Origin: Candidatus Zixiibacteriota bacterium
GTDB lineage: Bacteria > Zixibacteria > MSB-5A5 > GN15 > FEB-12
Direction of reading: 5' to 3'
DNA length: 64,000 nt
Assembly: GCA_040756055.1 (NCBI GenBank)
Contig: JBFLZR010000001.1
Coordinates: 127,849-191,848 of the forward strand
Shown: positions 1 to 64,000 of the stretch, in pieces
Layout of the letters: each line of letters starts with the position of its first letter
How positions within the stretch are numbered: the stretch's first letter is position 1
Made by a program: the position numbers and the translations under genes
Notes under the pieces: model-generated
Seen by the model: the letters and a program-made list of their open reading frames with translations, nothing else
Told to the model about the DNA's origin: nothing
The model's database searches: none

Positions 1-765
1 GTCCACCGACATTTCGTTGATGACATACGCCTGGGTATCGATGTCCCAGGTCATTTTGGCGGCGAGAATCGGATCCCACTGCCCTCGGTGGCGCAGCCAG
101 TATATCTCGTAGTAATCTTCGGGTGTCCAGGTCACGTGGCATCCGACGCGCATCTCCCAGTTGTTGCTGAGATGGGTATAATGCTCAACTATTTTCAGCG
201 GATATTGGGAGTAGATGTCGGTCCATTGCTCGCCGACAAAACTTCCGAGTTCCGGATGCACCAGCGCCAGCCATCCGATAAAATTGTCGCGGGCATCGAG
301 AGCGTTGTTCAGGCTGAGAATCCCCCAGCTGAATATCTCGATTTCAAATTCCATCGTCCGGACACAAGTCTGATTCTCCACCGTCACGGTCACATAATAG
401 AAACCGATTTCCATCTGTTTGGAGGCATCGATCAATAGCTCGGTCATTCCGGTCTCGGCGTTAAGATGGGTGGTGGTGAATTCGCCTTTAAGCAGCCGGT
501 CGGAGTTGAGACTGACGACGGCATCGCCGGCAAAATCCGCGCCGGGGATTATCCTTATTAAAAACAGAGCGCGTCCACCCGGATAGCTGCGGAAATAGGT
601 GTACTTCGCCTCTACGGTGAAACTGCCGGTGCCCATGTTGGTCCCAGACGTCATGGCAACGTTGTTGCTCCGGTCGGGCGCTTGAATCGGATTGTTGGAT
701 GAGCAGCCTGCTACGATCATTATTATGACGGCAATAAGCGCTGCTGTTTTGGCCAATAATCTCAT
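1..765 (-). CDS. Lipoprotein of unknown function, 3' end cut by window edge
   Basis: The reading frame is open from an ATG at 765 to the first base of the window with no stop, so at least 255 residues are present and the C-terminus is missing. The start is preceded by AAGGAG seven bases upstream. The N-terminus is a lipoprotein signal: MRLLAK, a hydrophobic stretch, then a lipobox ending A-G-C-S-S near residue 21, so the mature protein should be lipid-anchored in the envelope. The rest is rich in beta-type segments and aromatic residues and carries no catalytic motif I recognise. It is divergent from the cytochrome genes at 1084. Function unknown. Confidence 0.75.
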   Translation of the reverse strand, partial: MRLLAKTAALIAVIIMIVAGCSSNNPIQAPDRSNNVAMTSGTNMGTGSFTVEAKYTYFRSYPGGRALFLIRIIPGADFAGDAVVSLNSDRLLKGEFTTTHLNAETGMTELLIDASKQMEIGFYYVTVTVENQTCVRTMEFEIEIFSWGILSLNNALDARDNFIGWLALVHPELGSFVGEQWTDIYSQYPLKIVEHYTHLSNNWEMRVGCHVTWTPEDYYEIYWLRHRGQWDPILAAKMTWDIDTQAYVINEMSVD

Positions 766-1083
766 GTTTTCTCCTTCTGACCTGTGGTCATTGGCGGGAT
801 TAGTACGAAGTTTATTGGTGTAGATATGCCCAGCGGCTCATCTTTTCGTCAAAGACGAACGATTTATCCACATTGTTACATATCAAGTGTTGAACGGGCA
901 GTAATTGCGTCGACTAAAAGTGCTGCGCGTTTTTGCCTTAAGGAACGGGCGACTAAAAATATAACGGAATCCTGAATTCACGCAAGATGTCTTTGGCGGA
1001 TGAATCAATTCTGCCCATTGAGCTGCGCTGTCAGAATCAGAAAAAGTCTTGCGGGAGCCTGTCGATAATATCATATTGCCATC
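766..1083. other. Intergenic region between divergent genes
   Basis: About 320 bases between the divergent lipoprotein (765, minus) and the cytochrome gene (1084, plus). It should hold promoters for both. The best minus-strand -35-like hexamer (TTGACG) has no good -10 at normal spacing, and I see no clear Shine-Dalgarno close to 1084. Short frames here have no coding character. No RNA gene seen. Confidence 0.4.
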
Positions 1084-2493
1084 ATGGACTTCCCTCCATT
1101 TTTCATCGACTTTTTCGGTAACCGTTTGCTGATAGCGGTGATTGCCATAATTCACGTTTTTATTAATCATGCTTTCGCGGTCGGCGCCTATCCGTTGGTC
1201 ACTTTTATGGAGTGGCGGGCTTTTCGGAAAAAAGACCCGGCATCCGATGAACTAGCGTACAAGATAACATTTGTCCTGTTTGTTGTGACGACCTCGCTGG
1301 GCGCTCTCACGGGAGTCGGGATCTGGTTCTCCACATCGCTTATCGCCCCGTTTGCCATTGGCAGCCTGCTTCGTGTCTTCTTCTGGGCCTGGTTTATTGA
1401 GTGGCTCGTGTTTATCACCGAGGTTGTTTTGATCGTTCTGTATTTCCTTCTCTGGAAGAGATGGCGCGAGGGCATACTCAAAAAGCTCCACATCGCCCTC
1501 GGTGTGCTGCTGAGTGTATTCTCGTGGTTTACGATGGTGATTATCGTGGCAATTCTCGGGTTCATGATGGGGTCCGGGAAATGGCCGGCTGACCAGTCGT
1601 TTTTCTCTGCTATTTTCAATCCCATATATTTGCCGCAGCTGGCGTTTCGAACGGCCTACGCGATGGGTATCGCCGGTTTGTGCGTGTGGTTCCTGCTGTT
1701 TTTCTTTACTGAGAAAGGAAGTTTGCTCAGGCAGCGCGCTGTCAGGTTCGTATCGGTCTGGATGCTTGCCTGGGTGATTCCGTTTATCGCAGCATCGATC
1801 TGGTACTATCACACCATTCCGGCGAACATGCTGGCCAATCTCGGGGTAGCGATGCTGACGCAGAAATTCATGCAGTGGCATCAAACTCTAGCGATAATCA
1901 TGGCTGTTACGATCGGTGTTATCATTGTTGTCGCGGCAATCGGGGCCATCAAGCCGAAATTGATTCCGAGTGTATTGCTTATCGTTCCTTTCGCGCTTGG
2001 ATTGTGGCTGCTCGGGCATTTCGAGCGTGTTCGTGAATTCATTCGTAAGCCATATGTGATCGCTGATTACATGTATTCCAACGGGGTGAAGCTTGACGAA
2101 TTGCCGGTGTTTCAACGCGATGGTGTTCTCACCTACGCTAATTATGTTACCAATCACCGGGTGACTGCGGACAATATGGTAGCGGCGGGACGCGATGTAT
2201 GGGTGGTCACCTGCTCGAGATGCCACACCACCCGCGGTATTAACAGCATGATGACGAAGTTCACAAATCTCTATGGAAACGACCCGTGGGACAAGGACGC
2301 GATGATCGCTTTCATTCATAGTATGCACATGACCCGAACCTACATGCCGCCGTTTCCCGGCAGCGATAAAGAAGCCGAAGCGCTGGTCGCTTATTTGATG
2401 CAGATGCAAGTCGATCACAAATTTATCCTCGGGGCACAGAATGATTGGACTGTCAAGCCAACGCCCGCAACGCAGCAGCCGACGGGACCCTGA
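1084..2493 (+). CDS. bd-oxidase-like membrane protein with C-terminal cytochrome c domain
   Basis: A 469-residue protein with about nine hydrophobic helices followed by a periplasmic-type tail. The first helices resemble the CydA side of cytochrome bd-type quinol oxidases (helix 1-2 has a His-rich N-H-A-F-A-V-G-A-Y stretch). Near residue 378 there is one heme c site, C-S-R-C-H, followed by Met-rich sequence (M-H-M-T-R-T-Y-M-P-P-F) that could supply the axial ligand. The next gene, 18 bases on, has the same layout, so the two probably form one complex passing quinol electrons to a c-type heme. Whether it reduces oxygen is not shown. The ATG was chosen because the hydrophobic segment starts just after it; no strong ribosome site is visible. 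Confidence 0.7.
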   Translation: MDFPPFFIDFFGNRLLIAVIAIIHVFINHAFAVGAYPLVTFMEWRAFRKKDPASDELAYKITFVLFVVTTSLGALTGVGIWFSTSLIAPFAIGSLLRVFFWAWFIEWLVFITEVVLIVLYFLLWKRWREGILKKLHIALGVLLSVFSWFTMVIIVAILGFMMGSGKWPADQSFFSAIFNPIYLPQLAFRTAYAMGIAGLCVWFLLFFFTEKGSLLRQRAVRFVSVWMLAWVIPFIAASIWYYHTIPANMLANLGVAMLTQKFMQWHQTLAIIMAVTIGVIIVVAAIGAIKPKLIPSVLLIVPFALGLWLLGHFERVREFIRKPYVIADYMYSNGVKLDELPVFQRDGVLTYANYVTNHRVTADNMVAAGRDVWVVTCSRCHTTRGINSMMTKFTNLYGNDPWDKDAMIAFIHSMHMTRTYMPPFPGSDKEAEALVAYLMQMQVDHKFILGAQNDWTVKPTPATQQPTGP

Positions 2494-2511
2494 TGGAGAT
2501 AGAGTTACTTG

Positions 2512-3909
2512 ATGCTGATTATCTCAAAAATACACAGTCTTCTGGCGATCCTGATGATTCAGATGCCATCACCGGGTGACATCGAACTGCCGCTTCCACT
2601 TGCTGAATCTGACCTGAAGCTTTTCCTGGTGATTCTCTTTCTGGCGCACATTCTATTCGTCAATCTCATGGTGGGCGGTTCGCTATTGGCTGTTATATTT
2701 GAGATTATTGGTCTTTCGAATCCGAAGTATGACGCACTGGGAAAGAGTGTCTCCCGGACTATCACGGTGAACAAGAGTCTGGCTGTGGTGCTTGGGGTAG
2801 GACCGCTTCTGTGCATCAGCCTTGCCTACACGATTCATTTCTACTCTGCCAACGCTCTCACCGGTTACGGATGGATTGCCGTTGTCCCGCTGGTAACTCT
2901 GGCGTTCCTGCTGGCCTATGTTCACAAGTATTCGTGGGACAGGTGGACCGGAGACGACAAGCGCGCCCATATTATGGTGGGTATCGGGGCGGCTCTGTTG
3001 TTTTTGTGCGTGCCGTTCATCTTTCTGACCAATATCAACCTTATGCTCTTCCCGGCTGACTGGGTTAACGTAAAAGGATTCTTTTCATCACTTCGCGTTG
3101 GAAATGTCTTTCCGCGCTTTTTCCACTTTCTGACGGCATCTCTGGCCATAACCGGCCTGTTTCTAACGTGGTGGTTCGGGCGAAAGAAATTCCCCGTTGA
3201 AGAGAGTCTGCCCGGGTTCACTCGACCGGGGCTAAGACGCCTGTTTTACCGATTGGTATTTTACCTCACGCTGGCGCAATTGATTTTTGGCCCGATGCTT
3301 CTGTTCACGCTGCCGGCTGAAGGCATCACAGCAGTTATGCTGATTGTGATTTTTTCCGGAGTCGCGATAGTGATAGCTCTGCTAATAGCGTTGTCGCGGG
3401 AGATTGACGCGGCTGATACATCGATAGGCAAAAGTTTTGTTCTCGTAGCTTTGCTTCTGACAACCGTAGTCCTGGCGATGGGTACGGGTAGGCATTTGTA
3501 TCGTGAAGGCGCCCTGGCGTATCACAAAACAATCGTGACCAACCAGACCGATACGTTTCATTCCATTGTTGTGGCCACGCAGATGCGTCTGGCTGCCGGG
3601 CTTGGCGCCGGTGACGCCCTGGCCACCGGACCAACCGGGGAATCGGTTTTCAGAAACTGCGCCGCCTGTCACGCCGTTGACAAGGTGTTGGCGGCGCCGC
3701 CACTTACGGATATTTACTCAATCTACAAGGGTGATCCTCAGGGTATTGTCGCCTGGGCCAGAGCGCCCGGCAAAAAACGGCCGGAGTTCACGCAGATGCC
3801 GTCGTTCGCGCATCTTGGCGATGAACAGCTTGAGTTGGTGGCTGAGTATATGCTGCAGAAGGGCTCCGGAGCGTCGCAGACGACTTCGGGTGCGGACTCC
3901 GGATCGTGA
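2512..3909 (+). CDS. Second bd-like membrane protein with C-terminal cytochrome c domain
   Basis: A roughly 465-residue polytopic protein beginning 18 bases after the preceding stop and preceded by GGAG at 2495-2498. The ATG at 2512 is chosen; an in-frame TTG lies at 2509. Some nine hydrophobic helices are followed by a soluble tail with one heme c motif, C-A-A-C-H, near residue 385, and a Met-containing segment (Q-M-P-S-F) that is a typical axial-ligand region of class I cytochrome c. With its neighbour it looks like a two-subunit quinol:cytochrome module of the cytochrome bd superfamily, each subunit fused to a c-type domain. It ends before a bidirectional terminator at about 3955. The terminal electron acceptor is unknown. 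Confidence 0.7.
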   Translation: MLIISKIHSLLAILMIQMPSPGDIELPLPLAESDLKLFLVILFLAHILFVNLMVGGSLLAVIFEIIGLSNPKYDALGKSVSRTITVNKSLAVVLGVGPLLCISLAYTIHFYSANALTGYGWIAVVPLVTLAFLLAYVHKYSWDRWTGDDKRAHIMVGIGAALLFLCVPFIFLTNINLMLFPADWVNVKGFFSSLRVGNVFPRFFHFLTASLAITGLFLTWWFGRKKFPVEESLPGFTRPGLRRLFYRLVFYLTLAQLIFGPMLLFTLPAEGITAVMLIVIFSGVAIVIALLIALSREIDAADTSIGKSFVLVALLLTTVVLAMGTGRHLYREGALAYHKTIVTNQTDTFHSIVVATQMRLAAGLGAGDALATGPTGESVFRNCAACHAVDKVLAAPPLTDIYSIYKGDPQGIVAWARAPGKKRPEFTQMPSFAHLGDEQLELVAEYMLQKGSGASQTTSGADSGS

Positions 3910-3951
3910 GCGAATTCCGGATTCAATCCGAATTGTCACGAATCTTCGAAT

Positions 3952-3984
3952 AAAAAAGGCAGAGGAAACAAATCCTCTGCCTTT
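3952..3984. terminator. Bidirectional intrinsic terminator
   Basis: A nine-base perfect stem, GGCAGAGGA / TCCTCTGCC, with a six-base loop lies between the convergent cytochrome gene (ends 3909) and multicopper oxidase (ends 4007). It is followed by TTT on the plus strand and by six T on the minus strand, so it can stop transcription from both sides, better for the minus-strand gene. Confidence 0.85.
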
Positions 3985-4006
3985 AGTGATTCCATTCACT
4001 GTGCTG

Positions 4007-6085
4007 TTACTTAAGCAACAGCATCTTCCTTGTTTCCCTAATATCTCCCGCCTCAAGCCGGTATAAGTATACGCCACTGGCGGCACCGTTGCCTCGAGAG
4101 TCCTTTCCATCCCACATCGCTACATGCTCACCCGCGTTCAGGTTGCCATCGACAAGCGTCTTTACTTCCTGTCCCAGAATATTAAAGACTTTCAATTGGA
4201 CCGAACCGGCGACCGGCAACGCAAAGCTGATCTCGGTACTGGGGTTGAACGGGTTGGGATAGTTCTGTTTCAAGCCAAAACTCTCCGGCATGTCGCCCAG
4301 CTTAGCCGCCACCGCAGGAGCCGGCGCGACAACCTTGAACGGCCGCATCATCTCATTATCCTCGTGTTCGAGGATGTGGCAATGGTAGACATACCCCGGT
4401 TCGGCAGTGGCATCGAATGGAAAAGTCGTTCCATCCTGCGATGAGAACCGCACGATAACCCTGGTCACCTCACCGGGGAACATGACGAACGTATCCTTCC
4501 AGCCGGCTTCGTTGAGATTCGGCCCGGCCGGCTGGCCGTTAACGTACGGAGCCGGACTGACTGCGACCGGATTGTCGGTTGGCAAAACCGGATTAGCCGC
4601 AGTGTAAGCCTTCATATACTGGCTCAGGCGGAATTTCTGGCGGCTCAGGAGTTGGAATTGAACCAGGTGGAGGTGGATTGGGTGGGCATCGCCGGTGAGG
4701 TTGACGAATTCCCAGATCTCGGTGGCTCCCAGTTGGGGCGTTTCGTAAAGGGTACCATCCCACATCTGTCCGTTTATCAGGGCCATCAAAGGACCGCCGG
4801 CGCCCATGATCTCGTTGAGAGTGAAAGTGCGCGTTACTGAAGCCGGGCCCAGAACCGGAATGACATTGTTAGCCGTAATAGAACTGTTGTCGGGACCGGT
4901 CGAGGCAACCACTCTGAACTGCATCACGGGACGTTCCGTGTTCGGATCCGGCGGCGCGCCTTTCGGATAAGGGGACTTGGCGTTATTATCCAGAACGAAC
5001 TGGGTCCCCACCGGGAGGCCGGCGAAATCGATGATAATGTCAGCGCGCTCACCGGGAGCGATAACGAGACGCTGGGCGTTCGGGTTGGCCGGATCGTTGA
5101 GCATCACCGGCGCGGCCAGATATCCGCCGTCGGAGCCAATCTGGTGGAACGCCGGACCCGGAAGACCTGTCGTCTGGTCAAGCAGTTGCAGACTGTAGAA
5201 ACGTGAGTTGGAGCCATTGAGAATCCGGAAACGGTATTTTCGCGGCTCGACATTAAGATACGGCCAGACTACACCGTTAACCAGAATGGTGTTACCGAAA
5301 AATTCCGGTTGCCACTGCGGATGCTGAGGATTGACGCCTACGGTCGGGTAGGCCAGCGAGCCATCGATGTTGAACATCCTGTCCTGAATAACCATCGGTA
5401 TCTCGTACGCGGCACCGGGCAGGTTCATTGGGCCTTCGATTGCCGCATCGCGCAGGAGGTAAAAACCAGCCAAGCCGGCATATACGTTTAACCTTGTCAT
5501 GCCCAGAGCATGGTCGTGATACCAGAGGGTTGTCGGATCCTGATTATTGTAATAGTTGTAGACCTGCTGCTGCCATCCGGGGCCGGTCTCGGCAAATCCC
5601 TGCGTGAACCAGGCATCCGGGTGACCGTCGCTCTGCGGCTCATTTTCACCGCCGTGCAGATGGGCCACGACAGGTATACCGGGTCCTGTTGGATTAGCCC
5701 AGTGCAGGGTCCTATCCAGTGCGGCATCAAGAAGATGTGTCATTGGAAGGTTGTTGGTCCACAGGACCTGTATCGGCACGCCGCGGGTGGCTTCAATTGT
5801 AGCCGCCGGGAAGCTGGCCGTGGCGGCGCTGGTACCATAACCCCACACCGTTGTGGGCGGTAGCTGGCTGTGAAGCTGCTGGGTTATCTGGTACATTCCG
5901 ATCTCATAGTAATTGGCAGCCGTTTGAGGCATAACGCCGGGAACCGGCAGCGGATCGAGGTACTTGGTGAGAGTCAATGGATTAAGCGGTACCTGGCCGA
6001 TAGCTGTGGCGGCCATAACGAAGACTAAGCTTAATGCCGTCAGGACGGCGCCTCCCCCGGTAAAACACATTGCCCGTTTCAACAC
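4007..6085 (-). CDS. Secreted multicopper oxidase with T9SS sorting domain
   Basis: The product is a CotA/bilirubin-oxidase-like three-domain multicopper oxidase of 692 residues. Copper ligand motifs are complete: H-L-H-G-G near residue 142, W-Y-H-D-H-A near 189, G-D-A-H-P-I-H-L-H in the last cupredoxin domain, and Y-H-C-H-I-L-E-H-E-D-N-E-M-M near the end, which holds the type 1 copper Cys-His-Met. A further 85 residues form a T9SS-type C-terminal domain starting N-Y-P-N-P-F-N-P and ending R-K-M-L-L-L-K, so the enzyme is probably exported to the cell surface. The start is a GTG at 6085 preceded by AAAGGAG eight bases upstream; an upstream in-frame ATG at 6127 would place that ribosome site inside the gene. 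A signal peptide ends near A-T-A-I-G-Q. Substrate (metal ion or phenol) cannot be told. Confidence 0.9.
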   Translation of the reverse strand: MLKRAMCFTGGGAVLTALSLVFVMAATAIGQVPLNPLTLTKYLDPLPVPGVMPQTAANYYEIGMYQITQQLHSQLPPTTVWGYGTSAATASFPAATIEATRGVPIQVLWTNNLPMTHLLDAALDRTLHWANPTGPGIPVVAHLHGGENEPQSDGHPDAWFTQGFAETGPGWQQQVYNYYNNQDPTTLWYHDHALGMTRLNVYAGLAGFYLLRDAAIEGPMNLPGAAYEIPMVIQDRMFNIDGSLAYPTVGVNPQHPQWQPEFFGNTILVNGVVWPYLNVEPRKYRFRILNGSNSRFYSLQLLDQTTGLPGPAFHQIGSDGGYLAAPVMLNDPANPNAQRLVIAPGERADIIIDFAGLPVGTQFVLDNNAKSPYPKGAPPDPNTERPVMQFRVVASTGPDNSSITANNVIPVLGPASVTRTFTLNEIMGAGGPLMALINGQMWDGTLYETPQLGATEIWEFVNLTGDAHPIHLHLVQFQLLSRQKFRLSQYMKAYTAANPVLPTDNPVAVSPAPYVNGQPAGPNLNEAGWKDTFVMFPGEVTRVIVRFSSQDGTTFPFDATAEPGYVYHCHILEHEDNEMMRPFKVVAPAPAVAAKLGDMPESFGLKQNYPNPFNPSTEISFALPVAGSVQLKVFNILGQEVKTLVDGNLNAGEHVAMWDGKDSRGNGAASGVYLYRLEAGDIRETRKMLLLK

Positions 6086-6497
6086 TTGTTTTTCTCCTTT
6101 AGTCGGTTGATTCAAACAAAATCGCATTAGTCAGCAAGCGATATCTACGCCTGCCAATCACCCTTCAGCCTTGAGCCAACCGATTTCAACACTGAAAATT
6201 ATCCGCAGATATACGGTAGCCCCCTTTCTGCACTGCTATTAAACTTGACTGATGTCTATTTAGCCCTGCGTGATATCACGATTCCCGTTATGATATCTAT
6301 TTTTGTGTAATGCCCGGGATTTTGAAGGTGCTTTGACTTGTAATACCAGAAAGGTCGACCGATATGGTCGCCTTTAATCAACATTAGAGGTACGATTAGC
6401 AGGACTGGACGGTTTGAGTTTTTTTCAGAACAGTGGACAATAAATCGGAATTAACTTATATGGCAAAAAGCGACAAAATCCATTATAATTAGTTACT
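6086..6497. other. Divergent intergenic region with a 26-base imperfect palindrome
   Basis: About 410 AT-rich bases between the multicopper oxidase and the hydroxyproline operon. At 6350-6375 the sequence AAAGGTCGACC-GATAT-GGTCG-CCTTT forms an imperfect inverted repeat (ten pairs, one bulge) that could be an operator or a short hairpin. No RNA gene or coding frame was recognised. The plus-strand promoter at the right end is listed separately. Confidence 0.5.
6460..6489 (+). promoter_or_regulatory. Candidate promoter giving a leaderless transcript
   Basis: A perfect -10 hexamer TATAAT lies at 6484-6489, with ATGGCA (four of six to TTGACA) at 6460-6465, an 18-base spacer. The ATG of the activase gene is at 6498, only eight bases after the -10, so transcription would begin at or next to the start codon. 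No Shine-Dalgarno is present before this ATG, which fits a leaderless mRNA. Confidence 0.5.
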
Positions 6498-7268
6498 ATG
6501 GCCACAAAGCCTGAAATCGGCGGTAAGATATTCGATATCAAGAGGTACGCTATCCACGACGGTCCGGGGATCAGGACTACCGTTTTCCTTTCCGGTTGTC
6601 CTCTTGACTGCCTCTGGTGTCACAACCCGGAAGCCCGCAATCTCGACACCACCGACCCGACTGGCAAGACCCGGACTGTGACGGTCAGTGAAGTAATGGA
6701 AGAGGTAACTAAAGACAGGGTCTTCTATGACCAGTCAGGTGGGGGGGTGACTTTCTCCGGGGGGGAGCCTTTATTCCAGATTGATTTTTTGGAAGCTCTG
6801 TGTGGCGCCAGCCGGAGGCTTGGAATCCGTACGGCGGTGGATACCTGCGGACATGCGCCATGGGCCGATTTTGAGCGTATTTATAATGACGTTGACTTAT
6901 TTCTGTATGACCTCAAGCTTATGGATGATAACGAGCACCGGCATTATACCGGCGAATCGAACCGACAAATACTCGAGAACCTTAAGTTATTGACCGGCAA
7001 AGGCAGTGCCGTAAATATCCGTATTCCTCTTGTGCCGGGTATAACCGACACCGAAGCCAATCTCGATCGGATTCGGGATTTGGTCGCTTCTTTACCCGGT
7101 ATTGCTCGAATCAGTTTGTTGCCGTATAATCAGTTCGGCGAGGACAAACGCCGGCGCTTCGGTCTTCCCGGCAAGCTGGGCAATCTTGAGCAGCAGAGCA
7201 AGGTTGATGTCGAAAGCAAGGCTGACCGGTTTCGCTCGTTGGGGTGTGAAGTCAAAATTGGAGGATAG
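6498..7268 (+). CDS. Glycyl-radical enzyme activating enzyme for HypD
   Basis: A 256-residue radical SAM activase that should place the glycyl radical on the dehydratase encoded seven bases downstream. The SAM-cluster motif C-P-L-D-C-L-W-C is at residues 34-41 (CxxxCxxC), followed by H-N-P-E and the G-G-E-P motif near 92. It is the short form, as in pyruvate formate-lyase activase: there is no ferredoxin-like Cys-rich insert between the SAM cluster and the barrel, unlike many activases of other glycyl-radical dehydratases. No ribosome site is visible before the ATG; a -10 box lies eight bases upstream. Confidence 0.9.
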   Translation: MATKPEIGGKIFDIKRYAIHDGPGIRTTVFLSGCPLDCLWCHNPEARNLDTTDPTGKTRTVTVSEVMEEVTKDRVFYDQSGGGVTFSGGEPLFQIDFLEALCGASRRLGIRTAVDTCGHAPWADFERIYNDVDLFLYDLKLMDDNEHRHYTGESNRQILENLKLLTGKGSAVNIRIPLVPGITDTEANLDRIRDLVASLPGIARISLLPYNQFGEDKRRRFGLPGKLGNLEQQSKVDVESKADRFRSLGCEVKIGG

Positions 7269-7274
7269 GACGAT

Positions 7275-9638
7275 ATGAACAACAGAATTGCCAAGCTTCG
7301 TCAGGAGAGCCTGGATGCCAAGCCGACCATATCTTTAGAACGAGCGCTGTTGTTGACTGATTTCTATCAGAGCGGCAAAGCGGAGCGTGTCTCCCCTGTG
7401 GTAGCGCGTGCGATGGCTTTCAGGTATATCCTCGAAAACAAGCATATATGTATCAACGATGGCGAACTCATTGTCGGTGAAAGAGGCCCCGCCCCAAAAG
7501 CGACGCCGACCTACCCCGATATCTGTACGCACACTCCAGAAGATTTCGAAATTCTTCACACCCGCGAAAAGGTGTCTTTCTCTGTCGATGAACAGACGCG
7601 CGAGCAGCAGATTCAGAGAATCGCACCTTTCTGGAAAGGTCGTTCGGTTCGCGACAGGATATTCGACAAGGTCGACGATGCGTGGAAGGATGCATACGGA
7701 GCGGGTGTCTTTACCGAGTTCATGGAACAGCGCGCACCGGGTCACACCGTGCTCGACGACAAGATATACAAAAAAGGTTTCCTGGACTTTAAGGCGGACA
7801 TCGAATCGAGTATTGCCAATCTCGATTTTTTCAATGACCCGGAGGCCCTCGATAAACGGGAGGAATTGACGGCCATGTCTATCGCGGCTGACGCGATTAT
7901 GGCGTACGCGAAGAGACACAGTGAGAAGTTGCAGAAGCTGGCATCAGTGGAGAAGGATCCCACCCGAAAAGAAGAGCTTGAGGCGATGGCTCATATCTGC
8001 GAGCGGGTGCCGGCACATGCTCCGGAGAATTTCTGGGAGGCGCTTCAGTACTATTGGTTCGTACATCTCGGCGTCATAACGGAGCTGAACACCTGGGATT
8101 CTTTCAATCCGGGTCGGCTCGATCGCCATCTGATGCCGTTCTATCAGAGCGATATCGATGAGGGCCGCCTTACCGAAGAAAGAGCGCGGGAGTTGCTTCA
8201 GTCTTTCTGGATTAAGTTCAACAACCAGCCGGCTCCTCCCAAGGTCGGTGTGACCGCTCAGGAGAGCAACACTTATACGGATTTCTGTTTGGTCAATGTG
8301 GGCGGTGTTAAGGAGAATGGTGAGAACGCCGCTAACGAGATGACCTTCATGATTCTCGATGTGATCGAAGAGATGAGGTTGCTGCAGCCGAGTTCAATGG
8401 TTCAGATAAGCAAGAAAAGCCCCGACCGGTTGCTGAAACGGGCTTTGGAAATCATTAAGACCGGCTACGGTCAACCATCGCTTTTCAACACCGACGCTAT
8501 CGTGCAGGAGATGATCCGGCAGGGCAAGTCGGTGCAGGATGCCCGTAATGGAGGCGCGAGTGGATGTGTCGAAACTGGAGCGTTCGGGAAAGAAAGCTAC
8601 ATCCTCACCGGGTATTTCAATCTTACCAAGGTGCTGGAAATCACTCTGAACAACGGAATCGATCCTCGGACCGGTAAGAAGATAGGCATAGAAAGCGGTG
8701 AGCCATCCGGTTTTGGCAGTTTTGATGATTTGATGGAAGCTTTCGCGAAACAGCTTCGGCACTTTATCGACATTAAGATTAAAGGCAATGTGGTTATTGA
8801 GCGACTCTGGGCGGAGCATCTGCCGGCGCCGTTCATGTCGATACTGATTGACGACTGCATCGCTACCGGTAGAGACTACAACGATGGCGGGGCACGTTAT
8901 AATACATCGTACATCCAGGGCGTCGGTCTCGGAAGCATTACCGACTCACTTGCGGCCATTAAGTATCATGTATATGACAAGCGAAGTACCGGTCTGCCGA
9001 AACTTATTGATACCCTTAAGAATAATTTCGAAGGCGCCGGAGAACTTCGTGACAAGCTGCTCAATGCCACGCCGAAATACGGTAACGATGATGACTATGC
9101 TGATGACATCATGAAGCAGGTATTCGAACTGTACTTCAATTGTGTCGATGGCCGGCCCAACACGAAGGGGGGACAGCATCGGATAAACCTCCTCCCCACC
9201 ACCTGCCATGTTTACTTTGGTAGTGTTATTGGAGCCATGCCCGATGGTAGATTGTGCGGCGAGCCGCTGTCTGAAGGTATTTCGCCGGTACAGGGAGCCG
9301 ATAGAAAAGGCCCAACGGCGGTGCTGAAGTCGGCATCGAAGATCGATCACATCCGCACCGGAGGAACGCTTTTGAACCAGAAATTCACGCCCCACGTTCT
9401 GGAATCCGAGGATGGATTGGACAAGGTGGCGCATCTGGTAAGAGCGTACTTCACTATGGATGGTCACCACATTCAGTTCAATGTTGTCACGGCGGATACC
9501 TTGCGCAAGGCCCAGAAGAATCCCGAGCAATATCGCGACCTGATCGTGCGCGTTGCCGGCTACAGCGATTACTTCGTTGATCTCGGCATGGACCTGCAAA
9601 ACGAGATTATCCGGCGCACCGAACACGGGGTAGCCTGA
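7275..9638 (+). CDS. hypD: trans-4-hydroxy-L-proline dehydratase (glycyl radical enzyme)
   Basis: A 787-residue glycyl radical enzyme that would convert trans-4-hydroxy-L-proline to 1-pyrroline-5-carboxylate and water, the product then being reducible to proline. The active-site loop is G-A-S-G-C-V-E-T-G with the thiyl Cys at 431 and Glu at 433, and the radical loop is R-V-A-G-Y-S with Gly762. From memory, the stretches after the Cys loop (T-G-Y-x-N, I-D-I-K-I-x-G-N, P-K-Y-G-N-D-D-D-Y-A-D, L-P-T-T-C-H-x-Y-F-G) match characterised clostridial HypD closely rather than pyruvate formate-lyase, glycerol or choline lyases. It follows its activase by six bases and precedes a racemase-fold enzyme acting on the isomeric substrate. 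The radical makes the enzyme oxygen sensitive. Confidence 0.88.
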   Translation: MNNRIAKLRQESLDAKPTISLERALLLTDFYQSGKAERVSPVVARAMAFRYILENKHICINDGELIVGERGPAPKATPTYPDICTHTPEDFEILHTREKVSFSVDEQTREQQIQRIAPFWKGRSVRDRIFDKVDDAWKDAYGAGVFTEFMEQRAPGHTVLDDKIYKKGFLDFKADIESSIANLDFFNDPEALDKREELTAMSIAADAIMAYAKRHSEKLQKLASVEKDPTRKEELEAMAHICERVPAHAPENFWEALQYYWFVHLGVITELNTWDSFNPGRLDRHLMPFYQSDIDEGRLTEERARELLQSFWIKFNNQPAPPKVGVTAQESNTYTDFCLVNVGGVKENGENAANEMTFMILDVIEEMRLLQPSSMVQISKKSPDRLLKRALEIIKTGYGQPSLFNTDAIVQEMIRQGKSVQDARNGGASGCVETGAFGKESYILTGYFNLTKVLEITLNNGIDPRTGKKIGIESGEPSGFGSFDDLMEAFAKQLRHFIDIKIKGNVVIERLWAEHLPAPFMSILIDDCIATGRDYNDGGARYNTSYIQGVGLGSITDSLAAIKYHVYDKRSTGLPKLIDTLKNNFEGAGELRDKLLNATPKYGNDDDYADDIMKQVFELYFNCVDGRPNTKGGQHRINLLPTTCHVYFGSVIGAMPDGRLCGEPLSEGISPVQGADRKGPTAVLKSASKIDHIRTGGTLLNQKFTPHVLESEDGLDKVAHLVRAYFTMDGHHIQFNVVTADTLRKAQKNPEQYRDLIVRVAGYSDYFVDLGMDLQNEIIRRTEHGVA

Positions 9639-9656
9639 GAACACATCCGAGGAGGG

Positions 9657-10718
9657 ATGGTGGCAAAGTACAATCGCCCGAAGCTCTCGGCAGCATCCAA
9701 GTGGAAAATCCCGTCAGACTGGATTAAGATACAGACTATCGATGCCCATACAGAGGGCGAGCCGCTTCGTGTCATTGTTGGCGGCTTTCCGGATATTCCC
9801 GGAAATACAATTCTGCAGCAGCGCCAGTACGCCAGAGAGCATTTTGACCACCTCAGAAGAGCTCTGATGTGGGAGCCGCGCGGTCATGCTGACATGTACG
9901 GGTGTATCATCACGCCGCCCGTCACTTCCGCGGCGGACTTTGGGGTGCTGTTCATTCACAACGAAGGATTCAGCACCATGTGCGGCCACGGGATCATTGC
10001 AGTGACGATGGTAGCGGTAGAAACCGGCATGATTGAAGTTCGGGAGCCGGAGACGATGGTACGTATCGATACGCCGGCTGGTATGGTGACTTCGTATGCC
10101 CGTGTTGCTCACGGTAAAGTGGAGAGTGTTCATTTCCACAATGTTCCGTCATTCGTGCTGGCGTTAGATGAGATCGTAGATGTACCCGGGATTGGAAAGA
10201 TCACTTATGACATTGCTTTCGGCGGAGCGTTTTACGCTTTCGTCGATGCCGACCAACTGGGATTGGATTTGACACCCGAGAATTTTCGGACTCTGATAGA
10301 TCAGGGCATGGCGATCAAGAGAGCCGTGATGAAAAGCCATACTATCGCGCATCCTTTTGAGGCCGATCTGAATTTTCTGTATGGGACGATATTCGTCGGG
10401 TCGGCTTTGGCGGAAGGTTCACACTCTCGAAATGTGTGTATTTTTGCCGAGGGTGAAGTTGATCGCAGTCCCACGGGAACCGGCGTGAGTGCACGTCTTG
10501 CCTTGCATCACACCAGAGGTGAAATCAGCGTCGGCGAGCCGATTGTGATCGAAAGTATAATCGGCAGCACATTTACCGGGCGTGTAGTTGAAGAAACTAC
10601 CGTCGGTCCGCACACAGCGATTGTTGGGGATGTCGAGGGGCGCGCCTACATCACGGGGAAGCATGAGTTTGTGATAGACCCCGGGGATCCCCTGCGGGAC
10701 GGGTTTATACTTCGTTAG
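9657..10718 (+). CDS. trans-3-hydroxy-L-proline dehydratase (proline racemase fold)
   Basis: A 353-residue member of the proline racemase superfamily. The first catalytic motif, M-C-G-H-G, has Cys109. The second motif is D-R-S-P-T-G-T-G, with Thr273 where racemases and 4-hydroxyproline epimerases have Cys. A Cys/Thr pair is the signature of trans-3-hydroxy-L-proline dehydratases, which form 1-pyrroline-2-carboxylate, so dehydration rather than racemisation is expected. It lies 18 bases after hypD, giving one operon for both hydroxyproline isomers of collagen-type proteins. GGAGGG sits immediately before the ATG at 9657; the in-frame GTG at 9660 is slightly better spaced. Its last 14 bases overlap the convergent protease gene. 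Confidence 0.85.
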   Translation: MVAKYNRPKLSAASKWKIPSDWIKIQTIDAHTEGEPLRVIVGGFPDIPGNTILQQRQYAREHFDHLRRALMWEPRGHADMYGCIITPPVTSAADFGVLFIHNEGFSTMCGHGIIAVTMVAVETGMIEVREPETMVRIDTPAGMVTSYARVAHGKVESVHFHNVPSFVLALDEIVDVPGIGKITYDIAFGGAFYAFVDADQLGLDLTPENFRTLIDQGMAIKRAVMKSHTIAHPFEADLNFLYGTIFVGSALAEGSHSRNVCIFAEGEVDRSPTGTGVSARLALHHTRGEISVGEPIVIESIIGSTFTGRVVEETTVGPHTAIVGDVEGRAYITGKHEFVIDPGDPLRDGFILR

Positions 10719-11226
10719 TATTATCCCGGCCCTTCCGGCACGTGTCGTGAGCGATTTCAATAGCTATCTCGACTATCGCCTCAACTCGACCAGCTATTTC
10801 CTCAGACAGCTCCGTTCCCATCGAAATCTCTTTTGGTTCTACACCGATGATTGTTATATCGGATGGTGCTGAGCCGAGTAGGAGGTTTGAAGCCAGTGCC
10901 TGAAGAAGGCTCATTTGGTGAAGAGAGATAGTGTTTCGGGGTTTTTCGCGGATATCATCAGGCGTCAGTTTGTAGATAGTACCCGGCATCCCGCCCCCTT
11001 TGATGGCATCGATTATTATTAGCTTCTCGACACCATCGAGCAGGTTAAAAGTATCGAGGGCCGCCGTTCCCGCGTCGATTAACTCAACGCCCCCGGGCAG
11101 CCCCTGATTATTTTGCATCGCCTGAACAACGTGAACCCCGATACCATCATCCTTCATAAGGATATTGCCCGCTCCCATGATGACAGTCCGTAGGGCGTTC
11201 TTGCTGTTCGAGCTCATTTCTATCAC
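10705..11226 (-). CDS. [NiFe] hydrogenase maturation protease
   Basis: A 173-residue HyaD/HybD/HycI-type endopeptidase that trims the C-terminal extension of the hydrogenase large subunit after nickel insertion. Family features: G-A-G-N-I-L-M-K-D-D-G-I-G-V-H at the N-terminus (the Asp pair includes a Ni-recognising acid), I-D-A-G, and S-L-H-Q-M-S near residue 100, whose His is the last metal-recognising residue. It starts with a GTG that overlaps the large-subunit stop by four bases (GTGA), indicating translational coupling; an internal ATG is at 11217. The substrate is encoded directly upstream. Confidence 0.88.
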   Translation of the reverse strand: MIEMSSNSKNALRTVIMGAGNILMKDDGIGVHVVQAMQNNQGLPGGVELIDAGTAALDTFNLLDGVEKLIIIDAIKGGGMPGTIYKLTPDDIREKPRNTISLHQMSLLQALASNLLLGSAPSDITIIGVEPKEISMGTELSEEIAGRVEAIVEIAIEIAHDTCRKGRDNTNEV

Positions 11227-12782
11227 AACACCCTGAATTTTGACACCAGTTCACGGTCCGGCGTCACGACGTGCACGGCGCAGGCGATACACGGGTCGAA
11301 CGACCGCACGACTCTGCCGGCCTCGATCGGGTTGGCAGCATCGGCGATAGGCGTGCCCACGAGCGCCTGTTCCATAGGCCCGAGTCGATTCTTGTCGTCG
11401 CGCGGGCTGGCATTCCACGTGGTCGGTACGACACACTGATAGTTGTTGATGCGCTTGTTTTTAATTGTAATCCAGTGTCCGAGCGCGCCGCGAGGAGCTT
11501 CGGTCAATCCGAACCCTTCGCTCTCTTTCGGAATCTGGTATTTGGTGTGTGTCGGCTCCCCGGGTTTCAACTGCATTACCCACTCGGCACAGCGTTCGGC
11601 GACTACCTTTGCCTCGAGCGCTCTGGCAGCGTGTCTTCCAAGAACCGAGAAAAGCGCGGACACCGGAGCGTTGAACGCGGCGAGAGTATCGGTAACCAGC
11701 CTGGAGGCTTTCTCGTTGGTCGCGGTCAGGTGCGCCACGGCCATTCGGGCGAGGGGTCCGACTTCCACGACTTTGTTGTCATATCGAGGCGCCTTCAGCC
11801 ACGAGTAGGCATCCGTCTTGGCCAAATCGGGTTCGGTTTCACCTCTGGAAGGATGAAGCTTGCTGGCCGATGAGTACTTCGAATACCTGACGTGCTCGGA
11901 TACCTTCGACACCTCAAAAGGCACAACCTTGCCGTCAATATAGGCCCCCGGGGCGAGTAATTTCTTGCCACCCGAAGCTTCTTCTTCAAAGACACCGTAT
12001 GCGAGAAGGTTGCCGCATCCTTTACCTATTTCGAAATAGGCCGGGTATGCCTTCGCCACCGCGACAACATCGGGGATATACACGTTATCGATGAAATCCT
12101 GAATCTCTTCCAGACGCGAGGCATAGGCGAGAATCTTATCCACCGTGACATTCTCGGCGGTGCCACCCGGTAGGATTGTCACGGCGTGCGGCATACGTCC
12201 GCCGAAGATACAGAGCATCTCGTGTGCTTTCCGTCGAATCTCGAGAGCTTTCAGATAGTGCGCGACGGCCGCTATGTTCAATTCGGTATCCTTTATGTAG
12301 TCGCCTTCGTATCGAGGCAGAAACGGCGCAACCGCCGTGGGTTTGCCGCTGTCGACCTCGGCCTGTGCCCACTGCCTGACTTTTTGAAGTCCCGCATCGG
12401 CGCCGGTATAGCTGAGAATTGTGGTGATATCCACGAAATCCAGAGCCGCCAGATGGTAGAAATGAAGAATGTGCGATTGAAGATAATTGGCGCCCAATAT
12501 CAGATTACGAATCAGCCGACCATTTTCGGGCGGCTCGACTCCAAGGGCTCTGTCGAGCGTTAGGCTCGAGGCCTGCGCGTGACTGGCCGGACAGACGCCG
12601 CAGATTCGCTGCGTAATCTGGTTGGCATCGACCGGGTTTCTCCCATAAAGCAGCTTTTCGATTCCCCTGAACATTTCACCCTGACAGCGGGCATCAACAA
12701 CCTTACCGTTGTCGACTTCGAGTTCTATCTTGAGGTGACCCTCTATTCGGGTAACGGGGTCAATGCTTATAGTCCTGCTCAT
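11223..12782 (-). CDS. [NiFe] hydrogenase large (catalytic) subunit
   Basis: A 519-residue nickel-bearing subunit of an uptake-type hydrogenase. The N-terminal nickel motif is R-I-C-G-V-C-P-A-S-H and the C-terminal one is D-P-C-I-A-C-A-V-H, giving the four Cys that bind Ni-Fe. Fifteen residues follow the final His; this is the extension removed by the protease encoded next. The N-terminus (I-D-P-V-T-R-I-E-G-H) is typical of group 1 enzymes. The start has AAAGGAG upstream and lies 29 bases after the small-subunit gene. It should be co-exported with the Tat-signal small subunit. No hyp accessory genes for cofactor assembly are in the window. Confidence 0.95.
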   Translation of the reverse strand: MSRTISIDPVTRIEGHLKIELEVDNGKVVDARCQGEMFRGIEKLLYGRNPVDANQITQRICGVCPASHAQASSLTLDRALGVEPPENGRLIRNLILGANYLQSHILHFYHLAALDFVDITTILSYTGADAGLQKVRQWAQAEVDSGKPTAVAPFLPRYEGDYIKDTELNIAAVAHYLKALEIRRKAHEMLCIFGGRMPHAVTILPGGTAENVTVDKILAYASRLEEIQDFIDNVYIPDVVAVAKAYPAYFEIGKGCGNLLAYGVFEEEASGGKKLLAPGAYIDGKVVPFEVSKVSEHVRYSKYSSASKLHPSRGETEPDLAKTDAYSWLKAPRYDNKVVEVGPLARMAVAHLTATNEKASRLVTDTLAAFNAPVSALFSVLGRHAARALEAKVVAERCAEWVMQLKPGEPTHTKYQIPKESEGFGLTEAPRGALGHWITIKNKRINNYQCVVPTTWNASPRDDKNRLGPMEQALVGTPIADAANPIEAGRVVRSFDPCIACAVHVVTPDRELVSKFRVL

Positions 12783-12811
12783 AGTTTTCTCCTTTTAGGG
12801 ACCCCTTTAGT

Positions 12812-13813
12812 TCAGGTTGTTTCCACTTTGATTGTTCGTTGCGGGGCATATGGACCCGACCATTCGATGCCGCGTGCAGCTTCTCGTGGCAGTTTGGTGT
12901 ACAACCCATAGCCGCCAAAATCCGGGAAATCCGGTTCGGTACATCCGATGCACGGCGAGCCGCTACGGATACACCAGTTGACCTTGTTGTTCCACCCGCG
13001 GATGCAGACATCGCAATGCGTCTCGGGGCCTTTGCACCCGAGATCATACAGGCAGCCCTGGCCACCGAAATCCTCGGCCGGAATACCGTTTTCGAAATCA
13101 GCGCGTCTCTCGCATTGCTCGTGTACCACTTTGCCGAAGAACATTTTTGGGCGTTTGTGTTCATCGAGTTCGGGCAATCCATAGAGAATGACATGCGCCA
13201 CCGTTCCTATCACCCAATCGGGGTGAGATGGACAGCCGGGGATATTTATTAGAGTCGCCTCAGGCAGCAGCTCGGAAACCGGTTTGGCGTTGGTGACATT
13301 TGGACGTGCCGCCGGAATTCCGCCGAACGCCGCGCAGGTACCCACCGCCAAAACGGCTTTCGCAGCGTTGCCAAGCTGCAGTACCCACTGTTCGGCCGTG
13401 ATGGGTTTGTGGTCGTGCTCGCCCATCTGGCAGTAGGCGCTGCCATCGCCAGTCGGGATCGAACCCTCGACCACGAGAACGAATTGGCCTTTTTGTTCGT
13501 TGATGGCTCTATTCAAGACGTCAAGGGCAAAGTCACCCGCCGCGCCCATGACATTGGGGTGAAATTGCAGGCTGATAGTTTCGGTGATAACCTCGGCGAT
13601 ATCGGGATGTACGCTGTTCAAGGTTGACACCGAACATCCGGCACAAGATTGTCCCTGAAGCCAGATGACCGGCAGAGGGTCGGTTTTCATTTGCTCCGCG
13701 AGGGCGATCTTGATGGGCTCGGGAATGCCTCCGGCCCGCAAAAAACCGGGAAGCATGGCTACTGACGCCGTGCAACCCAGAAGTTCCAGAAATTCTCTTC
13801 GGCTAAGACTCAT
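12812..13813 (-). CDS. [NiFe] hydrogenase small subunit with Tat signal
   Basis: A 333-residue iron-sulfur subunit. The N-terminus S-R-R-E-F-L-E-L-L-G is a twin-arginine signal, so the folded heterodimer is expected in the periplasm. The proximal cluster starts at W-L-Q-G-Q-S-C-A-G-C, and further Cys/His residues near the C-terminus (C-I-G-C-T-E-P-D-F-P) match the medial and distal clusters. The protein ends soon after, without the C-terminal membrane helix of membrane-bound group 1 hydrogenases, and no cytochrome b gene adjoins; a soluble periplasmic enzyme that feeds a c-type cytochrome is the likeliest reading. GGGAG precedes the ATG. First gene of the small-large-protease operon. Confidence 0.93.
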   Translation of the reverse strand: MSLSRREFLELLGCTASVAMLPGFLRAGGIPEPIKIALAEQMKTDPLPVIWLQGQSCAGCSVSTLNSVHPDIAEVITETISLQFHPNVMGAAGDFALDVLNRAINEQKGQFVLVVEGSIPTGDGSAYCQMGEHDHKPITAEQWVLQLGNAAKAVLAVGTCAAFGGIPAARPNVTNAKPVSELLPEATLINIPGCPSHPDWVIGTVAHVILYGLPELDEHKRPKMFFGKVVHEQCERRADFENGIPAEDFGGQGCLYDLGCKGPETHCDVCIRGWNNKVNWCIRSGSPCIGCTEPDFPDFGGYGLYTKLPREAARGIEWSGPYAPQRTIKVETT

Positions 13814-14190
13814 ACTTACACTCCCTGAGGCACATCAAGGCGCCTTAAGGCAAGATGTTGTTATTTATTCTCTCGCTATGATTGAACCGCTTAGCATGCT
13901 CCTAAATCGTGGGGCGGCGTAACCAAAGAAACCATGAAATGGGAGGTGGCATTACCGAAGCAGCCGAATTCAGAGGTGCTACAGAAGCATGGTTCGCCAA
14001 AAAATATTACGATACCTAAGAGCAAAATGCGACATTTCTGTCAATTATATTGTCGGCTAAATAACTCAGGAATTTAGGGTTATCGTCGTACTAGTTTGCT
14101 GTTCTTAAAATTGAGCGTTTGGAAGACGCTTGATCTCCCTGGCCGGAGTGGTTCGGGGCGCAGATTTTGCCAGAACGAAAGCCGCGAATG
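13814..14190. other. Intergenic region upstream of the hydrogenase operon
   Basis: About 380 bases between the hydrogenase operon start and the end of the radical SAM operon, all on the minus strand. Two interlocking 10-base palindromes, AAGGCGCCTT (13837-13846) and GCCTTAAGGC (13842-13851), lie 24-38 bases before the small-subunit start and could be an operator or leader hairpin. The rest is AT-rich with no gene, tRNA or clear terminator that I can see. Confidence 0.4.
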
Positions 14191-15126
14191 TCAGGTCTTT
14201 GCCTGGCTATATGCCCCTGCCAGGGCCTGCTTTTGGCGCATGTGATTGGAGACTAACTGCCCGCAGTTGCTGCCTATATGGTTTTCGTCCAACTCGCCAA
14301 TACTCAGGATGACCTCGTATCCGGCCCTTTGGAGGCTGTCCACAAGTGTCCGGTACCTTTCCGGCCGGTCGGGCTCCACGTAAGACAGCATCTGATTCTC
14401 GACAGCACGATAGGTAGGATTTATAGGGGTGATTTTGATCAAAAAGATCTCCGGGTCAAAATACTCACGGAGTATATCGGCATTCACGGGTGCGTTTTTT
14501 TCAAGAGCGAAATTGAGGGCGATTTTCCGCCCGCCGGCAACGAAAAACCGTTCGCCATATTGCCCGATAGTTTTCAGATCCCACTTGTTTATAGGGATGA
14601 ATCGATCGCGGAGCCTGTCATCGGTGGTGTGTATCGAAAACTGCAGTTGGAAGCGCCCGCGATAGATACAGTGGTTTACCTCCATGAGCCGTTTGAAGAA
14701 CGCACCGGTTTTGACGGGCGCGACAGTTGAGATGCAGGGCATTAGCCCCGGAGCGTGATAGCGACTCTGAAGCTCACAGAGAACATCTATTACTGCCGGA
14801 TTGAAAGCCGGTTCTCCCATACGGGCGAACTGAATCTTGAATTTGTCAACGTTGACACGGCGTGACGGGAATCTCTTGTCGATCAGATAGTCGATTTGGG
14901 CGAATATGTCGTTTTTGCTTATACGTCCCTTGTAGAAACCGCCGGCATCACAGATTGGACAATTCGCGGGGCAACCAATCAGAGTAGAGACTATCAGAAC
15001 CCACTTCTTCTCTCTTGCAAAAGGCGGCTGGAGCGACTCGACAAACTCGATAGCATCCCCCGACTCCAATTCCGCCAGATACACAATAGCCAGTTCTTCT
15101 CTTCCTGTCTGCGTGATTATTTTCAT
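14191..15126 (-). CDS. RlmN/Cfr-like radical SAM protein
   Basis: A 311-residue radical SAM enzyme. The cluster motif is C-P-A-N-C-P-I-C-D-A-G at residues 52-62, and near the C-terminus there is S-N-C-G-Q-L (Cys288), the position of the methyl-carrying Cys in RlmN and Cfr rRNA methyltransferases. It lacks the usual N-terminal RNA-binding extension of about 90 residues, so its substrate may not be 23S rRNA. It overlaps the preceding flavoprotein stop by four bases (ATGA) and is the last gene of a tightly overlapped trio; such coupling suggests a shared pathway. Enzyme class is well supported, substrate is not. Confidence 0.75.
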   Translation of the reverse strand: MKIITQTGREELAIVYLAELESGDAIEFVESLQPPFAREKKWVLIVSTLIGCPANCPICDAGGFYKGRISKNDIFAQIDYLIDKRFPSRRVNVDKFKIQFARMGEPAFNPAVIDVLCELQSRYHAPGLMPCISTVAPVKTGAFFKRLMEVNHCIYRGRFQLQFSIHTTDDRLRDRFIPINKWDLKTIGQYGERFFVAGGRKIALNFALEKNAPVNADILREYFDPEIFLIKITPINPTYRAVENQMLSYVEPDRPERYRTLVDSLQRAGYEVILSIGELDENHIGSNCGQLVSNHMRQKQALAGAYSQAKT

Positions 15127-16019
15127 TTGACTGAATCCCCGATCATCCTGTCAATCCGCATTGCCGCCTTAACACCCTCGCCAACGGCTATCGCCGTCTG
15201 CCTGAAACGGTCGTTGACGACATCACCGATGAGGTACAGACAGCCGGATTTTTTGAGTTCGTCCATCCTCGCGATTACATCTTCCGACAAAAAGTCAAGG
15301 TGCGGCTTGCGGCCGATGGCAAGGATAAGATAATCGGCTGTGAAGTCAAATGAATTTCCATCTGACTCGCAATCCAGTACAAGTTTGTCGTTGGAGACGC
15401 GGATTGGATATTTGACGCTGACGTTATCCTTGTATGTTATCAGACCTTCAGCCTGGACTCGTTCCTTTAGGAGCGGTAGGCATCTAGCCACACTTGTCCG
15501 GTTGAAGATTGTTACCTCGTTGTGTTTGCTGAGCGTGAGGGCGTAGTCAAAGGCGGCATCGCCTCCGCCGATGATAGCTATGGTCTTGTTTGTTTTATGA
15601 ATTAAGGGATGCACCTCGTAGAGTATTCTGTCTCTGGCCGAACCGGTCGGGTCTAAATCGTCGAGAGTGTTCGCTTTGGTTCCGGAGGCTATTACGGCCA
15701 CACGTGCGGATACGCAACCGTCGTTCGTGGCGACAGTAAAACAACCGTTGTCGATTGAGAGCGAGGTAACCTTCTGTTTTACTACTTCAACATCCCAGCG
15801 CTTCAGTTGCCGCGTAAACAAGCTGGCAAGTTCTTCGCCGGATATGCCGTCGGGGAAGCCCGGGTAGTTCTCAACCCACCCCGCGTTTCGCAAAAGGCCG
15901 CCGGGTTCGTCCATCTCAAAGACGAGAGGATTGTGGCCCTGTCTTCGAAGCTGGACGGCCGCGGCGATTCCGGCCGGGCCGGCGCCGATTATGACTATTT
16001 CTCTACTCCGCGCAGCCAT
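15123..16019 (-). CDS. FAD/NAD(P)H oxidoreductase, thioredoxin-reductase fold without CxxC
   Basis: A flavoprotein of about 298 residues with the FAD site G-A-G-P-A-G-I-A-A near residue 10 and the NAD(P)H site I-I-G-G-G-D-A-A-F near 147, plus a final G-D-V-V-N-D motif. The redox-active C-x-x-C of thioredoxin reductases, normally just before the second nucleotide site, is missing, so it is not a thioredoxin reductase; a ferredoxin/flavodoxin reductase-like role that supplies electrons to the radical SAM partner is an inference. The ATG at 16019 is chosen; a TTG lies two codons upstream. It overlaps the isochorismatase-family gene upstream by 17 bases and the radical SAM gene downstream by four. 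Confidence 0.8.
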   Translation of the reverse strand: MAARSREIVIIGAGPAGIAAAVQLRRQGHNPLVFEMDEPGGLLRNAGWVENYPGFPDGISGEELASLFTRQLKRWDVEVVKQKVTSLSIDNGCFTVATNDGCVSARVAVIASGTKANTLDDLDPTGSARDRILYEVHPLIHKTNKTIAIIGGGDAAFDYALTLSKHNEVTIFNRTSVARCLPLLKERVQAEGLITYKDNVSVKYPIRVSNDKLVLDCESDGNSFDFTADYLILAIGRKPHLDFLSEDVIARMDELKKSGCLYLIGDVVNDRFRQTAIAVGEGVKAAMRIDRMIGDSVK

Positions 16020-16665
16020 CTTCAATTGCCTTTATCAATTCGTCGATGAGTACTAATTTGGCGAAGCCGTGAGAGAGGTTCATCAGGGAAGCCCGATGGA
16101 ATTCCTCGTTGTAGGTCGCTGTGCCATCGACCGCGAAAAACACTTCGAACCCGCGCATAAACGCTGAGCGCGCCGTCGTTTCACAGCAGAGATGTGTCAT
16201 GACGCCGGTGATGACAACCTGGGTGATATTTTTTTCTCTGAGCAAACTTTCCAAATTTGTCTGATAGAAGGCGTCGTACTGGGATTTTTCAATAACAGTT
16301 TTTCCGGCTTGGAGGAATCTTTCATCGATCTCGCTCAGTTTGTTTTCGCGGGTAATCAAATCTCTCCACCACTTGCTCATCATACCGGCGCTTTCGGGTG
16401 TGTTAATATGTCTGGTCAGTATGATGTTCAGGTTGTGTTTTACGTAAATCTCTATGAACCGAAGCAGACCGGGAATTATCGCAGGGGCGCTTGGGATGAA
16501 GGCGTGGGAGTTTTCATCCAGAAAGTACCGCTGCATGTCCAGAACCAGCAGGACGGATCGGGCGGGAACGTAATTCGACTTCCTATCGCCGTCTACTCTT
16601 ACGCGATCTCGAAGCACTCGAGCCACTCTATTAACATTTGATAGCGTAAAGTAGTTTTCTTTCAT
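16003..16665 (-). CDS. Isochorismatase-family cysteine hydrolase
   Basis: A 220-residue cysteine hydrolase of the isochorismatase/nicotinamidase superfamily. The triad is visible: Asp43 (V-L-D-M-Q), Lys127 (I-E-K-S-Q-Y-D-A-F) and Cys160 (T-H-L-C-C-E-T-T-A-R-S-A-F); an adjacent second Cys161 replaces the usual Val. Members hydrolyse amides, ureas or vinyl ethers; the substrate here is unknown. It heads an operon with an overlapping flavoprotein and an RlmN-like protein. No strong ribosome site is visible; the bases CAGTCAAATGAAA around its start recur at the start of the third gene of the trio. Confidence 0.85.
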   Translation of the reverse strand: MKENYFTLSNVNRVARVLRDRVRVDGDRKSNYVPARSVLLVLDMQRYFLDENSHAFIPSAPAIIPGLLRFIEIYVKHNLNIILTRHINTPESAGMMSKWWRDLITRENKLSEIDERFLQAGKTVIEKSQYDAFYQTNLESLLREKNITQVVITGVMTHLCCETTARSAFMRGFEVFFAVDGTATYNEEFHRASLMNLSHGFAKLVLIDELIKAIEDGCAE

Positions 16666-16726
16666 TTGACTGTCTCAGTAGTATCGATTCGAAGAGCCTT
16701 CAAGGTGCGGCACACAGTCCATGAAT

Positions 16727-16761
16727 AAAAGGCCGGCGCGGAAAAAACGCCAGCCTTTTTT
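16727..16761 (-). terminator. Terminator after the NfnAB/NuoEFG-like operon
   Basis: On the minus strand, downstream of the last operon gene (ends 16782), an imperfect stem AAAAAAGGCTGGCG / CGCCGGCCTTTT with an internal mismatch is followed by TTTTATTC. It also has A/T runs on the other side, but the minus-strand gene is the only one that reaches it. Confidence 0.65.
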
Positions 16762-16781
16762 CATGATATCGAAATTCGGAC

Positions 16782-18188
16782 TCAGTGCGACATCAGGTAT
16801 TCGTGCATGGATCGGGCGGCTTTGCGCCCGGCGCCCATCGCCAGAATAACCGTAGCCGCGCCGGTGACAACATCACCGGCCGCCCAGATTTTCTCGCGCG
16901 AAGTCTGCCCGGTTTCTTCATCGGCGACGATATTGCCCTTCTTGCCAATCTCCAGGCCGGGTGTGGTCTGGGCGATAAGCGGGTTGGGGCTGTTGCCAAT
17001 TGCGCAAACGATGGCGTCGACCTCGATTATCTCGATAGCGCCTTCGATAGGTACCGGCCGACGGCGCCCGGAGGCGTCCGGCTCACCGAGCTGCATCCTC
17101 TGGACTTCCATCTGCTTGACCCATCCGTTTTCATCGCCGATGTACTTCAGCGGAAGAGTCAGGAAGTCGAAAATGACTCCTTCCTCCTCGGCGTTCTCGA
17201 CTTCTTCCAGACGAGCCGGGAGTTCTTCTCTGGATCGGCGATAGACAATGCGGGACTCAGCTCCCAGTCTCAGGGCGCTGCGGGCGCAGTCCATAGCCAC
17301 GTTGCCGCCGCCAACCACCGCGACACGCTTATGGCTTTTGACGGGCGTGTGATACTCGGGGAAAAGAAATCCCTTCATCAGGTTCAGACGCGTCAGATAC
17401 TCGTTGGCGGAATAAACGCCGTTTAGGTTCTCGCCGGGAATTTCCATGAACCACGGAAGTCCCGCGCCGGACCCGACGAAGATAGCGTCGTACTCTTCCA
17501 GCAGCGAATCAATGGACTGCGTTTTGCCGACGACAAAATCGGTTCTTATTTTGACACCGAGTTTCTTGAGATAGTCAACCTCGCGTTCGACAATGCGCTT
17601 GGGCAGACGGAACTCGGGGATGCCATAAACCAGCACGCCGCCCATTTTGTGCAGGGCTTCGAAGATGGTTACCTCGTGGCCAAGTTGAATCAAATCGCCC
17701 GCGACCGTCAGTCCGGCCGGTCCGCCACCGACGACCGCCACTTTCTTACCGGTTTTGCCCGGCAGGTGCGGCATCTCCAGTTTGCCCTGGACGGCCTCCC
17801 AGTCGGCCAGGAAACGTTCGAGGCGACCGATGGCTATCTGCCCGCCTTTTTTGACCAGCACGCAGGTTTCTTCGCACTGTTCTTCCTGCGGACAGACTCG
17901 TCCGCAGATAGCGGGAAGGCAGTTTTTCTCTTTCAGTATTTTGATACCGCGTTTGAAATCTTTTTCGGATATAGCCTTGATAAATCCGGGGATATTTATT
18001 TCTACCGGACAGTTCTCCACGCATTTCGGCTTGGGGCACTGGATGCAGCGCGAGGCTTCCTCTACCGCCGTTTGAGCCGCATAACCAAGAGCGACCTCGC
18101 TGAAATTGTGCGAACGAATCTCCGGCTGCTGCTTGGGCATATCCCTTCTTACCAGGTCCAGTTGTTTTTTCTTTTTCGGTTCAGCCAT
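16782..18188 (-). CDS. nfnB: NfnB-type / GltD-like NADPH-binding flavoprotein subunit
   Basis: A 468-residue member of the glutamate synthase small subunit family. The N-terminal domain has the two-cluster Cys set (C-I-Q-C-P-K-P-K-C-V-E-N-C-P, then C-G-R-V-C-P-Q-E-E-Q-C-E-E-T-C), followed by the FAD site G-G-G-P-A-G-L near 155 and the NADPH site G-G-G-N-V-A-M-D near 293. Next to an NfnA-type subunit (12-base gap) and with no glutamate synthase large subunit, it most likely forms NADH-dependent ferredoxin:NADP+ oxidoreductase, which couples reduced ferredoxin and NADH to NADP+ reduction by flavin bifurcation. Sulfide dehydrogenase (SudA) is a close alternative. Last gene of the operon, followed by a terminator. 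Confidence 0.82.
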   Translation of the reverse strand: MAEPKKKKQLDLVRRDMPKQQPEIRSHNFSEVALGYAAQTAVEEASRCIQCPKPKCVENCPVEINIPGFIKAISEKDFKRGIKILKEKNCLPAICGRVCPQEEQCEETCVLVKKGGQIAIGRLERFLADWEAVQGKLEMPHLPGKTGKKVAVVGGGPAGLTVAGDLIQLGHEVTIFEALHKMGGVLVYGIPEFRLPKRIVEREVDYLKKLGVKIRTDFVVGKTQSIDSLLEEYDAIFVGSGAGLPWFMEIPGENLNGVYSANEYLTRLNLMKGFLFPEYHTPVKSHKRVAVVGGGNVAMDCARSALRLGAESRIVYRRSREELPARLEEVENAEEEGVIFDFLTLPLKYIGDENGWVKQMEVQRMQLGEPDASGRRRPVPIEGAIEIIEVDAIVCAIGNSPNPLIAQTTPGLEIGKKGNIVADEETGQTSREKIWAAGDVVTGAATVILAMGAGRKAARSMHEYLMSH

Positions 18189-18199
18189 AACAAATATCC

Positions 18200-19048
18200 C
18201 TACCGTTGTTGAGAATGCTCTTCACACTTACTTTTACTGGTACGGAGAGGAACGACTTCCTCGGGCATATAGGTCTTGCGCCTCTGGAGAAGCTCTTCCC
18301 AGTCCACTTCGTGACCGTTGAAATCCGGTCCGTGCACGCAGGCGAATCGGGTGACCGATCCCACTGTCACGCGACAGACGCCGCACATTCCCGTACCGTC
18401 GATCATAATCGGGTTCAAGCTGACCCAGGTGGGAATCTGGAGCGCCCGGGTGGCATCGGATCCGCGTTTCAGACAGTAAGTGCAACCGTTGATGATCACG
18501 CGGTCGACAGTTACGCCGAGGTCTTTGATTATTTCGGGTAAGCGATCGACGTGACCTTTGTAGCCCTTGGTTCCATCACGGGTGATGCGCACGAACTCAT
18601 CGGAATAGTCCTTGTACCGGTCTTCCCAGTAAAGAAGGTATGAACTGCGTGCCTCGACAACCGTGATAATCTTATTGCCCGCCTGTTTCAGCGCTCTGGC
18701 TACCGGGAAAAGGCTCCCGATGCCGTAGCACCCGCCGAGCAACAAGACGGTCCCATACTTCTCTATGTCCGTGGCATTGCCGAGCGGACCGACAACCGTG
18801 GGTATCTGTTGACCTTCGACCAGCCGTGACAACCGGTCGGTGGTTCTTCCCACGTTCAAAAATATCGTAGTGACCGTCCCCATCTGCTCATCCCAATCCG
18901 AAATGGAAAGGGGAATACGCTCGCCCTCTTCTTCGGCACGCAGGATGATAAACTGTCCCGGTTTGGCTTCGCGGGCCACAGCGGGAGCTTCCAGCGTCAA
19001 GAGGTGCATGTTCGGGACAATCATGCGACTTGTGACAACTTTAAACAT
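18200..19048 (-). CDS. nfnA: NfnA-type / PyrK-like FAD and [2Fe-2S] subunit
   Basis: A 282-residue ferredoxin reductase-fold protein of the PyrK/NfnA/SudB family. It has the FAD-binding barrel (G-Q-F-I-I-L-R, R-I-P-L-S-I), the NAD-binding G-G-C-Y-G-I-G-S motif and a C-terminal [2Fe-2S] Cys set (C-T-Y-C ... G-M-C-G-V-C ... C-V-H-G-P-D-F). The start at 19048 (MFKVV) is chosen because AGAGGA lies just upstream and the gene then begins two bases after the preceding stop; a longer frame to 19114 would overlap the NuoG-like gene. With the next gene it would form the cytosolic NfnAB complex. Confidence 0.83.
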   Translation of the reverse strand: MFKVVTSRMIVPNMHLLTLEAPAVAREAKPGQFIILRAEEEGERIPLSISDWDEQMGTVTTIFLNVGRTTDRLSRLVEGQQIPTVVGPLGNATDIEKYGTVLLLGGCYGIGSLFPVARALKQAGNKIITVVEARSSYLLYWEDRYKDYSDEFVRITRDGTKGYKGHVDRLPEIIKDLGVTVDRVIINGCTYCLKRGSDATRALQIPTWVSLNPIMIDGTGMCGVCRVTVGSVTRFACVHGPDFNGHEVDWEELLQRRKTYMPEEVVPLRTSKSKCEEHSQQR

Positions 19049-19050
19049 GG

Positions 19051-21543
19051 CTATTTCCTCTTTATTTTCACTGGATGTGGGTTGGGGTTCATGGCCTCCG
19101 CGTGACGCAGACACACATGAAGGGTACCATCGGCCTGCTCAGGCTTTACGCGAACCGGCCAGACTTTCTCGAATCCGGTCGAACTCACGATCACTTCGTC
19201 ACCGTCGGATAATTTCGCCTTCTTAGCGTCGGCCGGACTGATATCCACTCTTTCCTCGAGGAAAAGAGTTTTGGTACCATCGACCCACGCCGAGAGCGGG
19301 AATCCCCGGTGCGTGTGTTCGGTGACCGCCATACTGAGCATGAAAGGATAATTCGCGTCTTTTGCCTTGGCGCCGGCCTTTTTGGCCTTGACCAAGTTCA
19401 GCTCGGCCTTCATTTTGAGAGGCTGAGCCTTGCGTGGCGGCTTGTTGAAATTGCCGAATCCTTCCACAACACCGGCAATCTCCTTGTGGATATCGCCGGC
19501 ATTCTTGTACGCCAGACCATCGGCCTTCATCTTCTGCGCGATCCTGCCGAGGATCATCCAGTCCGGCATAGCTTCCGCCGGAGGGTTAACCGCCTGCCTG
19601 ACTCTCTGGAGCCGTCCTTCACCGTTGATGAATGAGCCATCGGACTCGGTAAAAGCGGCCGCAGGAAGAACCAGGTCGGCGTCGGTCTCGACTTTCGGCG
19701 GATAGATGTTCTGGACTATCACGAAGTCGGCAACACTTTTCGCGTTCATCGGAAGACTCTCGCCGACGAGATACAGTACTTTCAGTTTCTTGCCGTCGCC
19801 GAGGCTGCCCGCATTCCATTTGGTGTCGAACTTCGCAACCGCAGCACCCCAGGCATTTTTTAACTCGTCTGCCTTTTTGGTGCTGGTTGAAGCCTCGCCG
19901 CCGGGAAGCAACTCCGGATAGGCTCCCATCATTAGAGAACCGAACAGGTTGTTCTGAGCCGGTAGCGGCATCACTCCCGCGCCAAGATTATCGGCAAGCT
20001 GTTTTATCGCAGCCAATATCTCGGAGCTGCTGTCATACTGCAGGAACTCCGAGCCGACCAGAATCACCGGAGACTTGGAATTCTTCAGAGTGCCAGCAAC
20101 GTCGGCGGCATCGCCACCGGATTTCGATGCCGGCTTTTTCTGAGTATTCTTCACCAGCGATTTGAGCAGACTCAGTTCATCACCCGGCAGCGACTGTACC
20201 CAGTGCTCGGAGATGAGCGTGAGGTTGTGTTCGCGGGGGTGGATGCTCATGACTTTGGCGCCCCGTCGATAGGCTCTTCTCAACTCCACGCCAACGACCG
20301 ACCGCCCGAACCGGGTATCGAGGCCGACGCACAACACGGCATCGGCCTTGCGGACATTTTCGAGCGGCACCGCCTGCCTCATAAGATCGAGGTAGGCGTT
20401 GAAGCCGGAGCCATAGAAGGTTCGGGCCGATGTATCAATATTGTGTGATTTCATAACCGTCCGCGTGAACTTTTGCGCCGCGTATAGGTCTTCGTTGGTG
20501 CAGTTGGGCGATATGAGCATGGCGAATTCGTCGGGTTTGCAGGCGGATAGTTTTTCCGCCGCCGTATCGATGGCCGCATCCCATGTGACCTCCGCCGCGA
20601 CTCCGCCGAACACACCGTATGGGCGTTTCAGCCGTTTCGGTCCGCTGACCAATTCGGTCACACAGAAACGTCCTTTGACGCACAGCTGCCCGTTGTTAAC
20701 CAGGTCATCGGCGGCAGGCAGCGCGCCAATGACACGGTCGCCTTTTACCAGCAGCCGCATCTGGCAGCCTACGCCGCAGAAGGTACAGGTCGTGAATTCT
20801 TCACGGTCGGGCTTGCCTTCATAGGCACGCGCCTTTTCAGTGAGAGATCCGGTGGGACAGACCGACACACAGGCGCCGCAGAACTCGCAGCCCGCATCAA
20901 GGTGCGTGCGCTGGTAGGCCGGGCCTATCACGGTCTCGCGTCCACGGTTGTTGAAGGCCAGTACATTGGCCACGCGCACTTCCTGGCAGATTCGCACACA
21001 GCGACCGCACAGGATGCAAAGGTTGTAATTTCTCTCGTAGAAGGGGTCTTCCTTTTCGACCCTGAGATTGCGATAGTAAATGGGATAACGGATTTCCTTG
21101 ACGTTCATGTGTTCGACCACGTCCTGAAGCTCGCACTGCCCATCGTTGGAGCAATACCGGCATCCCGTGGTTACGCCGGCCTTGCGGATGGTTCCCATGT
21201 ACTCACGGCACTGATCCTTTTCGTCACATATCAAGCAACTTGATGTGTGCTCGCTCAGAAACAGCTGCAGAATCTCCATTCTTACCGATTGCACCTGAGC
21301 GGTGTTGGTCCTGATAACCATACCATCGGACACCGGCGTGGTGCAGGCGGTCGGAAGGTTTCGCATCCCATCCACCTCGACAATACACATCCGGCAGCCG
21401 CCGTAGGGTGTGAGTTCCTTGTGAGCGCACAGGGTGGGGATGTAGATATCGTTCTGCTGGGCGGCCTCAAGAATCGAAATCCCACCGGGTACAGAGTAAG
21501 TGTTGTTGTCGATAGTCACTGTAATTGTTGAATTCTTGCTCAT
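19051..21543 (-). CDS. NuoG/FdhA-like iron-sulfur protein with silent molybdopterin domain
   Basis: An 830-residue protein built as [2Fe-2S] ferredoxin (Cys39, 50, 53, 67), His-Cys [4Fe-4S] (His99, Cys103, 106, 112), an extra Cys trio (128, 131, 137), two ferredoxin clusters (Cys176-186 and 219-229), then a molybdopterin oxidoreductase domain with its own cluster (Cys253, 256, 260, 288). Where formate dehydrogenases carry Sec or Cys (C-A-R-x-C/U-H), this protein has T-S-A-R-T-F-Y-G-S-G near 371-380. That argues against formate oxidation and for an electron-wire or NuoG-like role. It overlaps the NuoF-like gene by four bases. GGAGGG precedes its ATG. Substrate of the complex is unknown. Confidence 0.8.
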   Translation of the reverse strand: MSKNSTITVTIDNNTYSVPGGISILEAAQQNDIYIPTLCAHKELTPYGGCRMCIVEVDGMRNLPTACTTPVSDGMVIRTNTAQVQSVRMEILQLFLSEHTSSCLICDEKDQCREYMGTIRKAGVTTGCRYCSNDGQCELQDVVEHMNVKEIRYPIYYRNLRVEKEDPFYERNYNLCILCGRCVRICQEVRVANVLAFNNRGRETVIGPAYQRTHLDAGCEFCGACVSVCPTGSLTEKARAYEGKPDREEFTTCTFCGVGCQMRLLVKGDRVIGALPAADDLVNNGQLCVKGRFCVTELVSGPKRLKRPYGVFGGVAAEVTWDAAIDTAAEKLSACKPDEFAMLISPNCTNEDLYAAQKFTRTVMKSHNIDTSARTFYGSGFNAYLDLMRQAVPLENVRKADAVLCVGLDTRFGRSVVGVELRRAYRRGAKVMSIHPREHNLTLISEHWVQSLPGDELSLLKSLVKNTQKKPASKSGGDAADVAGTLKNSKSPVILVGSEFLQYDSSSEILAAIKQLADNLGAGVMPLPAQNNLFGSLMMGAYPELLPGGEASTSTKKADELKNAWGAAVAKFDTKWNAGSLGDGKKLKVLYLVGESLPMNAKSVADFVIVQNIYPPKVETDADLVLPAAAFTESDGSFINGEGRLQRVRQAVNPPAEAMPDWMILGRIAQKMKADGLAYKNAGDIHKEIAGVVEGFGNFNKPPRKAQPLKMKAELNLVKAKKAGAKAKDANYPFMLSMAVTEHTHRGFPLSAWVDGTKTLFLEERVDISPADAKKAKLSDGDEVIVSSTGFEKVWPVRVKPEQADGTLHVCLRHAEAMNPNPHPVKIKRK

Positions 21544-23429
21544 GACACCCTCCGCTTCGGCTTAATCTCGATAGCGTTACCGGCCAGAGGATCAAAGCGA
21601 CAGACCTCGTAACAGGCTTTGCACTTGATACATCTGAGTTGATCGATGGTGTGAAGCTCCGAACGCGCCCCGCTGATGGCATCGGTCGGGCAGACATCCT
21701 TGCAGCGCTGACAACCATTGCATGTTTCCGGGTTGACGATGTATTCGACCAGCTCCCGGCACACCGCCGATTTGCAGTATTTGTCCTGAACGTGTTCAAG
21801 GTATTCGTTGCGGAAGTGACGCAGGGTGGTCAGCACCGGGTTGGGAGCTGTCTGGCCCAATCCGCAGAGCGAGGCTCGCGCTGCCGTTTCGGCGAGGGTC
21901 TGAAGTTTGGTGAGATCTTCCGGGCCACTTTGTCCTTTGGTGATTTCATCGAGGATGGTAACCATGTGCCAGGTACCGACGCGGCACGGTGAACATTTGC
22001 CGCAAGACTCTTTCTGCGTGAAATGGAGAAAATACAGGGCCAGGTCAACCACGCAAGTGTCTTCGTCCAGCACGATCATGCCCCCGGATCCCATGATGGA
22101 GCCGGCCGACTGCATGGACTCATACTCCACCGGAATATCGAGAAATTCATCGGAGAGACATCCTCCCGATGGTCCTCCTGTCTGTACTCCCTTGAATTTT
22201 TTCCAGGAACCGCCGCCGATATCGTAGATAATCTGACGGAGTTTGGTTCCCAGCGGGACTTCGATGAGTCCGCCGCGGCGGACCGAACCGACGAGCGAGA
22301 AGGTCTTGGTGCCGTGGTTGCCTTTGACTCCGAATTGTTTGTACCAGTCGGCGCCGTTTCGAAGAATGTTCGGAAGCGTTCCGAGGGTTTCGACATTGTT
22401 GATGATAGTCGGTTTTCCGAAGAGTCCTTCGACGGCCGGGAACGGTGGTCGTGAGCGCGGCATGCCACGGCGTCCTTCGATAGAGCAGATCTGCGCGGTT
22501 TCTTCGCCGCACACGAACGCTCCGGCGCTTTCTTTGATGGTCAGTCCGAAATCGAAGTCGCTGCCAAGAATATTCTTGCCCAGCAGACCGTATTCGCGCA
22601 TCTGCTCGGCGGCTTTTTTAAGCCTCGCTACCGCGAGATAATAGTCCGAGTTGATATAAACATATCCATGCGAGGCCCCGATAGCATACGAACCTATCAT
22701 GAGTCCTTCGATCACGCAGTGCGGGTCGCTTTCAATAAGGGCGCGGTTCATGAAGGCTCCGGGGTCACCCTCGGAGACGTTGCAGATCATGTACTTTTGA
22801 TCAGCTTTCACACCGCGGCAGATCTCCCACTTGCGCCAGGTCGGAAAACCGGCGCCGCCTCGACCGCGAAGACCGGCCTCTTTGACTATCTCGATTACGC
22901 TCTCGGGCTTTTGCCTGAGCGCGCTTGCCAGTCCCTGGTAACCATCGTTGGCCAGATAGTGGTCGATATTTTCCGGGTCAATAAGACCGCAGTTTCGCAG
23001 CACCAGCCTGGTCTGCGGCTTGAGCATCGGCGTCTCGAAAAATTTCGGTATACCCTCTGTCAGTGGATGGCCATTGTCGCCGAAGTGGCCGACGGCCAGA
23101 GGAGCCAGAGGGTTTCCTTTTATCAGAAGACTCTCTATGATTTTCTCGGCGGCGTCCGGCGTGACGTTGGAATAGCAGATTCGCGGTTCTCCGGGGAGCC
23201 TGATATCCATCAGGGGCTCCATATAACAGGGGCCAATACAGCCCACCTGGACGATCTCCGCCTTAAGCTTTTTCCTTTTCAAAGTCTGCTTGACCGCGTC
23301 GAGCACCTTCAACGCTCCCGCAGACTGACCGCACGTGGCGGTGCCCAAATAGATGACCGGAACGGCGCTCTGTTGGAGCGCCTTCCATTTCTTTTGAGCT
23401 TCTTTCTGTCTGGTCGCGAAGCTAATCAT
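21540..23429 (-). CDS. NuoF/HydB-like NADH and FMN-binding subunit
   Basis: A 629-residue flavoprotein of the NuoF/HndC/HydB family. Order of parts: thioredoxin-like [2Fe-2S] domain (Cys near 32, 73 and 77, in G-C-I-G-P-C), FMN/NADH domain with G-R-G-G-A-G-F-P and the N-x-x-E-G-D-P-G-A-F motif, SLBB domain, NADH-type cluster (E-S-C-G-K-C-S-P-C-R-x-G), and a C-terminal pair of ferredoxin clusters (C-N-G-C-Q-R-C-K-D-V-C-P; C-I-K-C-K-A-C-Y-E-V-C). The N- and C-terminal additions are absent from complex I NuoF and typical of bifurcating hydrogenases and formate dehydrogenases, so it is probably the NADH/ferredoxin bifurcation site. Starts eight bases inside the NuoE-like gene end. Confidence 0.9.
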   Translation of the reverse strand: MISFATRQKEAQKKWKALQQSAVPVIYLGTATCGQSAGALKVLDAVKQTLKRKKLKAEIVQVGCIGPCYMEPLMDIRLPGEPRICYSNVTPDAAEKIIESLLIKGNPLAPLAVGHFGDNGHPLTEGIPKFFETPMLKPQTRLVLRNCGLIDPENIDHYLANDGYQGLASALRQKPESVIEIVKEAGLRGRGGAGFPTWRKWEICRGVKADQKYMICNVSEGDPGAFMNRALIESDPHCVIEGLMIGSYAIGASHGYVYINSDYYLAVARLKKAAEQMREYGLLGKNILGSDFDFGLTIKESAGAFVCGEETAQICSIEGRRGMPRSRPPFPAVEGLFGKPTIINNVETLGTLPNILRNGADWYKQFGVKGNHGTKTFSLVGSVRRGGLIEVPLGTKLRQIIYDIGGGSWKKFKGVQTGGPSGGCLSDEFLDIPVEYESMQSAGSIMGSGGMIVLDEDTCVVDLALYFLHFTQKESCGKCSPCRVGTWHMVTILDEITKGQSGPEDLTKLQTLAETAARASLCGLGQTAPNPVLTTLRHFRNEYLEHVQDKYCKSAVCRELVEYIVNPETCNGCQRCKDVCPTDAISGARSELHTIDQLRCIKCKACYEVCRFDPLAGNAIEIKPKRRVS

Positions 23430-23874
23430 CTTGTTCCAGTATCTCCTTTAAGCGCGTAACCGTCATGCGGCTGTGAACATCCTCGTTGACCTTCACCACC
23501 GGAGCAAGAGTGCAGCACCCCAGGCAACCTGCCCGCTGAAAATCGAATTTCTTGTCGTCAGTTGTCTGGCCGATAGCTATTCCCAGTTTCCAGCCGACCG
23601 CCTCCGAAAGAAACAATCCGCCGCGGACGTGGCAGGCGGTTCCCATACACACCTTTATGGATTTTTTCCCGGGTTCGGTAAATCTGAATTTGGGATAGAA
23701 CGAGGCCACACCATGGATCTGATTTTCCGACATCTTCATAAACTGTGAGACACGTTTGATGGCATCCTCAGATATGTAGCCGTCTTTATCCTGAATCCGG
23801 ACCAAAAGTGGAATCAGGTCCGATTCAACCCCCTTGAATTGAGAGAATATGTCGTCGTAGTCCTTCTCTTTCAC
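23422..23874 (-). CDS. NuoE/HydC-like [2Fe-2S] subunit
   Basis: A 150-residue thioredoxin-fold [2Fe-2S] protein that relays electrons to the NuoF-like partner. Ligands are visible in C-M-G-T-A-C-H-V-R-G and C-L-G-C-C. A helical N-terminal domain precedes it as in NuoE. The GTG at 23874 is preferred because GGGAG lies eight bases upstream; the longer frame from 23889 would put that site inside the gene. The stop overlaps the NuoF-like start, consistent with a 1:1 complex. Confidence 0.9.
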   Translation of the reverse strand: MKEKDYDDIFSQFKGVESDLIPLLVRIQDKDGYISEDAIKRVSQFMKMSENQIHGVASFYPKFRFTEPGKKSIKVCMGTACHVRGGLFLSEAVGWKLGIAIGQTTDDKKFDFQRAGCLGCCTLAPVVKVNEDVHSRMTVTRLKEILEQDD

Positions 23875-23916
23875 AGAGCATACTCCCACTGATTTAGTTA
23901 GATGTTTAACAAACTA

Positions 23917-25188
23917 TTATTCTTCGTCACCGCTTTTTTTCGAAAGAAAGATACAATCGGTAAGTTTAACGTCACCCCTGACAAAATCCTCGGCAAAAGC
24001 CATACAGGTCGGCGAGCCGCAGCAACCGCAGTCTACCTGTTTCAGTTTACCGTAAACCCTTTCGCGCTCCTTCATCCGTTTGATGGAAGTGGCGAGGTCG
24101 GTATCGAAATAGGCTGTGGGACGCGGCAGGATACGATGTTCGAGGAAATAGTAGCCCGAGTTGAGTTTTTCTTCGATATCCTTATCGTCGAGCTTGATGG
24201 CGGATTCATACTTCTCGCGTTGTCTTATGCTGTTAGTTCGAGCCACGTAGGGGTTCTCGACATTATAAGGTCCGCCGATACATCCGAGCATATGCGCCAG
24301 CGCTTCCACGAAAGCGATATTGCGCAGGCGGGAGTTTTCGATATCGTCGAGTATCTGCATCACGTGATCCAGACCCGATACCGCCAGCCAGTTCTCCATG
24401 CGCACCGACTGGGTAATGCTTCCGGTGGTAACCCATCCGGCGTTGAAATTAAAATCTTCGGGCACCTGGCTTTCATCGAACTCCTCGCGTATCGCCACCA
24501 CCTGAGGAAGAAGTACCGAATAGGCATCGCGGATAGAAACCGCCCCGTCGTACCATGACTTGGCTTTTTCGGCGGGTTGTTTTATGGAAACGATCTTTGC
24601 CGGGCAGGTCGCGAGATAAAAAATCCCGATATCCTCAGGTTTGAGGCCGAGCTTTTGAGGCAGTGTTTTTCTGATCTCCCGGGCGGTCACCTCGCGGGGT
24701 ACGTCGAGAGGGACTATCAGTTCGGCCAGATCGGGATATTTCACCTGAATAAGACGAACGACCGACGGGCAGTACGATGATATTAGCGGCCGTCGTCCCC
24801 GGTAGTTTTTCATGTACTTGACCAGCGCTCTGGCCATGGCCGCGGAAGAGGTGCTGACATCTACGACTTCGTCAAATCCCAGGCGTTTGAGAGCCAGATG
24901 GACAATGTAAGGGTGGGTGGTCCATTCGAACTGCGAATAAAGCACGGGGGATGGTACAACCACTTTGTACTTGAAATTGGAGATTTCATCGACCGGATCG
25001 ACAATCGGGACGATGGCTTCCGAGGGGCAAACCGAGATACATTCGCCGCAGTCAACGCACAGTTCTTTTGAGACAACCGCTTTGCCATCGCGAACCCTGA
25101 TGGCCTGCGTGGGACAGTGACGCATACAAGTCATGTGTCCGCGGCATTTGGCCACATCGACTTTATGAGCGTGAAAATATTGCGTCAT
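23917..25188 (-). CDS. [FeFe]-hydrogenase-like protein with degraded H-cluster motifs
   Basis: A 423-residue protein: two [4Fe-4S] ferredoxin motifs (residues 15-54), an [FeFe]-hydrogenase large-subunit-like domain (about 75-350), and a C-terminal four-Cys Fe-S domain of the PF04060 type (D-C-G-C-C-G-S-P-T-C near 386-395, last Cys 412). The three H-cluster motifs are recognisable but changed: L1 reads S-S-Y-C-P-S (Cys140; the proton-relay Cys is Tyr), L2 is A-T-C-P-A-K (Cys195), and L3 is E-A-L-A-H-M-L-G-C-I-G-G-P with His299 in place of one cluster Cys and Cys303 kept. Three of four H-cluster cysteines remain. It may be a sensor or regulator, not a turnover hydrogenase. GAGGG precedes the ATG. 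Confidence 0.8.
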   Translation of the reverse strand: MTQYFHAHKVDVAKCRGHMTCMRHCPTQAIRVRDGKAVVSKELCVDCGECISVCPSEAIVPIVDPVDEISNFKYKVVVPSPVLYSQFEWTTHPYIVHLALKRLGFDEVVDVSTSSAAMARALVKYMKNYRGRRPLISSYCPSVVRLIQVKYPDLAELIVPLDVPREVTAREIRKTLPQKLGLKPEDIGIFYLATCPAKIVSIKQPAEKAKSWYDGAVSIRDAYSVLLPQVVAIREEFDESQVPEDFNFNAGWVTTGSITQSVRMENWLAVSGLDHVMQILDDIENSRLRNIAFVEALAHMLGCIGGPYNVENPYVARTNSIRQREKYESAIKLDDKDIEEKLNSGYYFLEHRILPRPTAYFDTDLATSIKRMKERERVYGKLKQVDCGCCGSPTCMAFAEDFVRGDVKLTDCIFLSKKSGDEE

Positions 25189-25216
25189 CGCTTCCCTCTT
25201 TAGTTAAAGGACAAGT

Positions 25217-26017
25217 CTATTGCGTAAGAAATCGAATCTGTAACTTCGTACCCTTTCCAACCTCGCTGGTGACCAGCAAGTCATCCGAATTTCTCTTGAT
25301 GTTGGGCAGTCCCATCCCGGATCCGAACCCCATGGCCCTCATTTCCTCGGTCGCGGTGGTGAACCCCTCCTGCATGGCCGCCTCAACGTCGGGAATTCCC
25401 TTCCCTTCGTCATCGATAACCACCTCGACCATTCTGGGGGTTATGGCGAGAGTGACACGGGCTCTTTTGGCGTGCATGACGACATTCATCTCCCCCTCGT
25501 AGGTGGAGATAGCCACACGGCGCACGAGTTTGGGGTCAAAGCCTATTTTTTTGAGAATCGATTTCACTTCGGTGGAAACCATTCCGGCCTTGGAGAAATC
25601 GCTGCCCTCGATAAAGAATTCGTTGCTCAGGAGGATATCGTCGGTTTTATCGGCGCCGGCTTCAGCGACATTCGGAGTGACCGCTTCGCCACGCTCCGCA
25701 GCGATTCTGATGCAGGCATCGTACATGTCGAGGTCCGTTGTCATAAGAACGAGATGATTTTCCCGGGCGAATTTTTCGGCTCCGTCCTTCGGACGCTTAC
25801 CTCTAATAAGTACCACGCCTTTGAATTCCGCCATGTGAGCGGAAATTATAGCCTGCTGGGTGGCCAGTCCGGTGAGAAGTATCGAGTCCGGTTTCCCGAA
25901 CGCCAGAACATCGCTCATGAGGTCGGAAGCATAAACATGCTCGACTGATAGGCCGAGGCCCTTCTCGCCTTCCAGAACGGTCGCCCCCAATGCATCCTTA
26001 ATGGTTTCAATCTTCAC
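25217..26017 (-). CDS. DRTGG-domain protein with RsbW-like ATPase domain
   Basis: A 266-residue two-domain protein. Residues 1-110 resemble the DRTGG fold also encoded by the next upstream gene (A-S-D-L-M-S-D-V-L-A-F matches S-D-M-L-S-D-V-M-A-G there). Residues 150-266 are a GHKL/anti-sigma-type ATPase: an N-box-like E-G-E-M-N-V-V-M-H-A, the D-D-E-G-K-G-I-P motif and G-S-G-M-G-L-P. No phospho-accepting His domain is present, so a serine-kinase or anti-sigma (RsbW-like) role is more likely than a sensor histidine kinase. It starts with GTG and lacks a clear ribosome site. Probably part of the control circuit of the redox operon. Confidence 0.8.
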   Translation of the reverse strand: MKIETIKDALGATVLEGEKGLGLSVEHVYASDLMSDVLAFGKPDSILLTGLATQQAIISAHMAEFKGVVLIRGKRPKDGAEKFARENHLVLMTTDLDMYDACIRIAAERGEAVTPNVAEAGADKTDDILLSNEFFIEGSDFSKAGMVSTEVKSILKKIGFDPKLVRRVAISTYEGEMNVVMHAKRARVTLAITPRMVEVVIDDEGKGIPDVEAAMQEGFTTATEEMRAMGFGSGMGLPNIKRNSDDLLVTSEVGKGTKLQIRFLTQ

Positions 26018-26111
26018 AGTAACCGCCGTGTTTGCACGTCTACAATTATTGATAAAAGGTAACAGGCAACCAGGGTGTGTGTTTGACTGCCTGTGGAGAC
26101 TGCCTGTGCGC

Positions 26112-26447
26112 CTACTTGGACACCAGGCCCAGACCGTAAAGCTTCCCTATCAACTCAAAGCTGGACAAATCAGTCGAAAGAATGGCAATGTTGTGCTGGT
26201 TAGCCAGATCGATAGTCTCCTGAGGGACCTTCTTGCCACTGGTAATGACTATTGCTGACACGTCCACCAGGTTCGCCGCCGGCACGATACTCTTGTGCGT
26301 CTGTACCGTCACCCACAAATTGCCGGACTTGGCGCCCGCCATGACGTCACTCAGCATATCCGAAACGAAAACACCATCGACATCACGGTGTTCGAATTTA
26401 CTCAGGCTCTTTAATCCGATCTTCTCAATCACTTCTTTAGTGGTCAT
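26112..26447 (-). CDS. Stand-alone DRTGG-domain protein
   Basis: A 111-residue single-domain protein related to the N-terminal half of the neighbouring ATPase. DRTGG domains occur as regulatory modules, for instance in some phosphotransacetylases and CBS proteins, and small versions often accompany bifurcating hydrogenase genes. The ligand is unknown. AGGAG lies before the ATG. It is separated from the next gene by 94 bases that contain CAGGCA (26063-26068) and TGCCTG (26088-26093) arms of a weak hairpin. Confidence 0.75.
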   Translation of the reverse strand: MTTKEVIEKIGLKSLSKFEHRDVDGVFVSDMLSDVMAGAKSGNLWVTVQTHKSIVPAANLVDVSAIVITSGKKVPQETIDLANQHNIAILSTDLSSFELIGKLYGLGLVSK

Positions 26448-26491
26448 TAACGAACTCCTGATTGTTATTATGCTACAAAATAACTATCACA

Positions 26492-27037
26492 TCAAAGTAG
26501 AGGTTTTCTTTCTTCGGGCGGTTCTTCCTGTGAGAGCATGCCGATATCGTGGATAAACTCGCCGCGGCAGCGCGACAGATCACTTATCAGGCTGAAAGAC
26601 ACGATTTTCACTTTCGAGCGTGAGGTATCGCGGCGCTGGTTGAAATAATCGGTGAGGATATCCAGTCTCTCCTGGGGAATCGGATTGGTTTTGGCCTGCG
26701 GCAAGAAGCCAAAGGCCACCAAAATGAACGTTTTTTCCGCCTGAAACTTCTTGCGCAGAATTTCGACCTCACAGTCATCCATGCAAGAAGTGCAGTACAG
26801 AAATCCCATCAGGTCGGCGAATTTTTCGATGCGCCCGCAGTCCCGGCACTTGAGGTCGAATCTGAAAGTCTGGGCGTTTTCAACGATACTCCACTGATGA
26901 TCATTCTCACGGTACTCGTCCCAGGTATCATCCGCGGAGAAATAGGTCCGGAGGTCGTTACAGTGCGAGCATTTTTCAAAGACCACGAAGCCAAATTGTA
27001 TATTTGCCATTTCCCACCGGTGCCGGCATTCAGACAT
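26492..27037 (-). CDS. Cys-rich (zinc-ribbon-like) protein of unknown function
   Basis: A 181-residue cytosolic-type protein with four Cys pairs: C-x3-[R/H] at the start, C-S-H-C, C-R-D-C and C-T-S-C-M-D-D-C. These could form two zinc ribbons or, less likely, Fe-S sites. The second half has no motif I know. The start M-S-E-C-R-H at 27037 is chosen because GGGAG lies ten bases before it; a longer frame to 27082 has no such site. It is the first gene of the operon that continues to 16782, which ties it to the redox complex, perhaps as a regulator. Confidence 0.6.
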   Translation of the reverse strand: MSECRHRWEMANIQFGFVVFEKCSHCNDLRTYFSADDTWDEYRENDHQWSIVENAQTFRFDLKCRDCGRIEKFADLMGFLYCTSCMDDCEVEILRKKFQAEKTFILVAFGFLPQAKTNPIPQERLDILTDYFNQRRDTSRSKVKIVSFSLISDLSRCRGEFIHDIGMLSQEEPPEERKPLL

Positions 27038-27597
27038 CTTAATAGACTCCCTATTCCAATTAGTTTTGAAATCCGATTTCATCCGGCCGGGGCCAGAACG
27101 CTGTAGCGGATGGATGACCTCAGATTAGAATTCCTTTATCCTTAGCCACTTATGGACGGTAGACCAGAGGCTCGATGCCTGGACCATTGCGCGAACAGAC
27201 CGGTTTGGCGGATCAACTGTCGCATTAGTAAAGTAGCAGGCCCTGAGACTGATTGAAGATTTAGGGGGCCGCAGGCAACTCCACCGCTGAAGTCCGGTTA
27301 ACCAATTTCAGGAAAATATAAACGAGCGGCCCTGACCAGACAAGGAAAATCTTGGGAGCGGGTAACTGTTCAACCATATGGCATTCTGGATTGTGGCCGT
27401 TTGGGGAAATATTACTGTATTGAGGCTTTGTCCCCACCCAGATTCCATTTGAAATGGTGCCGGATATGTATTATACTCGCTGGTAACGGCTCACCCAATA
27501 TGAGCCACCCGAAACCGACGAATAGTGAGACGGTGACCGTTCGCCGCTAGGGTGCTTGCAGTCGCCAGAGATACCCTTTCCATATCAGGAGGAAGAC
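27038..27597. other. Divergent intergenic region
   Basis: About 560 bases between the redox operon (minus) and the ferritin-like gene (plus). The plus-strand promoter is listed separately; its leader contains the short hairpins GGCTCA...TGAGCC and ACGGT-G-ACCGT. For the minus strand I find no convincing promoter. No tRNA or coding frame recognised between 27120 and 27440. Confidence 0.4.
27449..27477 (+). promoter_or_regulatory. Sigma-70-type promoter for the rubrerythrin-like gene
   Basis: TTGAAA at 27449-27454 and TATACT at 27472-27477, each five of six to consensus, are separated by exactly 17 bases. Transcription would start near 27484, leaving a leader of about 115 bases with two small hairpins before the gene at 27598. 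Confidence 0.65.
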
Positions 27598-28050
27598 ATG
27601 GATTTTAAGTCCGCCGATCAAATTTTAGATTTCGCTATCCAGAAAGAGGAGGAAGCCGCCGAGCTGTACTCGGACCTCGCCAAGACCCTGAATCGACCGG
27701 ATATGAAGCAGGTTTTTGAGAGTTTCGCCAGGGAGGAGAAGCAGCACAAGGCCAAGCTTATCGAGGTCAAACAGGGCAAGAGGATGGTTTCTTCGGAGAA
27801 GAAGATATTCGACCTGAAAATCGGCGATAGTCTGGTGGATGTAAAGCCTTCTCCCAATCTCGATTATCAACATGCTTTGATTTTTGCCATGAAGGCCGAA
27901 AAGGCTGCTTATAAGTTATATGCCGGCCTGGCGGAAACGACCGACGACCCGTTCTTGAAAGACCTGTTTTTGGGTCTGGCCCAGGAAGAGGCCAAGCACA
28001 AGCTTCGTTTCGAGGTCGAGTACGACGACCAGATTTTGACGGAAAACTGA
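27598..28050 (+). CDS. Rubrerythrin-like ferritin-family protein
   Basis: A 150-residue four-helix diiron carboxylate protein. Two repeated helix pairs carry the expected ligands: E-E-A-A-E-L-Y with E-E-K-Q-H, and E-K-A-A-Y-K-L-Y with E-E-A-K-H. There is no rubredoxin domain, so it is a rubrerythrin core (erythrin or YciF-like), likely reducing peroxide or storing iron in the cytoplasm. The ATG at 27598 follows AGGAGG by six bases; an upstream frame start at 27556 lacks such a site. It is monocistronic, with a strong promoter and a terminator. Confidence 0.87.
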   Translation: MDFKSADQILDFAIQKEEEAAELYSDLAKTLNRPDMKQVFESFAREEKQHKAKLIEVKQGKRMVSSEKKIFDLKIGDSLVDVKPSPNLDYQHALIFAMKAEKAAYKLYAGLAETTDDPFLKDLFLGLAQEEAKHKLRFEVEYDDQILTEN

Positions 28051-28057
28051 GAAGTAA

Positions 28058-28080
28058 ACGGCCGAAAGGCCGTTTTTTTT
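28058..28080 (+). terminator. Rho-independent terminator of the ferritin-like gene
   Basis: ACGGCC-GAAA-GGCCGT with a stable GNRA-type tetraloop is followed by eight T in total, starting eight bases after the stop codon. Confidence 0.95.
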
Positions 28081-28194
28081 GCCCGCCTGCGGACACATTG
28101 AACTCAGGCTCGAATAATCGGAGTCAACGCGTTTATGAGGGGGCCGGGGCGTTTGTATGGGAGTGACTATTCATGCCCCCAATACAGAATGCGG

Positions 28195-28240
28195 AAAAAA
28201 AACGCGGCCGCACGACCCCATCGGGTCGCTCTCGGCCGCG
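28195..28240 (-). terminator. Rho-independent terminator of the minor pilin operon
   Basis: Read on the minus strand: an eight-base CGCGGCCG / CGGCCGCG outer stem with an inner CGACCC / GGGGTCG stem, followed by eight T. It lies 60 bases after the last pilin gene. Confidence 0.93.
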
Positions 28241-28302
28241 CATATATAGTCACCGGACACCGCTCCGCCTCGAGGTCGAAGCGAATATCCGTTACCTATC
28301 GA

Positions 28303-29457
28303 TCATATTTCACGCCATGCCACAACCATCATGCCGCTGATGCTGGGCCATTCGATATCCAAAAGGTGTCGATCGAAGTGGAACCCCGCGCTGTTGTGAA
28401 CCAGGATGTCTTCGGCCACGATGGAGCCGTAGAAATCACCGGAATTGCGAAGGTCACCGAAACCATCGGGAGAGTAGAAGGTGGCGAAAATGTCGCCGCT
28501 GTTTTTCAGCACGATATCGCCCTGGCTATAGAACTGGAGGTCCATCGGACTGCCGTCCAGATTGACCTGCGAGGAGTTTTTCAACTCAATGTCACCGGTG
28601 ACATATATGGTTACCACCGCCCCGGGCGCAAGCTCCAGACTGGCAGTGTTCTTTAGCTCCACACTCGAAAAGAAATAGGTGCCGGTTTGAAAAATGACCG
28701 TACCGCTGGTCAGAAATGAGTGCGTAGATGGATTGTACGTGTAGCTTCCGGAGATACCGGTGGCGTTGTCATTTACGACCGCAACCTCGGCCCACACTTC
28801 GTCAGGGATCAGCGGCAATTCCTGCTCCGGAGCGGTGGAGGTCGTATCGCCCGCAACTGTGGCGCCAGGGTTTATTGAAAGACCGCCTTCCGTAGCCGTA
28901 GCGACATCTCCTCCCAGCATGGCACCGTTGGCGGCATCGATTGTGCCGTTGGAGCCGATATCTCCGTAGTCAAACAGTACCGTACCCGCGTAGGTGCCGG
29001 AATCCGAATTGTAGGAGTCGGTCAGGGCGCTGTTTCGCATATCGACCGAACTGTCGCCGAAGAGAGCATACTGGAACGGTCTGAAAATGATCGGTACCAT
29101 GTATACTTCGATGCCCGACGAGGCGCCGTTGCGCTCCGCCATCGAGGTCACCACCACGGTATCGGCCAGGGAGGCGTTGGTGGTGCTGTCATCGAGAGTC
29201 ACCGTATACTGGCCGTCATTGAAGGCGACACAGGTAAACCCGCTGCGCCAACTCAGATCGTTGCTTAGTTCTGCGCAGGCGCGGTTGATCCCGGCCTCGG
29301 CAATATAGAATGCCTGGTCGTCGTGCAGTTGATTGTACGACATATCAACATCCGTCGTAGACCTGTCCAAAGCCGTAATCGCCACTACTGTCAGCAGGGC
29401 CATTAAAGCCAGCGCGATCAGAAGCGCGCTTCCCCTCTGGTTAGCCAGCGCCCTCAT
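28303..29457 (-). CDS. PilX-like type IV pilus assembly protein, copy 2
   Basis: A 384-residue exported protein with a PilX-like N-terminus: G-S-A-L-L-I-A-L-A-L-M-A-L-L as the membrane helix and a Glu at the pilin-type position (Y-I-A-E-A-G-I-N-R-A). The long C-terminal part has repetitive short beta-strand sequence with many N-S and G-D turns (D-S-Y-N-S-D-S-G), suggestive of a beta-helix or adhesin-like head. It is clearly a paralogue of the next upstream gene along most of its length, and both end in V-A-W-R-E-I. AGGAG precedes the ATG. Last gene of the operon. Confidence 0.78.
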   Translation of the reverse strand: MRALANQRGSALLIALALMALLTVVAITALDRSTTDVDMSYNQLHDDQAFYIAEAGINRACAELSNDLSWRSGFTCVAFNDGQYTVTLDDSTTNASLADTVVVTSMAERNGASSGIEVYMVPIIFRPFQYALFGDSSVDMRNSALTDSYNSDSGTYAGTVLFDYGDIGSNGTIDAANGAMLGGDVATATEGGLSINPGATVAGDTTSTAPEQELPLIPDEVWAEVAVVNDNATGISGSYTYNPSTHSFLTSGTVIFQTGTYFFSSVELKNTASLELAPGAVVTIYVTGDIELKNSSQVNLDGSPMDLQFYSQGDIVLKNSGDIFATFYSPDGFGDLRNSGDFYGSIVAEDILVHNSAGFHFDRHLLDIEWPSISGMMVVAWREI

Positions 29458-29477
29458 AACTCTCTCCTATCTCATTT

Positions 29478-30641
29478 CTAAATTTCCCGCCAGGCCACCA
29501 CGAGCATTTTACCCGTTTCCCATTTCTCGAGCTCACTGAGTATTCTGTCGTAGTGGAAACAAACATTATCTTCAAAAGCTATATAGTCGGCCACGACCGA
29601 TCCATAGAAGTTGGTATAGTTTCTTAATATGAAATCGGCGTCCGGTCCATAGAAACACGCCGAAAGCAACGTGCTCTGACCCAATTCAAGGAGCGAACCG
29701 GTGGAGTAGATTTGCACCTGCGATGGTGTTCCGAATTCGTTGAACTCTGACGATTGACCGAGAACGAGGTCACCCGTCATGTAAATTGTCACCTCCGCAC
29801 CCGGCTCCAGATTTACAATCGCGTTCTGGCCGAGGGTAATATCGGAAAAATAGTATACTCCGCTTGACAGCGTCAGGACCTCATTCACACCTACATCGAG
29901 CGAGTAGTCAGACGGGTCGTAGGTATAGGTTCCGCTCATTCCCGTGTAGACATCGCTGTTGAGCTGTGCCCATACGTATTCGGAATCCGGGACGATGTCC
30001 ATGACTTTGGGGTCCACGCCGGTAACAGTGTCGCCACGAACGGTTGACTTGTTATCCAGAGTGATGCCGTCTTCGATCGCGCTGACGGCGTCACCGCCGA
30101 TCATGGCGATATTTTCCAGCGACAAAGTTCCGTTGGATCCCACCGAAGCGCCCAGGTAATCCACGGTCGCTGCGTAGGAACCGGAATCCGAGTTGTACGA
30201 GTCGGTGCACGCGGCGTTTCTCATAGACACGCTGGTATCACCGAAGAGAGCAAATTCGAACGGACGGTACCGCTCCGGAACGAGATAGGCCTCGATTTCC
30301 GCTTCGGCGCCATCGAAATTTCCTGTTGCCCTCAAGATCACCGTATCCACAAGGGCCGGTACGGTACTGCTGTCAATGACTCTGACTGAGTAGACGCCGC
30401 CGCCCAGTTCTTCATTTATAAAACCCGCGTCCCACGTGCGGTCGTCGTTGATTTCGGCCAAGGCCCTCTCAATACCGGCTTCGGCGGTATAGAAGGCTTT
30501 CTCGTCATGAAGCTGATTGTACGACATGTCCATATCGGTGGTGGATCTGTTGAGAGCCATGATGGCGATGACGCTTAGCATAGCCATTAAAGCCAGCGTA
30601 ATCATAAGCGCTCCGCCTCTGTTGGAAAATATCCTATTCAT
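29478..30641 (-). CDS. PilX-like type IV pilus assembly protein, copy 1
   Basis: A 387-residue paralogue of the following gene with the same N-terminal helix (G-A-L-M-I-T-L-A-L-M-A-M-L), the Y-T-A-E-A-G-I-E-R-A segment, the D-S-Y-N-S-D-S-G block and the final V-A-W-R-E-I. The start M-N-R-I-F-S-N at 30641 was chosen because GAGGT lies upstream and the helix follows directly; an extended frame to 30743 would run into the pilW-like gene. It is probably a pilus-tip or minor pseudopilin component with a large surface-exposed domain. Confidence 0.78.
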   Translation of the reverse strand: MNRIFSNRGGALMITLALMAMLSVIAIMALNRSTTDMDMSYNQLHDEKAFYTAEAGIERALAEINDDRTWDAGFINEELGGGVYSVRVIDSSTVPALVDTVILRATGNFDGAEAEIEAYLVPERYRPFEFALFGDTSVSMRNAACTDSYNSDSGSYAATVDYLGASVGSNGTLSLENIAMIGGDAVSAIEDGITLDNKSTVRGDTVTGVDPKVMDIVPDSEYVWAQLNSDVYTGMSGTYTYDPSDYSLDVGVNEVLTLSSGVYYFSDITLGQNAIVNLEPGAEVTIYMTGDLVLGQSSEFNEFGTPSQVQIYSTGSLLELGQSTLLSACFYGPDADFILRNYTNFYGSVVADYIAFEDNVCFHYDRILSELEKWETGKMLVVAWREI

Positions 30642-30660
30642 GGGTAAGGTACCTCGCTTC

Positions 30661-31248
30661 CTATAAGTTGACATTTCGTAAACTGACCTGTTCAGCCAGA
30701 GTCCAGGTCCTGAATCCATTATTCTGTTCAAAACTATCGTCACTCTTGGAGACCTGCGCGGTCACCGAAATTTCTATCGTTCGGCTGTCAATCTGCGCGA
30801 AGTCGATATCCAGAATAAAGTCGGCGCAGATTGCGGGTGTACCGCTGTTTTCACGTTTCATCAATTTGTAGAGCGGTACGTCCTCCGCCAAGCCATGCAC
30901 CTTGCTGTATTCGTAGTCGCTGAATTCATCCAGGTAATAGAGCACCGTATCGACCGGCTGGGTGTTGCTATAATAGATAGCCAGGGTATCGCCCTTTATT
31001 TCATAAGCGTCATGAGTTGACAGTTTAAAGCCCGCCAGGCGAAGTGTCTTTTTGATTTCGTTGACACTTGATCGACACAGATGCTGAACCTCGGACACCT
31101 CATACTGCACCTCAGTCTGGTTGTGCATTGAGGTGTAGAATCTGAAACTGGCGGTAGCCAGAATTCCCGTGATCAGAGCCGCGATGAGCACCTCCAGAAT
31201 CGTAAAACCCCGGCGGCACTTCAGCCTATTTGCTTTTCCTATAGCCAT
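30661..31248 (-). CDS. PilW-like prepilin with N-terminal methylation motif
   Basis: A 195-residue prepilin. The prepilin peptidase site is R-R-G-F-T-I-L-E-V-L-I-A-A (cleavage after Gly14), followed by a hydrophobic helix. The C-terminal part fits PilW-type minor pilins. Its ribosome site AAAGGA overlaps the stop codon of the pilV-like gene, six bases away, so translation is probably coupled. Confidence 0.85.
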   Translation of the reverse strand: MAIGKANRLKCRRGFTILEVLIAALITGILATASFRFYTSMHNQTEVQYEVSEVQHLCRSSVNEIKKTLRLAGFKLSTHDAYEIKGDTLAIYYSNTQPVDTVLYYLDEFSDYEYSKVHGLAEDVPLYKLMKRENSGTPAICADFILDIDFAQIDSRTIEISVTAQVSKSDDSFEQNNGFRTWTLAEQVSLRNVNL

Positions 31249-31254
31249 GATTCA

Positions 31255-31635
31255 TTATCCTTTCATCAACAGCGTCGAATATGTCGTGGAGCGAGCCACC
31301 CCGGTTTTATCGGTCCACGAGATGGTTATATCGACCTGGCAGACACCACCCGGTATTGAGGCGTCAGTGGTACTGTCATTAATCGCGGTATAGCGGGTGT
31401 AGCCACCCTCAAGATCGCTTTCAGTTTCGGTGTAGGGTACACTGGGCAGTGTCTCGAGGGATTCGTAAAATTCCAGTTTCTCGGCGGCCAGACTTGAAAC
31501 GACCAGTACATCGCGGGACATATTGTTACCCTCGATAGACATCACAACCATCGGCGCCATTCCCAGAATTCCCAGACTGAGAATTATCATGGCCACCAAA
31601 ACCTCCAGCAGGCTAAGTCCCTTATCGTTATTCAT
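31255..31635 (-). CDS. PilV-like prepilin
   Basis: A 126-residue minor prepilin. The peptidase site K-G-L-S-L-L-E-V-L-V-A-M has cleavage after Gly6 and the conserved Glu at mature position 5. It is the first gene of a pilV-pilW-pilX-pilX set that would prime pilus or pseudopilus assembly in the inner membrane. GAGGAATC precedes the ATG. The core pilus genes (pilB, pilC, pilM-Q) are not in the window. Confidence 0.85.
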   Translation of the reverse strand: MNNDKGLSLLEVLVAMIILSLGILGMAPMVVMSIEGNNMSRDVLVVSSLAAEKLEFYESLETLPSVPYTETESDLEGGYTRYTAINDSTTDASIPGGVCQVDITISWTDKTGVARSTTYSTLLMKG

Positions 31636-31876
31636 GATTCCTCATCCTTTTTGTGTCATCGCTTTATCTGACCTCTATCTGCGCAACAATTATGCCTGAA
31701 CCGACAGAGAAATAGCCTAAATCGTAAGATGTTGTCTATTGCGCTGTTAGCGGCGTGCTTGGCGGTCGGCCGGGGCTTTTTGACGCGGAAAAGTGTGGGA
31801 AGATTCCAATAGTCTGTAGAGGAGATGAAGCAAACAACATGGACCTGAAAAAAGGCAGAAAGCCGGCCGGGAAGCC
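31636..31876. other. Intergenic region upstream of the pilin operon
   Basis: About 240 bases before the terminator of the serine hydrolase gene. It should hold the promoter for the minus-strand pilin operon, but I found no -35/-10 pair that stands out. A short plus-strand frame at 31755-31970 runs through the terminator and is not a gene. Confidence 0.35.
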
Positions 31877-31911
31877 AAAAAAAGAAGGCCGGTCAATTCA
31901 GCTGACCGGCC
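31877..31911 (-). terminator. Rho-independent terminator of the serine hydrolase gene
   Basis: On the minus strand a perfect nine-base stem GGCCGGTCA / TGACCGGCC with a seven-base loop is followed by TTCTTTTTTT, starting 37 bases after the stop. Confidence 0.93.
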
Positions 31912-31947
31912 TGACCTGTGCGGAGAATCTTTGCTTCGCCCTGGCTT

Positions 31948-33420
31948 TTATCTGGTCAGGGCTCTTTTAATTTTCCCGGCCACCACCTCCGCCGCGCCAT
32001 CATAGTTCGCCAGCACGGCTACAGTATAACCCAGATCCAAATACATGGCAAGAACGGCATTTATCCCGGGAGCGCCCCCGTTATGACCGACGACCCGATG
32101 ACCGTTCACATTTTCGTCACCGAACAAGTAGGCATATTTATTTCCCGGTCCCGTATCGACCTTGCCGGTGGTGACAATATCGGTGTACTCCTCATCGAGC
32201 AGTTTGTGTCCGCGCAGGGCTATATCGAACTTGAGGAGGTCCTCTACTGTCGAGAACCCACCACCGGCGGGACCGCCTTTAGCTGCATGTAGAAAGAGAT
32301 TGCTTCGCCACTCTTTACCGGGCCCCTCCCCCGCAATACCCATTTTGGTGTATCCAAGCGCCAGGTTCGGTATCGGGCGGTCGACTTCGTAGCAATCCGT
32401 GTTCACCATTCCAGCCGGGCCGGTAACATTCTGCCGAATGTATTCGTCGTAGCTAAGGGCGGTTATTTTTTCGATAATGAGTCCCAGGATTATGGGACCG
32501 CCGTTGCTGTACTGAAAATGGTCCCCCGGCTCGAAGTCGAGCGGTTTTTCCCAGAATAAGTCGGCCAACTGTTGAACACTGCGAATTTGCCACCACCGGG
32601 CATCGAACAATTCTTCCCAGTAATCACCCAGTCCGGAGGTGTGTGTCAGTAAATGATGTATGGTCACCTTTTCGGCCACCTCTTTATTCGGGTAATCCGG
32701 GAGATGCTTGATGATGGGATCATCGAATGACAGTTTTCCCTGCTGGGCCAGTTGGGCTATGGCCACACCGGTGAACATTTTATTCATCGAACCCAGATTG
32801 AACTTGGTGTCGGTCTTATTAGGAACGTCATAGCTTTTGCAGGCCATTCCGGCAGCGCGCTTATAAACAGGCACGCCGTCCTTCGCCACCAATACCGCGC
32901 CGGAAAACCTGTCCTTGGTCACCATCTCGTCGAGTACTCCATCGAGATAGGCTCCGAGCTTTTCCGGTGTGAGTTCTCCCTCGGGAAGCTTCTCATTGGG
33001 ATCGTCGGCAGGTCTTGCCGACATGCCCGCCAGGTCGTACGGTGGGAGCGTATCGAACCTCAGACCGACGCGGATCCAATCGTACGGTCCGCTTGGACTG
33101 GTCCCCTGGACGAGGCATGATATATTGAACTCCGACCCGGGGTCGACCGAGTACACTTCCACCTTGCCAAGGTCGTTGTAAAGCCTCCGGAAAAAGCCCA
33201 GTCTCCTCTGCAGGACATTGGCGGAGTCTGCAGCTAACGGTGATTGCAGAATCCATGAATTCCAGACATCCTCCGAACCGGTGTTGAAGGCTGTGATAAA
33301 CTTTTCGAGCTGACGGCCCGCCTGTGTATCGGGATAGTCGGCCGTTTGCGCCGCCGTTATCGGGGCGAGACACAGAAGCACAGCCGCAACCGGGGCGGCA
33401 AGCCTTTTTAGAAATGTCAT
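31948..33420 (-). CDS. Secreted serine hydrolase, beta-lactamase class C fold
   Basis: A 490-residue exported protein of the class C beta-lactamase / D-Ala-D-Ala peptidase family. A signal peptide ends near A-Q-T-A-D. After about 120 residues of an N-terminal domain come the active-site motifs S-M-N-K (G-S-M-N-K-M-F-T-G), Y-S-N (Q-Y-S-N-G-G) and H-N-G (V-G-H-N-G-G-A-P-G), all in family order. The extra N-terminal domain may bind substrate. Peptide or ester hydrolysis at the cell envelope is likely; beta-lactam hydrolysis should not be assumed. AGGAGG precedes the ATG. Single-gene unit with its own terminator. Confidence 0.88.
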   Translation of the reverse strand: MTFLKRLAAPVAAVLLCLAPITAAQTADYPDTQAGRQLEKFITAFNTGSEDVWNSWILQSPLAADSANVLQRRLGFFRRLYNDLGKVEVYSVDPGSEFNISCLVQGTSPSGPYDWIRVGLRFDTLPPYDLAGMSARPADDPNEKLPEGELTPEKLGAYLDGVLDEMVTKDRFSGAVLVAKDGVPVYKRAAGMACKSYDVPNKTDTKFNLGSMNKMFTGVAIAQLAQQGKLSFDDPIIKHLPDYPNKEVAEKVTIHHLLTHTSGLGDYWEELFDARWWQIRSVQQLADLFWEKPLDFEPGDHFQYSNGGPIILGLIIEKITALSYDEYIRQNVTGPAGMVNTDCYEVDRPIPNLALGYTKMGIAGEGPGKEWRSNLFLHAAKGGPAGGGFSTVEDLLKFDIALRGHKLLDEEYTDIVTTGKVDTGPGNKYAYLFGDENVNGHRVVGHNGGAPGINAVLAMYLDLGYTVAVLANYDGAAEVVAGKIKRALTR

Positions 33421-33551
33421 AGTTCCTCCTGAAGCTGTTGATAATACGAAGCGTGTCGGTTTTAGCTGATATTTACGCAGGAAAGTCTGATAAGTTGCAC
33501 CTGGCTTCGGTCGACCGGATGCAGGCGGTCAATGATGCCCGGATCGATTGA

Positions 33552-33902
33552 TCAGGAATTCCGCTGCTCGATGACGGAGCTGCCCGAAACACCGTCGCCG
33601 CTCAGCGTCCGCCATACCTCGCTCAAGCGAATGCGGCCATCGGGCAGTACTTCCGGCGTTGAAAGGCATGTCCCCCAGTGAAACTGACCGTCTTTGTTGA
33701 GATACTGCCAGATCATATCCAGTCGACCGTCTTCGAGCACACGCGCCACGATATTCCCGTGAGCGATGTTGCCACCCTCGTAAGTACCCCAGACGACATC
33801 CCCCTTCTGCCGATAGTGAAACAGCGTATCTTTGGTGGCATCGCCGTCGTCGTAGTTGACAACGCCGACGAAGTACTTGTCCTCGTAAGAGAGCTCGCTC
33901 AT
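33552..33902 (-). CDS. Small conserved beta-rich protein, function unknown
   Basis: A 116-residue cytosolic protein. Segments such as F-H-Y-R-Q-K-G-D-V-V-W-G-T-Y-E-G-G and G-R-L-D-M-I-W-Q-Y-L-N suggest a small beta-barrel of a family sometimes labelled n-acetylglutamate synthase in databases, for which I know no experimental support, so that name is not adopted. It lies four bases after the dimethylargininase-family gene, whose stop codon overlaps this gene's ribosome site (GGAG), so the two are co-translated. Confidence 0.65.
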   Translation of the reverse strand: MSELSYEDKYFVGVVNYDDGDATKDTLFHYRQKGDVVWGTYEGGNIAHGNIVARVLEDGRLDMIWQYLNKDGQFHWGTCLSTPEVLPDGRIRLSEVWRTLSGDGVSGSSVIEQRNS

Positions 33903-33906
33903 AGGT

Positions 33907-34785
33907 TCACTCCATTCTGAGCAGAGGACGTGTCAAACAGGTGGGTCCGCCTGCCCCCTTTCGTGATATTTCTTTTCCCTTGTATTCCGACACCTGAACA
34001 CCCTCCTCCTCCAGCAGCGCCATCGTCAGCGGATTGCCCGCAAGCATGATACACTCGCGAGGGGCGATGGCCAGCACGTTGCATCCCATAGTCAGATATT
34101 CTTCGTCCGGAACTTCGACAAGCTTCATCCCTCTATCAACAAGCCACTGTCTGAACGGCACAGGCATCAGGCGCGAGTACACAAGCGCCAGGTCAAAATC
34201 GATCGGGCTGATCATCGACATAAGATGCAGCACATCATCGGGACCATCCCAGTGCGGAAGCGGCACCACCACGAATTCATCGACAAGGTCGGAGGTTAGC
34301 TCTTTCAACTGACGGATGCCCTCGGCGTTCGTGCGGTAGCCCTGCCCGACCGCCAGCGTGCGCTCATCGAGCCAGACAATATCGCCGCCTTCGAGCCTGC
34401 CATCGCCTTTGATACTGCCGAGTATCGGCACGCCTATCTGGCTGAGGAACTTTTCGCAAGCTCCCGGCTCGCCGCCCCGCTGCTTTTTACCCATCGAGCA
34501 GAGTATCGCGCCGCGTTTGGTTATTACCACAGGATCGTGCAAGTAGATTGAGTCCAGACCGGTCCGGTCATCCTGCGGCAGGAAATGAAATTCTTCGACC
34601 TGCCGGCGAAGCAACTCGATAAATGCCTCATATTCTTCGAGTGCCGCGGAGAAGTCGGGCGTACCCGTGTAGTTAAGTTCCAACCATTGATCGTTGATAT
34701 TTTGCTGCGATATAAAGGCATCCTTGGGATGCTTCAGAAGTATGCTCCTGACAGGCTTAATTTCCGATTGACCGTTTATATTCAT
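33907..34785 (-). CDS. Dimethylargininase / arginine deiminase family hydrolase
   Basis: A 292-residue guanidino-group-modifying enzyme. Visible motifs: L-E-G-G-D-I (substrate-binding acid), H-W-D-G-P-D-D-V-L-H (catalytic His with flanking Asp), and G-G-P-T-C-L-T-R-P-L at the C-terminus with the nucleophilic Cys. The pattern fits dimethylarginine dimethylaminohydrolase or N-succinylarginine-type hydrolases; citrulline or ornithine would be the product. The start at 34785 (MNING) has GGAGGTGG upstream; the longer frame to 34884 lacks one. Divergent from the acetyltransferase gene. Confidence 0.82.
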   Translation of the reverse strand: MNINGQSEIKPVRSILLKHPKDAFISQQNINDQWLELNYTGTPDFSAALEEYEAFIELLRRQVEEFHFLPQDDRTGLDSIYLHDPVVITKRGAILCSMGKKQRGGEPGACEKFLSQIGVPILGSIKGDGRLEGGDIVWLDERTLAVGQGYRTNAEGIRQLKELTSDLVDEFVVVPLPHWDGPDDVLHLMSMISPIDFDLALVYSRLMPVPFRQWLVDRGMKLVEVPDEEYLTMGCNVLAIAPRECIMLAGNPLTMALLEEEGVQVSEYKGKEISRKGAGGPTCLTRPLLRME

Positions 34786-34951
34786 CGGCTTAACCCACCT
34801 CCTGCGTAAATGATTCAGCGGCATTATAGAAGCTGCGTCGACAAGCGTCAAGCTGAGTTTGCGGCAGTTGTTGCATGTTGACAAACCGTCATTTTAGAGA
34901 GACATTACCGCCAGTTTACACAGATCAACAATGACCAAACGGGGAAGCAAA

Positions 34952-35704
34952 ATGCCCGAATTCAAATACGAAATAATCACCGGTAAAGACCGACCGGATC
35001 TATCGCAGCTTAACCAGACCGTAACCCATGTCTCGTGGCCGGAATTTATGTTTCACGACCCGGTGTCGGAACTGTTTGTCGACCTTTTCGAGAAATTTCC
35101 CGAGTATCAGTTCAGCTTTGTTGAACCCGGAACGGATAATGTTATCGTTCTCGGCAACTGCATTCCGCTCGCGTTCGGCGGCGCTCCCGAAGACCTTCCC
35201 GATACGGGCTGGGACTGGGCGCTTCAAAAGGGAGTGAGCGATTTCAACAAAAAAGTCAAACCGAACATACTCTCCGCCCTTCAGATAGTGGTAGCGAACG
35301 ACTATCGCGGCCAGGGACTCAGCAGTATCGCGGTTGATAAAATGAAGGATATTGGAAGAGCGCGAGGTTTTAAGGCAATGGTGGCGCCGGTGCGCCCCAA
35401 CTCGAAGAGTCTCTACCCGCTCACACCCATGGAGAGATTCATTCGATGGCAAACGCAGGACAATTTGCCATTCGATCCGTGGCTGAGGGTACACGCGAAG
35501 TCCGGAGCCGGGCTCATTAAAGTCTGCCACAATGCAATGCGGATTCCCGGCACGATTGCCCAATGGGAGGAGTGGACACAGATGCGTTTTCCGGAGAGTG
35601 GAAAGTATATTGTGCCGGGGGCTTTGAACCCTGTAAGGATTGATATCGAAAATGATCAAGGTCTATATATAGAACCGAATGTATGGATGTATCACCCTCT
35701 TTAG
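34952..35704 (+). CDS. GNAT-family N-acetyltransferase
   Basis: A 250-residue protein with the acetyl-CoA pyrophosphate-binding motif N-D-Y-R-G-Q-G-L-S near residue 115. The rest is longer than a minimal GNAT and the acceptor cannot be inferred. The ATG at 34952 is chosen because GGGGAAG lies five bases before it; the in-frame ATG at 34931 has no such site. It is followed by a strong hairpin and stands alone. Confidence 0.75.
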   Translation: MPEFKYEIITGKDRPDLSQLNQTVTHVSWPEFMFHDPVSELFVDLFEKFPEYQFSFVEPGTDNVIVLGNCIPLAFGGAPEDLPDTGWDWALQKGVSDFNKKVKPNILSALQIVVANDYRGQGLSSIAVDKMKDIGRARGFKAMVAPVRPNSKSLYPLTPMERFIRWQTQDNLPFDPWLRVHAKSGAGLIKVCHNAMRIPGTIAQWEEWTQMRFPESGKYIVPGALNPVRIDIENDQGLYIEPNVWMYHPL

Positions 35705-35717
35705 TAACTTTTCAGTT

Positions 35718-35762
35718 GCGGCAGGTCCTGTCCCTGGTGAAGTGAGGGATGTGACCTGCCGC
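35718..35762 (+). terminator. Hairpin terminator candidate
   Basis: GCGGCAGGTC (35718-35727) pairs perfectly with GACCTGCCGC (35753-35762), and inside it TCCCT pairs with AGGGA. It begins 14 bases after the acetyltransferase stop but lacks a T run, so termination efficiency is uncertain. Confidence 0.55.
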
Positions 35763-35871
35763 TTCGGATGTTTGCGGATTGGGGTGTCGGGTCACAATTT
35801 CGCACAAGCGGGAAATCAAGACCTGACACAACAACCAATAACTTTGGACCAAGACCGAATATGGAAATAAT

Positions 35872-37119
35872 ATGCCCCAACTGATTGTCATCGGGGGAGG
35901 ACCGGCCGGAATGATGGCCGCCGTAAGAGCCGCCGAACTCGGCGCCAAAGTAATTCTCTTCGAGAAGATGCGCCGAACCGGCCGCAAGCTCTGCCTGACG
36001 GGCGCGGGGCGATGCAATCTCACCAACACGCTTCCCACAGACGAATTCATAGCCGCTTTCGGTCCCACCGGCAAATTCCTCAGGCAGGCGCTGTCACAAT
36101 TCGGCTCAGGTAATCTTATTGAGCTTGTAGAGCGCCTGGGAGTGCCGGCTGTCACTGAACCGAATGGAAGGGTTTACCCGGCGAGCAATCGCGCGGTTGA
36201 TGTTGTCAATGCCTTCACAAAATGGCTGGACGATAACGGCGTGATTATCAAAAGTGAATTCGCTGTTCGAGAATTGTTGATTGAAAATGATCGCGTTGTC
36301 GGCGTTCAAACCGACAGCGACAAATTCGCGGCCGATGCCGTAATCGTGGCCACCGGCGGAGCGTCCTATCCGGAGACTGGCTCATCGGGTGATGGTTACA
36401 AGCTGGCGGAGATGGCCGGTCATTCCGTAGTACCCATCAGGCCATCGCTCATACCACTCGAAACCAGCGGCGATATCGCGCCGCGTCTTCAGGGCCTCAG
36501 CCTGCCAGTTGTGAAACTCACTATTGTCATAGACGAAAAGAAACGAAATGTGGAAAACGGTGAATTGCTCTTCACCCACTACGGCGTATCCGGTCCGGTG
36601 GTCTTGAGGATAAGCAAACAGGTGGTCGATGCTCTTCGCGATAAAAAGGTAGTGAGCCTTTCGTTTGATCTCCTGCCCGACAACGATGAACATCGGCTCG
36701 AGCAACTTATTCTCGACAGCGCCAAGCAGCACGGCAAGCGCCACATTCAGAACATACTCGAACAGTGGTTGCCATCGCGGTTGGCATCGATTTGTCTCGA
36801 GTTGAGCGCCATAAAGCCGGACACGCTCGCCAACCAGCTCAGATCCGAACACCGCAGACAAATAGTCAGAATCCTCAAGGATTTCCGTCTGCACGTCAGC
36901 GGGCACAGGCCGATTGCCGAAGCGGTTGTGACGGCCGGTGGTGTGGACACGCGCGAGATTGACCCTCGGACGATGCAGTCACGCCTTGTCAAAGGTTTAT
37001 TTTTTGCGGGTGAAGTTCTTGATATCGATGGCGCCAGCGGCGGATTCAACCTTCAGGCCGCATTTTCGACCGGATGGGTGGCGGGGTGCGCGGCGGCCGG
37101 ATATCTCGATTCTCCTTAG
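35872..37119 (+). CDS. HI0933/YhiN-family FAD-dependent oxidoreductase
   Basis: A 415-residue flavoprotein. The FAD site is V-I-G-G-G-P-A-G-M-M-A-A at residue 6, followed by the family signature R-R-T-G-R-K-L-C-L-T-G-A-G-R-C-N-L-T-N. A second nucleotide motif (A-T-G-G-A-S-Y-P-E-T-G-S-S-G-D-G) and a C-terminal D-I-D-G-A-S-G-G-F-N-L-Q-A-A-F-S-T-G close the fold. The biological substrate of most of this family is undefined. No strong ribosome site is seen. Convergent with the kinase-like gene. Confidence 0.9.
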   Translation: MPQLIVIGGGPAGMMAAVRAAELGAKVILFEKMRRTGRKLCLTGAGRCNLTNTLPTDEFIAAFGPTGKFLRQALSQFGSGNLIELVERLGVPAVTEPNGRVYPASNRAVDVVNAFTKWLDDNGVIIKSEFAVRELLIENDRVVGVQTDSDKFAADAVIVATGGASYPETGSSGDGYKLAEMAGHSVVPIRPSLIPLETSGDIAPRLQGLSLPVVKLTIVIDEKKRNVENGELLFTHYGVSGPVVLRISKQVVDALRDKKVVSLSFDLLPDNDEHRLEQLILDSAKQHGKRHIQNILEQWLPSRLASICLELSAIKPDTLANQLRSEHRRQIVRILKDFRLHVSGHRPIAEAVVTAGGVDTREIDPRTMQSRLVKGLFFAGEVLDIDGASGGFNLQAAFSTGWVAGCAAAGYLDSP

Positions 37120-37129
37120 ACCGTTGGCT

Positions 37130-37849
37130 CTAAGCATCCCAGCTTAGATTTTCGAGGCCGAGCCGAAGCTGCCCGGCGGTCTTGAACTCCTGCCGGATCA
37201 AACTGTGTTTGCGGCCCTTGATTATGTGTCTTATGGCCGGGCCGGCTTTACGATAACCGTCATCGCCGCCAATCATCTCGTAGAGAACATTGATCATATC
37301 GAAAACATCCCACTGGACCTTCTCGCGTATCGACCGGCTGAGGCTGAAGAAGTCCAGAAGGTGCACATCAAATCCCATCCCCCGCCTGCTGACCATGATG
37401 TTATCCGAATGAATGTCGCCGTGATATTCGCCCATATAATGAACCGGTTCCATGCCGACCGCCAGGGCATACAGCAGATGAAGCGCTTCGAACTCGGGCA
37501 GGCGTTTCTTTTTCTGACGCTCCAGAAACGTGGAGAGCATCTCCCCTTCGGCCAGATCGGACACCAAGAAATCGACCTGCTCGCGCCCGACGCGGCCAAA
37601 CCCGCGATGGTGATACTGGGTGATTATCGGGCAGGCGCGAAGTTTGTGGAGTTTGCGGGCATAACGCAGAAGCGCCTGCTGGCGGACATTGCGGTGAGGA
37701 TAAAAGAGCTTCGCCGCCCGGATAATAGCGGTCTTACGCTCCTCGACTTTATATACCTCACCTTCCCAGCCGCTTCCCAGAAAGCTGACGATATAGTAAT
37801 TGGGTCCAAGAGTGTGGCCCGGCACGAGATCGAATTTTGGCTTAGTCAT
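37130..37849 (-). CDS. Protein-kinase-like protein with altered DFG motif
   Basis: A 239-residue small kinase fold. It has a glycine loop (G-S-G-W-E-G-E-V-Y), a candidate ATP-binding Lys (A-A-K-L-F-Y-P), and the catalytic loop H-G-D-I-H-S-D-N-I-M-V with Asp and Asn. The metal-binding D-F-G reads D-F-F, and the last lobe is short, as in RIO/aminoglycoside-type kinases. It may phosphorylate a small molecule or a protein. No transmembrane segment or sensor domain. No ribosome site is seen. Confidence 0.75.
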   Translation of the reverse strand: MTKPKFDLVPGHTLGPNYYIVSFLGSGWEGEVYKVEERKTAIIRAAKLFYPHRNVRQQALLRYARKLHKLRACPIITQYHHRGFGRVGREQVDFLVSDLAEGEMLSTFLERQKKKRLPEFEALHLLYALAVGMEPVHYMGEYHGDIHSDNIMVSRRGMGFDVHLLDFFSLSRSIREKVQWDVFDMINVLYEMIGGDDGYRKAGPAIRHIIKGRKHSLIRQEFKTAGQLRLGLENLSWDA

Positions 37850-37918
37850 AGTTAACGGAATATAATATCACACCGGCAGGATTCAGCAAGTAATTTTGGT
37901 CTCATCCCGGCAACCTGC

Positions 37919-39265
37919 TCAGTCAATCCCATAGGCCAGACGTCGGGCCAAACGACCAAACCAGTTCATCAGTCCGAACTCAGCCACTCTGGAGGTAATT
38001 TTGCCGAATTTGCGGTATCCGAAGTTGAACAGGAAATACGGAATCCTCTGCCGACGGTCGAGCGGCATACGTTTGAGAATGTTCTCCAGCGAGTAGAACC
38101 GGTCATATATCCAGAGGTAACCCTCATATAGCTGCTGCGAAGTCATCTGCGCCGGTTTGAATACCACATGAGCCGTGTTATAGTGCGTGTAATCATAGTC
38201 GATTATCCTCCCTTCGCTATGCAGGCGTTCGTAGAGAACAGTTCCAGGGTATGGCGTGAGGATGTGCCCGGTCATGGTTTCGATCCGGTTTGCGACCAGC
38301 CAGTCGAGGGTTTGCTTGAACACATCGGGTTTATCGTGGTCGAATCCGAACGCCAGGCTGGCGTTGATCATTATCCTCCGGGAGTGGATTTCATCAATCA
38401 ACCTGTCGTAGGTCTCTACCTTGTTCTGCTTTTTGTTGACGCTGGATATCGAGTCGCCGTTGAGTGTCTCAAAACCGATAAAGAGGCTTTTGCAGCCCGA
38501 TGCCTGCATCTGGTCGAGCAGGTCGAGATGTTGCCCGATGGTGGTCGACACGGCGGCGTGCCAGGTAAGGTTCAAGGGTTTTATCGCCTTTACGAATTCG
38601 CGCGTCCAATCGGGGTTGCCGATGAAGTTGTCGTCGATAAACATCACCTGGCGCGTCCCCAGCTTGTGTATTTCCTCCACCACGTTCTCGACCGGACGGT
38701 TGCGATACTGATGATGCACATAGCGGCAACTGTTGTAGCAGAACTCGCAACTGAACGGGCAACTTCGACTGGCACAGACTATACATGTATACAGGTATCG
38801 CGAGGTGTCCAGCAGCGCCCATTTCGGAATGGGTGTCGAAGAAAGATTGGCCGGTTTCTCACAGTAATACATTTTGTTGAGCTTACCATCCTGAGCATCT
38901 TCGATGATTTTGCCCCACACCTGCTCCGCCTCTCCGATGCAAATCGTGTCGGCATGCCGGCCGGCTTCGTCGGGGCAGGCGCTCGGATGTATCCCCCCGA
39001 GGACCACCGGTATTTTCTTTTCGCGATAGCGCCGGGAAATTTCGTAGGCGCGCTTCGATGTATCGACGTTGACCGTTATGCCTACCAGATCGGGATTATC
39101 GTCGAAGTTGATTTCCCCCGCGTTTTCATCTTCGATATAGACTTCGTGCTCATCGGGGGTAAGTCCTGCCAGTATCAAAAGCGATATCGATGGTGACAGG
39201 AGGCGTTTGTACTCCGAGTCCATTGGCCGCAGGCTCATCCTGGGCGAAATAAGCTTGATCTTCAA
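37919..39265 (-). CDS. B12-binding-domain radical SAM protein
   Basis: A roughly 448-residue radical SAM enzyme of the BchE-like group. The N-terminal 130 residues resemble a cobalamin-binding domain (V-V-L-G-G-I-H-P-S-A-C-P-D-E) without an obvious DxHxxG. The SAM cluster motif is S-C-P-F-S-C-E-F-C-Y near residue 175, followed by a barrel with F-I-D-D-N-F and F-G-F-D-H-D. A C-terminal helical region follows. The TTG at 39265 (reads as M-K-I-K-L) is chosen because GGGAG lies six bases before it. Substrates of such proteins are often lipids or natural products; unknown here. Confidence 0.83.
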   Translation of the reverse strand: MKIKLISPRMSLRPMDSEYKRLLSPSISLLILAGLTPDEHEVYIEDENAGEINFDDNPDLVGITVNVDTSKRAYEISRRYREKKIPVVLGGIHPSACPDEAGRHADTICIGEAEQVWGKIIEDAQDGKLNKMYYCEKPANLSSTPIPKWALLDTSRYLYTCIVCASRSCPFSCEFCYNSCRYVHHQYRNRPVENVVEEIHKLGTRQVMFIDDNFIGNPDWTREFVKAIKPLNLTWHAAVSTTIGQHLDLLDQMQASGCKSLFIGFETLNGDSISSVNKKQNKVETYDRLIDEIHSRRIMINASLAFGFDHDKPDVFKQTLDWLVANRIETMTGHILTPYPGTVLYERLHSEGRIIDYDYTHYNTAHVVFKPAQMTSQQLYEGYLWIYDRFYSLENILKRMPLDRRQRIPYFLFNFGYRKFGKITSRVAEFGLMNWFGRLARRLAYGID

Positions 39266-39440
39266 TAAAGACTCCCACAATCTGGTTTTGTTAAGGGTTT
39301 TACATTAATCGGCAGATTCCGTTCCAGCCTTTGAGGGCGGCGGTCTTCAAAGTTGACACACCGGTCAGCCTTTGACATATTGCCCTCAGTAAATCGGAAT
39401 CTATCAAAGACTCTGTCATGAAGTCGAAAGGAGAATACCT

Positions 39441-39725
39441 ATGGGGCAAACAGCAGTTGCCGAACCCCTAAGCGAGCTGAGCTATGAAACCCGCGAACTT
39501 CACCGGGCGATCGCGTCGCTGATCGAAGAGCTGGAGGCAGTGGACCTTTACCAGCAGCGGGTCGATACCTGTAAGGATGATGACCTGAAGAAAATTCTGG
39601 CGCACAACCGCGACGAAGAGAAAGAGCACGCCGCGATGATTCTGGAGTGGATTCGCCGCCGGGATCCATCTTTCAACAAAGAGCTCAAGGACTGGCTGTT
39701 CACAGAGAAATCACTCAGCCATTGA
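39441..39725 (+). CDS. Encapsulated-ferritin-like (EncFtn) protein without targeting tail
   Basis: A 94-residue two-helix ferritin half. From memory of the EncFtn family, the segments E-E-L-E-A-V-D-L-Y-Q-Q-R-V-D and L-A-H-N-R-D-E-E-K-E-H-A-A-M match closely; the first Glu set and the E-x-x-H in the second helix are the ferroxidase ligands formed at the subunit interface. Family members normally continue into a tail carrying the encapsulin-loading peptide, but this one stops at F-T-E-K-S-L-S-H, and no encapsulin gene is adjacent. AAAGGAG precedes the ATG. It probably forms a free ferroxidase ring, or is loaded into a shell encoded elsewhere by another means. Confidence 0.82.
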   Translation: MGQTAVAEPLSELSYETRELHRAIASLIEELEAVDLYQQRVDTCKDDDLKKILAHNRDEEKEHAAMILEWIRRRDPSFNKELKDWLFTEKSLSH

Positions 39726-39954
39726 TCTTGGACGGCAGATTCGAAGACGGACTCGCCATACCGCTAGACCGTCGATAATTGACGCGCACCAAAGCGTTTG
39801 ATGGATCAAATGCCCGCCGTGCGCTTTACTTTGCCCGAGTAGGAACATGAAGGAGTTCTGGGGGACAGGTGACAAAAGGATTCAAAAGCTGAGAAGTATC
39901 CCATATATTTGAGACACTATGTCAAATGCTATGGTGACGTATAAACGATAGACT

Positions 39955-41682
39955 ATGGATTTTCTGCCGACGACAAAACATGAGCTGAAAAGGCTCGGAT
40001 GGGATCAGCTCGATATCATTCTGATAACGGGTGACAGCTATATCGATTCGCCCTATATCGGCGTGGCCATTATCGGCAGATACCTCGTCAAACACGGCTA
40101 CCGGGTGGGCGTAATCGCGCAACCCGACATTTCATCCGACAAAGACATCACCCGGCTCGGCCAACCCCGGCTTTTCTGGGGTGTTAGCGGCGGATCGGTA
40201 GATTCCATGGTGGCCAATTACACGGCGGTCAAGAAGCGAAGAAAATCCGATGACTTCACCCCCGGCGACGTTAACAACCGTCGTCCCGACCGCGCCGTGA
40301 TCGTCTACAGCAATCTCATCCGCAAACATTTCAAAAATACCGCTCCGATTGTTCTCGGAGGGGTGGAGGCCAGCCTGAGAAGAATCGCGCACTTTGATTA
40401 CTGGTCGGACTCGATCCGCAGGTCGATTCTATTCGATGCCAAAGCCGATGGGCTCCTTTATGGCATGGCCGAGAAAGCTACATTCGAGCTGGCTAACTCG
40501 ATCCGCGGCGGCAAGGACTGGCGCGATCTCCGGGGTTTGTGCCATATCTCCAATGAATGCCCCGAAGGCTACATCCAATTGCCATCATTTGATGACGTAC
40601 AGAGTTCGAAATCCAAATTCACGGAAATGTTTCATGCGTTCTATAGGAACAACGATCCGATAACCGCAAAAGGGTTGTGCCAGTTAACCGATACGAGGTA
40701 TCTGGTGCAGAATCCGCCCGCGGAGCACCTGACGCAAGATGAACTCGATGAGATCTATGAGATGGATTTCGCGCGCGACCTTCATCCGTTCTACCGAAAA
40801 GACGGCAAGGTAAAAGCGCTGGAGACTATCCGGTTTTCGCTCACGAGTCATCGCGGATGTTACGGTGAGTGCGGTTTCTGCTCGATAGCGGTCCACCAGG
40901 GACAGACTGTGACCTGGCGCTCCGAAAATTCGATCGCGCGAGAAGCCGAAAAGTTCAAGAATCATCCGGAGTTCAAGGGGATAATCAGCGATGTTGGCGG
41001 GCCAACTGCGAACATGTACGGTTTCGAGTGCCGCAAGAAACTCAAGCAGGGTTGCTGCGATGATAACCGCTGCCTCTTCCCCGCTCTCTGCCCGGTGATG
41101 AAGCCAGACCACAGCTCGCAGATGAAGTTGCTTCAGCGTTTGAGCGAAATCAGGGGTGTTAAAAGGGTGTTTGTAGCATCGGGGATTCGCTACGATCTGG
41201 TGCTTGAAGATAAAAAGTTCGGGCGCAAGTATCTTGACCGGCTCGTCAGTCAGCACACATCGGGACAACTGAAAGTCGCGCCCGAGCACACGGAAGACAA
41301 GATTCTAAGACTGATGGGCAAGCCGGACAAAAAATCGCTTTTGCGTTTTAACCGGATGTTCGGGGAGTCTTCAAAAAATACCGGCAAGAAACAGTATCTG
41401 ACATATTACCTGATAGCGGCTCATCCGGGATGCACCGATGACGACATGAAGCGGCTCAAGAAGTTTACATCGGAAAAACTGAAGATAAATCCCGAGCAGG
41501 TACAGGTTTTCACACCGCTGCCATCGACATACTCGGCTCTTATGTACTACACGGAGCGCGACCCGTTTACGGGAAAGCGGATATTTGTTGAAAAGGACCT
41601 CCGAGCCAAGGCTCGCCAGAAGGACATTGTCACTCGCAAGACACCAACCGGCAAAAGGACACGAAAAAAGCGCGTTGAATGA
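39955..41682 (+). CDS. ygiQ: YgiQ-family radical SAM protein
   Basis: A 575-residue radical SAM protein of the YgiQ (UPF0313) family. N-terminal region V-I-I-T-G-D-like (L-I-T-G-D-S-Y-I-D-S-P) and G-V-S-G-G-S-V-D-S-M are family signatures; the SAM cluster is G-C-Y-G-E-C-G-F-C-S near residue 301, and additional conserved Cys (C-C-D-D-N-R-C-L-F-P) follow. The C-terminus is basic. The cellular role of YgiQ is not established. No ribosome site is seen before the ATG; TATAAA lies nine bases upstream at 39940-39945, so the mRNA may have almost no leader. Confidence 0.93.
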   Translation: MDFLPTTKHELKRLGWDQLDIILITGDSYIDSPYIGVAIIGRYLVKHGYRVGVIAQPDISSDKDITRLGQPRLFWGVSGGSVDSMVANYTAVKKRRKSDDFTPGDVNNRRPDRAVIVYSNLIRKHFKNTAPIVLGGVEASLRRIAHFDYWSDSIRRSILFDAKADGLLYGMAEKATFELANSIRGGKDWRDLRGLCHISNECPEGYIQLPSFDDVQSSKSKFTEMFHAFYRNNDPITAKGLCQLTDTRYLVQNPPAEHLTQDELDEIYEMDFARDLHPFYRKDGKVKALETIRFSLTSHRGCYGECGFCSIAVHQGQTVTWRSENSIAREAEKFKNHPEFKGIISDVGGPTANMYGFECRKKLKQGCCDDNRCLFPALCPVMKPDHSSQMKLLQRLSEIRGVKRVFVASGIRYDLVLEDKKFGRKYLDRLVSQHTSGQLKVAPEHTEDKILRLMGKPDKKSLLRFNRMFGESSKNTGKKQYLTYYLIAAHPGCTDDDMKRLKKFTSEKLKINPEQVQVFTPLPSTYSALMYYTERDPFTGKRIFVEKDLRAKARQKDIVTRKTPTGKRTRKKRVE

Positions 41683-42184
41683 TCCGGTGCGGATTACTTA
41701 AAGGGTAAGCGGACTAATTCTGTAGGCTTTACTGCATAGGGTATTGTACGTACCCAGTTTTATCCATGATTCTTGTACTATCGGGGGCAAAGACTTAGGG
41801 TTTGCACCTCGCGGTACACGGCTCTGCGGTCCGGGCCTCCCGGGCAATCGGGCTAATCCGTTAGCTGACTTAACGTAAACCAATCGGTCCACAAATGGCA
41901 TGCGGCTTGCTCAAAAAAAGTACAGGGCACAAAGAATACAACAACGCAGTACATTGAAGGAATGGAAGTAAATTAGCGAAACAATCTCCCTCACAAGCCA
42001 TAGCAGCTTGATTGTTTTGAAGAGAGCACGGACAACGCACATCACCTATCACTTTTCTTGATGACATTGTCACAGAGCAATCCTGCTCTGGCTGACGGAA
42101 GATCGTGTCGCACTTTTAATCGGCTCAAGAGCCGTAATTACCTTCCCCTCTTAACCTTTTAACCTCTTTGGAGGAGAGTCAACA
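41683..42184. other. Long structured intergenic region before a secreted protein gene
   Basis: About 500 bases. From 41741 to 41880 there are several hairpins: GGGTA-N7-TACCC, GCAAA-N9-TTTGC (41787-41805), CCGGG-CCT-CCCGG, and GCTAA-TCCG-TTAGC (41852-41865). Further on lie TGACA-T-TGTCA (42062-42072), CAGAGCA-ATCC-TGCTCTG (42073-42090) and CGGCTCAAGAGCCG (42121-42134). I could not match the set to a known riboswitch. A sigma-54-type promoter within it is listed separately. GGAGGAGAG precedes the gene at 42185. Confidence 0.5.
41896..41911 (+). promoter_or_regulatory. Sigma-54 (RpoN)-type promoter
   Basis: TGGCATGCGGCTTGCT matches the consensus TGGCACG-N4-TTGCW at every defined position except the C after TGGCA. 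GG and GC are separated by exactly ten bases, as required for -24/-12 promoters. Transcription would start near 41922 and give a 260-base leader with the hairpins at 42062-42134. The inverted repeats just upstream lie where an enhancer-binding activator would sit. Confidence 0.6.
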
Positions 42185-42640
42185 ATGTTTACGAGAAAGT
42201 CATGGGTGGTAGCGGTTATCTGCTTTGGTCTGCTTGCCATGGCAGCGTCGGCTTTCAGCGCTGACATCAAAGTCTACCCGCAGAACCTGAATTTGAATTC
42301 CGAAGGCGTGACAGAGCCTGTGAGAGTCGAAATCAAGGCCGTCCTTCCGATGCAGTATGCTCTGACCAACTACGAAGCCAACTTCTACATGAACAGCAAT
42401 TTCGTCGTCAGCGCTTACATGGCCGTCCAGAACGACACCACCGGTGTGGTTACCGCCTATTTCGATCGCGCGGTCATTCGCCAATACTGCATCGACAGGA
42501 ATCTTTATGGCGGAGTCTCTGTCATGGTGTCCGGCTGGTTTGACGGCACCAGCGATGTCGAGACCGCGACCTTCCCGTTTGCCGGTTTCGATTATATCGA
42601 AATAGAGGCCCACGGCATGAAGCTGGAGGCATTTGACTGA
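42185..42640 (+). CDS. Small secreted protein of unknown function
   Basis: A 151-residue protein with a clear signal peptide (MFTRKSW, hydrophobic stretch, cleavage after A-F-S-A near residue 27). The mature part is about 125 residues, beta-rich, with one Cys, and looks like a single immunoglobulin-like or similar sandwich; no domain recognised. A strong ribosome site (GGAGGAGAG), a sigma-54-type promoter and an unusually structured leader suggest tightly controlled, possibly abundant expression. It is followed by a terminator. Confidence 0.75.
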   Translation: MFTRKSWVVAVICFGLLAMAASAFSADIKVYPQNLNLNSEGVTEPVRVEIKAVLPMQYALTNYEANFYMNSNFVVSAYMAVQNDTTGVVTAYFDRAVIRQYCIDRNLYGGVSVMVSGWFDGTSDVETATFPFAGFDYIEIEAHGMKLEAFD

Positions 42641-42748
42641 GTAAACCGTCGTTCTTCACCTGAGAATCCGGTGAGGCGCGCCAAAGAGTGAGGGATATTC
42701 CCGGTGAATATCTTTTGGCGAGACATCAGACAATCTGATTCAAAATAA

Positions 42749-42778
42749 GCCGAGAGTGACGCAACAACTCTCGGCTTC
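42749..42778 (+). terminator. Hairpin terminator after the small secreted protein gene
   Basis: GCCGAGAGT (42749-42757) pairs perfectly with ACTCTCGGC (42767-42775), followed by TTCCT. A weaker hairpin, GATATTC / GAATATC with TTTT, lies upstream at 42694-42716. Confidence 0.7.
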
Positions 42779-42885
42779 CTAATTGGTTACCATACAACCC
42801 GAAATCATCCCCCTATTCGGTTGACAACCACCTGAGCGCATTGTACCTTCGCCTCGATTTTAACATCATAGAAAGGACACCCAAG

Positions 42886-44190
42886 GTGTTTAGCAGGTTC
42901 AAGAGATATTTGGCATTCTCCATAGTGACGCTCATGATTTTCACTTCAGTCGTCGCTGGTGAAGACTCACCAAAGGGGAATATTCATCCCAATTTCAGAC
43001 TCAGCTTCAGCGAGCGTTTTCGTCTGGTAAGCTGGGATAATTCCGTCAATTTGACCGACGCATCGGAGTCGGCTACAAGCTTCACCCGTCACCGCACCAG
43101 TATCATGGGCCAGTATTTCGCGCTTAATCAGTTCGAACTGGGTCTTAAGCTGACCAACGAATTCAGGCACTACTTCGTTCCGGAAAACACAGAGTTCACG
43201 TGGAACGAGATTTTTGTCGATCAATTGTACGGCCGCTGGACCAAAGGACGTTTCGCTCTGACTGTCGGGCGGCAGGATATCAAATTCGGCGAAGGGTTTG
43301 TGGTGCTCGATGGCGGACCGCTTGATGGTTCCCGTTCGGCATATTTCAACGCCGCCCGACTCGATATCAAACCCTGCCCGCAGGGGACGCTTTCACTGTT
43401 TTACCTTTACCAGCCCCGACAGGAGGATTATCTCCCGCTGATTAATGATCAGGAAAAAGATCTGGTCGAACAGGACGAAGAAGGCTTCGGAGCATATCTT
43501 TCACGCGATGTTGGCAAGGGCAACGTGCAGGCCTATTATATCCGCAAGAATATCGTGGCGGTCGACAACCAGCTCACTGAATCCGGGATAAATACGATCG
43601 GAGCACGGATCACTACTCCCCTTACACCTCAGCTTTCTGTGACTGGCGAGGGCGCCTATGAATTCGGCACTTATGGCAACATCGACCGCAAAGCTATGGG
43701 CGGTTATGCTTATGCCGACTACAATACCGGCTGGATGAAGTACCTGCCCAAGAAGCTTACAGCGGGCGGTGTTTACTTGAGCGGCGATGATCCTGAAACC
43801 GAAGATTGGGAGGGCTGGGAGCCGATGCTCGGGCGCTGGCCCAAGTGGAGCGAGTCATTTATTTACACTCTCGTTCCGGAGTACGGCGTTGCTTACTGGA
43901 GCAACTATGCCTCGCTGTTCGGCCGCGTGGAATTCGAGCCGATGGACAGAGTCAATTTCCGGTTTGAATACCAGCACCTGATGGCCCCGCAGGTGGCGGC
44001 GCTTTCGTATATGCTTCACGGCGATGGTAATAATCGTGGAGAAATGCTCATTGGCAAGTTGACATACACGATCAACGACTATTTGTCCGGCCACGTGGTC
44101 TGGGAACATTTCATTGCCGGCGACTACTATATCGACAACACCGATCCGGCCAACTGGCTGAGATTTCAGTTGATGCTGGCCGTTCAGTGA
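42886..44190 (+). CDS. Alginate-export-like outer membrane beta-barrel protein
   Basis: A 434-residue exported protein: signal peptide ending near V-V-A-G, then alternating amphipathic strands typical of a porin, with aromatic girdles and a terminal L-R-F-Q-L-M-L-A-V-Q strand. The stretch F-A-L-T-V-G-R-Q-D-I-K-F-G-E-G-F resembles the AlgE/alginate-export family. It is probably a channel for a small or sugar-like solute. GTG at 42886 is chosen for its AAAGGA at correct spacing; an upstream TTG at 42841 has none. Its end overlaps the convergent symporter gene by seven bases. Confidence 0.75.
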   Translation: MFSRFKRYLAFSIVTLMIFTSVVAGEDSPKGNIHPNFRLSFSERFRLVSWDNSVNLTDASESATSFTRHRTSIMGQYFALNQFELGLKLTNEFRHYFVPENTEFTWNEIFVDQLYGRWTKGRFALTVGRQDIKFGEGFVVLDGGPLDGSRSAYFNAARLDIKPCPQGTLSLFYLYQPRQEDYLPLINDQEKDLVEQDEEGFGAYLSRDVGKGNVQAYYIRKNIVAVDNQLTESGINTIGARITTPLTPQLSVTGEGAYEFGTYGNIDRKAMGGYAYADYNTGWMKYLPKKLTAGGVYLSGDDPETEDWEGWEPMLGRWPKWSESFIYTLVPEYGVAYWSNYASLFGRVEFEPMDRVNFRFEYQHLMAPQVAALSYMLHGDGNNRGEMLIGKLTYTINDYLSGHVVWEHFIAGDYYIDNTDPANWLRFQLMLAVQ

Positions 44191-45611
44191 GATGGCGTGA
44201 CCAGACTCACAATTGGGGTTAGCGCCAGCGACACCATCATGCCGATAGTGCCGGCTTGCGGTGATTGCATACCATCGATATAGAGATACAAACACACTGT
44301 GAGCGCTATTACCGATGAGGTGATAGCGCCTATTTTATTGGCGCGTTTGGTAAACAGTCCCCAGATAAACGGACCGAGAAAGACCGATCCGATAGCCCCC
44401 CAGGATATCCCCAGCACCGCTACAATCGTTGCCGGCTTGAAATAGGCCACGATTACCGAAAACAGCACGAAGACCGCGCTGCATATGCGCATCAGGAGAG
44501 TAAGATTACGGTCGGACACTTTTGGATTGATAAACCCGGCATAAAAATCTTTCGCGATGGATGAGCTGGAAATGAGCACGAGCGCCGCGAGGGTGGACAT
44601 CGAAGCCGCCAGAATCAGCAGCAGGATCAGCACCGAGAGCGCTTCGGGTATGACGCTTTCAAGAAGTTCCGGCATGAGAGCATCAAAAATAGGCTGGCCG
44701 TCTTCGAATGCGGCCGGGGCGTTCTCCGGCGAGAGGAAAAATCGCGTCGTAGCGCCGGTGAAATAGCCGATGCCGGTTATCAGGACCGCAAAAAACGTTG
44801 AAGCAAACATACCGACACGAATGGAGCGGTTGTCTTTGATGGCGTAGAATTTCTGCACCAGTTGGGGCATAGCCAGCGTCGCGACACTGGTCAGAAACAC
44901 CAGACTGAACAGCGGCCACCATCCGGGCGGCCCAACAATACCGACCAGCCCGGGGTTGATCTTCTTCATTCCGGCGGTGATATTGGCCAACCCCCCGCCA
45001 ACGTCGATGGTGCTATAAAGCAGGACGACAACACCAAGCGCCATGATTATCCCAAAAGCGACATCGATCATGGTCATCGACTTGTAACCACCCAATACGA
45101 GATAGATGGCAGTGAAAACTCCCATGAACAGAAGCGCCATAGTGTAATCCATATTGAAGGTCGAGCGAAACAGGTATGACAAACCCATAAAAACGGCGGC
45201 AGTGTACGGCACGAAAAAGACGAAAATGCAGATGGACGAAAACAGTTTGAAGAATTTGCTGTCATAACGCTTTTCGAAATACTCCGGCATGGTGTGAACA
45301 TCGTAGTCAATCGACATCTGTCTGATACGCGCTCCCAGAAGCCGCCAGACCAGAAAGACGCCAATCGCGGCATTGCCGGCAGCTATCCAGAGGCTGGAGT
45401 ATCCGAATCCCCACCCCACTTTGCCGGCGAAGCCGATAAAGAGCACCGCCGAGAAGTAGGCCGTTCCGTAAGTGAAGGCGGTCATCCACGGACCGACACT
45501 GCGTCCGCCGAGGAAAAAGTCGGCAAACGACTTGGTTTTACGCATACCGAGAACGCCGACGATTATGATCATCAGCGCGAAAGCGCTTATAACGGCTATT
45601 TTGAGTTCCAT
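44184..45611 (-). CDS. Sodium:solute symporter (SSS family)
   Basis: A 475-residue protein with about 13 membrane helices of the SSS family. Typical features: F-F-L-G-G-R-S-V-G-P-W near residue 33, the G-Y-K-S-M-T-M-I-D-V-A-F-G segment near 175, and A-A-S-M-S-T-L-A-A-L in helix 8-9. The cation is presumably Na+; the solute (amino acid, sugar, carboxylate) is not evident. GGAG precedes the ATG. It is convergent with the porin-like gene, so their functional link, if any, is not through a common transcript. Confidence 0.87.
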   Translation of the reverse strand: MELKIAVISAFALMIIIVGVLGMRKTKSFADFFLGGRSVGPWMTAFTYGTAYFSAVLFIGFAGKVGWGFGYSSLWIAAGNAAIGVFLVWRLLGARIRQMSIDYDVHTMPEYFEKRYDSKFFKLFSSICIFVFFVPYTAAVFMGLSYLFRSTFNMDYTMALLFMGVFTAIYLVLGGYKSMTMIDVAFGIIMALGVVVLLYSTIDVGGGLANITAGMKKINPGLVGIVGPPGWWPLFSLVFLTSVATLAMPQLVQKFYAIKDNRSIRVGMFASTFFAVLITGIGYFTGATTRFFLSPENAPAAFEDGQPIFDALMPELLESVIPEALSVLILLLILAASMSTLAALVLISSSSIAKDFYAGFINPKVSDRNLTLLMRICSAVFVLFSVIVAYFKPATIVAVLGISWGAIGSVFLGPFIWGLFTKRANKIGAITSSVIALTVCLYLYIDGMQSPQAGTIGMMVSLALTPIVSLVTPSH

Positions 45612-45789
45612 GAAGTCTCCACAATATGACTAAGTTGTTCGTCTCTTCATTGACGGAGTAATCTATTATCTGCGGCTGAATAAAACAAGTATTTAGCAGT
45701 CGATTGGCTCGTTTCGAGTTGACGCAAGTAATTAAGGATAATATATTTAAATATATCATCCAATCCACTCTTCTTGTCGGGAGGTCTTT

Positions 45790-46215
45790 ATGCGTTTCGG
45801 AGTATGTACGGGATTCTTCTGCGGCTTTTTGATAATACCTTTGGTTCTCGCCTTCATCGGCTGTTCATCCTCTGAAGAACTATTCGGTCCGGAGATAGCG
45901 TTTACTGATGGAAGCGGCGGTGACAATTTCAAACTCACCATTACAACCGACTACACCGGCACTTGCCCCCTGTCTGGAGTCGAATTTGATCTGCCGGTGG
46001 CAAGTTATGTGTTTTTCGAGGTGACAAACGCAACGGGCTATCACGTGAGAACGCTCTGGGATGGTGAAATGGTAGCGGGCACCCACACACTACTGTGGGA
46101 CGGCACTAACGATGATGGTGAAGAACTCGGCAATGCAATATATCTATATCACTTAGATGCTGAGCGGTTTTCAATGTGGATGCCGTTCCCGTGGGGAATC
46201 ACACCAGATGAGTGA
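45790..46215 (+). CDS. Lipoprotein with FlgD/T9SS-like immunoglobulin domain
   Basis: A 141-residue protein with a lipobox (L-A-F-I-G-C, lipid-bearing Cys near residue 24). The mature part contains one beta-sandwich ending H-T-L-L-W-D-G-T-N-D-D-G and A-I-Y-L-Y-H-L, the core of the FlgD-like domain used by the T9SS-tailed proteins in this window. Here the domain is tethered by lipid rather than placed as a sorting tail. GGGAGG precedes the ATG. It overlaps or closely precedes the outer membrane gene that follows. Confidence 0.75.
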   Translation: MRFGVCTGFFCGFLIIPLVLAFIGCSSSEELFGPEIAFTDGSGGDNFKLTITTDYTGTCPLSGVEFDLPVASYVFFEVTNATGYHVRTLWDGEMVAGTHTLLWDGTNDDGEELGNAIYLYHLDAERFSMWMPFPWGITPDE

Positions 46216-46231
46216 GGGAAGGATGGTGAGT

Positions 46232-46888
46232 ATGAAATTTTGGGACAAAGTGAGACGTTTGGCATCCAGCGGCCTTCTTCCTATGGCCATTGCTCTGCTA
46301 ACCCAGAGTGCGACTGGCGCAGAAGCAGTCGATGTTTCGCAGGGACAGGATCGGCGTAGCACCTTGGAAATTCAGAGTAGTTTCAACCTACCTCGTCGCG
46401 ACATTTTCAGAGACCTCTACGGGAGCGGAGTGACATTTGCGATAAGATACGAGCACAGTCTGAGCCAAAAGATTGGGTGGGGCGTACGCGTGTCCCGGGT
46501 TCAGCTCAGCGATTATGAAGACTACTCTATTGTAAAGTTGGGATATCGGGATTTTACCATCACGCCTGTGATTACGTATAACTTCGCGAAAAGCCAAAGT
46601 ATGCGGCTGTTTTCAGGTGGTGGCTTGGGACTCAGCTTCCGAAAGATCAGCCTGGATTCATACCGGTTAGACCAGTACGGAAATCCTTCATATGCATTCG
46701 TTGGCCACCAAAGCGAAGCCTCGGCATACGGCCTATTAATGCTCGGCGCAGATCTCAAGCTGGCTGGTAAGTGGTATTTCGGTGCCAGAGTAACCTATGA
46801 CAGGCATTTCTTCGGAGATGTCACCACCGGCGATTTAGGCGATACCGGCGGTTTCAACTTCGGAGGAAGCCTGGGAATCAGGTTTTAA
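46232..46888 (+). CDS. Outer membrane beta-barrel protein
   Basis: A 218-residue exported protein: MKFWDK with a hydrophobic stretch and cleavage near A-T-G-A-E-A, then eight or so amphipathic strands ending F-G-G-S-L-G-I-R-F, a typical OMP C-terminus with a final Phe. It may be an OmpA/OmpW-type small barrel. The ATG at 46232 has AAGGA eight bases upstream; the ATG at 46223 is an alternative. The 16-base gap after the lipoprotein gene points to a two-gene operon for an envelope structure. Confidence 0.72.
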   Translation: MKFWDKVRRLASSGLLPMAIALLTQSATGAEAVDVSQGQDRRSTLEIQSSFNLPRRDIFRDLYGSGVTFAIRYEHSLSQKIGWGVRVSRVQLSDYEDYSIVKLGYRDFTITPVITYNFAKSQSMRLFSGGGLGLSFRKISLDSYRLDQYGNPSYAFVGHQSEASAYGLLMLGADLKLAGKWYFGARVTYDRHFFGDVTTGDLGDTGGFNFGGSLGIRF

Positions 46889-46899
46889 GAACATCCGCT

Positions 46900-47745
46900 T
46901 CAGTGGTGAGGGCGAAGAACACGTTTGCCCAGGGCCACACCCAGATAGACAATTCCCGCGAAGATGATTATGGTAGCCCCGGCCGGAAGGTCGGGGCTGT
47001 AACTTATGGCTAATCCAAATGTCGTAAAAAGTATGCTCAGCACTGTCGCTACCCACATTGTCTGCCAGAGAGTACGCGTGAAGTGACCGGCGATGGCTGC
47101 CGGCAAAGTGAGCAGCGCGATAACCATCACAATACCCACTACATCGACCAGAATCACAACCGTCAGTCCCGTCAGCCCCAGCAGCAGCAGGTAGAAAAAT
47201 TCCGTGTTGATACCGCGGATGCGGGCGAACTCTTCATCGAAACACACCGCGAGAAACTTGTTGTAAAACAGCGCCACGGTCAGAACTATGACCCCATCGA
47301 GTATGGCAATAAGCATCAGGTCATGACCGGTGACCAACAGAATATTACCAAACAGGTAGGTCATCAGGTCGACATTGTAGCCGGGTGTCATGGAGATGAA
47401 GATAACGCCGATAGCCATACCAATGGCCCAGATAGCGCCGATAACGGTGTCTTCGCGCTCTCTTGCTTTAAGACTCACCCATCCTATAACCATCGACGCC
47501 AGCAGGGCCGCCACGATTGCCCCATGAAGCGGGCTGAGCCACGACCAGTCGTATACGGTGGCAAGATATCGGGCGAAGCCGAGTCCTCCCAGAACACTGT
47601 GGGCGATACCGCCGGCTATGTACGTGATGCGCCGGGAGACGACATAAGTACCTACCACCCCGCAGGCGACGCTCGCCAGAACCCCGGTCAGCAGGGCGTT
47701 GAACATGAAGGAGTGATGCAAAACCGCGTAGATGAAGTCCGACAT
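46900..47745 (-). CDS. Metal ABC transporter permease (ZnuB-like)
   Basis: A 281-residue integral membrane protein with about eight hydrophobic helices of the ABC-3 permease family (ZnuB/MntB). Typical landmarks: G-V-V-G-T-Y-V-V-S-R-R near residue 30, H-S-V-L-G-G-L-G and G-T-S-F-like A-I-G-M-A-I-G-V. It moves a divalent metal, likely Zn2+, across the inner membrane, driven by the ATPase encoded upstream. Last gene of a four-gene operon. Confidence 0.88.
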   Translation of the reverse strand: MSDFIYAVLHHSFMFNALLTGVLASVACGVVGTYVVSRRITYIAGGIAHSVLGGLGFARYLATVYDWSWLSPLHGAIVAALLASMVIGWVSLKAREREDTVIGAIWAIGMAIGVIFISMTPGYNVDLMTYLFGNILLVTGHDLMLIAILDGVIVLTVALFYNKFLAVCFDEEFARIRGINTEFFYLLLLGLTGLTVVILVDVVGIVMVIALLTLPAAIAGHFTRTLWQTMWVATVLSILFTTFGLAISYSPDLPAGATIIIFAGIVYLGVALGKRVLRPHH

Positions 47746-47760
47746 CGTCTAATGTTCTCC

Positions 47761-48498
47761 CTAGGTGTGCTTATCATGGCGAACCATTCTAAGGCCATCG
47801 CCATAGAGTTCGCCGAGAAATTCCTTGTCGCGGTCGGTGGTGGGATGAACCGCCACAGTTCTGTTGACACAGACTACCTGCTCGACAAAATCCGAAACGA
47901 ACGCGGGATCGTGCGAAACCATGATAACTGTCAGACGCTGATTGAGTTGCTTGAGCAGGTCGAACAGTTCTCGCTCAACGCGGCGGTCGAGGTTGGCGGT
48001 AGGCTCATCGAGAAGCAACAACTCGGGTTCACAGGCCAGCGCGCGGGCGATAAGCAAGCGCCTCTGCTGACCGCCGGACAACTCCTTGAGGGGAACATCG
48101 GCAGCTGCTTCCAACCCCACCAGACGCAGAGCCTCCCGTGCGATAGCCCGGTCCGATGATGAAAGTGAACCGGGTTTGATGCCTTGATTAAGTCTGCCCA
48201 TCATGGCAATATCGATAGCGGTGACAGGGAAATTCAGGTCCAAGTGCGCCTGCTGTGGCATATAACCAATACGCCTTCGGGCCGACTCAGCCGATTCGCC
48301 GAAGACCGCAATCGTGCCGCGCTTCGGCTTCAGCAGCCCCAGGATGAGCTTGATCAGGGTGGTCTTTCCGCCGCCGTTGGGACCGACTACCCATACGAAA
48401 TCCCTTTCTCCCACGATAAGATTCACGTTCTCCAGCACCGGCTTGGAGTTGTAGGCGAAAAAAACACCCTTGAGGTTAATGACATCTTTTGCGGCCAT
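47761..48498 (-). CDS. Metal ABC transporter ATPase (ZnuC-like)
   Basis: A 245-residue ABC ATPase. Walker A is G-P-N-G-G-G-K-T-T, the signature is L-S-G-G-Q-Q-R-R, Walker B is L-L-L-L-D-E-P and the switch His is in V-S-H-D. It is positioned between the binding-protein and permease genes. AGGAAAT before the ATG overlaps the preceding stop (TAG), six bases away. Confidence 0.93.
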   Translation of the reverse strand: MAAKDVINLKGVFFAYNSKPVLENVNLIVGERDFVWVVGPNGGGKTTLIKLILGLLKPKRGTIAVFGESAESARRRIGYMPQQAHLDLNFPVTAIDIAMMGRLNQGIKPGSLSSSDRAIAREALRLVGLEAAADVPLKELSGGQQRRLLIARALACEPELLLLDEPTANLDRRVERELFDLLKQLNQRLTVIMVSHDPAFVSDFVEQVVCVNRTVAVHPTTDRDKEFLGELYGDGLRMVRHDKHT

Positions 48499-48503
48499 AT
48501 TTC

Positions 48504-49436
48504 CTAGAGTTCTTCTGTTTTGGTGCTGTCACCAGGAATCTGACTGTCGGGATTGCCGAGCGCCTGTACTATCTTGCGCGCCATATCTACCAGATTATTC
48601 AGATAATCGCCCGAGAGCGGATCCAGGGTAACCATCGTCGCTCCGATAGCCTGGCCAACCGATTCAGCCTGCCGCTTCGAAAATTGGGGCTGAACAAAAA
48701 CAACGTCAACTCTATCCTTGCGCGCCTGTTCGACGATAGCGGCAAGTTGCCTTGCCGACGGTTCCTTGCCGCCCGTTTCGATAGCGACCTGCCTGAGACC
48801 GTAGGCATCGCAGAAATAACCGTAGGCAGGATGGAAAACGAACATCGTTCGACCCCGCAGCGGTGCGAGTATGCCGCGCACGATATTGTCAACCGAATCC
48901 ATGCGCTCCAATAGATTCTCCAGGTGGTCGGCATAGATCAGCGAATTGACGGTGTCGATGACACTCAATGCCTCGGCTATGGTTCTTGCCTCGATCGCGG
49001 CAAGTTTGGGATCCAGCCAGACATGCGGGTCCAGTATTCCTTCATGGCCGTGGTCGCTATCGTCATGATGTTCGATGGGACGGAGCCGGATCTCGCGGTG
49101 GGTTTCGACAATTTCAAGGTCCTTGAACTCATCCTCGATTTTATCAATCAATCGACTCTCAAACGGCACGCCGGCAGTGAAGAGAACATCGGCAGTTGCC
49201 ATGCGGGATAGTTGCTGCGGAGTGGGCTCGTAGGTCGCGGGCGATTGCGCCGGGGGAACAAGTATTTCAACATCGACGAGGTCTCTGCCTATCTCCGATA
49301 CGAAATAACCCTGGGGTGCAATGCTGACAAACGCCTTCACCTTCGCTATCGCCGACGGAGCAACCAGGAGCGCCAGCAGAACGAACGTATAGAGCAGAAC
49401 ATGTCCATACATCAATCTTGTTCGGATTCGGGTCAC
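48504..49436 (-). CDS. Metal-binding periplasmic protein of the ABC system (ZnuA-like)
   Basis: A 310-residue cluster A-I substrate-binding protein with a signal peptide ending near S-A-I-A. The long His-rich loop H-H-D-D-S-D-H-G-H lies near residue 123, typical of Zn2+ importers, and D-P-H-V-W-L-D-P and F-H-P-A-Y-G-Y-F supply two metal His. The first ligand His of ZnuA/MntC, normally in S-P-H-x-Y, is Ala here (Q-S-P-A-T-Y-E-P-T-P), so the site may have three ligands or a different metal. It overlaps the upstream regulator gene by four bases. Confidence 0.87.
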   Translation of the reverse strand: MTRIRTRLMYGHVLLYTFVLLALLVAPSAIAKVKAFVSIAPQGYFVSEIGRDLVDVEILVPPAQSPATYEPTPQQLSRMATADVLFTAGVPFESRLIDKIEDEFKDLEIVETHREIRLRPIEHHDDSDHGHEGILDPHVWLDPKLAAIEARTIAEALSVIDTVNSLIYADHLENLLERMDSVDNIVRGILAPLRGRTMFVFHPAYGYFCDAYGLRQVAIETGGKEPSARQLAAIVEQARKDRVDVVFVQPQFSKRQAESVGQAIGATMVTLDPLSGDYLNNLVDMARKIVQALGNPDSQIPGDSTKTEEL

Positions 49437-49705
49437 CGTTTTGCCCCCTCCCTCTCATGCGCGCACACGATATGAAATTCCTCGCAGTCGGAACACTTTT
49501 CTACGGCATGTCGCTTGAGAAACTGTTCCCAGTGCTGTCTCTGGTTGGGGCTCAATATCCCGCTTCCGGCACACAGGGGGCAGGTGCTATCCAGAGCCGC
49601 CAGCACAGCCGATCTGATAAAGCTGGAGCGATTCGGGATACCTTCCAGAGCCGTCAATAGGGAGTCATCGACTTTAAACGTTATAATCTCCGATTTCTTT
49701 TTCAT
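49433..49705 (-). CDS. Ribbon-helix-helix regulator with Cys/His-rich tail
   Basis: A 90-residue protein. Residues 5-38 are a ribbon-helix-helix DNA-binding unit (I-I-T-F-K-V-D-D-S-L-L then R-S-S-F-I-R-S-A-V). The tail has C-P-L-C at 42-45, C-S-D-C at 71-74, Cys81, and His58, 66, 78 and 83, enough for a metal site. It is the first gene of the metal ABC operon, overlaps the next gene by four bases, and a palindrome overlaps its promoter. It is therefore probably a metal-dependent repressor analogous to NikR but without the ACT domain. Confidence 0.75.
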   Translation of the reverse strand: MKKKSEIITFKVDDSLLTALEGIPNRSSFIRSAVLAALDSTCPLCAGSGILSPNQRQHWEQFLKRHAVEKCSDCEEFHIVCAHEREGAKR

Positions 49706-49749
49706 AACGACATAAACTCTCTACAAGCGAATCGGGTTTTTGGTTTTGC

Positions 49750-49782
49750 GGTAATTATTACTTTGTATTACCTGTCTGTCAA
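49750..49782 (-). promoter_or_regulatory. Promoter with overlapping palindromic operator for the metal ABC operon
   Basis: On the minus strand TTGACA (49777-49782, perfect) and AATAAT (49754-49759, five of six) are separated by 17 bases. The inverted repeat GGTAAT-N11-ATTACC occupies 49750-49772, covering the spacer and the -10; inside it GTAATTATTAC (49751-49761) is itself an 11-base palindrome. A protein bound there would block RNA polymerase. The transcript would have a leader of about 42 bases. Confidence 0.75.
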
Positions 49783-49879
49783 GAAGAATACGTAAGGTAA
49801 AGCAATATAGTTGGCCTTTTTTAACACCGACCGTCGGGGATAACACACTATAAGGCTTGTGCTTACGACGGGGCCGCAG

Positions 49880-50818
49880 TCAATGATGCGAGGGATGGAT
49901 ATCTTGGTCTTCAAGCTGTTTGGCTTTTAGTGCTCGTCGTTCGCGAAAGAGTTGGCCTATTTCGGCGCCGATGATGAATACGATCGAAGTGTAGTAGATC
50001 CAGAACGCGACCACTATCATGAGCACATAGGCGCCGTAAACCTGCTTGAGCATAACGAAGTGAGTGATATAAAACCCAAAGAGCTGTTTGGCCAGTTCCC
50101 AAAGTATCGCCGCAGAAAGGGCGCTTATGATGACCACTCTCTTGGGCGGTTTGCGATAAGGTACGGCGTAGTATATGATGCTGAAACCCACCAGGATGAG
50201 CACGAAGCTCACGATACCCATAAACATACCTTCGCTTCCAGCGAGCTGTAGGCCCTGGAGAATATCCGAGCGTTCGGCAAGTTCCTTGACGACTTCCCAG
50301 GCGGAAATGACCGTCGTGGAGACAACGAAATAGACCAAAACCAGCACAATGAGTCCGAAATCGCGCAGTTTGCCCAATAGTATCGAATAATCTCCCCTGA
50401 TCTTGTAGACCCTGTCAAGAATGGTCCGCATGCTGCTGAAAAGAGTGCTCGAGGCGAACAGCAGACCGAAAATACCGATAATACCCGCGACGTTCTTGTA
50501 TCGCACGAACTCGTCAACCCGTGAGAACACCGCCTCTTTGACAAATTCGGCATAACTTTCATAGGGAATCAGGCGGTCGATAAAGATGTTTATTTCATCG
50601 GCAATCGAGGGGCTATCGAGAACCGAGCCAAGGACCGAGAAGACTATCAGCACCAGGGGGACAATGCTGACGAACATGGAGAACGCTAGCCCCCCCGCGA
50701 GCAGAAAGACATGGTGTTCCTCTACCCGGTGGTAGATGCCGCCGACGTAATGCGCCAGGAAACTGCCGATGGACCTCCAGACCCGATTTTCGCGAATTTG
50801 CCGAAGGTAGTTTTTCAC
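49880..50818 (-). CDS. YihY/BrkB-family inner membrane protein
   Basis: A 312-residue protein with about six membrane helices of the YihY family (formerly, and wrongly, ribonuclease BN). Landmarks are the early A-L-A-F-S-M-F-like L-A-F-S-M-F-V-S-I-V-P-L and the middle S-S-T-L-F-S-S-M-R-T-I-L-D-R-V-Y. The function is unclear; it may be a permease. It starts with GTG and ends next to an AT-rich stretch of about 170 bases. Same strand as mscS, 14 bases downstream of it. Confidence 0.85.
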   Translation of the reverse strand: MKNYLRQIRENRVWRSIGSFLAHYVGGIYHRVEEHHVFLLAGGLAFSMFVSIVPLVLIVFSVLGSVLDSPSIADEINIFIDRLIPYESYAEFVKEAVFSRVDEFVRYKNVAGIIGIFGLLFASSTLFSSMRTILDRVYKIRGDYSILLGKLRDFGLIVLVLVYFVVSTTVISAWEVVKELAERSDILQGLQLAGSEGMFMGIVSFVLILVGFSIIYYAVPYRKPPKRVVIISALSAAILWELAKQLFGFYITHFVMLKQVYGAYVLMIVVAFWIYYTSIVFIIGAEIGQLFRERRALKAKQLEDQDIHPSHH

Positions 50819-50832
50819 TATCTGCCCTATGC

Positions 50833-51729
50833 TCAGGCTTCTTTTTTACCCGATGTGACAACGCGCAGTGGAGGCGCCTGCCCTTGTTTATCCTCTCCCA
50901 TGTAGAGCGTAACGTGCGGAAACGGGATCTCGATACCTTTCTCGTCGAAAATCTTCTTGAGTCTTCGGTTGAATTCGCGGCCGATTCGCCACTGCTTGAT
51001 GGGTTTGGTCTTGGTACGGGCCTTTATTATGACAGCCGAATCAGCAAACTGGTCGAGGCCGAGAATCTCGATCGGTTCGAGGATATCGTCACTGAACTCC
51101 TTATCCGCCCGCAAGTCATCATCGACCTGCTTGATCAGCTCGACGACTTCATCAATATCTTCGCGGTAGGCGACGCCGATATCGAAGACGTACTGGGAGT
51201 ATTCCTTGGTCATATTGGTGACAACATCGATTTGGCCGTTGCGGACATAATGAACATTGCCGGCGAGGTCTCTGAGTACGGTGGCACGCAGAGTGACCTT
51301 TTCTACGAGGCCTCCCTTTCCGGCGATATTGACAACATCACCAACCCGAATCTGATCTTCCATCAGGATAAAAAACCCGCTGATAACATCCTGTACCAGT
51401 TGCTGGGCTCCGAAACCGACAGCCAGACCGACGATACCGGCCGCGGCCAGGATCGGCCCGAGTTCGATGCCAAACTCACCCAGTACCATCATCAGCGCAA
51501 CGGACAGAATAGCGACTGTCAGAGCGTAACGAATCAGCGAGGCCAGGGTATCAGCTCTTTTTTGCGTTTCAACGTCGGGATCGGTGCCGATGATTGGCGC
51601 GAGCAAACGCCGTGACAGCCACCGGCTTACTCTCAGCGCGACGAGCGCCAGAATGACAACCAGGATTACACGCAATCCGCTCGTGGTCAGCCAGGCCAGC
51701 GTCCTGTCCAATAATGCCTGTATATCCAT
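50833..51729 (-). CDS. Small-conductance mechanosensitive channel (MscS family)
   Basis: A 298-residue MscS-type channel. Three hydrophobic helices are followed by the pore-lining G-L-A-V-G-F-G-A-Q-Q-L-V-Q-D-V segment and the beta domain with E-D-Q-I-R-V-G-D-V. It would open under osmotic downshock to release solutes. AAAGGAG precedes the ATG. Confidence 0.9.
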   Translation of the reverse strand: MDIQALLDRTLAWLTTSGLRVILVVILALVALRVSRWLSRRLLAPIIGTDPDVETQKRADTLASLIRYALTVAILSVALMMVLGEFGIELGPILAAAGIVGLAVGFGAQQLVQDVISGFFILMEDQIRVGDVVNIAGKGGLVEKVTLRATVLRDLAGNVHYVRNGQIDVVTNMTKEYSQYVFDIGVAYREDIDEVVELIKQVDDDLRADKEFSDDILEPIEILGLDQFADSAVIIKARTKTKPIKQWRIGREFNRRLKKIFDEKGIEIPFPHVTLYMGEDKQGQAPPLRVVTSGKKEA

Positions 51730-51765
51730 TTTATGCTCCTTTCGTTGTCAGATTAACAATTTTCC

Positions 51766-52848
51766 TCACAGCCAGTGTCTGCGGCGGAAAAACCAGTATA
51801 GTCCGCCGCCGACCATCAGCACGGCCAGCCAGAAGAGGGGATAACCGTAGCGCATCCCCAGCTCCGGAAGATTAAATGGACTGATTGAAGTGTCGAAATT
51901 CATGCCGTAGACACCTGCCAGAAATCCCAAGGGGATAAAGATCGTGGCGATGATCGTGAGGACTTTCATCACCTCGTTCATGCGGTTACTCACGCTTGAC
52001 AGGTAAACATCGAGCAATCCCGAAACCATGTCACGATAGGTCTCGACCGTATCGATTACCTGTATGGTATGTTCGTAGAGATCTCTGAGATACACTTTTG
52101 TATAATCGTGTATCAGCGATGTTTCGGTGCGGTCAAGTCCGCCGACTACTTCACGCAGCGGCCAGACCGCTTTGCGAATATCCACCAGGTCGCGCTTGAG
52201 GCTGTGAATTACATCGAGGTGCCTCGAAACAGGATTGGTAACCAGTTCTTCTTCGAGGTCTTCAACCCTTTCGCCGGTAGCTTCGAGCACCACAAAATAA
52301 TGGTCCACGACGGCGTCGATAAGAGCGTACGCCAGATAATCAGCGCCCATGAATCTTACGCGCGGCACCGTCTTTTCCAAACGCTCCCTGACCGGCCCGA
52401 AAACATCGCCGGGTCGCTCCTGAAAGGAGATAACGAAGTTTTTACCGAAGACAACACTGACCTGCTCGGAGATTATTTCGTGGTTGTCCGATTTGAGATA
52501 GAGCATTTTTAAAACCACGAAAATCATATTTTCGGTCTGTTCCATTTTCGGACGATGTCCGGAGTTCACGATATCTTCGAGCATCAGCGGGTGCAGACCA
52601 AAGTGGTTACCGAGTTTCTCGACCACGTCGACATCGTGAATGCCGCTGATATTGATCCAGGTGGTTGTGGGGCTGTCTTTATACGGGAAACAATCTTCGA
52701 CCCTGCCGACTTTTCTTGTCGTAAGCTCAGTTTCGGTGAAGTCGATTACGGAGATTTCCACTTTATCCGCTCTTTCTTCGCCGACATAAACGACGCTGCC
52801 TGGTTTGAGCCCCAGTTTCTTGTGGGCTCGTTTGCTTCTTCTGGGCAT
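51766..52848 (-). CDS. corA: Magnesium/cobalt transporter CorA
   Basis: A 360-residue CorA-type channel. The large N-terminal cytoplasmic domain is followed by two C-terminal helices and the diagnostic Y-G-M-N-F motif; the end is basic (W-F-F-R-R-R-H-W). The start M-P-R-R-S-K at 52848 is chosen for GGGAG upstream; a longer frame to 52905 has no ribosome site. It lies 36 bases upstream of mscS and 59 bases downstream of the EpsI-domain gene. Confidence 0.92.
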   Translation of the reverse strand: MPRRSKRAHKKLGLKPGSVVYVGEERADKVEISVIDFTETELTTRKVGRVEDCFPYKDSPTTTWINISGIHDVDVVEKLGNHFGLHPLMLEDIVNSGHRPKMEQTENMIFVVLKMLYLKSDNHEIISEQVSVVFGKNFVISFQERPGDVFGPVRERLEKTVPRVRFMGADYLAYALIDAVVDHYFVVLEATGERVEDLEEELVTNPVSRHLDVIHSLKRDLVDIRKAVWPLREVVGGLDRTETSLIHDYTKVYLRDLYEHTIQVIDTVETYRDMVSGLLDVYLSSVSNRMNEVMKVLTIIATIFIPLGFLAGVYGMNFDTSISPFNLPELGMRYGYPLFWLAVLMVGGGLYWFFRRRHWL

Positions 52849-52907
52849 ATCGTTTTCTCCCTGCGCTGTTTGGAGGCGGCGATGTAAGCCGCCCGGGCGG
52901 ATCAATT

Positions 52908-53531
52908 CTAAAACGGAAGATACCTATATATTTCTTTAACAGCCAAGGCCTGAAATTGTTCGAGGGCTTTCAGACTGGCGGGGTCATCACCGGCAATGAA
53001 TCTCACGAAAGCAACATCGCGCGGCTTGAATGTCAGGGCGCTCGCCAGCAGGTGAAGTTTGAAAGTGTAGTCATTTGCTGTCTCACCGAAGTTGGTGACA
53101 TACCAAAAGTCCATAATCCTTCTGGTCGCTCCGTATTGCAGGTCAAATCTGCCCGCCGGTATTGTCCGGTGGTCAAGGGGAATTTTGTTGTCTTCGGTTT
53201 GCTGCACCACCCATCCCGCTCCCGGCAGACAATTGCGGGGCGAGTGGGGTCCGCCGAAAGTTGCCTCGGAAGAAAAGAAGTCGAACAAAAGGTGAATCTG
53301 GATGCCATCGGGATTTGTATATGTAGCGGAAAAAATATCAACCGGATTCAGCATCTCCAGAACGGGCTGCGAGACTTCATCTCTTTCTCCCTGCCACGGG
53401 CCAATCGTAAGCGGGAAGTTATCGAAATTGACGTTCCCGGCCGAGGCGGGGCGATGGTACTTGATAACAAGCGCGATGGTGAAGGTCAGAACCAGAATTA
53501 TCAGGATCGCCGCAAACGATTTCTTATCCAT
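52908..53531 (-). CDS. EpsI-family exosortase-associated protein
   Basis: A 207-residue protein with one N-terminal membrane helix and a domain of the EpsI (DUF3485) type, recognised by H-S-P-R-N-C-L-P-G-A-G-W near residue 97 and the final beta segments. EpsI domains accompany exosortases in exopolysaccharide/PEP-CTERM systems, as a separate or fused module. It overlaps the exosortase gene by 31 bases. Role is not proven in any system. Confidence 0.85.
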   Translation of the reverse strand: MDKKSFAAILIILVLTFTIALVIKYHRPASAGNVNFDNFPLTIGPWQGERDEVSQPVLEMLNPVDIFSATYTNPDGIQIHLLFDFFSSEATFGGPHSPRNCLPGAGWVVQQTEDNKIPLDHRTIPAGRFDLQYGATRRIMDFWYVTNFGETANDYTFKLHLLASALTFKPRDVAFVRFIAGDDPASLKALEQFQALAVKEIYRYLPF

Positions 53532-54361
53532 ATCAGAATATTCCCCAGAATTACCATGATAACAAGAGCCGTGAAAAAGACAAAAAGCCCCGAAATCTCG
53601 TGTATAAAATCTTCAGCTACCTCTTTGCTGATGGCATACGCGCCAAAAGCGGCCGTAAACACGCGGAAGACGTTGGTGACAATGGCGATGGGTATTGCCG
53701 CCACGAACAACACCACCGGAAGAACCTTGCCGGGCAGGCGGAAATAAGCATACAGGGCCGCTAATGCCAGCAGCGTCACAAGACTTCTCAGCCCACTGCA
53801 CGCTTCGACAACTTCCAAACTGTAACCGGGCAGGTTGATGATGTTGCCATTTCGCATGACAGGTATGCCCACCAACTGCAGAAGCGAAGTCGTCACTTTG
53901 GAGGCGAAAAGCTGCATTGGAATTGTTGCCGAGTGATAAATGATGGCCGGGACAGGGATCATGAACACTAAGAAGAAAAACGCGAACCAAACCTTTCGAA
54001 AATTTTCGTTGCCGAGGTAATACCAGGCAAAACCGGAAAGGACTATCACCAACCCGAACCGGGTGGTGAAAAATTCGCTGGCTGCGTAACCGAATATCAG
54101 CAGGATGCACCCGGCGACAAACAGCGCCAGTCCCTGTCGCGATGTTTTGGCGGGGAGGTTTATGTCGTGGCGTTTGCGATAAAACAGAAAGATGGAGATC
54201 GGTATTATGAAGAAACCGTGTGAGTAGTTGCCATCGTGATACCAGTCCGTTGCGAGATCAGTCAATATCGGCACAGAAAACATCAGCAGCACCAGCAGGA
54301 TTGTGTACGGATAAAGGTAGAATTTGAGATGCTTGAAAACAGATTCTGTGTCGAGTCGCAT
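53501..54361 (-). CDS. Exosortase (membrane cysteine transpeptidase)
   Basis: A 286-residue polytopic protein with about eight helices. The Cys-Arg-His set of exosortases is visible: V-V-E-A-C-S-G-L-R-S-L (Cys), I-V-T-N-V-F-R-V (Arg) and D-F-I-H-E-I-S-G-L-F (His). Exosortases cleave and anchor PEP-CTERM proteins, but no such protein is apparent in the window. The ATG at 54361 has GGGAG seven bases upstream; the frame extends to an ATG at 54418 without a ribosome site. Tight overlap with the EpsI gene. Confidence 0.88.
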   Translation of the reverse strand: MRLDTESVFKHLKFYLYPYTILLVLLMFSVPILTDLATDWYHDGNYSHGFFIIPISIFLFYRKRHDINLPAKTSRQGLALFVAGCILLIFGYAASEFFTTRFGLVIVLSGFAWYYLGNENFRKVWFAFFFLVFMIPVPAIIYHSATIPMQLFASKVTTSLLQLVGIPVMRNGNIINLPGYSLEVVEACSGLRSLVTLLALAALYAYFRLPGKVLPVVLFVAAIPIAIVTNVFRVFTAAFGAYAISKEVAEDFIHEISGLFVFFTALVIMVILGNILIWIRNRLRRS

Positions 54362-54418
54362 TCGTTTCTCCCGGCTCTTACTGCCGCTTTCCAATATAGT
54401 TACATCGAGTTCAGTCAT

Positions 54419-54770
54419 CCAAGTTAAAACATGACGAGCGTGGCCTTATGCCTTTTGGCGCGATATATCAAGGAGTTGGTCCCATTCTACGGACTAAATA
54501 CGCACTATCTGCGCATTGAAAGAACGGATTTAAATTCGATAATTCCAGCGTCGGGGAGGAAACTTTGGGAATGGATGACATTGGTAAATTGCTGAGCACT
54601 GCTCAAAGTCTAAACAGGTTTTGAGGCTCGGAGCGCTTCCGGTCGGCGACCATTCTGAGCCTTTAAATCACGACACAACATAGGCTTGAGAGAATTTCCA
54701 GGCAGTTGGTGCACGATTTGCTAAGCATTCCAACTTGAAACAAACACAACATGAGGCTCTGGAGAAAACG
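54419..54770. other. Divergent intergenic region with hairpins
   Basis: About 350 bases between the exosortase (minus) and the fibronectin/T9SS protein (plus). AGGCTC at about 54623 pairs with GAGCCT at about 54655 around a GC-rich 26-base loop, followed by TTTAAATC. No promoter pair stands out. GGAG for the plus-strand gene is at 54760. Confidence 0.4.
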
Positions 54771-56177
54771 ATGGACTATCTCAAGTACACATCAAAACTC
54801 GCTACTCGCGTCGCCCGTCCGGGGGCTATTCTCGCAGCACTTTTACTTCTTTTTTCCGCCAGTTCATTTGCGACCCTCACCGCACCGTCAGCATCTCCAA
54901 CATCGGTCACGCTGACCTGGACAGCTCCGGGGGACGATGGTGATGTCGGCACGGCCGCACAGTATGATTTGCGTTATTCGACTTCGCTGATCACCGAGGC
55001 CAACTGGGGTCAGGCCACGGTGGTGTCGGGGCTTCCCGCACCGCAGGCATCCGGATCGTCCGAATCATTCACGGTTACCGGGTTGAATCCGGGCACAACC
55101 TATTATTTTGCGATTAGGGCGGCTGACGAAGTCGCTAACTGGTCGGCGCTATCAAATGTGGCCACAATCGCCACCGACCCTGAACAGGATGCTCCTGCCA
55201 ACGTGGCTAACCTGGCGGTTGCCGAGAGATTCCGCTACGCCGCTTTATTGTCCTGGACAGCGCCCGGCGACGACGGTAACACGGGCACAGCCACCACATA
55301 CGATATTCGTTATTCGACCAGCACTATCACCGATGAAACCTGGAGCGCCGCGTCACAGGTAGCCAACGAACCGGCGCCCAAAATCGCGGGGACCACGGAG
55401 ACTCTTACGGTATCGGGACTTCAAGAGAACACCACCTACTATTTCGCCCTTAAAACGGCCGACGAGGTTCCTAACTGGTCGGGGCTTTCGAACGTAGCCA
55501 CGACGACAACTCTCGGCGACGAGACCCCTCCGTCGCAGATTGACGACCTTCAGGCCGCCTCGGGCGAGGCCAATGGTGAGATAGACCTTAGCTGGACGGC
55601 GCCCGGTGATGATGGCCTGACCGGAACGGCGTCAGTCTATGAAATAAGATTCTCTCTCACTACTTTGACTGAAGCCAACTGGGATTCCGCCGACCTGTGC
55701 ACTTCTCCTCCATCGCCGCTGCCCTGCGGTGAGGAGCAGACTCACACGCTTTGCGATCTGAATCCCGGAGAGATGTATTACATTGCTTTGATAGCCTATG
55801 ATGACGCCGGTAATCCTTCTGCCATCTCCAACATCGACTCGGCTGTTTCGAAACTCTCTATTATTTCCGGAATCGATGATGAATCCGATTTATTGCCCGA
55901 TGAATTCTCGCTTGGACAGAATTATCCCAATCCTTTTAATCCGACAACTGAGATTAATTTTACTCTTCCTGTCTCGTGCGAAGTCAGTCTTATTGTGTAC
56001 AACGCCGTCGGCCAGAGAGTGGCTACTCTGGTCGACGGTCGTCTCTCGGCCGGTTATCACAGCGTGCGCTGGGACGGGCAGGGAGATAATGGTCGGAGCA
56101 CGGCAACCGGTGTATATTTCTACCGACTTCTGGCGGAGGAATTTTCGGAAAGCAAGAAAATGGTTCTGTTGAAGTGA
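54771..56177 (+). CDS. Secreted fibronectin type III protein with T9SS sorting domain
   Basis: A 468-residue surface protein. After a signal peptide (S-S-F-A-T) come three fibronectin type III repeats of about 105 residues, each with W-T-A-P-G-D-D-G near its start and a Y-Y-F/I-A-L/I-x-A-x-D-E/D block near its end, so they arose by internal duplication. The last 90 residues form a T9SS-type domain (N-Y-P-N-P-F-N-P ... R-W-D-G-Q-G-D-N-G ... K-K-M-V-L-L-K). The ATG at 54771 has GGAG seven bases upstream; a TTG 12 codons earlier is less likely. Probably an adhesin or matrix protein. Confidence 0.87.
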   Translation: MDYLKYTSKLATRVARPGAILAALLLLFSASSFATLTAPSASPTSVTLTWTAPGDDGDVGTAAQYDLRYSTSLITEANWGQATVVSGLPAPQASGSSESFTVTGLNPGTTYYFAIRAADEVANWSALSNVATIATDPEQDAPANVANLAVAERFRYAALLSWTAPGDDGNTGTATTYDIRYSTSTITDETWSAASQVANEPAPKIAGTTETLTVSGLQENTTYYFALKTADEVPNWSGLSNVATTTTLGDETPPSQIDDLQAASGEANGEIDLSWTAPGDDGLTGTASVYEIRFSLTTLTEANWDSADLCTSPPSPLPCGEEQTHTLCDLNPGEMYYIALIAYDDAGNPSAISNIDSAVSKLSIISGIDDESDLLPDEFSLGQNYPNPFNPTTEINFTLPVSCEVSLIVYNAVGQRVATLVDGRLSAGYHSVRWDGQGDNGRSTATGVYFYRLLAEEFSESKKMVLLK

Positions 56178-56198
56178 TTGCTGTTTCATAGCTTGCCA

Positions 56199-56231
56199 GG
56201 GGACCGGCGACGCGCGGCCGCGTCCCCTTTT
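56199..56231 (+). terminator. Rho-independent terminator of the FnIII/T9SS gene
   Basis: GGGGAC (56199-56204) pairs with GTCCCC (56222-56227) around a GC-rich inner hairpin and is followed by TTTTC. It starts 21 bases after the stop. Confidence 0.8.
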
Positions 56232-56417
56232 CTTATTGCGATTTCCCCAATATTAAGGAGAGTCTCACCCCTGGTCGCGTTCCCGGCACGTGAAGGCGCA
56301 CGGGTTATCTGACATCGTAAAGTGAGGGTTGCATCACATCGTATAAATCAGTAGATTCTTGTCGGACTATAGCATGGGGCTAACACTGAAAACCATGCCA
56401 GGCAATTTGCTGAAAAT

Positions 56418-57458
56418 ATGATTGAAAACAACGACCAGCGGCTTCCACTCATAAGCGTCGTGGTGCCGGTTCGAAACGAAGGCCCTTTTATCAGAAGGAC
56501 CTTGGAATATATTGCCGGTCAGGATTACCCGGCTGACAAACTGGAAATATTTGTCGTCGACGGATTCTCCGAAGATGGCACACGGGAGATCGTGCTGGAG
56601 ATGTCGGCGGCGGACTCAAGAATTAAATTATTGGACAACCTGGTAAGACTGTCATCGGCGGGCCGCAATATTGGAGCCAGAGCGGCTAAGGGCGAATTGG
56701 TTATCTATATTGACGGCCACGTATACATCGACGGAGATCAGTTACTGGTTAACACCGTTCGTCTTATGCGGGAAAAGAAGGTCGAGGTATTGAGCCGCCC
56801 ACAGTTTCTGGATACTCCTGACAACAATTTCATGCAGCAGGCCATATCTCTGGCGCGGAAGTCGGTAATCGGACACGGCCGTGATTCCACCATTTACACT
56901 GTCAAAGAGAGCTATGTTGACCCCACTTCTTCTGGAGCCAGTTATCATAGGAACATATTTGACCGAGTGGGTTATTTTGACGAGAATTTCGATGCTGCTG
57001 AAGATCTCGATTTTAATTACCGGGTCGCCAGCGCTGGCTTCAAATCCTTTACTTCCCCTGAACTCGCGGTGTACTATTATCCCAGGACCAGCCTTCCCGG
57101 ATTGTTCAAACAGATGAAAAGATATGGCACCGGACGCTTCAGGTTTGTCCAGAAGCACCCAGAGACATTGTCCGCCGCAATGCTGGCACCCACCGTGCTG
57201 CTCGTAACGCTGCTCGGGCTTCTGGTGGCATCGTTCTGGATATCTATCGTGCCATTTGCGACCATCGCAGGGGCTTACCTGCTGACATTGTTGACGGCAA
57301 GTTTCGCAATTTCTGCCGGGTGCGACTGGCGTTTTCTGCCCGTGCTGCCTGCTGTTTTTGTTACTATTCATTTTGGCCTGGCCTGGGGATTCCTTCGAGA
57401 GGCCATTAGCAGTCTGTTTGGGAGAAATGGCGAAAGACATCCCGAGGAGAAGCTATGA
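56418..57458 (+). CDS. Family 2 glycosyltransferase with C-terminal membrane helices
   Basis: A 346-residue GT2 enzyme. The nucleotide-sugar part has S-V-V-V-P-V-R-N-E-G, D-G-F-S-E-D-G-T and the acceptor-side A-E-D-L-D-F-N-Y-R motif (ED in the usual place). Two or three hydrophobic helices form the end, so it is tethered to the inner membrane. It probably adds a sugar to a polyprenyl-linked glycan. First gene of a four-gene surface-glycan locus; its end overlaps the next gene by four bases (ATGA). Confidence 0.9.
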   Translation: MIENNDQRLPLISVVVPVRNEGPFIRRTLEYIAGQDYPADKLEIFVVDGFSEDGTREIVLEMSAADSRIKLLDNLVRLSSAGRNIGARAAKGELVIYIDGHVYIDGDQLLVNTVRLMREKKVEVLSRPQFLDTPDNNFMQQAISLARKSVIGHGRDSTIYTVKESYVDPTSSGASYHRNIFDRVGYFDENFDAAEDLDFNYRVASAGFKSFTSPELAVYYYPRTSLPGLFKQMKRYGTGRFRFVQKHPETLSAAMLAPTVLLVTLLGLLVASFWISIVPFATIAGAYLLTLLTASFAISAGCDWRFLPVLPAVFVTIHFGLAWGFLREAISSLFGRNGERHPEEKL

Positions 57459-58216
57459 AGCGGAAATGGAAGATTGTACTTATACTTTCTTTGATCGGCA
57501 ACCTCTGTATTTTCTACGTTGCCTATAAGGCACTCGAGTACCGGGCGCACATAAATCACTTTCTCGACAAATACACTCATGTCACAGCCGAATTTTCGGA
57601 ACGGTCGGTTTTCGAGCAGGACAATGCGAGACTCAAGGGGAGTCCACCGGCAGGCAATCGGGTTGTTTTTTTTGGTACCCAGGTGATTAAGAAGTGGGAT
57701 CTGAAGAGGTATTTTGAAAACTATGAGCCTGTTAATCGTGGCGTTGCGGGCCAGAGGGCATCGGGGTTTCTGCTGCGGTTCAAACCTGATGTAATCGAGC
57801 TTGAGCCTATGGCCGTGCTGATAGAGCTTAGCTCGTACAATTTCCGCCCCGAGAACACGGTCAAGGAGCTTGAGGACTATGTATCGCTCATAGCCCAGTT
57901 GTCGCGGGTGAACGGGATCGAGCCGATTCTGACCACGGTCATACCGCCGGCCGTGGACGTGGAGGTGGAGGGTCACGGGGATTATTCTGTGCATGACAGT
58001 CTGAAAGTTTATAATGATTGGATAAGGACATATTGCACGGACAACGAATATGCGCTCGCAGATTTTTACAGCATACTTGCTGACAGCAACGGATACCTGT
58101 CAGGTAATTTGGCTTCAAACGCTGTTGAACCGAACGAAGAGGGGTACGGCTTGCTATCCGAGGCGGTACTGAAAACGCTACAGAACGTCAAGGTAACCGC
58201 CGGATTATCTGATTAG
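57455..58216 (+). CDS. Degenerate SGNH-hydrolase-like exported protein
   Basis: A 253-residue protein with an N-terminal membrane/signal helix and an SGNH fold. Block I reads F-F-G-T-Q where hydrolases have G-D-S (Gln76 for the Ser nucleophile); block II N-R-G-V-A-G-Q and the Asn of block III (S-S-Y-N-F) remain; block V reads N-A-V-E-P-N-E-E-G-Y where the catalytic D-x-x-H would be. Ser, Asp and His are thus all replaced, so it is probably not an active esterase but a binding or partner protein. GAGGAG precedes the ATG. It stands between a glycosyltransferase and an O-acyltransferase. Confidence 0.72.
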   Translation: MKRKWKIVLILSLIGNLCIFYVAYKALEYRAHINHFLDKYTHVTAEFSERSVFEQDNARLKGSPPAGNRVVFFGTQVIKKWDLKRYFENYEPVNRGVAGQRASGFLLRFKPDVIELEPMAVLIELSSYNFRPENTVKELEDYVSLIAQLSRVNGIEPILTTVIPPAVDVEVEGHGDYSVHDSLKVYNDWIRTYCTDNEYALADFYSILADSNGYLSGNLASNAVEPNEEGYGLLSEAVLKTLQNVKVTAGLSD

Positions 58217-58432
58217 CAATTGTGTGGAGAGGTCCGTATTTTTTCGCCGTCCGAAGCCCGGGTTTATCGGATAGCGGCGGTTCGGCTGCGGCGGCTGACT
58301 CTGAAGCGCTTTTATTATTGACTAAAAACGACCAAATTATAATATTGCCGCCACGGAAATCTCTAAGGGTGACCGGCGGCCGTAAGCTTTTTAACCAGAG
58401 AATAGTTATAACCTGTTGTCCCGAGAAAACCT

Positions 58433-59869
58433 GTGCTTTTTAACTCCTTCGAATTCGCAATATTCTTCCCGGTGATACTTGTCCTTTACTGGTTGCTTTC
58501 GCTGCGCTATCAAAATATTCTCTTGCTGGTCGGCAGTTATTTCTTCTACGGTTATTGGGATTGGCGATTTCTTTCGCTGATTGCCCTTTCGACAATTATC
58601 GATTATTTCGCCGGTCTAAAAATCGAACAGGCTCATCAGGCCGGCCCGGCGAAAAGCGAAAAAAAGAAACAATTCTGGCTTTTGACCAGCATATTTGCCA
58701 ATCTCGGTATCCTCGGTTTCTTCAAATACTTCAATTTCTTTGTTGACAGTTTCGCGGCCCTGCTCGGAGCGGCCGGCGTAAATTCCGAGGGATTGTACTT
58801 AAATATTATCCTTCCGGTGGGCATCTCGTTCTACACGTTCCAGACCATGAGTTACACCATTGATGTCTATCGTGGCATTATGAAGCCAACCCGCAGTCTG
58901 CTGGGCTTCGCCGTTTACGTTGCTTTTTTTCCGCAGCTTGTGGCCGGACCGATCGAAAGGGCCAAGAACCTGCTTCCCCGTATCTTGGGCAAAAGACAGT
59001 TCAATTTGGACCAGTTCTTTGAGGGAACGCATCTTATCCTGCTTGGGTTGTTTAAGAAAGTCTATGTCGCCGACAATTTGGCTCCTTATGTCGACAGCAT
59101 TTTCGCCTCAGCCAGTCATACCGGCTTTGAGGTAATCGCCGGAGCCTACCTTTTTGCTTTCCAAATTTACTGTGATTTCTCCGGATACTCTGATATCGCT
59201 CGCGGCTGCGCCAAGTGTATGGGTATCGAACTAATGGTTAATTTCAGGTATCCTTATGTTGCTGTAAACCCGAGCGATTTTTGGAAGCGGTGGCATATTT
59301 CTCTCTCCTCGTGGTTAGCCGATTATCTGTACATTCCTCTTGGCGGCAACAGGAAGGGTGACGCTGCGACATACAGGAATCTTTCTTTAACGATGCTGCT
59401 TGGCGGCCTCTGGCACGGCGCATCATGGGTTTTCGTGTTGTGGGGGGCCTATCAGGGGGCGCTTTTGATAGGGCACAGGCTCCTGAAATCGCTCTTCTCG
59501 AAACTTGAAGGCCTTACGGGGGTTGTTCCCGCAGCAGTCAAGAAGACTCTCAAGATATTTATCATGTTTCAGTTCGTTTGTGTCGGATGGATAATATTCA
59601 GGGCGGAGTCGATGTCTCAAATAAGGGAAATGACTTCGGCTTTGCTGTACTGGCAGGGCCGCTCGGATTTAACCTTGCTGAAGCCCTTAGTGCAGTTCGC
59701 CCTACCGCTTGTTTTGTTTGAAGTCTTATACACTCTGGTTACGAAAAACGAATGGGCCAACTTCCAGAAAGTTCCAACTCTCGTCAAAAGCGCCGCGTAT
59801 GCGGTTGTTTTCTATCTGCTGACTTTTTACGCGGCCAGAGCCGAGAGCTTTATTTACTTTCAGTTTTAG
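58433..59869 (+). CDS. MBOAT-family membrane O-acyltransferase (AlgI-like)
   Basis: A 478-residue polytopic enzyme of the AlgI/DltB type. The catalytic His sits in G-G-L-W-H-G-A-S-W near residue 327, preceded by N-F-R-Y-P-Y and W-R-W-H-like W-K-R-W-H-I-S-L-S-S-W-L. It would move acyl groups across the membrane and onto an exported glycan, acting with the SGNH proteins encoded on both sides. It starts with GTG; the ribosome site is weak. About 215 bases separate it from the preceding gene, with no convincing frame in between. Confidence 0.92.
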   Translation: MLFNSFEFAIFFPVILVLYWLLSLRYQNILLLVGSYFFYGYWDWRFLSLIALSTIIDYFAGLKIEQAHQAGPAKSEKKKQFWLLTSIFANLGILGFFKYFNFFVDSFAALLGAAGVNSEGLYLNIILPVGISFYTFQTMSYTIDVYRGIMKPTRSLLGFAVYVAFFPQLVAGPIERAKNLLPRILGKRQFNLDQFFEGTHLILLGLFKKVYVADNLAPYVDSIFASASHTGFEVIAGAYLFAFQIYCDFSGYSDIARGCAKCMGIELMVNFRYPYVAVNPSDFWKRWHISLSSWLADYLYIPLGGNRKGDAATYRNLSLTMLLGGLWHGASWVFVLWGAYQGALLIGHRLLKSLFSKLEGLTGVVPAAVKKTLKIFIMFQFVCVGWIIFRAESMSQIREMTSALLYWQGRSDLTLLKPLVQFALPLVLFEVLYTLVTKNEWANFQKVPTLVKSAAYAVVFYLLTFYAARAESFIYFQF

Positions 59870-59887
59870 AGTGGAGAGCTTGACAAG

Positions 59888-61015
59888 TTGACAATAAACG
59901 GAACGATGGTTCGAAAAATAAGTTCGTGGACAGTCTATGCGGCTGTGTTTCTGATTGTGCTCGAGCTTTGCGCCCGCATCGATGACAGGCTTAAGTACGG
60001 CGCACCGTTTTTCGGAGAATATACCGATGAAAGGCTAAGATCTTTCGACGATGAAGGCGTGAGATATAATATCCCCAATATAAGCTTCGAAAAGTGGCAC
60101 CACAATGACCTCGGTTTTCGAGGTCCGGATATAGATTTAAAAAAGCCGGATACGACCACGCGGATAGTCTGTATGGGAACATCGGAAACTTATGGCCTTT
60201 ACGAAAGCCCGGGCAATGAATGGCCGGCTCAATTATCCGGGCAACTGAATCGGACCGGACATTTTGACGTCATCAATGCTGCGACAGTCGGACTCAAGAG
60301 AATACATTATCTAAAATATCTCAAGAAATATGTTTATAGGCTCGACCCGGATATTGTGGTCCTGGTCATCTTCCCTTCATTTGAAAAAGCGGCGCCCCCC
60401 GCAGAAACGATCACCACAGAGACCTCAGTAATACAGGCAACTCCAGAAGAGTCGAACAATCTGACTTTAGAGTCGTTGAAGCCGAGTTTCAGAATCCTCC
60501 CTAAAGCCTGGCAGGTGGTCAAGAGATTTGTCCCCAACTGGATGTTGGAACGATATCAATACTGGAATCGCCTGAAACAAATCCGGGACTTGGAGCGAAG
60601 ATATTTGAAGGGCCAGGCGCCTCTCGACAGGATCCCGACTGAAGACTACGCCGGGTTCAAGACGGACATAGAACAGGTGGTACGAGACCTGAAAAGCAGA
60701 GGTACCCACGTAGTGCTTACAACTTATCCGTTTCTGATGAATCCGCATAATCTTGATAAGTATCCTTTGATCTTCATGGAAGCACGACGGTTCGCCATAG
60801 AACTGTCCTACGAGGGCATGATGGACGCGTGTTCACAGGGAAACCGACTGATCCGACAAATTGCCCGCGAGGAGAACACAGGACTTGTTGACTTATATCT
60901 GGGCATCCCTCAGGACACGGTTCATCTTGCGGACAACGTTCACCTGACCGACGAAGGGGCCAGGCTCGCGGCGGAGCTTGTAGCCAAGTATATCACCGCC
61001 AACTTCGTTCGCTGA
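59888..61015 (+). CDS. Membrane-anchored SGNH-fold acyltransferase/hydrolase partner
   Basis: A 375-residue protein with an N-terminal membrane helix and an AlgX/AlgJ-like SGNH domain. The nucleophile is in C-M-G-T-S-E-T-Y-G (Ser), and the Asp-His pair is in A-D-N-V-H-L-T-D-E-G. It probably accepts acyl groups from the MBOAT protein and passes them to the glycan in the periplasm. It starts 18 bases after that gene. The TTG at 59888 follows GGAG by 12 bases; the ATG at 59906 is an alternative start with no better site. Confidence 0.8.
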   Translation: MTINGTMVRKISSWTVYAAVFLIVLELCARIDDRLKYGAPFFGEYTDERLRSFDDEGVRYNIPNISFEKWHHNDLGFRGPDIDLKKPDTTTRIVCMGTSETYGLYESPGNEWPAQLSGQLNRTGHFDVINAATVGLKRIHYLKYLKKYVYRLDPDIVVLVIFPSFEKAAPPAETITTETSVIQATPEESNNLTLESLKPSFRILPKAWQVVKRFVPNWMLERYQYWNRLKQIRDLERRYLKGQAPLDRIPTEDYAGFKTDIEQVVRDLKSRGTHVVLTTYPFLMNPHNLDKYPLIFMEARRFAIELSYEGMMDACSQGNRLIRQIAREENTGLVDLYLGIPQDTVHLADNVHLTDEGARLAAELVAKYITANFVR

Positions 61016-61039
61016 TTATGTTATTCTCCTTTATTCCAT

Positions 61040-61060
61040 CCTGATGGGGCAGCCATCAGG
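61040..61060 (+). terminator. Hairpin after the surface-glycan locus
   Basis: CCTGATGG-GGCAG-CCATCAGG forms a perfect eight-base stem with a five-base loop 25 bases after the stop. No T run follows, so it may be an RNA-stabilising hairpin or a weak terminator. The next 150 bases hold no gene I can recognise. Confidence 0.45.
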
Positions 61061-61216
61061 GATATGCTGATTCGCGGAAGATTTCGTCTGCGCTGGTTTT
61101 AGTTAATTATCGAGCCAAAGTGTTATTCTTTTCGCGCGGGTCCTCTGTCTGAGTGAATCGGAAACGGACTGATTTGAAGCGATGAAGGGACAATCAAGAC
61201 AAAAGGATCGTTTCCT

Positions 61217-61669
61217 TCATTCCACCCACATGACATCTACTGGGGGGCCTATCGCGGGTGTCATTCCGAAGAACGGATAAAGATGAGAACCGCTGAATGT
61301 GAAAGCCCCCGAGAACGGCCAGAGTTTCAACTCGGCACTATTGTCAAATGACCCCATAACCAAAGTGGTGGTGTAGCGGTCGACATATATCGACCCGAAC
61401 ACGATTTCGATTTCAGGGGCCTCAATCCAGGCACCATCAATTCGGCACTCTACAATTTCAGCGGGCTGCTCGTCGAACAGGCTGCAGAACATACCGGTAA
61501 TCATCGTACCCGACAGATTTTCGAAATTCACCCAGAGCGTATCGCCGCTCACCTGAAAAGAACAATTTACGTTAGCGGTGTCAGGGAACATCAGTCCTTC
61601 ATCAGCGAAGCACGGAGAACTTAACGACACGGCGATCATTATCGGAAGCAATAACGGCGAGATAGACAC
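61217..61669 (-). CDS. Small secreted protein of unknown function, overlapping upstream gene
   Basis: Starting at the GTG at 61669, this frame gives 150 residues with a signal-like stretch (P-L-L-L-P-I-M-I-A-V, cleavage near P-C-F-A-D-E), then a beta-rich domain of about 125 residues. That signal would be encoded in another frame over the last 68 bases of the T9SS-tailed gene. The ATG at 61594 (M-F-P-D-T), eight bases after that gene's stop and preceded by GAAGGA, is the alternative; it has no signal. No family recognised. Confidence 0.5.
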   Translation of the reverse strand: MSISPLLLPIMIAVSLSSPCFADEGLMFPDTANVNCSFQVSGDTLWVNFENLSGTMITGMFCSLFDEQPAEIVECRIDGAWIEAPEIEIVFGSIYVDRYTTTLVMGSFDNSAELKLWPFSGAFTFSGSHLYPFFGMTPAIGPPVDVMWVE

Positions 61670-62276
61670 CCGAAGGCAGGTCTTTTTCCAGGCGGATGTT
61701 GTAATCACCGATCGCCATGCGCTCGCGACGAACGTTTTTAATCTTTCTACCAAGTATATCATATATATCAATTCGATAATAGTCAGACCGGCTCACGTGC
61801 CAGCTTAGTACCATACTCGCGTTGCTGACCGGATTCGGATAGATTTTTATCCGAAGGTCTTCGGGCAACAACTCCGGGTCACTGCCTTGCGGATCATCAA
61901 CGCCAACCACCGTCATAAAAGAAACGGTATCGGAGGTAGCAGCCTGTGAAACGTCATTATAGACCGACACAGCTCTAATAGAAAATATTGCCCAATCGCC
62001 GGGCCGCTCAAGGGTTACAGAGTTGTCTTGTGTAACAGAAGAAGACGAAGTTCCCGTTACTGAATCATTGACGCCGTTGATGTTGTATGACCACGCATAG
62101 TGGTCCAGATTATCACCATAAGGAGGAGGCCCCCACCGAACCAACAGATGACCATCGCTATCGACGGATTGGGAGAGTAGTCTCCCGGGCATCAGGATTA
62201 AAAGCAACAGGCCGAGCGGTATCAGGAATCTTCGGTGACGAGCTAATCTGTCTTTCAGGCAAAACGCAATATTCAT
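61602..62276 (-). CDS. Small secreted protein with T9SS-like sorting domain
   Basis: A 224-residue protein. A signal peptide ends near L-L-S-Q-S, followed by a single fibronectin-like domain (R-W-G-P-P-P-Y-G-D-N) of about 100 residues and a shortened T9SS-type domain: L-R-I-K-I-Y-P-N-P-V, I-Y-D-I-L-G-R and S-G-V-Y-L-A-V. It ends V-V-K-F-S-V-L-R, where the other two tails in this window end in K-M-x-L-L-K. It is probably surface exported. No ribosome site is obvious before the ATG. Confidence 0.75.
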   Translation of the reverse strand: MNIAFCLKDRLARHRRFLIPLGLLLLILMPGRLLSQSVDSDGHLLVRWGPPPYGDNLDHYAWSYNINGVNDSVTGTSSSSVTQDNSVTLERPGDWAIFSIRAVSVYNDVSQAATSDTVSFMTVVGVDDPQGSDPELLPEDLRIKIYPNPVSNASMVLSWHVSRSDYYRIDIYDILGRKIKNVRRERMAIGDYNIRLEKDLPSGVYLAVIASDNDRRVVKFSVLR

Positions 62277-62609
62277 AAGAAATGTATCGGTAGAATATGA
62301 ATTGGCTCAGAGTAACTTCATACCCTGATTATACGTCCATGAGAGGAAAAAGGCGAGCCATTTTCTTGGCGGCTATTTTTCTACCCTTGGAAGGTCTTTC
62401 TCCTCTGCGATTTGCACGGTTTTGGATGGGTCGAAAAGATGGACATAGTTTCTTCATCTATCCGTTTTTTACCCCAGAATAGGCTTGTTGTCGTGCGTAT
62501 ATGCAATATATTGTATTATCATCGAGCCAGGTCCAGCGCGGCAATTGTGTCCGGCCGAATTGTCGCACCGACTGGCGTTCAAAGTGCGATTTGACGCAGG
62601 GAGTTAATA
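62277..62609. other. Divergent intergenic region
   Basis: About 330 AT-rich bases between the T9SS-tailed gene (minus) and the Tat-signal gene (plus). A plus-strand frame at 62297-62482 and another at 62412-62594 lack ribosome sites and coding character. No clear promoter, RNA or repeat seen; GGGAG precedes the next start. Confidence 0.35.
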
Positions 62610-63950
62610 GTGAGTCACATCACCCGGCGAAAATTCATTAAGAATGTAGCCAAAATATCGACCGGTACGGTCATTGGCGGCTATTTGCTGGATTCGTCAT
62701 TGTTGTCGGTGCAGAAGGCACTTGGGGCCACAAAGGCCTACGTATATTTGGCGCGAAACGGATCGCCGGCTGAGAATGTCGCCAAGGTAATCGATATGCG
62801 CTTTGGTGGTATTGAGAATTTTATCGGCTACGATGATGTTGTTGTCATTAACCCCAACGGCCAGTGGACCAACCAAGGAGGCTCGAATTGTGCTTGCTGC
62901 ATGGGGCTTATTGACCTAATTCTGAACCGGCCCGGCGGATTTGACGGTGAGATTATCTTTGCTGAATGCACCCAGTTCTCGACGACCGGCTATTGGACCG
63001 CATCGGAGTCCTGGGAACTGCAGAGAAACGGCCCTTACGGATTCAACGACATGATTCTCTCTTATCAGAATCAGGGATATTCCAATGTGAGCGGCATAAG
63101 AATTCGCAGGAGCCTTGATGAGCCTTCGGAGTGGCCGGTGTTGTTGAGTCCTACGGACGGTCAGGGATGGATCCGGTCGGAGTGGGTCTCCCCCACAACC
63201 GGATGTCTGTTCTATCTGCCTCACCCCGTAATCAGGTCTCCGTATTCCAACAGGCTGGTAGATCTCAACAGCGGGGTGTATGAGGAAGGAGTACAGGCTC
63301 CTGTAAATTTGAGATTTATCAAAATACCTAATCTCAACAATCACGGGATCAATGCTCAGCAAGACTATGCTGGCATCACCAGCGCCACGAAGTCTTTTTT
63401 GGGAATAGCCGAGCTGGAGGGAGATGTTAGCGGACAGTTTCAGGACGGCCATCGTAATATGCACTGCTATTCCGACGGATGTCACGGTGGAACGCTGGCC
63501 CAGCGAGCGTTCGCGACCGGTGAGTCTGCCGGTGCATGGATGAAGCTCTGCCGCAAGCCGGATATATTCCTGACAACGGCTGAATGGGTGGGCTGGGGAG
63601 ACAGGACCTCCGATCAGGCTACTCAGGCCCGTACAGTCGGTCTGGCAGAAGACCCGGCATCATTGGACTACTATATGAGCAAGTATGTTGTCTGGCCCTG
63701 TTATCTTCCGCAACAGTATTTCAATCCGGACTATGATATTGCCAACAACATGACTCGCCAGACGATAGACGGCTGTGTCAGTCAGGGGTTCGGTACGGCC
63801 AGTGAGGACGAGCTCGCGGCCTATGTATACGATTTCAACGCCCCGGAGGTGTTTCGATTCGATATAGACCGGATGATTCAGAAGTTTCGCAGCGGCGAGG
63901 CAACGCAGCAGGATGTTCTGGACCTCATTGAACAGTACAACCAGGGTTGA
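62610..63950 (+). CDS. Tat-exported uncharacterised protein, DUF362-like
   Basis: A 446-residue protein whose first residues (T-R-R-K-F-I-K-N-V-A) are a twin-arginine signal, so it is exported folded and probably contains a cofactor. The mature part resembles the DUF362 family (V-V-V-I-N-P-N-G-Q-W, I-P-N-L-N-N-H), with Cys in N-C-A-C-C-M-G-L and H-C-Y-S-D-G-C-H-G-G that may bind a metal. It starts with GTG preceded by GGGAG. The next gene begins four bases later and also shows a Tat motif, suggesting an operon of Tat-exported proteins. Confidence 0.6.
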   Translation: MSHITRRKFIKNVAKISTGTVIGGYLLDSSLLSVQKALGATKAYVYLARNGSPAENVAKVIDMRFGGIENFIGYDDVVVINPNGQWTNQGGSNCACCMGLIDLILNRPGGFDGEIIFAECTQFSTTGYWTASESWELQRNGPYGFNDMILSYQNQGYSNVSGIRIRRSLDEPSEWPVLLSPTDGQGWIRSEWVSPTTGCLFYLPHPVIRSPYSNRLVDLNSGVYEEGVQAPVNLRFIKIPNLNNHGINAQQDYAGITSATKSFLGIAELEGDVSGQFQDGHRNMHCYSDGCHGGTLAQRAFATGESAGAWMKLCRKPDIFLTTAEWVGWGDRTSDQATQARTVGLAEDPASLDYYMSKYVVWPCYLPQQYFNPDYDIANNMTRQTIDGCVSQGFGTASEDELAAYVYDFNAPEVFRFDIDRMIQKFRSGEATQQDVLDLIEQYNQG

Positions 63951-63953
63951 CGG

Positions 63954-64000
63954 ATGACTGAACGCCGCACAGTTGTAAAATTACTTGGGTCGCTTCCGTT
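63954..64000 (+). CDS. Start of a Tat-signal protein, cut by window edge
   Basis: Only 15 codons are present: M-T-E-R-R-T-V-V-K-L-L-G-S-L-P. R-R-T-V-V-K-L-L-G is a twin-arginine motif. The ATG lies four bases after the preceding stop. Nothing more can be said. Confidence 0.55.
   Translation, partial: MTERRTVVKLLGSLP

Follow-up and report, generated by a model that had tools for sequence, protein, structure and literature searches.

What is the function of a protein with the fold of an [FeFe] hydrogenase in a bacterium whose genome lacks the means to build the hydrogen-reacting centre of these enzymes? The question is raised by a 423-aa protein, here called HydL, encoded in a stretch of 64,000 nucleotides (the window) from a Candidatus Zixiibacteriota bacterium. 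A first-pass annotation, made from the DNA letters and their translations, had proposed that this protein could bind an altered cluster and sense H2, CO, or redox state for the DRTGG/RsbW-like proteins encoded beside it.

The predicted fold of HydL is indeed that of an [FeFe] hydrogenase. Its H-domain matches PF02906 with 80.4 bits over residues 77–307 (Pfam), and its AlphaFold2 model (pLDDT 92.1, pTM 0.90), computed from 51 window and locus sequences, has a Desulfovibrio [FeFe] hydrogenase as best Foldseek match in the PDB (E 8.7e-19) and aligns with CbA5H (8zqd) with a Z of 30.8 and an rmsd of 2.8 over 342 residues (VIA-align). Two 4Fe-4S ferredoxin motifs (residues 10–59, Pfam) precede this domain, and the tail, correctly assigned to the PF04060 type from the beginning (42.1 bits, residues 384–414, Pfam), carries exactly the motif Cx2Cx4Cx16C. 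The first ferredoxin motif reads CxxHxxCxxxC, one cysteine being missing and His18 standing instead. With this one substitution, HydL has the domain layout of group D, namely 2x[4Fe-4S], H-domain, and Cx2Cx4Cx16C, with no PAS domain. The positions of these elements and of the neighbouring genes are compiled in Table 1.

Table 1. HydL, its key codons, and the genes of its block, with positions in the window.
Feature	Position	Strand	Remarks
First block gene: 196-aa cysteine-rich protein, no known family	26492..27082	(-)	Same place in 25 of the best 80 of at least 498 loci
Stand-alone DRTGG-domain protein, 111 aa	26112..26447	(-)	
DRTGG-HATPase fusion, 266 aa	25217..26017	(-)	ATP-site boxes conserved; nearest named family SpoIIAB, below cut-off
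HydL, group-D-type [FeFe]-hydrogenase-fold protein, 423 aa	23917..25188	(-)	Two ferredoxin motifs, H-domain, Cx2Cx4Cx16C tail
His18 codon	25135..25137	(-)	Middle Cys of first ferredoxin motif replaced
Tyr139 (relay position) and Cys140 (ligand) codons	24769..24774	(-)	
Cys195 codon (L2 ligand)	24604..24606	(-)	
His299 codon	24292..24294	(-)	Aligned with CpI Cys499 and the engineered His of PDB 6gl6
Cys303 codon	24280..24282	(-)	Aligned with CpI Cys503
NuoE-like (BfuC) [2Fe-2S] subunit	23422..23889	(-)	2Fe-2S_thioredx
NuoF-like (BfuB) FMN subunit, C-terminal 2x[4Fe-4S]	21540..23429	(-)	Complex1_51K, NADH_4Fe-4S, Fer4
NuoG-like subunit, 830 aa, molybdopterin-type domain	19051..21543	(-)	
NfnA-like (PRK06222) FAD/NAD-binding subunit	18200..19114	(-)	328.9 bits, cut-off 220
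NfnB/GltA-like subunit	16782..18188	(-)	TIGR01316, 592.6 bits, cut-off 471.75

HydL and CpI align in register (phmmer), and the key residues had been read correctly in the first-pass annotation: Cys140 in L1 (ISSYCPS), Cys195 in L2 (ATCPAK), and Cys303 in L3 (FVEALAHMLGCIGG) occupy three [4Fe-4S]H ligand positions, His299, also in L3, falls on CpI Cys499, so that the fourth H-cluster cysteine is absent, and Tyr139 falls on the relay position, CpI Cys299. In place of the four cysteines of an H-cluster, L1–L3 of HydL thus offer three cysteines and a histidine. We take CpI Cys499 and Cys503 to be H-cluster ligands, Cys503 bridging to [2Fe] in real hydrogenases, and Cys299 to be the relay. HydL Lys198 aligns with CpI Lys358, presumably the residue that holds a [2Fe] cyanide. 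According to the tree labels, it is retained in most members of the HydL family, indicating that decay of the pocket is incomplete, a point that counts against the reading that we favour below.

A histidine at the L3 position of His299 has also been introduced by chemists. PDB 6gl6, the apo form of Chlamydomonas HydA1 “variant C377H”, matches the HydL model (Z 23.3) and has FVEIMAHPAGC where other HydA1 entries have FVEIMACPAGC, so that the first Cys of L3 is replaced by His in a protein of this fold. This engineered protein folds and was crystallised in its apo form, a point in favour of the H-cluster-free reading proposed below. The difference is that the His of 6gl6 was put into an active algal enzyme, whereas that of HydL arose naturally and recurs in a lineage predicted to lack [2Fe]. 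The excerpts of a review (PMC11376134) indicate that Cys-to-His ligand mutants of [4Fe-4S]H alter activity, bias, and overpotential.

HydE, HydF, and HydG encoded in the same genome are the mark of a functional [FeFe] hydrogenase, and looking for them had been one of the checks suggested for HydL. Its outcome was negative: the source genome (3.3 Mb, 97.7% complete) has no match to HydG or HydE, and its best match to HydF reaches 76.6 bits against a cut-off of 325.6, with a model that gave matches in all 14 control genomes yet exceeded its cut-off in one. HydL is the single PF02906 match of this genome. Among 132 genomes of the phylum, 28 encode full-length HydL orthologues (42–100% identity), a count that excludes the incomplete matches of G104, 71 residues long at the end of a contig, and of G023, with 54 residues, as well as weak ferredoxin-only matches. 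None of these 28 genomes encodes HydG, and a single PF02906 protein is present in every one of them. The only genome of the 132 with HydG above cut-off, G112, lacks a HydL orthologue and has two PF02906 proteins, which score 299.5 and 291.2 bits; the other 28 PF02906-positive genomes carry the weak type alone (68–108 bits). G112 demonstrates that the search was able to find HydG in the phylum, and its gene content implies that HydG accompanies ordinary hydrogenases, not HydL. A few kb past the NfnB gene, genes for the small and large subunits of a [NiFe] hydrogenase and a maturation protease can be recognised by eye (window 10705–13813, minus strand), a possible route for handling H2 in this bacterium that needs no [FeFe] enzyme.

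Could HydL still be a real sensor of H2 or CO, its H-cluster being ligated by His and assembled by HydEFG proteins that are diverged or of foreign origin? Three of the four H-cluster cysteines and Lys198 remain, and algal HydA1 with an engineered His at the equivalent L3 position reportedly still works. TamHydS, a group D protein from Thermoanaerobacter mathranii, is an active hydrogenase despite its altered pocket, as described in the excerpts of PMC8163306. Nevertheless, the lack of HydE and HydG in a genome 97.7% complete, the occurrence of HydG in the phylum solely alongside ordinary hydrogenases, and the bulky or charged residues found at position 139 make this explanation very improbable. 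Missing maturases together with retained ligand residues fit a plain [4Fe-4S] cluster without the [2Fe] part. From the initial proposal, the altered site and the sensing of redox state therefore survive, whereas sensing of H2 or CO by a modified H-cluster is unlikely.

Wider relatives came from a contig scan, of which the best 80 of at least 498 related stretches were kept; these 80 include Zixiibacteriota, Calditrichota, Acidobacteria, Latescibacterota, Ignavibacteria, Aminicenantes, Eisenbacteria, Deltaproteobacteria, Lachnospiraceae, and others. HydG was above cut-off in 5/50 and 5/14 further genomes (two sets). Sorted by HydL type, HydG is found in 4/77 genomes without Cys18 versus 6/12 with Cys18 (Fisher p 0.0003, a value that ignores kinship). 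The 77 are the 28 orthologue genomes of the phylum plus 49 further ones; the genomes of L046, L049, and L061, with HydL identical to that of genomes already counted, were excluded, and L093, on the same contig as L083, stayed outside the maturase search. All four genomes that have HydG and a HydL without Cys18 carry another PF02906 protein, of 319–349 bits in three of them, and in two of these three HydG is on that contig too. The six Cys18 genomes without HydG above cut-off are clostridial MAGs. Genomes beyond the phylum set are mostly MAGs, listed with no completeness values, and one of them, G139 (L064, His299), has a hydrogenase of 334.6 bits yet no HydG. Gaps thus exist in the MAGs, single absences of HydG can be such gaps, and HydG absence alone is weak evidence in these genomes. 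One Desulfuromonas MAG encodes a canonical-looking group-D-type protein (L157, G141:C206; Cys18, Ser139) together with the Arg18-type L067 and HydG.

The ligand residues are retained: Cys140, Cys195, and Cys303 are invariant in 51/51 aligned proteins, and 81/81 sequences (query plus the best 80 of at least 498) have Cys or His at position 299, with His in 13. By contrast, the residue at relay position 139 varies among the phylum orthologues (Y, F, H, Q, E, L, N, or C), and position 18 is Cys in 12/81 and His, Arg, Lys, or Gly in 69/81 (query plus the best 80 of at least 498, loci L044–L123), which suggests that the first ferredoxin cluster may have become a [3Fe-4S] centre or a [4Fe-4S] one with His or another non-Cys ligand. 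According to the first-pass annotation, missing maturases and non-conserved L1–L3 residues would have pointed to a scaffold with no special cluster; the maturases are missing, but the ligands of L1–L3 are not scrambled. A decaying scaffold with neither an intact cluster nor a special function would accommodate the replacement of one L3 ligand and one ferredoxin cysteine, as well as the state of the gene in G023. In that genome, a 54-residue match to the HydL start, 81% identical, lies in a 124-aa frame on a 3.4-Mb contig (L039, G023:C1:558684–558845) and is possibly the remnant of a lost HydL gene. Decay is nonetheless an improbable explanation, since the frame is uninterrupted in all 28 genomes with a full-length match, identity within the genus is 81–87%, 33 columns are invariant across the 51 aligned proteins, and gene order is kept.

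The distribution of His299 is instructive. It occurs in 13/28 phylum orthologues, that of the window included, and Cys in the remaining 15/28. The test of its conservation across orthologues, suggested at the outset, therefore shows recurrence but not presence throughout the family: a sequencing error or lone mutation is ruled out, and so is a family-wide trait. In a careful tree of 39 rows, His299 is confined to one sub-branch of a 31-row Zixibacteria-type clade; this sub-branch is weakly supported (83/91) and has His in 15/17 rows, with Cys299 in the other 14 Zixibacteria-type rows and in every row outside that clade. Within the clade, Tyr or Phe139 accompanies His299 in 14/15 rows versus 0/16 rows with Cys299, although the Fisher p of 6e-8 ignores kinship and the pattern amounts to one independent contrast on supported branches and three on all. 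In the sister rows outside the clade, Tyr or Phe139 occurs with Cys299 in 8/8, so the pairing rule fails there. The covariation of the two positions is suggestive only, and with so few independent contrasts it cannot be called coevolution.

A quick tree, computed with trait columns removed and long branches flagged, separates group A, group C-type, and HydL proteins, the names A and C being given from motif and neighbourhood rather than from reference sequences. The HydL clade has 83 rows (support 99) and includes clostridial group-D-type proteins, apart from the A and C rows; TamHydS and named B/C references stand outside this tree. L156, which contains L067, was left out of the tree, and L070, with a stop in its stretch, out of alignment A2. 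Inside the HydL clade, the order is clostridial group D type, Acidobacteria (Cys18, Phe139), one Desulfuromonas (Cys18), and then the rows with Arg or His18. The clostridial relatives look like canonical group D proteins, with Ala at the relay position and all cysteines, and group A HydABC genes lie beside five of them. Many Aminicenantes relatives also keep Ala139 and all four cysteines, which counts against the reading favoured here.

In the window, HydL is part of a compact nine-gene block on the minus strand, with the order 196-aa cysteine-rich protein, DRTGG, DRTGG-HATPase, HydL, and NuoE-, NuoF-, NuoG-, NfnA-, and NfnB-like genes. This block, the cysteine lost from the first ferredoxin motif, and the exact form of the C-terminal motif had escaped the first-pass annotation. 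The cysteine-rich protein has no Pfam family at E <= 0.001, only weak matches, and its fold model (pLDDT 81.7) has no PDB match at E <= 0.001. The DRTGG-HATPase matches HATPase_c_2 with 37.5 bits, above its cut-off, and the SpoIIAB anti-sigma factor model TIGR01925 with 51.8 bits, below the cut-off of 135. The residues of its N- and G-boxes, as we take the ATP-site boxes of HATPases to be named, are kept in 77 aligned proteins and the query. The neighbouring complex contains the domain sets of both BfuB and BfuC, and electron bifurcation is predicted from these genes. A rubrerythrin-domain protein is encoded divergently upstream of the block (window 27556–28050, plus strand). Farther out, visual inspection picked up a glycine-radical-enzyme-like and, after it, a proline-racemase-like protein (7275–10718, plus strand), as well as a series of proteins with type IV pilin-like N-termini (28303–31635, minus strand).

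Across the family, the signalling-type genes are the constant element. The HATPase gene is directly upstream of HydL in 76/77 loci with enough sequence, bearing out the link to the DRTGG/RsbW-like genes put forward initially, and a DRTGG domain is the upstream-side partner in 72/74 (both among the best 80 of at least 498, by tblastn, with loose family borders). The redox complexes vary, being electron-bifurcating complexes of Nfn, NiFe/Hdr, or FeFe type: among 68 loci flanked by 5 kb or more, 51 have NuoF-like, 27 NfnB-like, and 26 HdrA-like genes, 24 have NiFe-hydrogenase subunits, and five a group A HydA. In an Aminicenantes locus (L076, 5877–19253), HdrC-, HdrB-, and HdrA-like, DRTGG, HATPase, and HydL genes are followed by DRTGG, PHP, HATPase, NuoE, NuoF, BfuA-like, and NiFe subunit genes, an operon that, judging by its gene content, seems to unite Hdr, NiFe, and Bfu components in one system. 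That the signalling-type neighbour stays while the redox complex is exchanged speaks for HydL as a regulator and against it as an enzyme subunit.

Alternatively, HydL might belong to the NuoEFG-Nfn complex encoded downstream, as a subunit without catalytic activity that serves for docking or carries electrons between this complex and ferredoxin. In the window, the genes for HydL, NuoE, and NuoF directly follow one another and almost overlap, four Fe-S sites are predicted in HydL, and the frequency of NuoF-like genes among the best 80 of at least 498 relatives goes in the same direction. The neighbours themselves resemble the Nfn-Bfu transhydrogenases described in the excerpts of PMC9304861, with NuoE (BfuC), NuoF (BfuB) with extra 4Fe-4S domains, and Nfn-type flavin subunits; BfuA includes the Nfn domain in the enzymes of Sporomusa and Thermococcus, whereas the window has separate NfnA- and NfnB-like proteins and a NuoG-like one. 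However, those excerpts describe the BfuABC enzymes without a HydL-like subunit, 17 of the 68 loci have no NuoF, and no redox complex accompanies HydL as constantly as the HATPase does. We regard a subunit role as unlikely, albeit a credible contender.

Comparison with characterised proteins points to where HydL may come from. Group D (M2e) hydrogenases, as presented in the excerpts of PMC8163306, which also give the relay role of C299, have a HydL-like layout without the relay Cys, are encoded with a HATPase gene nearby and a bifurcating hydrogenase downstream, and are assumed to be sensory. TamHydS shares with HydL the two N-terminal 4Fe-4S motifs, the H-domain, the C-terminal Cx2Cx4Cx16C without PAS domain, the lost relay cysteine, and the adjoining HATPase gene. 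Unlike HydL, it has a complete H-cluster once given [2Fe], and its gene is upstream of a group A hydrogenase; HydL has lost one H-cluster and one ferredoxin cysteine to His, in a genome with neither maturases nor another [FeFe] hydrogenase. From the excerpts of PMC13104023 we know that the C-terminal cluster of TamHydS is not reduced by H2, which its authors take as an argument against the redox state of that cluster being the signal, that the C20A change, which alters one N-terminal cluster, blocks holoenzyme formation, and that interaction partners were left for future work. [FeFe]-hydrogenase genes without maturases, or group C1 genes without H-cluster motifs, were remarked on earlier in R. 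rubrum and Hydrogenedentota (PMC4967309, PMC11406978); unlike HydL, the excerpts of these papers describe them neither as group D nor with a His ligand or a HATPase/DRTGG module. The open-licence papers that we searched on this topic include none that joins DRTGG with a hydrogenase, and those retrieved on Zixibacteria FeFe and Aminicenantes HydDB include none about HydL.

A further parallel is the eukaryotic Fe-S assembly factor Nar1/CIAO3, which in the excerpts of PMC12621388 is an H-cluster-less hydrogenase-like protein, made without maturases or [2Fe]H, that keeps its [4Fe-4S] sites and for which a [2Fe-2S] cluster has been proposed in the cavity. Yeast Nar1 and HydL have in common the [FeFe]-hydrogenase fold, the absence of maturases and, as predicted for HydL from the missing genes, of [2Fe]H, and the retained [4Fe-4S] site residues. 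HydL might accordingly be a bacterial counterpart of Nar1, with another cluster, for example [2Fe-2S], in its vacant cavity and a function in Fe-S trafficking or oxygen response. Yet HydL is bacterial, has a PF04060 tail, and ends in ...SGDEE without the C-terminal Trp that Nar1/CIAO3 uses for the targeting complex, and its gene partners are redox enzymes and HATPase/DRTGG proteins. Such a function therefore appears improbable.

In a genome without the means to build a hydrogen-reacting centre, HydL is most likely a leftover hydrogen sensor that reads electron supply. Specifically, we propose, with a probability of roughly 0.55, that it is an H-cluster-free descendant of the putatively sensory group D (M2e) [FeFe] hydrogenases that signals electron load via its DRTGG/HATPase partners. 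Its ferredoxin domain, the site once used by the H-cluster, now with three Cys and His299, and the C-terminal Cx2Cx4Cx16C domain would all retain [4Fe-4S] clusters, and no [2Fe] subcluster would be made or inserted. Electrons would come from ferredoxin or from the adjoining NuoEFG/Nfn-type bifurcating complex, entering via the ferredoxin domain, and, with no H2 site, the chain of clusters would be a dead end. His299, as a putative ligand, would be expected to shift the potential of the cluster in the former H-site upwards and to make it depend on pH. The redox state of HydL would then set a conformation read by the neighbouring DRTGG-HATPase, which in turn may control the electron-transfer operon.

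More tentatively, and with the odds somewhat against so general a statement, a large bacterial lineage may have made group D H2-sensor hydrogenases into an H-cluster-free electrometer. Its former active-site [4Fe-4S], His-tuned in one branch, would read electron load and drive a conserved DRTGG-HATPase switch that has been re-attached to bifurcating complexes of FeFe, NiFe/Hdr, and Nfn type, and another kind of cluster may occupy the emptied [2Fe] cavity, in line with the proposal made for Nar1. If so, annotations as “sensory [FeFe] hydrogenase” in Zixibacteria, Aminicenantes, and other candidate phyla would, for a recognisable set of proteins, mean neither metabolism nor sensing of H2. HydL would be a prokaryotic parallel to Nar1 and a natural version of the laboratory Cys-to-His mutant of the H-cluster, and for group D hydrogenases, whose signalling partner is still missing, the DRTGG-HATPase would become a strong candidate.

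Follow-up and report, generated by a model that had tools for sequence, protein, structure and literature searches.

The first gene of a zinc-importer operon in a Zixibacteria genome probably encodes a zinc-dependent repressor that would control the znuACB operon, its own gene included, and act as a non-homologous functional replacement of Zur, a reading to which we assign a probability of roughly 0.8. Most bacteria use Zur to control zinc import. Genome comparison reveals a putative operator that lies over the operon promoter and is tied both to a protein with a ribbon-helix-helix (RHH) domain and to znu genes, including a znuA gene unlinked to the operon. The genes and domains concerned lie in the window (the whole 64,000-nucleotide stretch of DNA that was analysed) as follows:

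49433 to 49705, minus strand: gene of the regulator with RHH domain and Cys/His tail, 90 aa, at the head of the operon (ORF call, homologues)
49589 to 49705, minus strand: ribbon-helix-helix domain, codons 1-39 (ITFKVDDSL...PNRSSFIRSAVLAAL)
49463 to 49582, minus strand: predicted metal-binding domain, codons 42-81 (C42xxC45-H58-H66-C71xxC74-C81)
48504 to 49436, minus strand: znuA-type periplasmic metal-binding protein (PF01297, E=6e-65) with the His-rich loop HHDDSDHGHEG
47761 to 48498, minus strand: znuC-type ABC ATPase (profile match)
46900 to 47745, minus strand: znuB-type ABC-3 permease (PF00950)

The RHH regulator gene is followed in the window by znuA, znuC and znuB, in that order, and znuA begins at a GTG that overlaps the regulator's stop codon. 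The three components of a Znu-type operon, a ZnuA of family PF01297, an ABC ATPase and an ABC-3 permease of family PF00950, are all present directly 3' of the regulator, whose position at the head of a metal ABC operon had been claimed in a preliminary description of this DNA and is confirmed here. Elsewhere in the window, two adjacent ORFs (52908-54418) resemble, by eye only, an exosortase and an EpsI-like protein, and beside them lies a protein (54735-56177) with a FSLGQNYPNPFNP-type C-terminal domain, likewise assigned by eye only.

Zinc-specific ZnuA proteins have His-rich loops before the DPHxW motif. In the window ZnuA, the loop HHDDSDHGHEG precedes DPHVW, and similar loops before DPHxW are found in most RHH-linked ZnuAs, while Mn-like paralogues in the same genomes have none. 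One such Mn-like importer (L250), separate from the RHH operon, adjoins a DtxR/MntR-type gene. Given this distribution of the loops, zinc is most likely the metal of the RHH-linked operon, as judged from sequence. Where cluster-9 Zn/Mn proteins usually place the first His ligand, most RHH-linked ZnuAs read SPATYEP or SPxTYxP, and the His is kept (SPHTFEP) in the ZnuA of family f9 and some others. As the window ZnuA carries Ala at this position (SPATYEP), the metal specificity argument relies mainly on the His-rich loop. It is improbable that the regulator is instead a metal-dependent autorepressor of the operon that senses Mn, Fe or Ni. Cluster-9 ABC importers do include Mn/Fe types, and most RHH-type ZnuAs have Ala in place of the first ligand, but their His-rich loop is of the kind typical for zinc importers, the loop-less Mn-like importer occurs separately, and Cys-rich sites such as that of the regulator tail favour Zn over Mn.

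The regulator itself (MKKKSEIITFKVDDSLLTALEGIPNRSSFIRSAVLAALDSTCPLCAGSGILSPNQRQHWEQFLKRHAVEKCSDCEEFHIVCAHEREGAKR, the translation of ORF 49433-49705, minus strand) has at its N-terminus the beta-strand and two helices with an (N/D)RSxFIR-type turn that characterize the RHH superfamily. The NCBIfam aCcr1 RHH model matches residues 7-35 (E=3.9e-5) and all 25 of 25 homologues (best 9e-7), and Pfam RHH_1 weakly matches 14 of the 25, all of these matches lying below curated cut-offs. In an AlphaFold2 monomer model (pLDDT 80), helices span residues 14-20 and 26-39, the N-terminal strand is not formed, and the tail is predicted to comprise a helix (53-65) and a hairpin (66-81). Foldseek searches of the PDB with two monomer models gave no match at E<=0.001; an RHH fold forms only upon dimerisation. 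Taken together, the weak but consistent profile matches and the predicted helices point to an RHH-like N-terminus. Among 35 aligned homologues, K11, D13, N25, S27, F29, I30 and R31 of this domain are invariant, as are the five Cys residues and H66 of the tail, with H58 present in at least 90%. The claimed architecture of the operon's first gene, an RHH domain plus a Cys/His-rich tail, is thus borne out by the ORF, the profile matches and the invariant Cys residues and H66. So are its claimed differences from two known metal sensors: PF01475, the FUR winged-helix and dimerisation domain of Zur, has no match in the window protein, nor does the ACT-like nickel-binding domain NikR_C in Pfam or NCBIfam, the tail being too short for it and Cys-rich. 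Profiles of DnaJ, treble-clef and anti-TRAP modules match the tail weakly, and plasmid and phage searches returned no close match.

Upstream of the operon, the following elements were located:

49777 to 49782, minus strand: -35 hexamer TTGACA (promoter scan)
49754 to 49759, minus strand: -10 hexamer AATAAT, which shares bases with the downstream half of the operator
49750 to 49772, no strand: palindrome GGTAAT-N11-ATTACC of the preliminary description, containing the operator; its right arm is unconserved
49756 to 49771, minus strand: conserved operator GTAATACAAAGTAATA, consensus GTAWTAC-N3-GTAWTA (homologous promoters)

The sigma-70 promoter TTGACA-N17-AATAAT (49782-49754), a match of 11/12, ranks first among the promoter-like sites in the region, in agreement with the earlier claim of a good promoter before the operon. 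The palindrome GGTAAT-N11-ATTACC, put forward as a self-overlapping operator, occurs exactly at 49750-49772, with about 0.003 occurrences expected per 64 kb by base composition, but its right arm ATTACC is matched at 5/6 or better in only 2 of 51 aligned homologous promoters, which rules it out as the operator. What is conserved instead is GTAWTAC-N3-GTAWTA, which lies within the same string with its centre shifted by 2 bp. Of 55 homologous promoters, 42 carry it exactly, 51 with no more than one mismatch and all 55 with no more than two, against a chance expectation for the exact motif of about 2e-5 per 400 bp; its core columns carry near-maximal information and its flanks almost none. The proposed half-sites were therefore wrong and the idea of an operator overlapping the promoter stands, and the suggested search for the palindrome upstream of homologues fails for the original motif and succeeds for the revised one. 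An in-register -35 element of at least 5/6 accompanies 41 of 51 homologous sites, compared with about 6% in shuffled upstream sequence, indicating that the second operator half-site is part of the -10. The first half-site lies within the promoter spacer, a position that promoter function by itself would not keep conserved. Every GTAWTAC 7-mer is a palindrome in its own right, and the centres of the two are separated by 10 bp. We rejected a wide regulon in the genome of the window, as the single other exact site falls within a coding gene.

Of 61 related genomes, 28 encode a homologue of the regulator, as do 45 of 132 genomes of its own phylum, Zixibacteria. Beyond it, sampling of the phylum to which a record labelled 'uncultured Pirellulales' belongs gave homologues in 16 of 294 genomes (eight strong matches, the others distant), and sampling of that of an 'Acidobacteria' record gave them in 2 of 297; nearly all genomes compared are MAGs. 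In nearly all homologues, znuACB follows directly downstream, whole or in part. At three loci in Planctomycetes, what follows the RHH gene and its operator is not znu but the gene of a conserved, His-rich multi-span membrane protein:

L153, 3349 to 4155, minus strand: Planctomycete His-rich membrane protein
L154, 1924 to 2577, plus strand: Planctomycete His-rich membrane protein
L155, 2889 to 3596, minus strand: Planctomycete His-rich membrane protein

The motifs HPxHV, EEWWLVNP-like and WVPCCLxDI are conserved in the three contigs, and Pfam gave no meaningful match for this protein, a candidate zinc or other metal transporter under zinc control. We consider it likely that the regulators form a new family of zinc-uptake repressors, combining an RHH domain with a Cys/His zinc domain, that replaces Zur in Zixibacteria and in some Planctomycetes controls this undescribed His-rich membrane protein, which would be a new zinc transporter. 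Distant Planctomycete relatives (L130-L132, L135 and L136) share a similar N-terminus, have a longer tail with several CxxC pairs and lack znu genes nearby; they may constitute a second subfamily that serves a different function.

The presence of the operator follows that of the protein. Within Zixibacteria, the exact operator was detected in 40 of 45 genomes with the RHH protein and in 11 of 87 without it (Fisher p=3e-18). In family f9, the RHH operon holds only znuC-znuB (L143, L144), and immediately 5' of the unlinked znuA in the genomes G096, G097 and G098 lies a perfect operator (L201-L203); in G097, which is incomplete, no RHH match was found. This site provides the best evidence for what appears to be action in trans. 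The ZnuB tree separates an RHH-linked from a non-RHH branch, and the RHH label requires 2 changes on it, compared with a mean of 12.2 after shuffling (0 of 500 shuffles as low). Upstream of the 11 non-RHH znu operons tested, the operator is absent (at least 3 mismatches each). Two genomes of the non-RHH branch, G127 and G128, carry a FUR-family gene as the first gene of fur-znuA-znuC-znuB (L242, L243). The genome G103, within the RHH branch, has an RHH-type znuACB and has lost the RHH gene; its upstream half-site, which the promoter does not need, has decayed to GTGTTGC, and the one that coincides with the -10 remains intact. A transposase-like gene adjoins this RHH-less znuACB with its half-decayed operator (L241, 5300-5700), which makes the locus a natural experiment. 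In another genome (G046, L192-L200), a dispersed repeat roughly 100 bp long has a perfect operator match at each of nine sampled places. These roughly nine extra sites were rejected as a regulon since they sit in a dispersed repeat; they are possibly due to chance or act as a repressor sponge.

FUR genes occur in most of the genomes compared, and the genome of the window has two:

G000, C1, 468500 to 474500, and C2, 134000 to 140000: FUR paralogue loci (L043, L044), beside katG and feoA-feoB

Since these two genes adjoin katG and feoAB, this genome has no Zur candidate next to its zinc genes; by neighbourhood, the paralogue at katG looks PerR-like and that at feoA-feoB Fur-like. FUR count was discarded as a marker of Zur replacement because FUR absence showed no difference between genomes with and without the RHH protein (p=0.8), and only gene position was used as evidence of replacement. 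The wide occurrence of FUR genes would allow the conserved site to belong to another regulator, such as a FUR paralogue, with the RHH protein having a different role. This is very improbable indeed, as the presence of the site tracks RHH and not FUR: all six RHH-containing genomes without a FUR match have the operator within one mismatch, and the site also precedes the Planctomycete RHH genes, which have a different downstream gene.

The preliminary description had also proposed a self-regulating metal sensor, and the conserved promoter operator, the co-occurrence of protein and site, the site at the unlinked znuA and the FUR gene in the same slot of a sister lineage lend it strong support by comparison. 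Gene order and operator together support a Zur-like role, that is, a putative repression of znuABC that responds to zinc. For its mechanism, we infer direct binding of the RHH protein to DNA, a tetramer on DNA, zinc as co-repressor and the direction of the switch. The N-terminal RHH domain would dimerise and insert its beta-ribbon into the major groove. Considering what is generally known of RHH proteins, palindromic 7-mers 10 bp apart suggest that each GTAWTAC would take one dimer and that two dimers would sit side by side, adjacent on one face of the DNA given a spacing of one helical turn. Spread across the promoter spacer and the -10, they would shut out RNA polymerase. Zinc would be bound by the C-terminal set of C42, C45, C71, C74 and C81 with H58 and H66; under sufficient zinc, the protein would stay on the operator and repress, and under zinc shortage, it would be released and the importer made.

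The zinc of the tail could be structural instead of sensed. The protein would then be an RHH autorepressor with a purely structural zinc module, whose signal is another one (constitutive autoregulation, redox state or a partner protein). Many RHH proteins simply autoregulate, and C42xxC45/C71xxC74 resembles a zinc ribbon or treble-clef pair, in line with the weak DnaJ, treble-clef and anti-TRAP matches. The consistent linkage to zinc import, the conservation of H58, H66 and C81 in addition to four Cys residues, and the replacement of the regulator by FUR in the same slot all weigh against it and make it distinctly improbable.

Among known proteins, the tail has a local likeness around CPxCxGxG to the CxxCxGxG zinc modules of anti-TRAP and DnaJ, which are not DNA-binding and whose matches, below cut-off, cover only part of the tail. 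The RHH domain is common to the window regulator and to aCcr1, CdrS, Arc, MetJ, CopG and type II antitoxins. Like the proposed repressor, other RHH regulators are small autoregulators acting on short tandem half-sites, although, as far as tested, those named lack such a Cys/His domain or a znu operon.

NikR follows the same plan, an RHH domain with a C-terminal metal-binding domain that represses an ABC metal importer, and its half-site in delta-proteobacteria, GTGTTAC/GTAACAC, is one base from GTATTAC/GTAATAC (PMC545781). However, NikR half-sites are about 20-22 bp apart, centre to centre, as in the Escherichia coli site GTATGA-N16-TCATAC with half-sites about two helical turns apart (PMC7055735), compared with 10 bp for the 7-mers here, and NikR is linked to nik, whereas the window regulator is linked to znu and carries Cys ligands in its tail of roughly 50 aa.

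With Zur, the regulator shares its likely function, zinc-responsive repression of znuABC, and the operon position, which a FUR gene can occupy identically (L242, L243). It differs in being a 90-aa protein outside the FUR fold and in its operator, Zur boxes being TAAATCGTAATNATTACGATTTA or ATGCAACNNNGTTGCAT (PMC545781). For delta-proteobacteria, FUR-type Zur proteins with other boxes have been predicted, and several of these bacteria have znuABC without Zur (PMC545781). That Zur is replaceable is illustrated by AdcR, a non-Zur zinc-uptake repressor of the MarR family (PMC6103462), whose fold and sequence are unrelated to those of the window regulator. The regulators of zinc import listed in a 2018 review belong to just two families, FUR (Zur) and MarR (AdcR) (PMC6103462), a 2019 review names NikR as the sole metal-regulated RHH protein (PMC7055735), and a literature search outside subscription papers found no described RHH zinc-uptake regulator. 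If our reading is true, a regulator has been replaced by a non-homologous one within one phylum, and genes of the zinc-starvation response in uncultured phyla, a candidate new transporter among them, could be found by using the operator as a tag. Zinc-uptake control would then gain a further fold in addition to those of Zur (FUR) and AdcR (MarR), and the window regulator would be the second metal-regulated RHH protein, after NikR.
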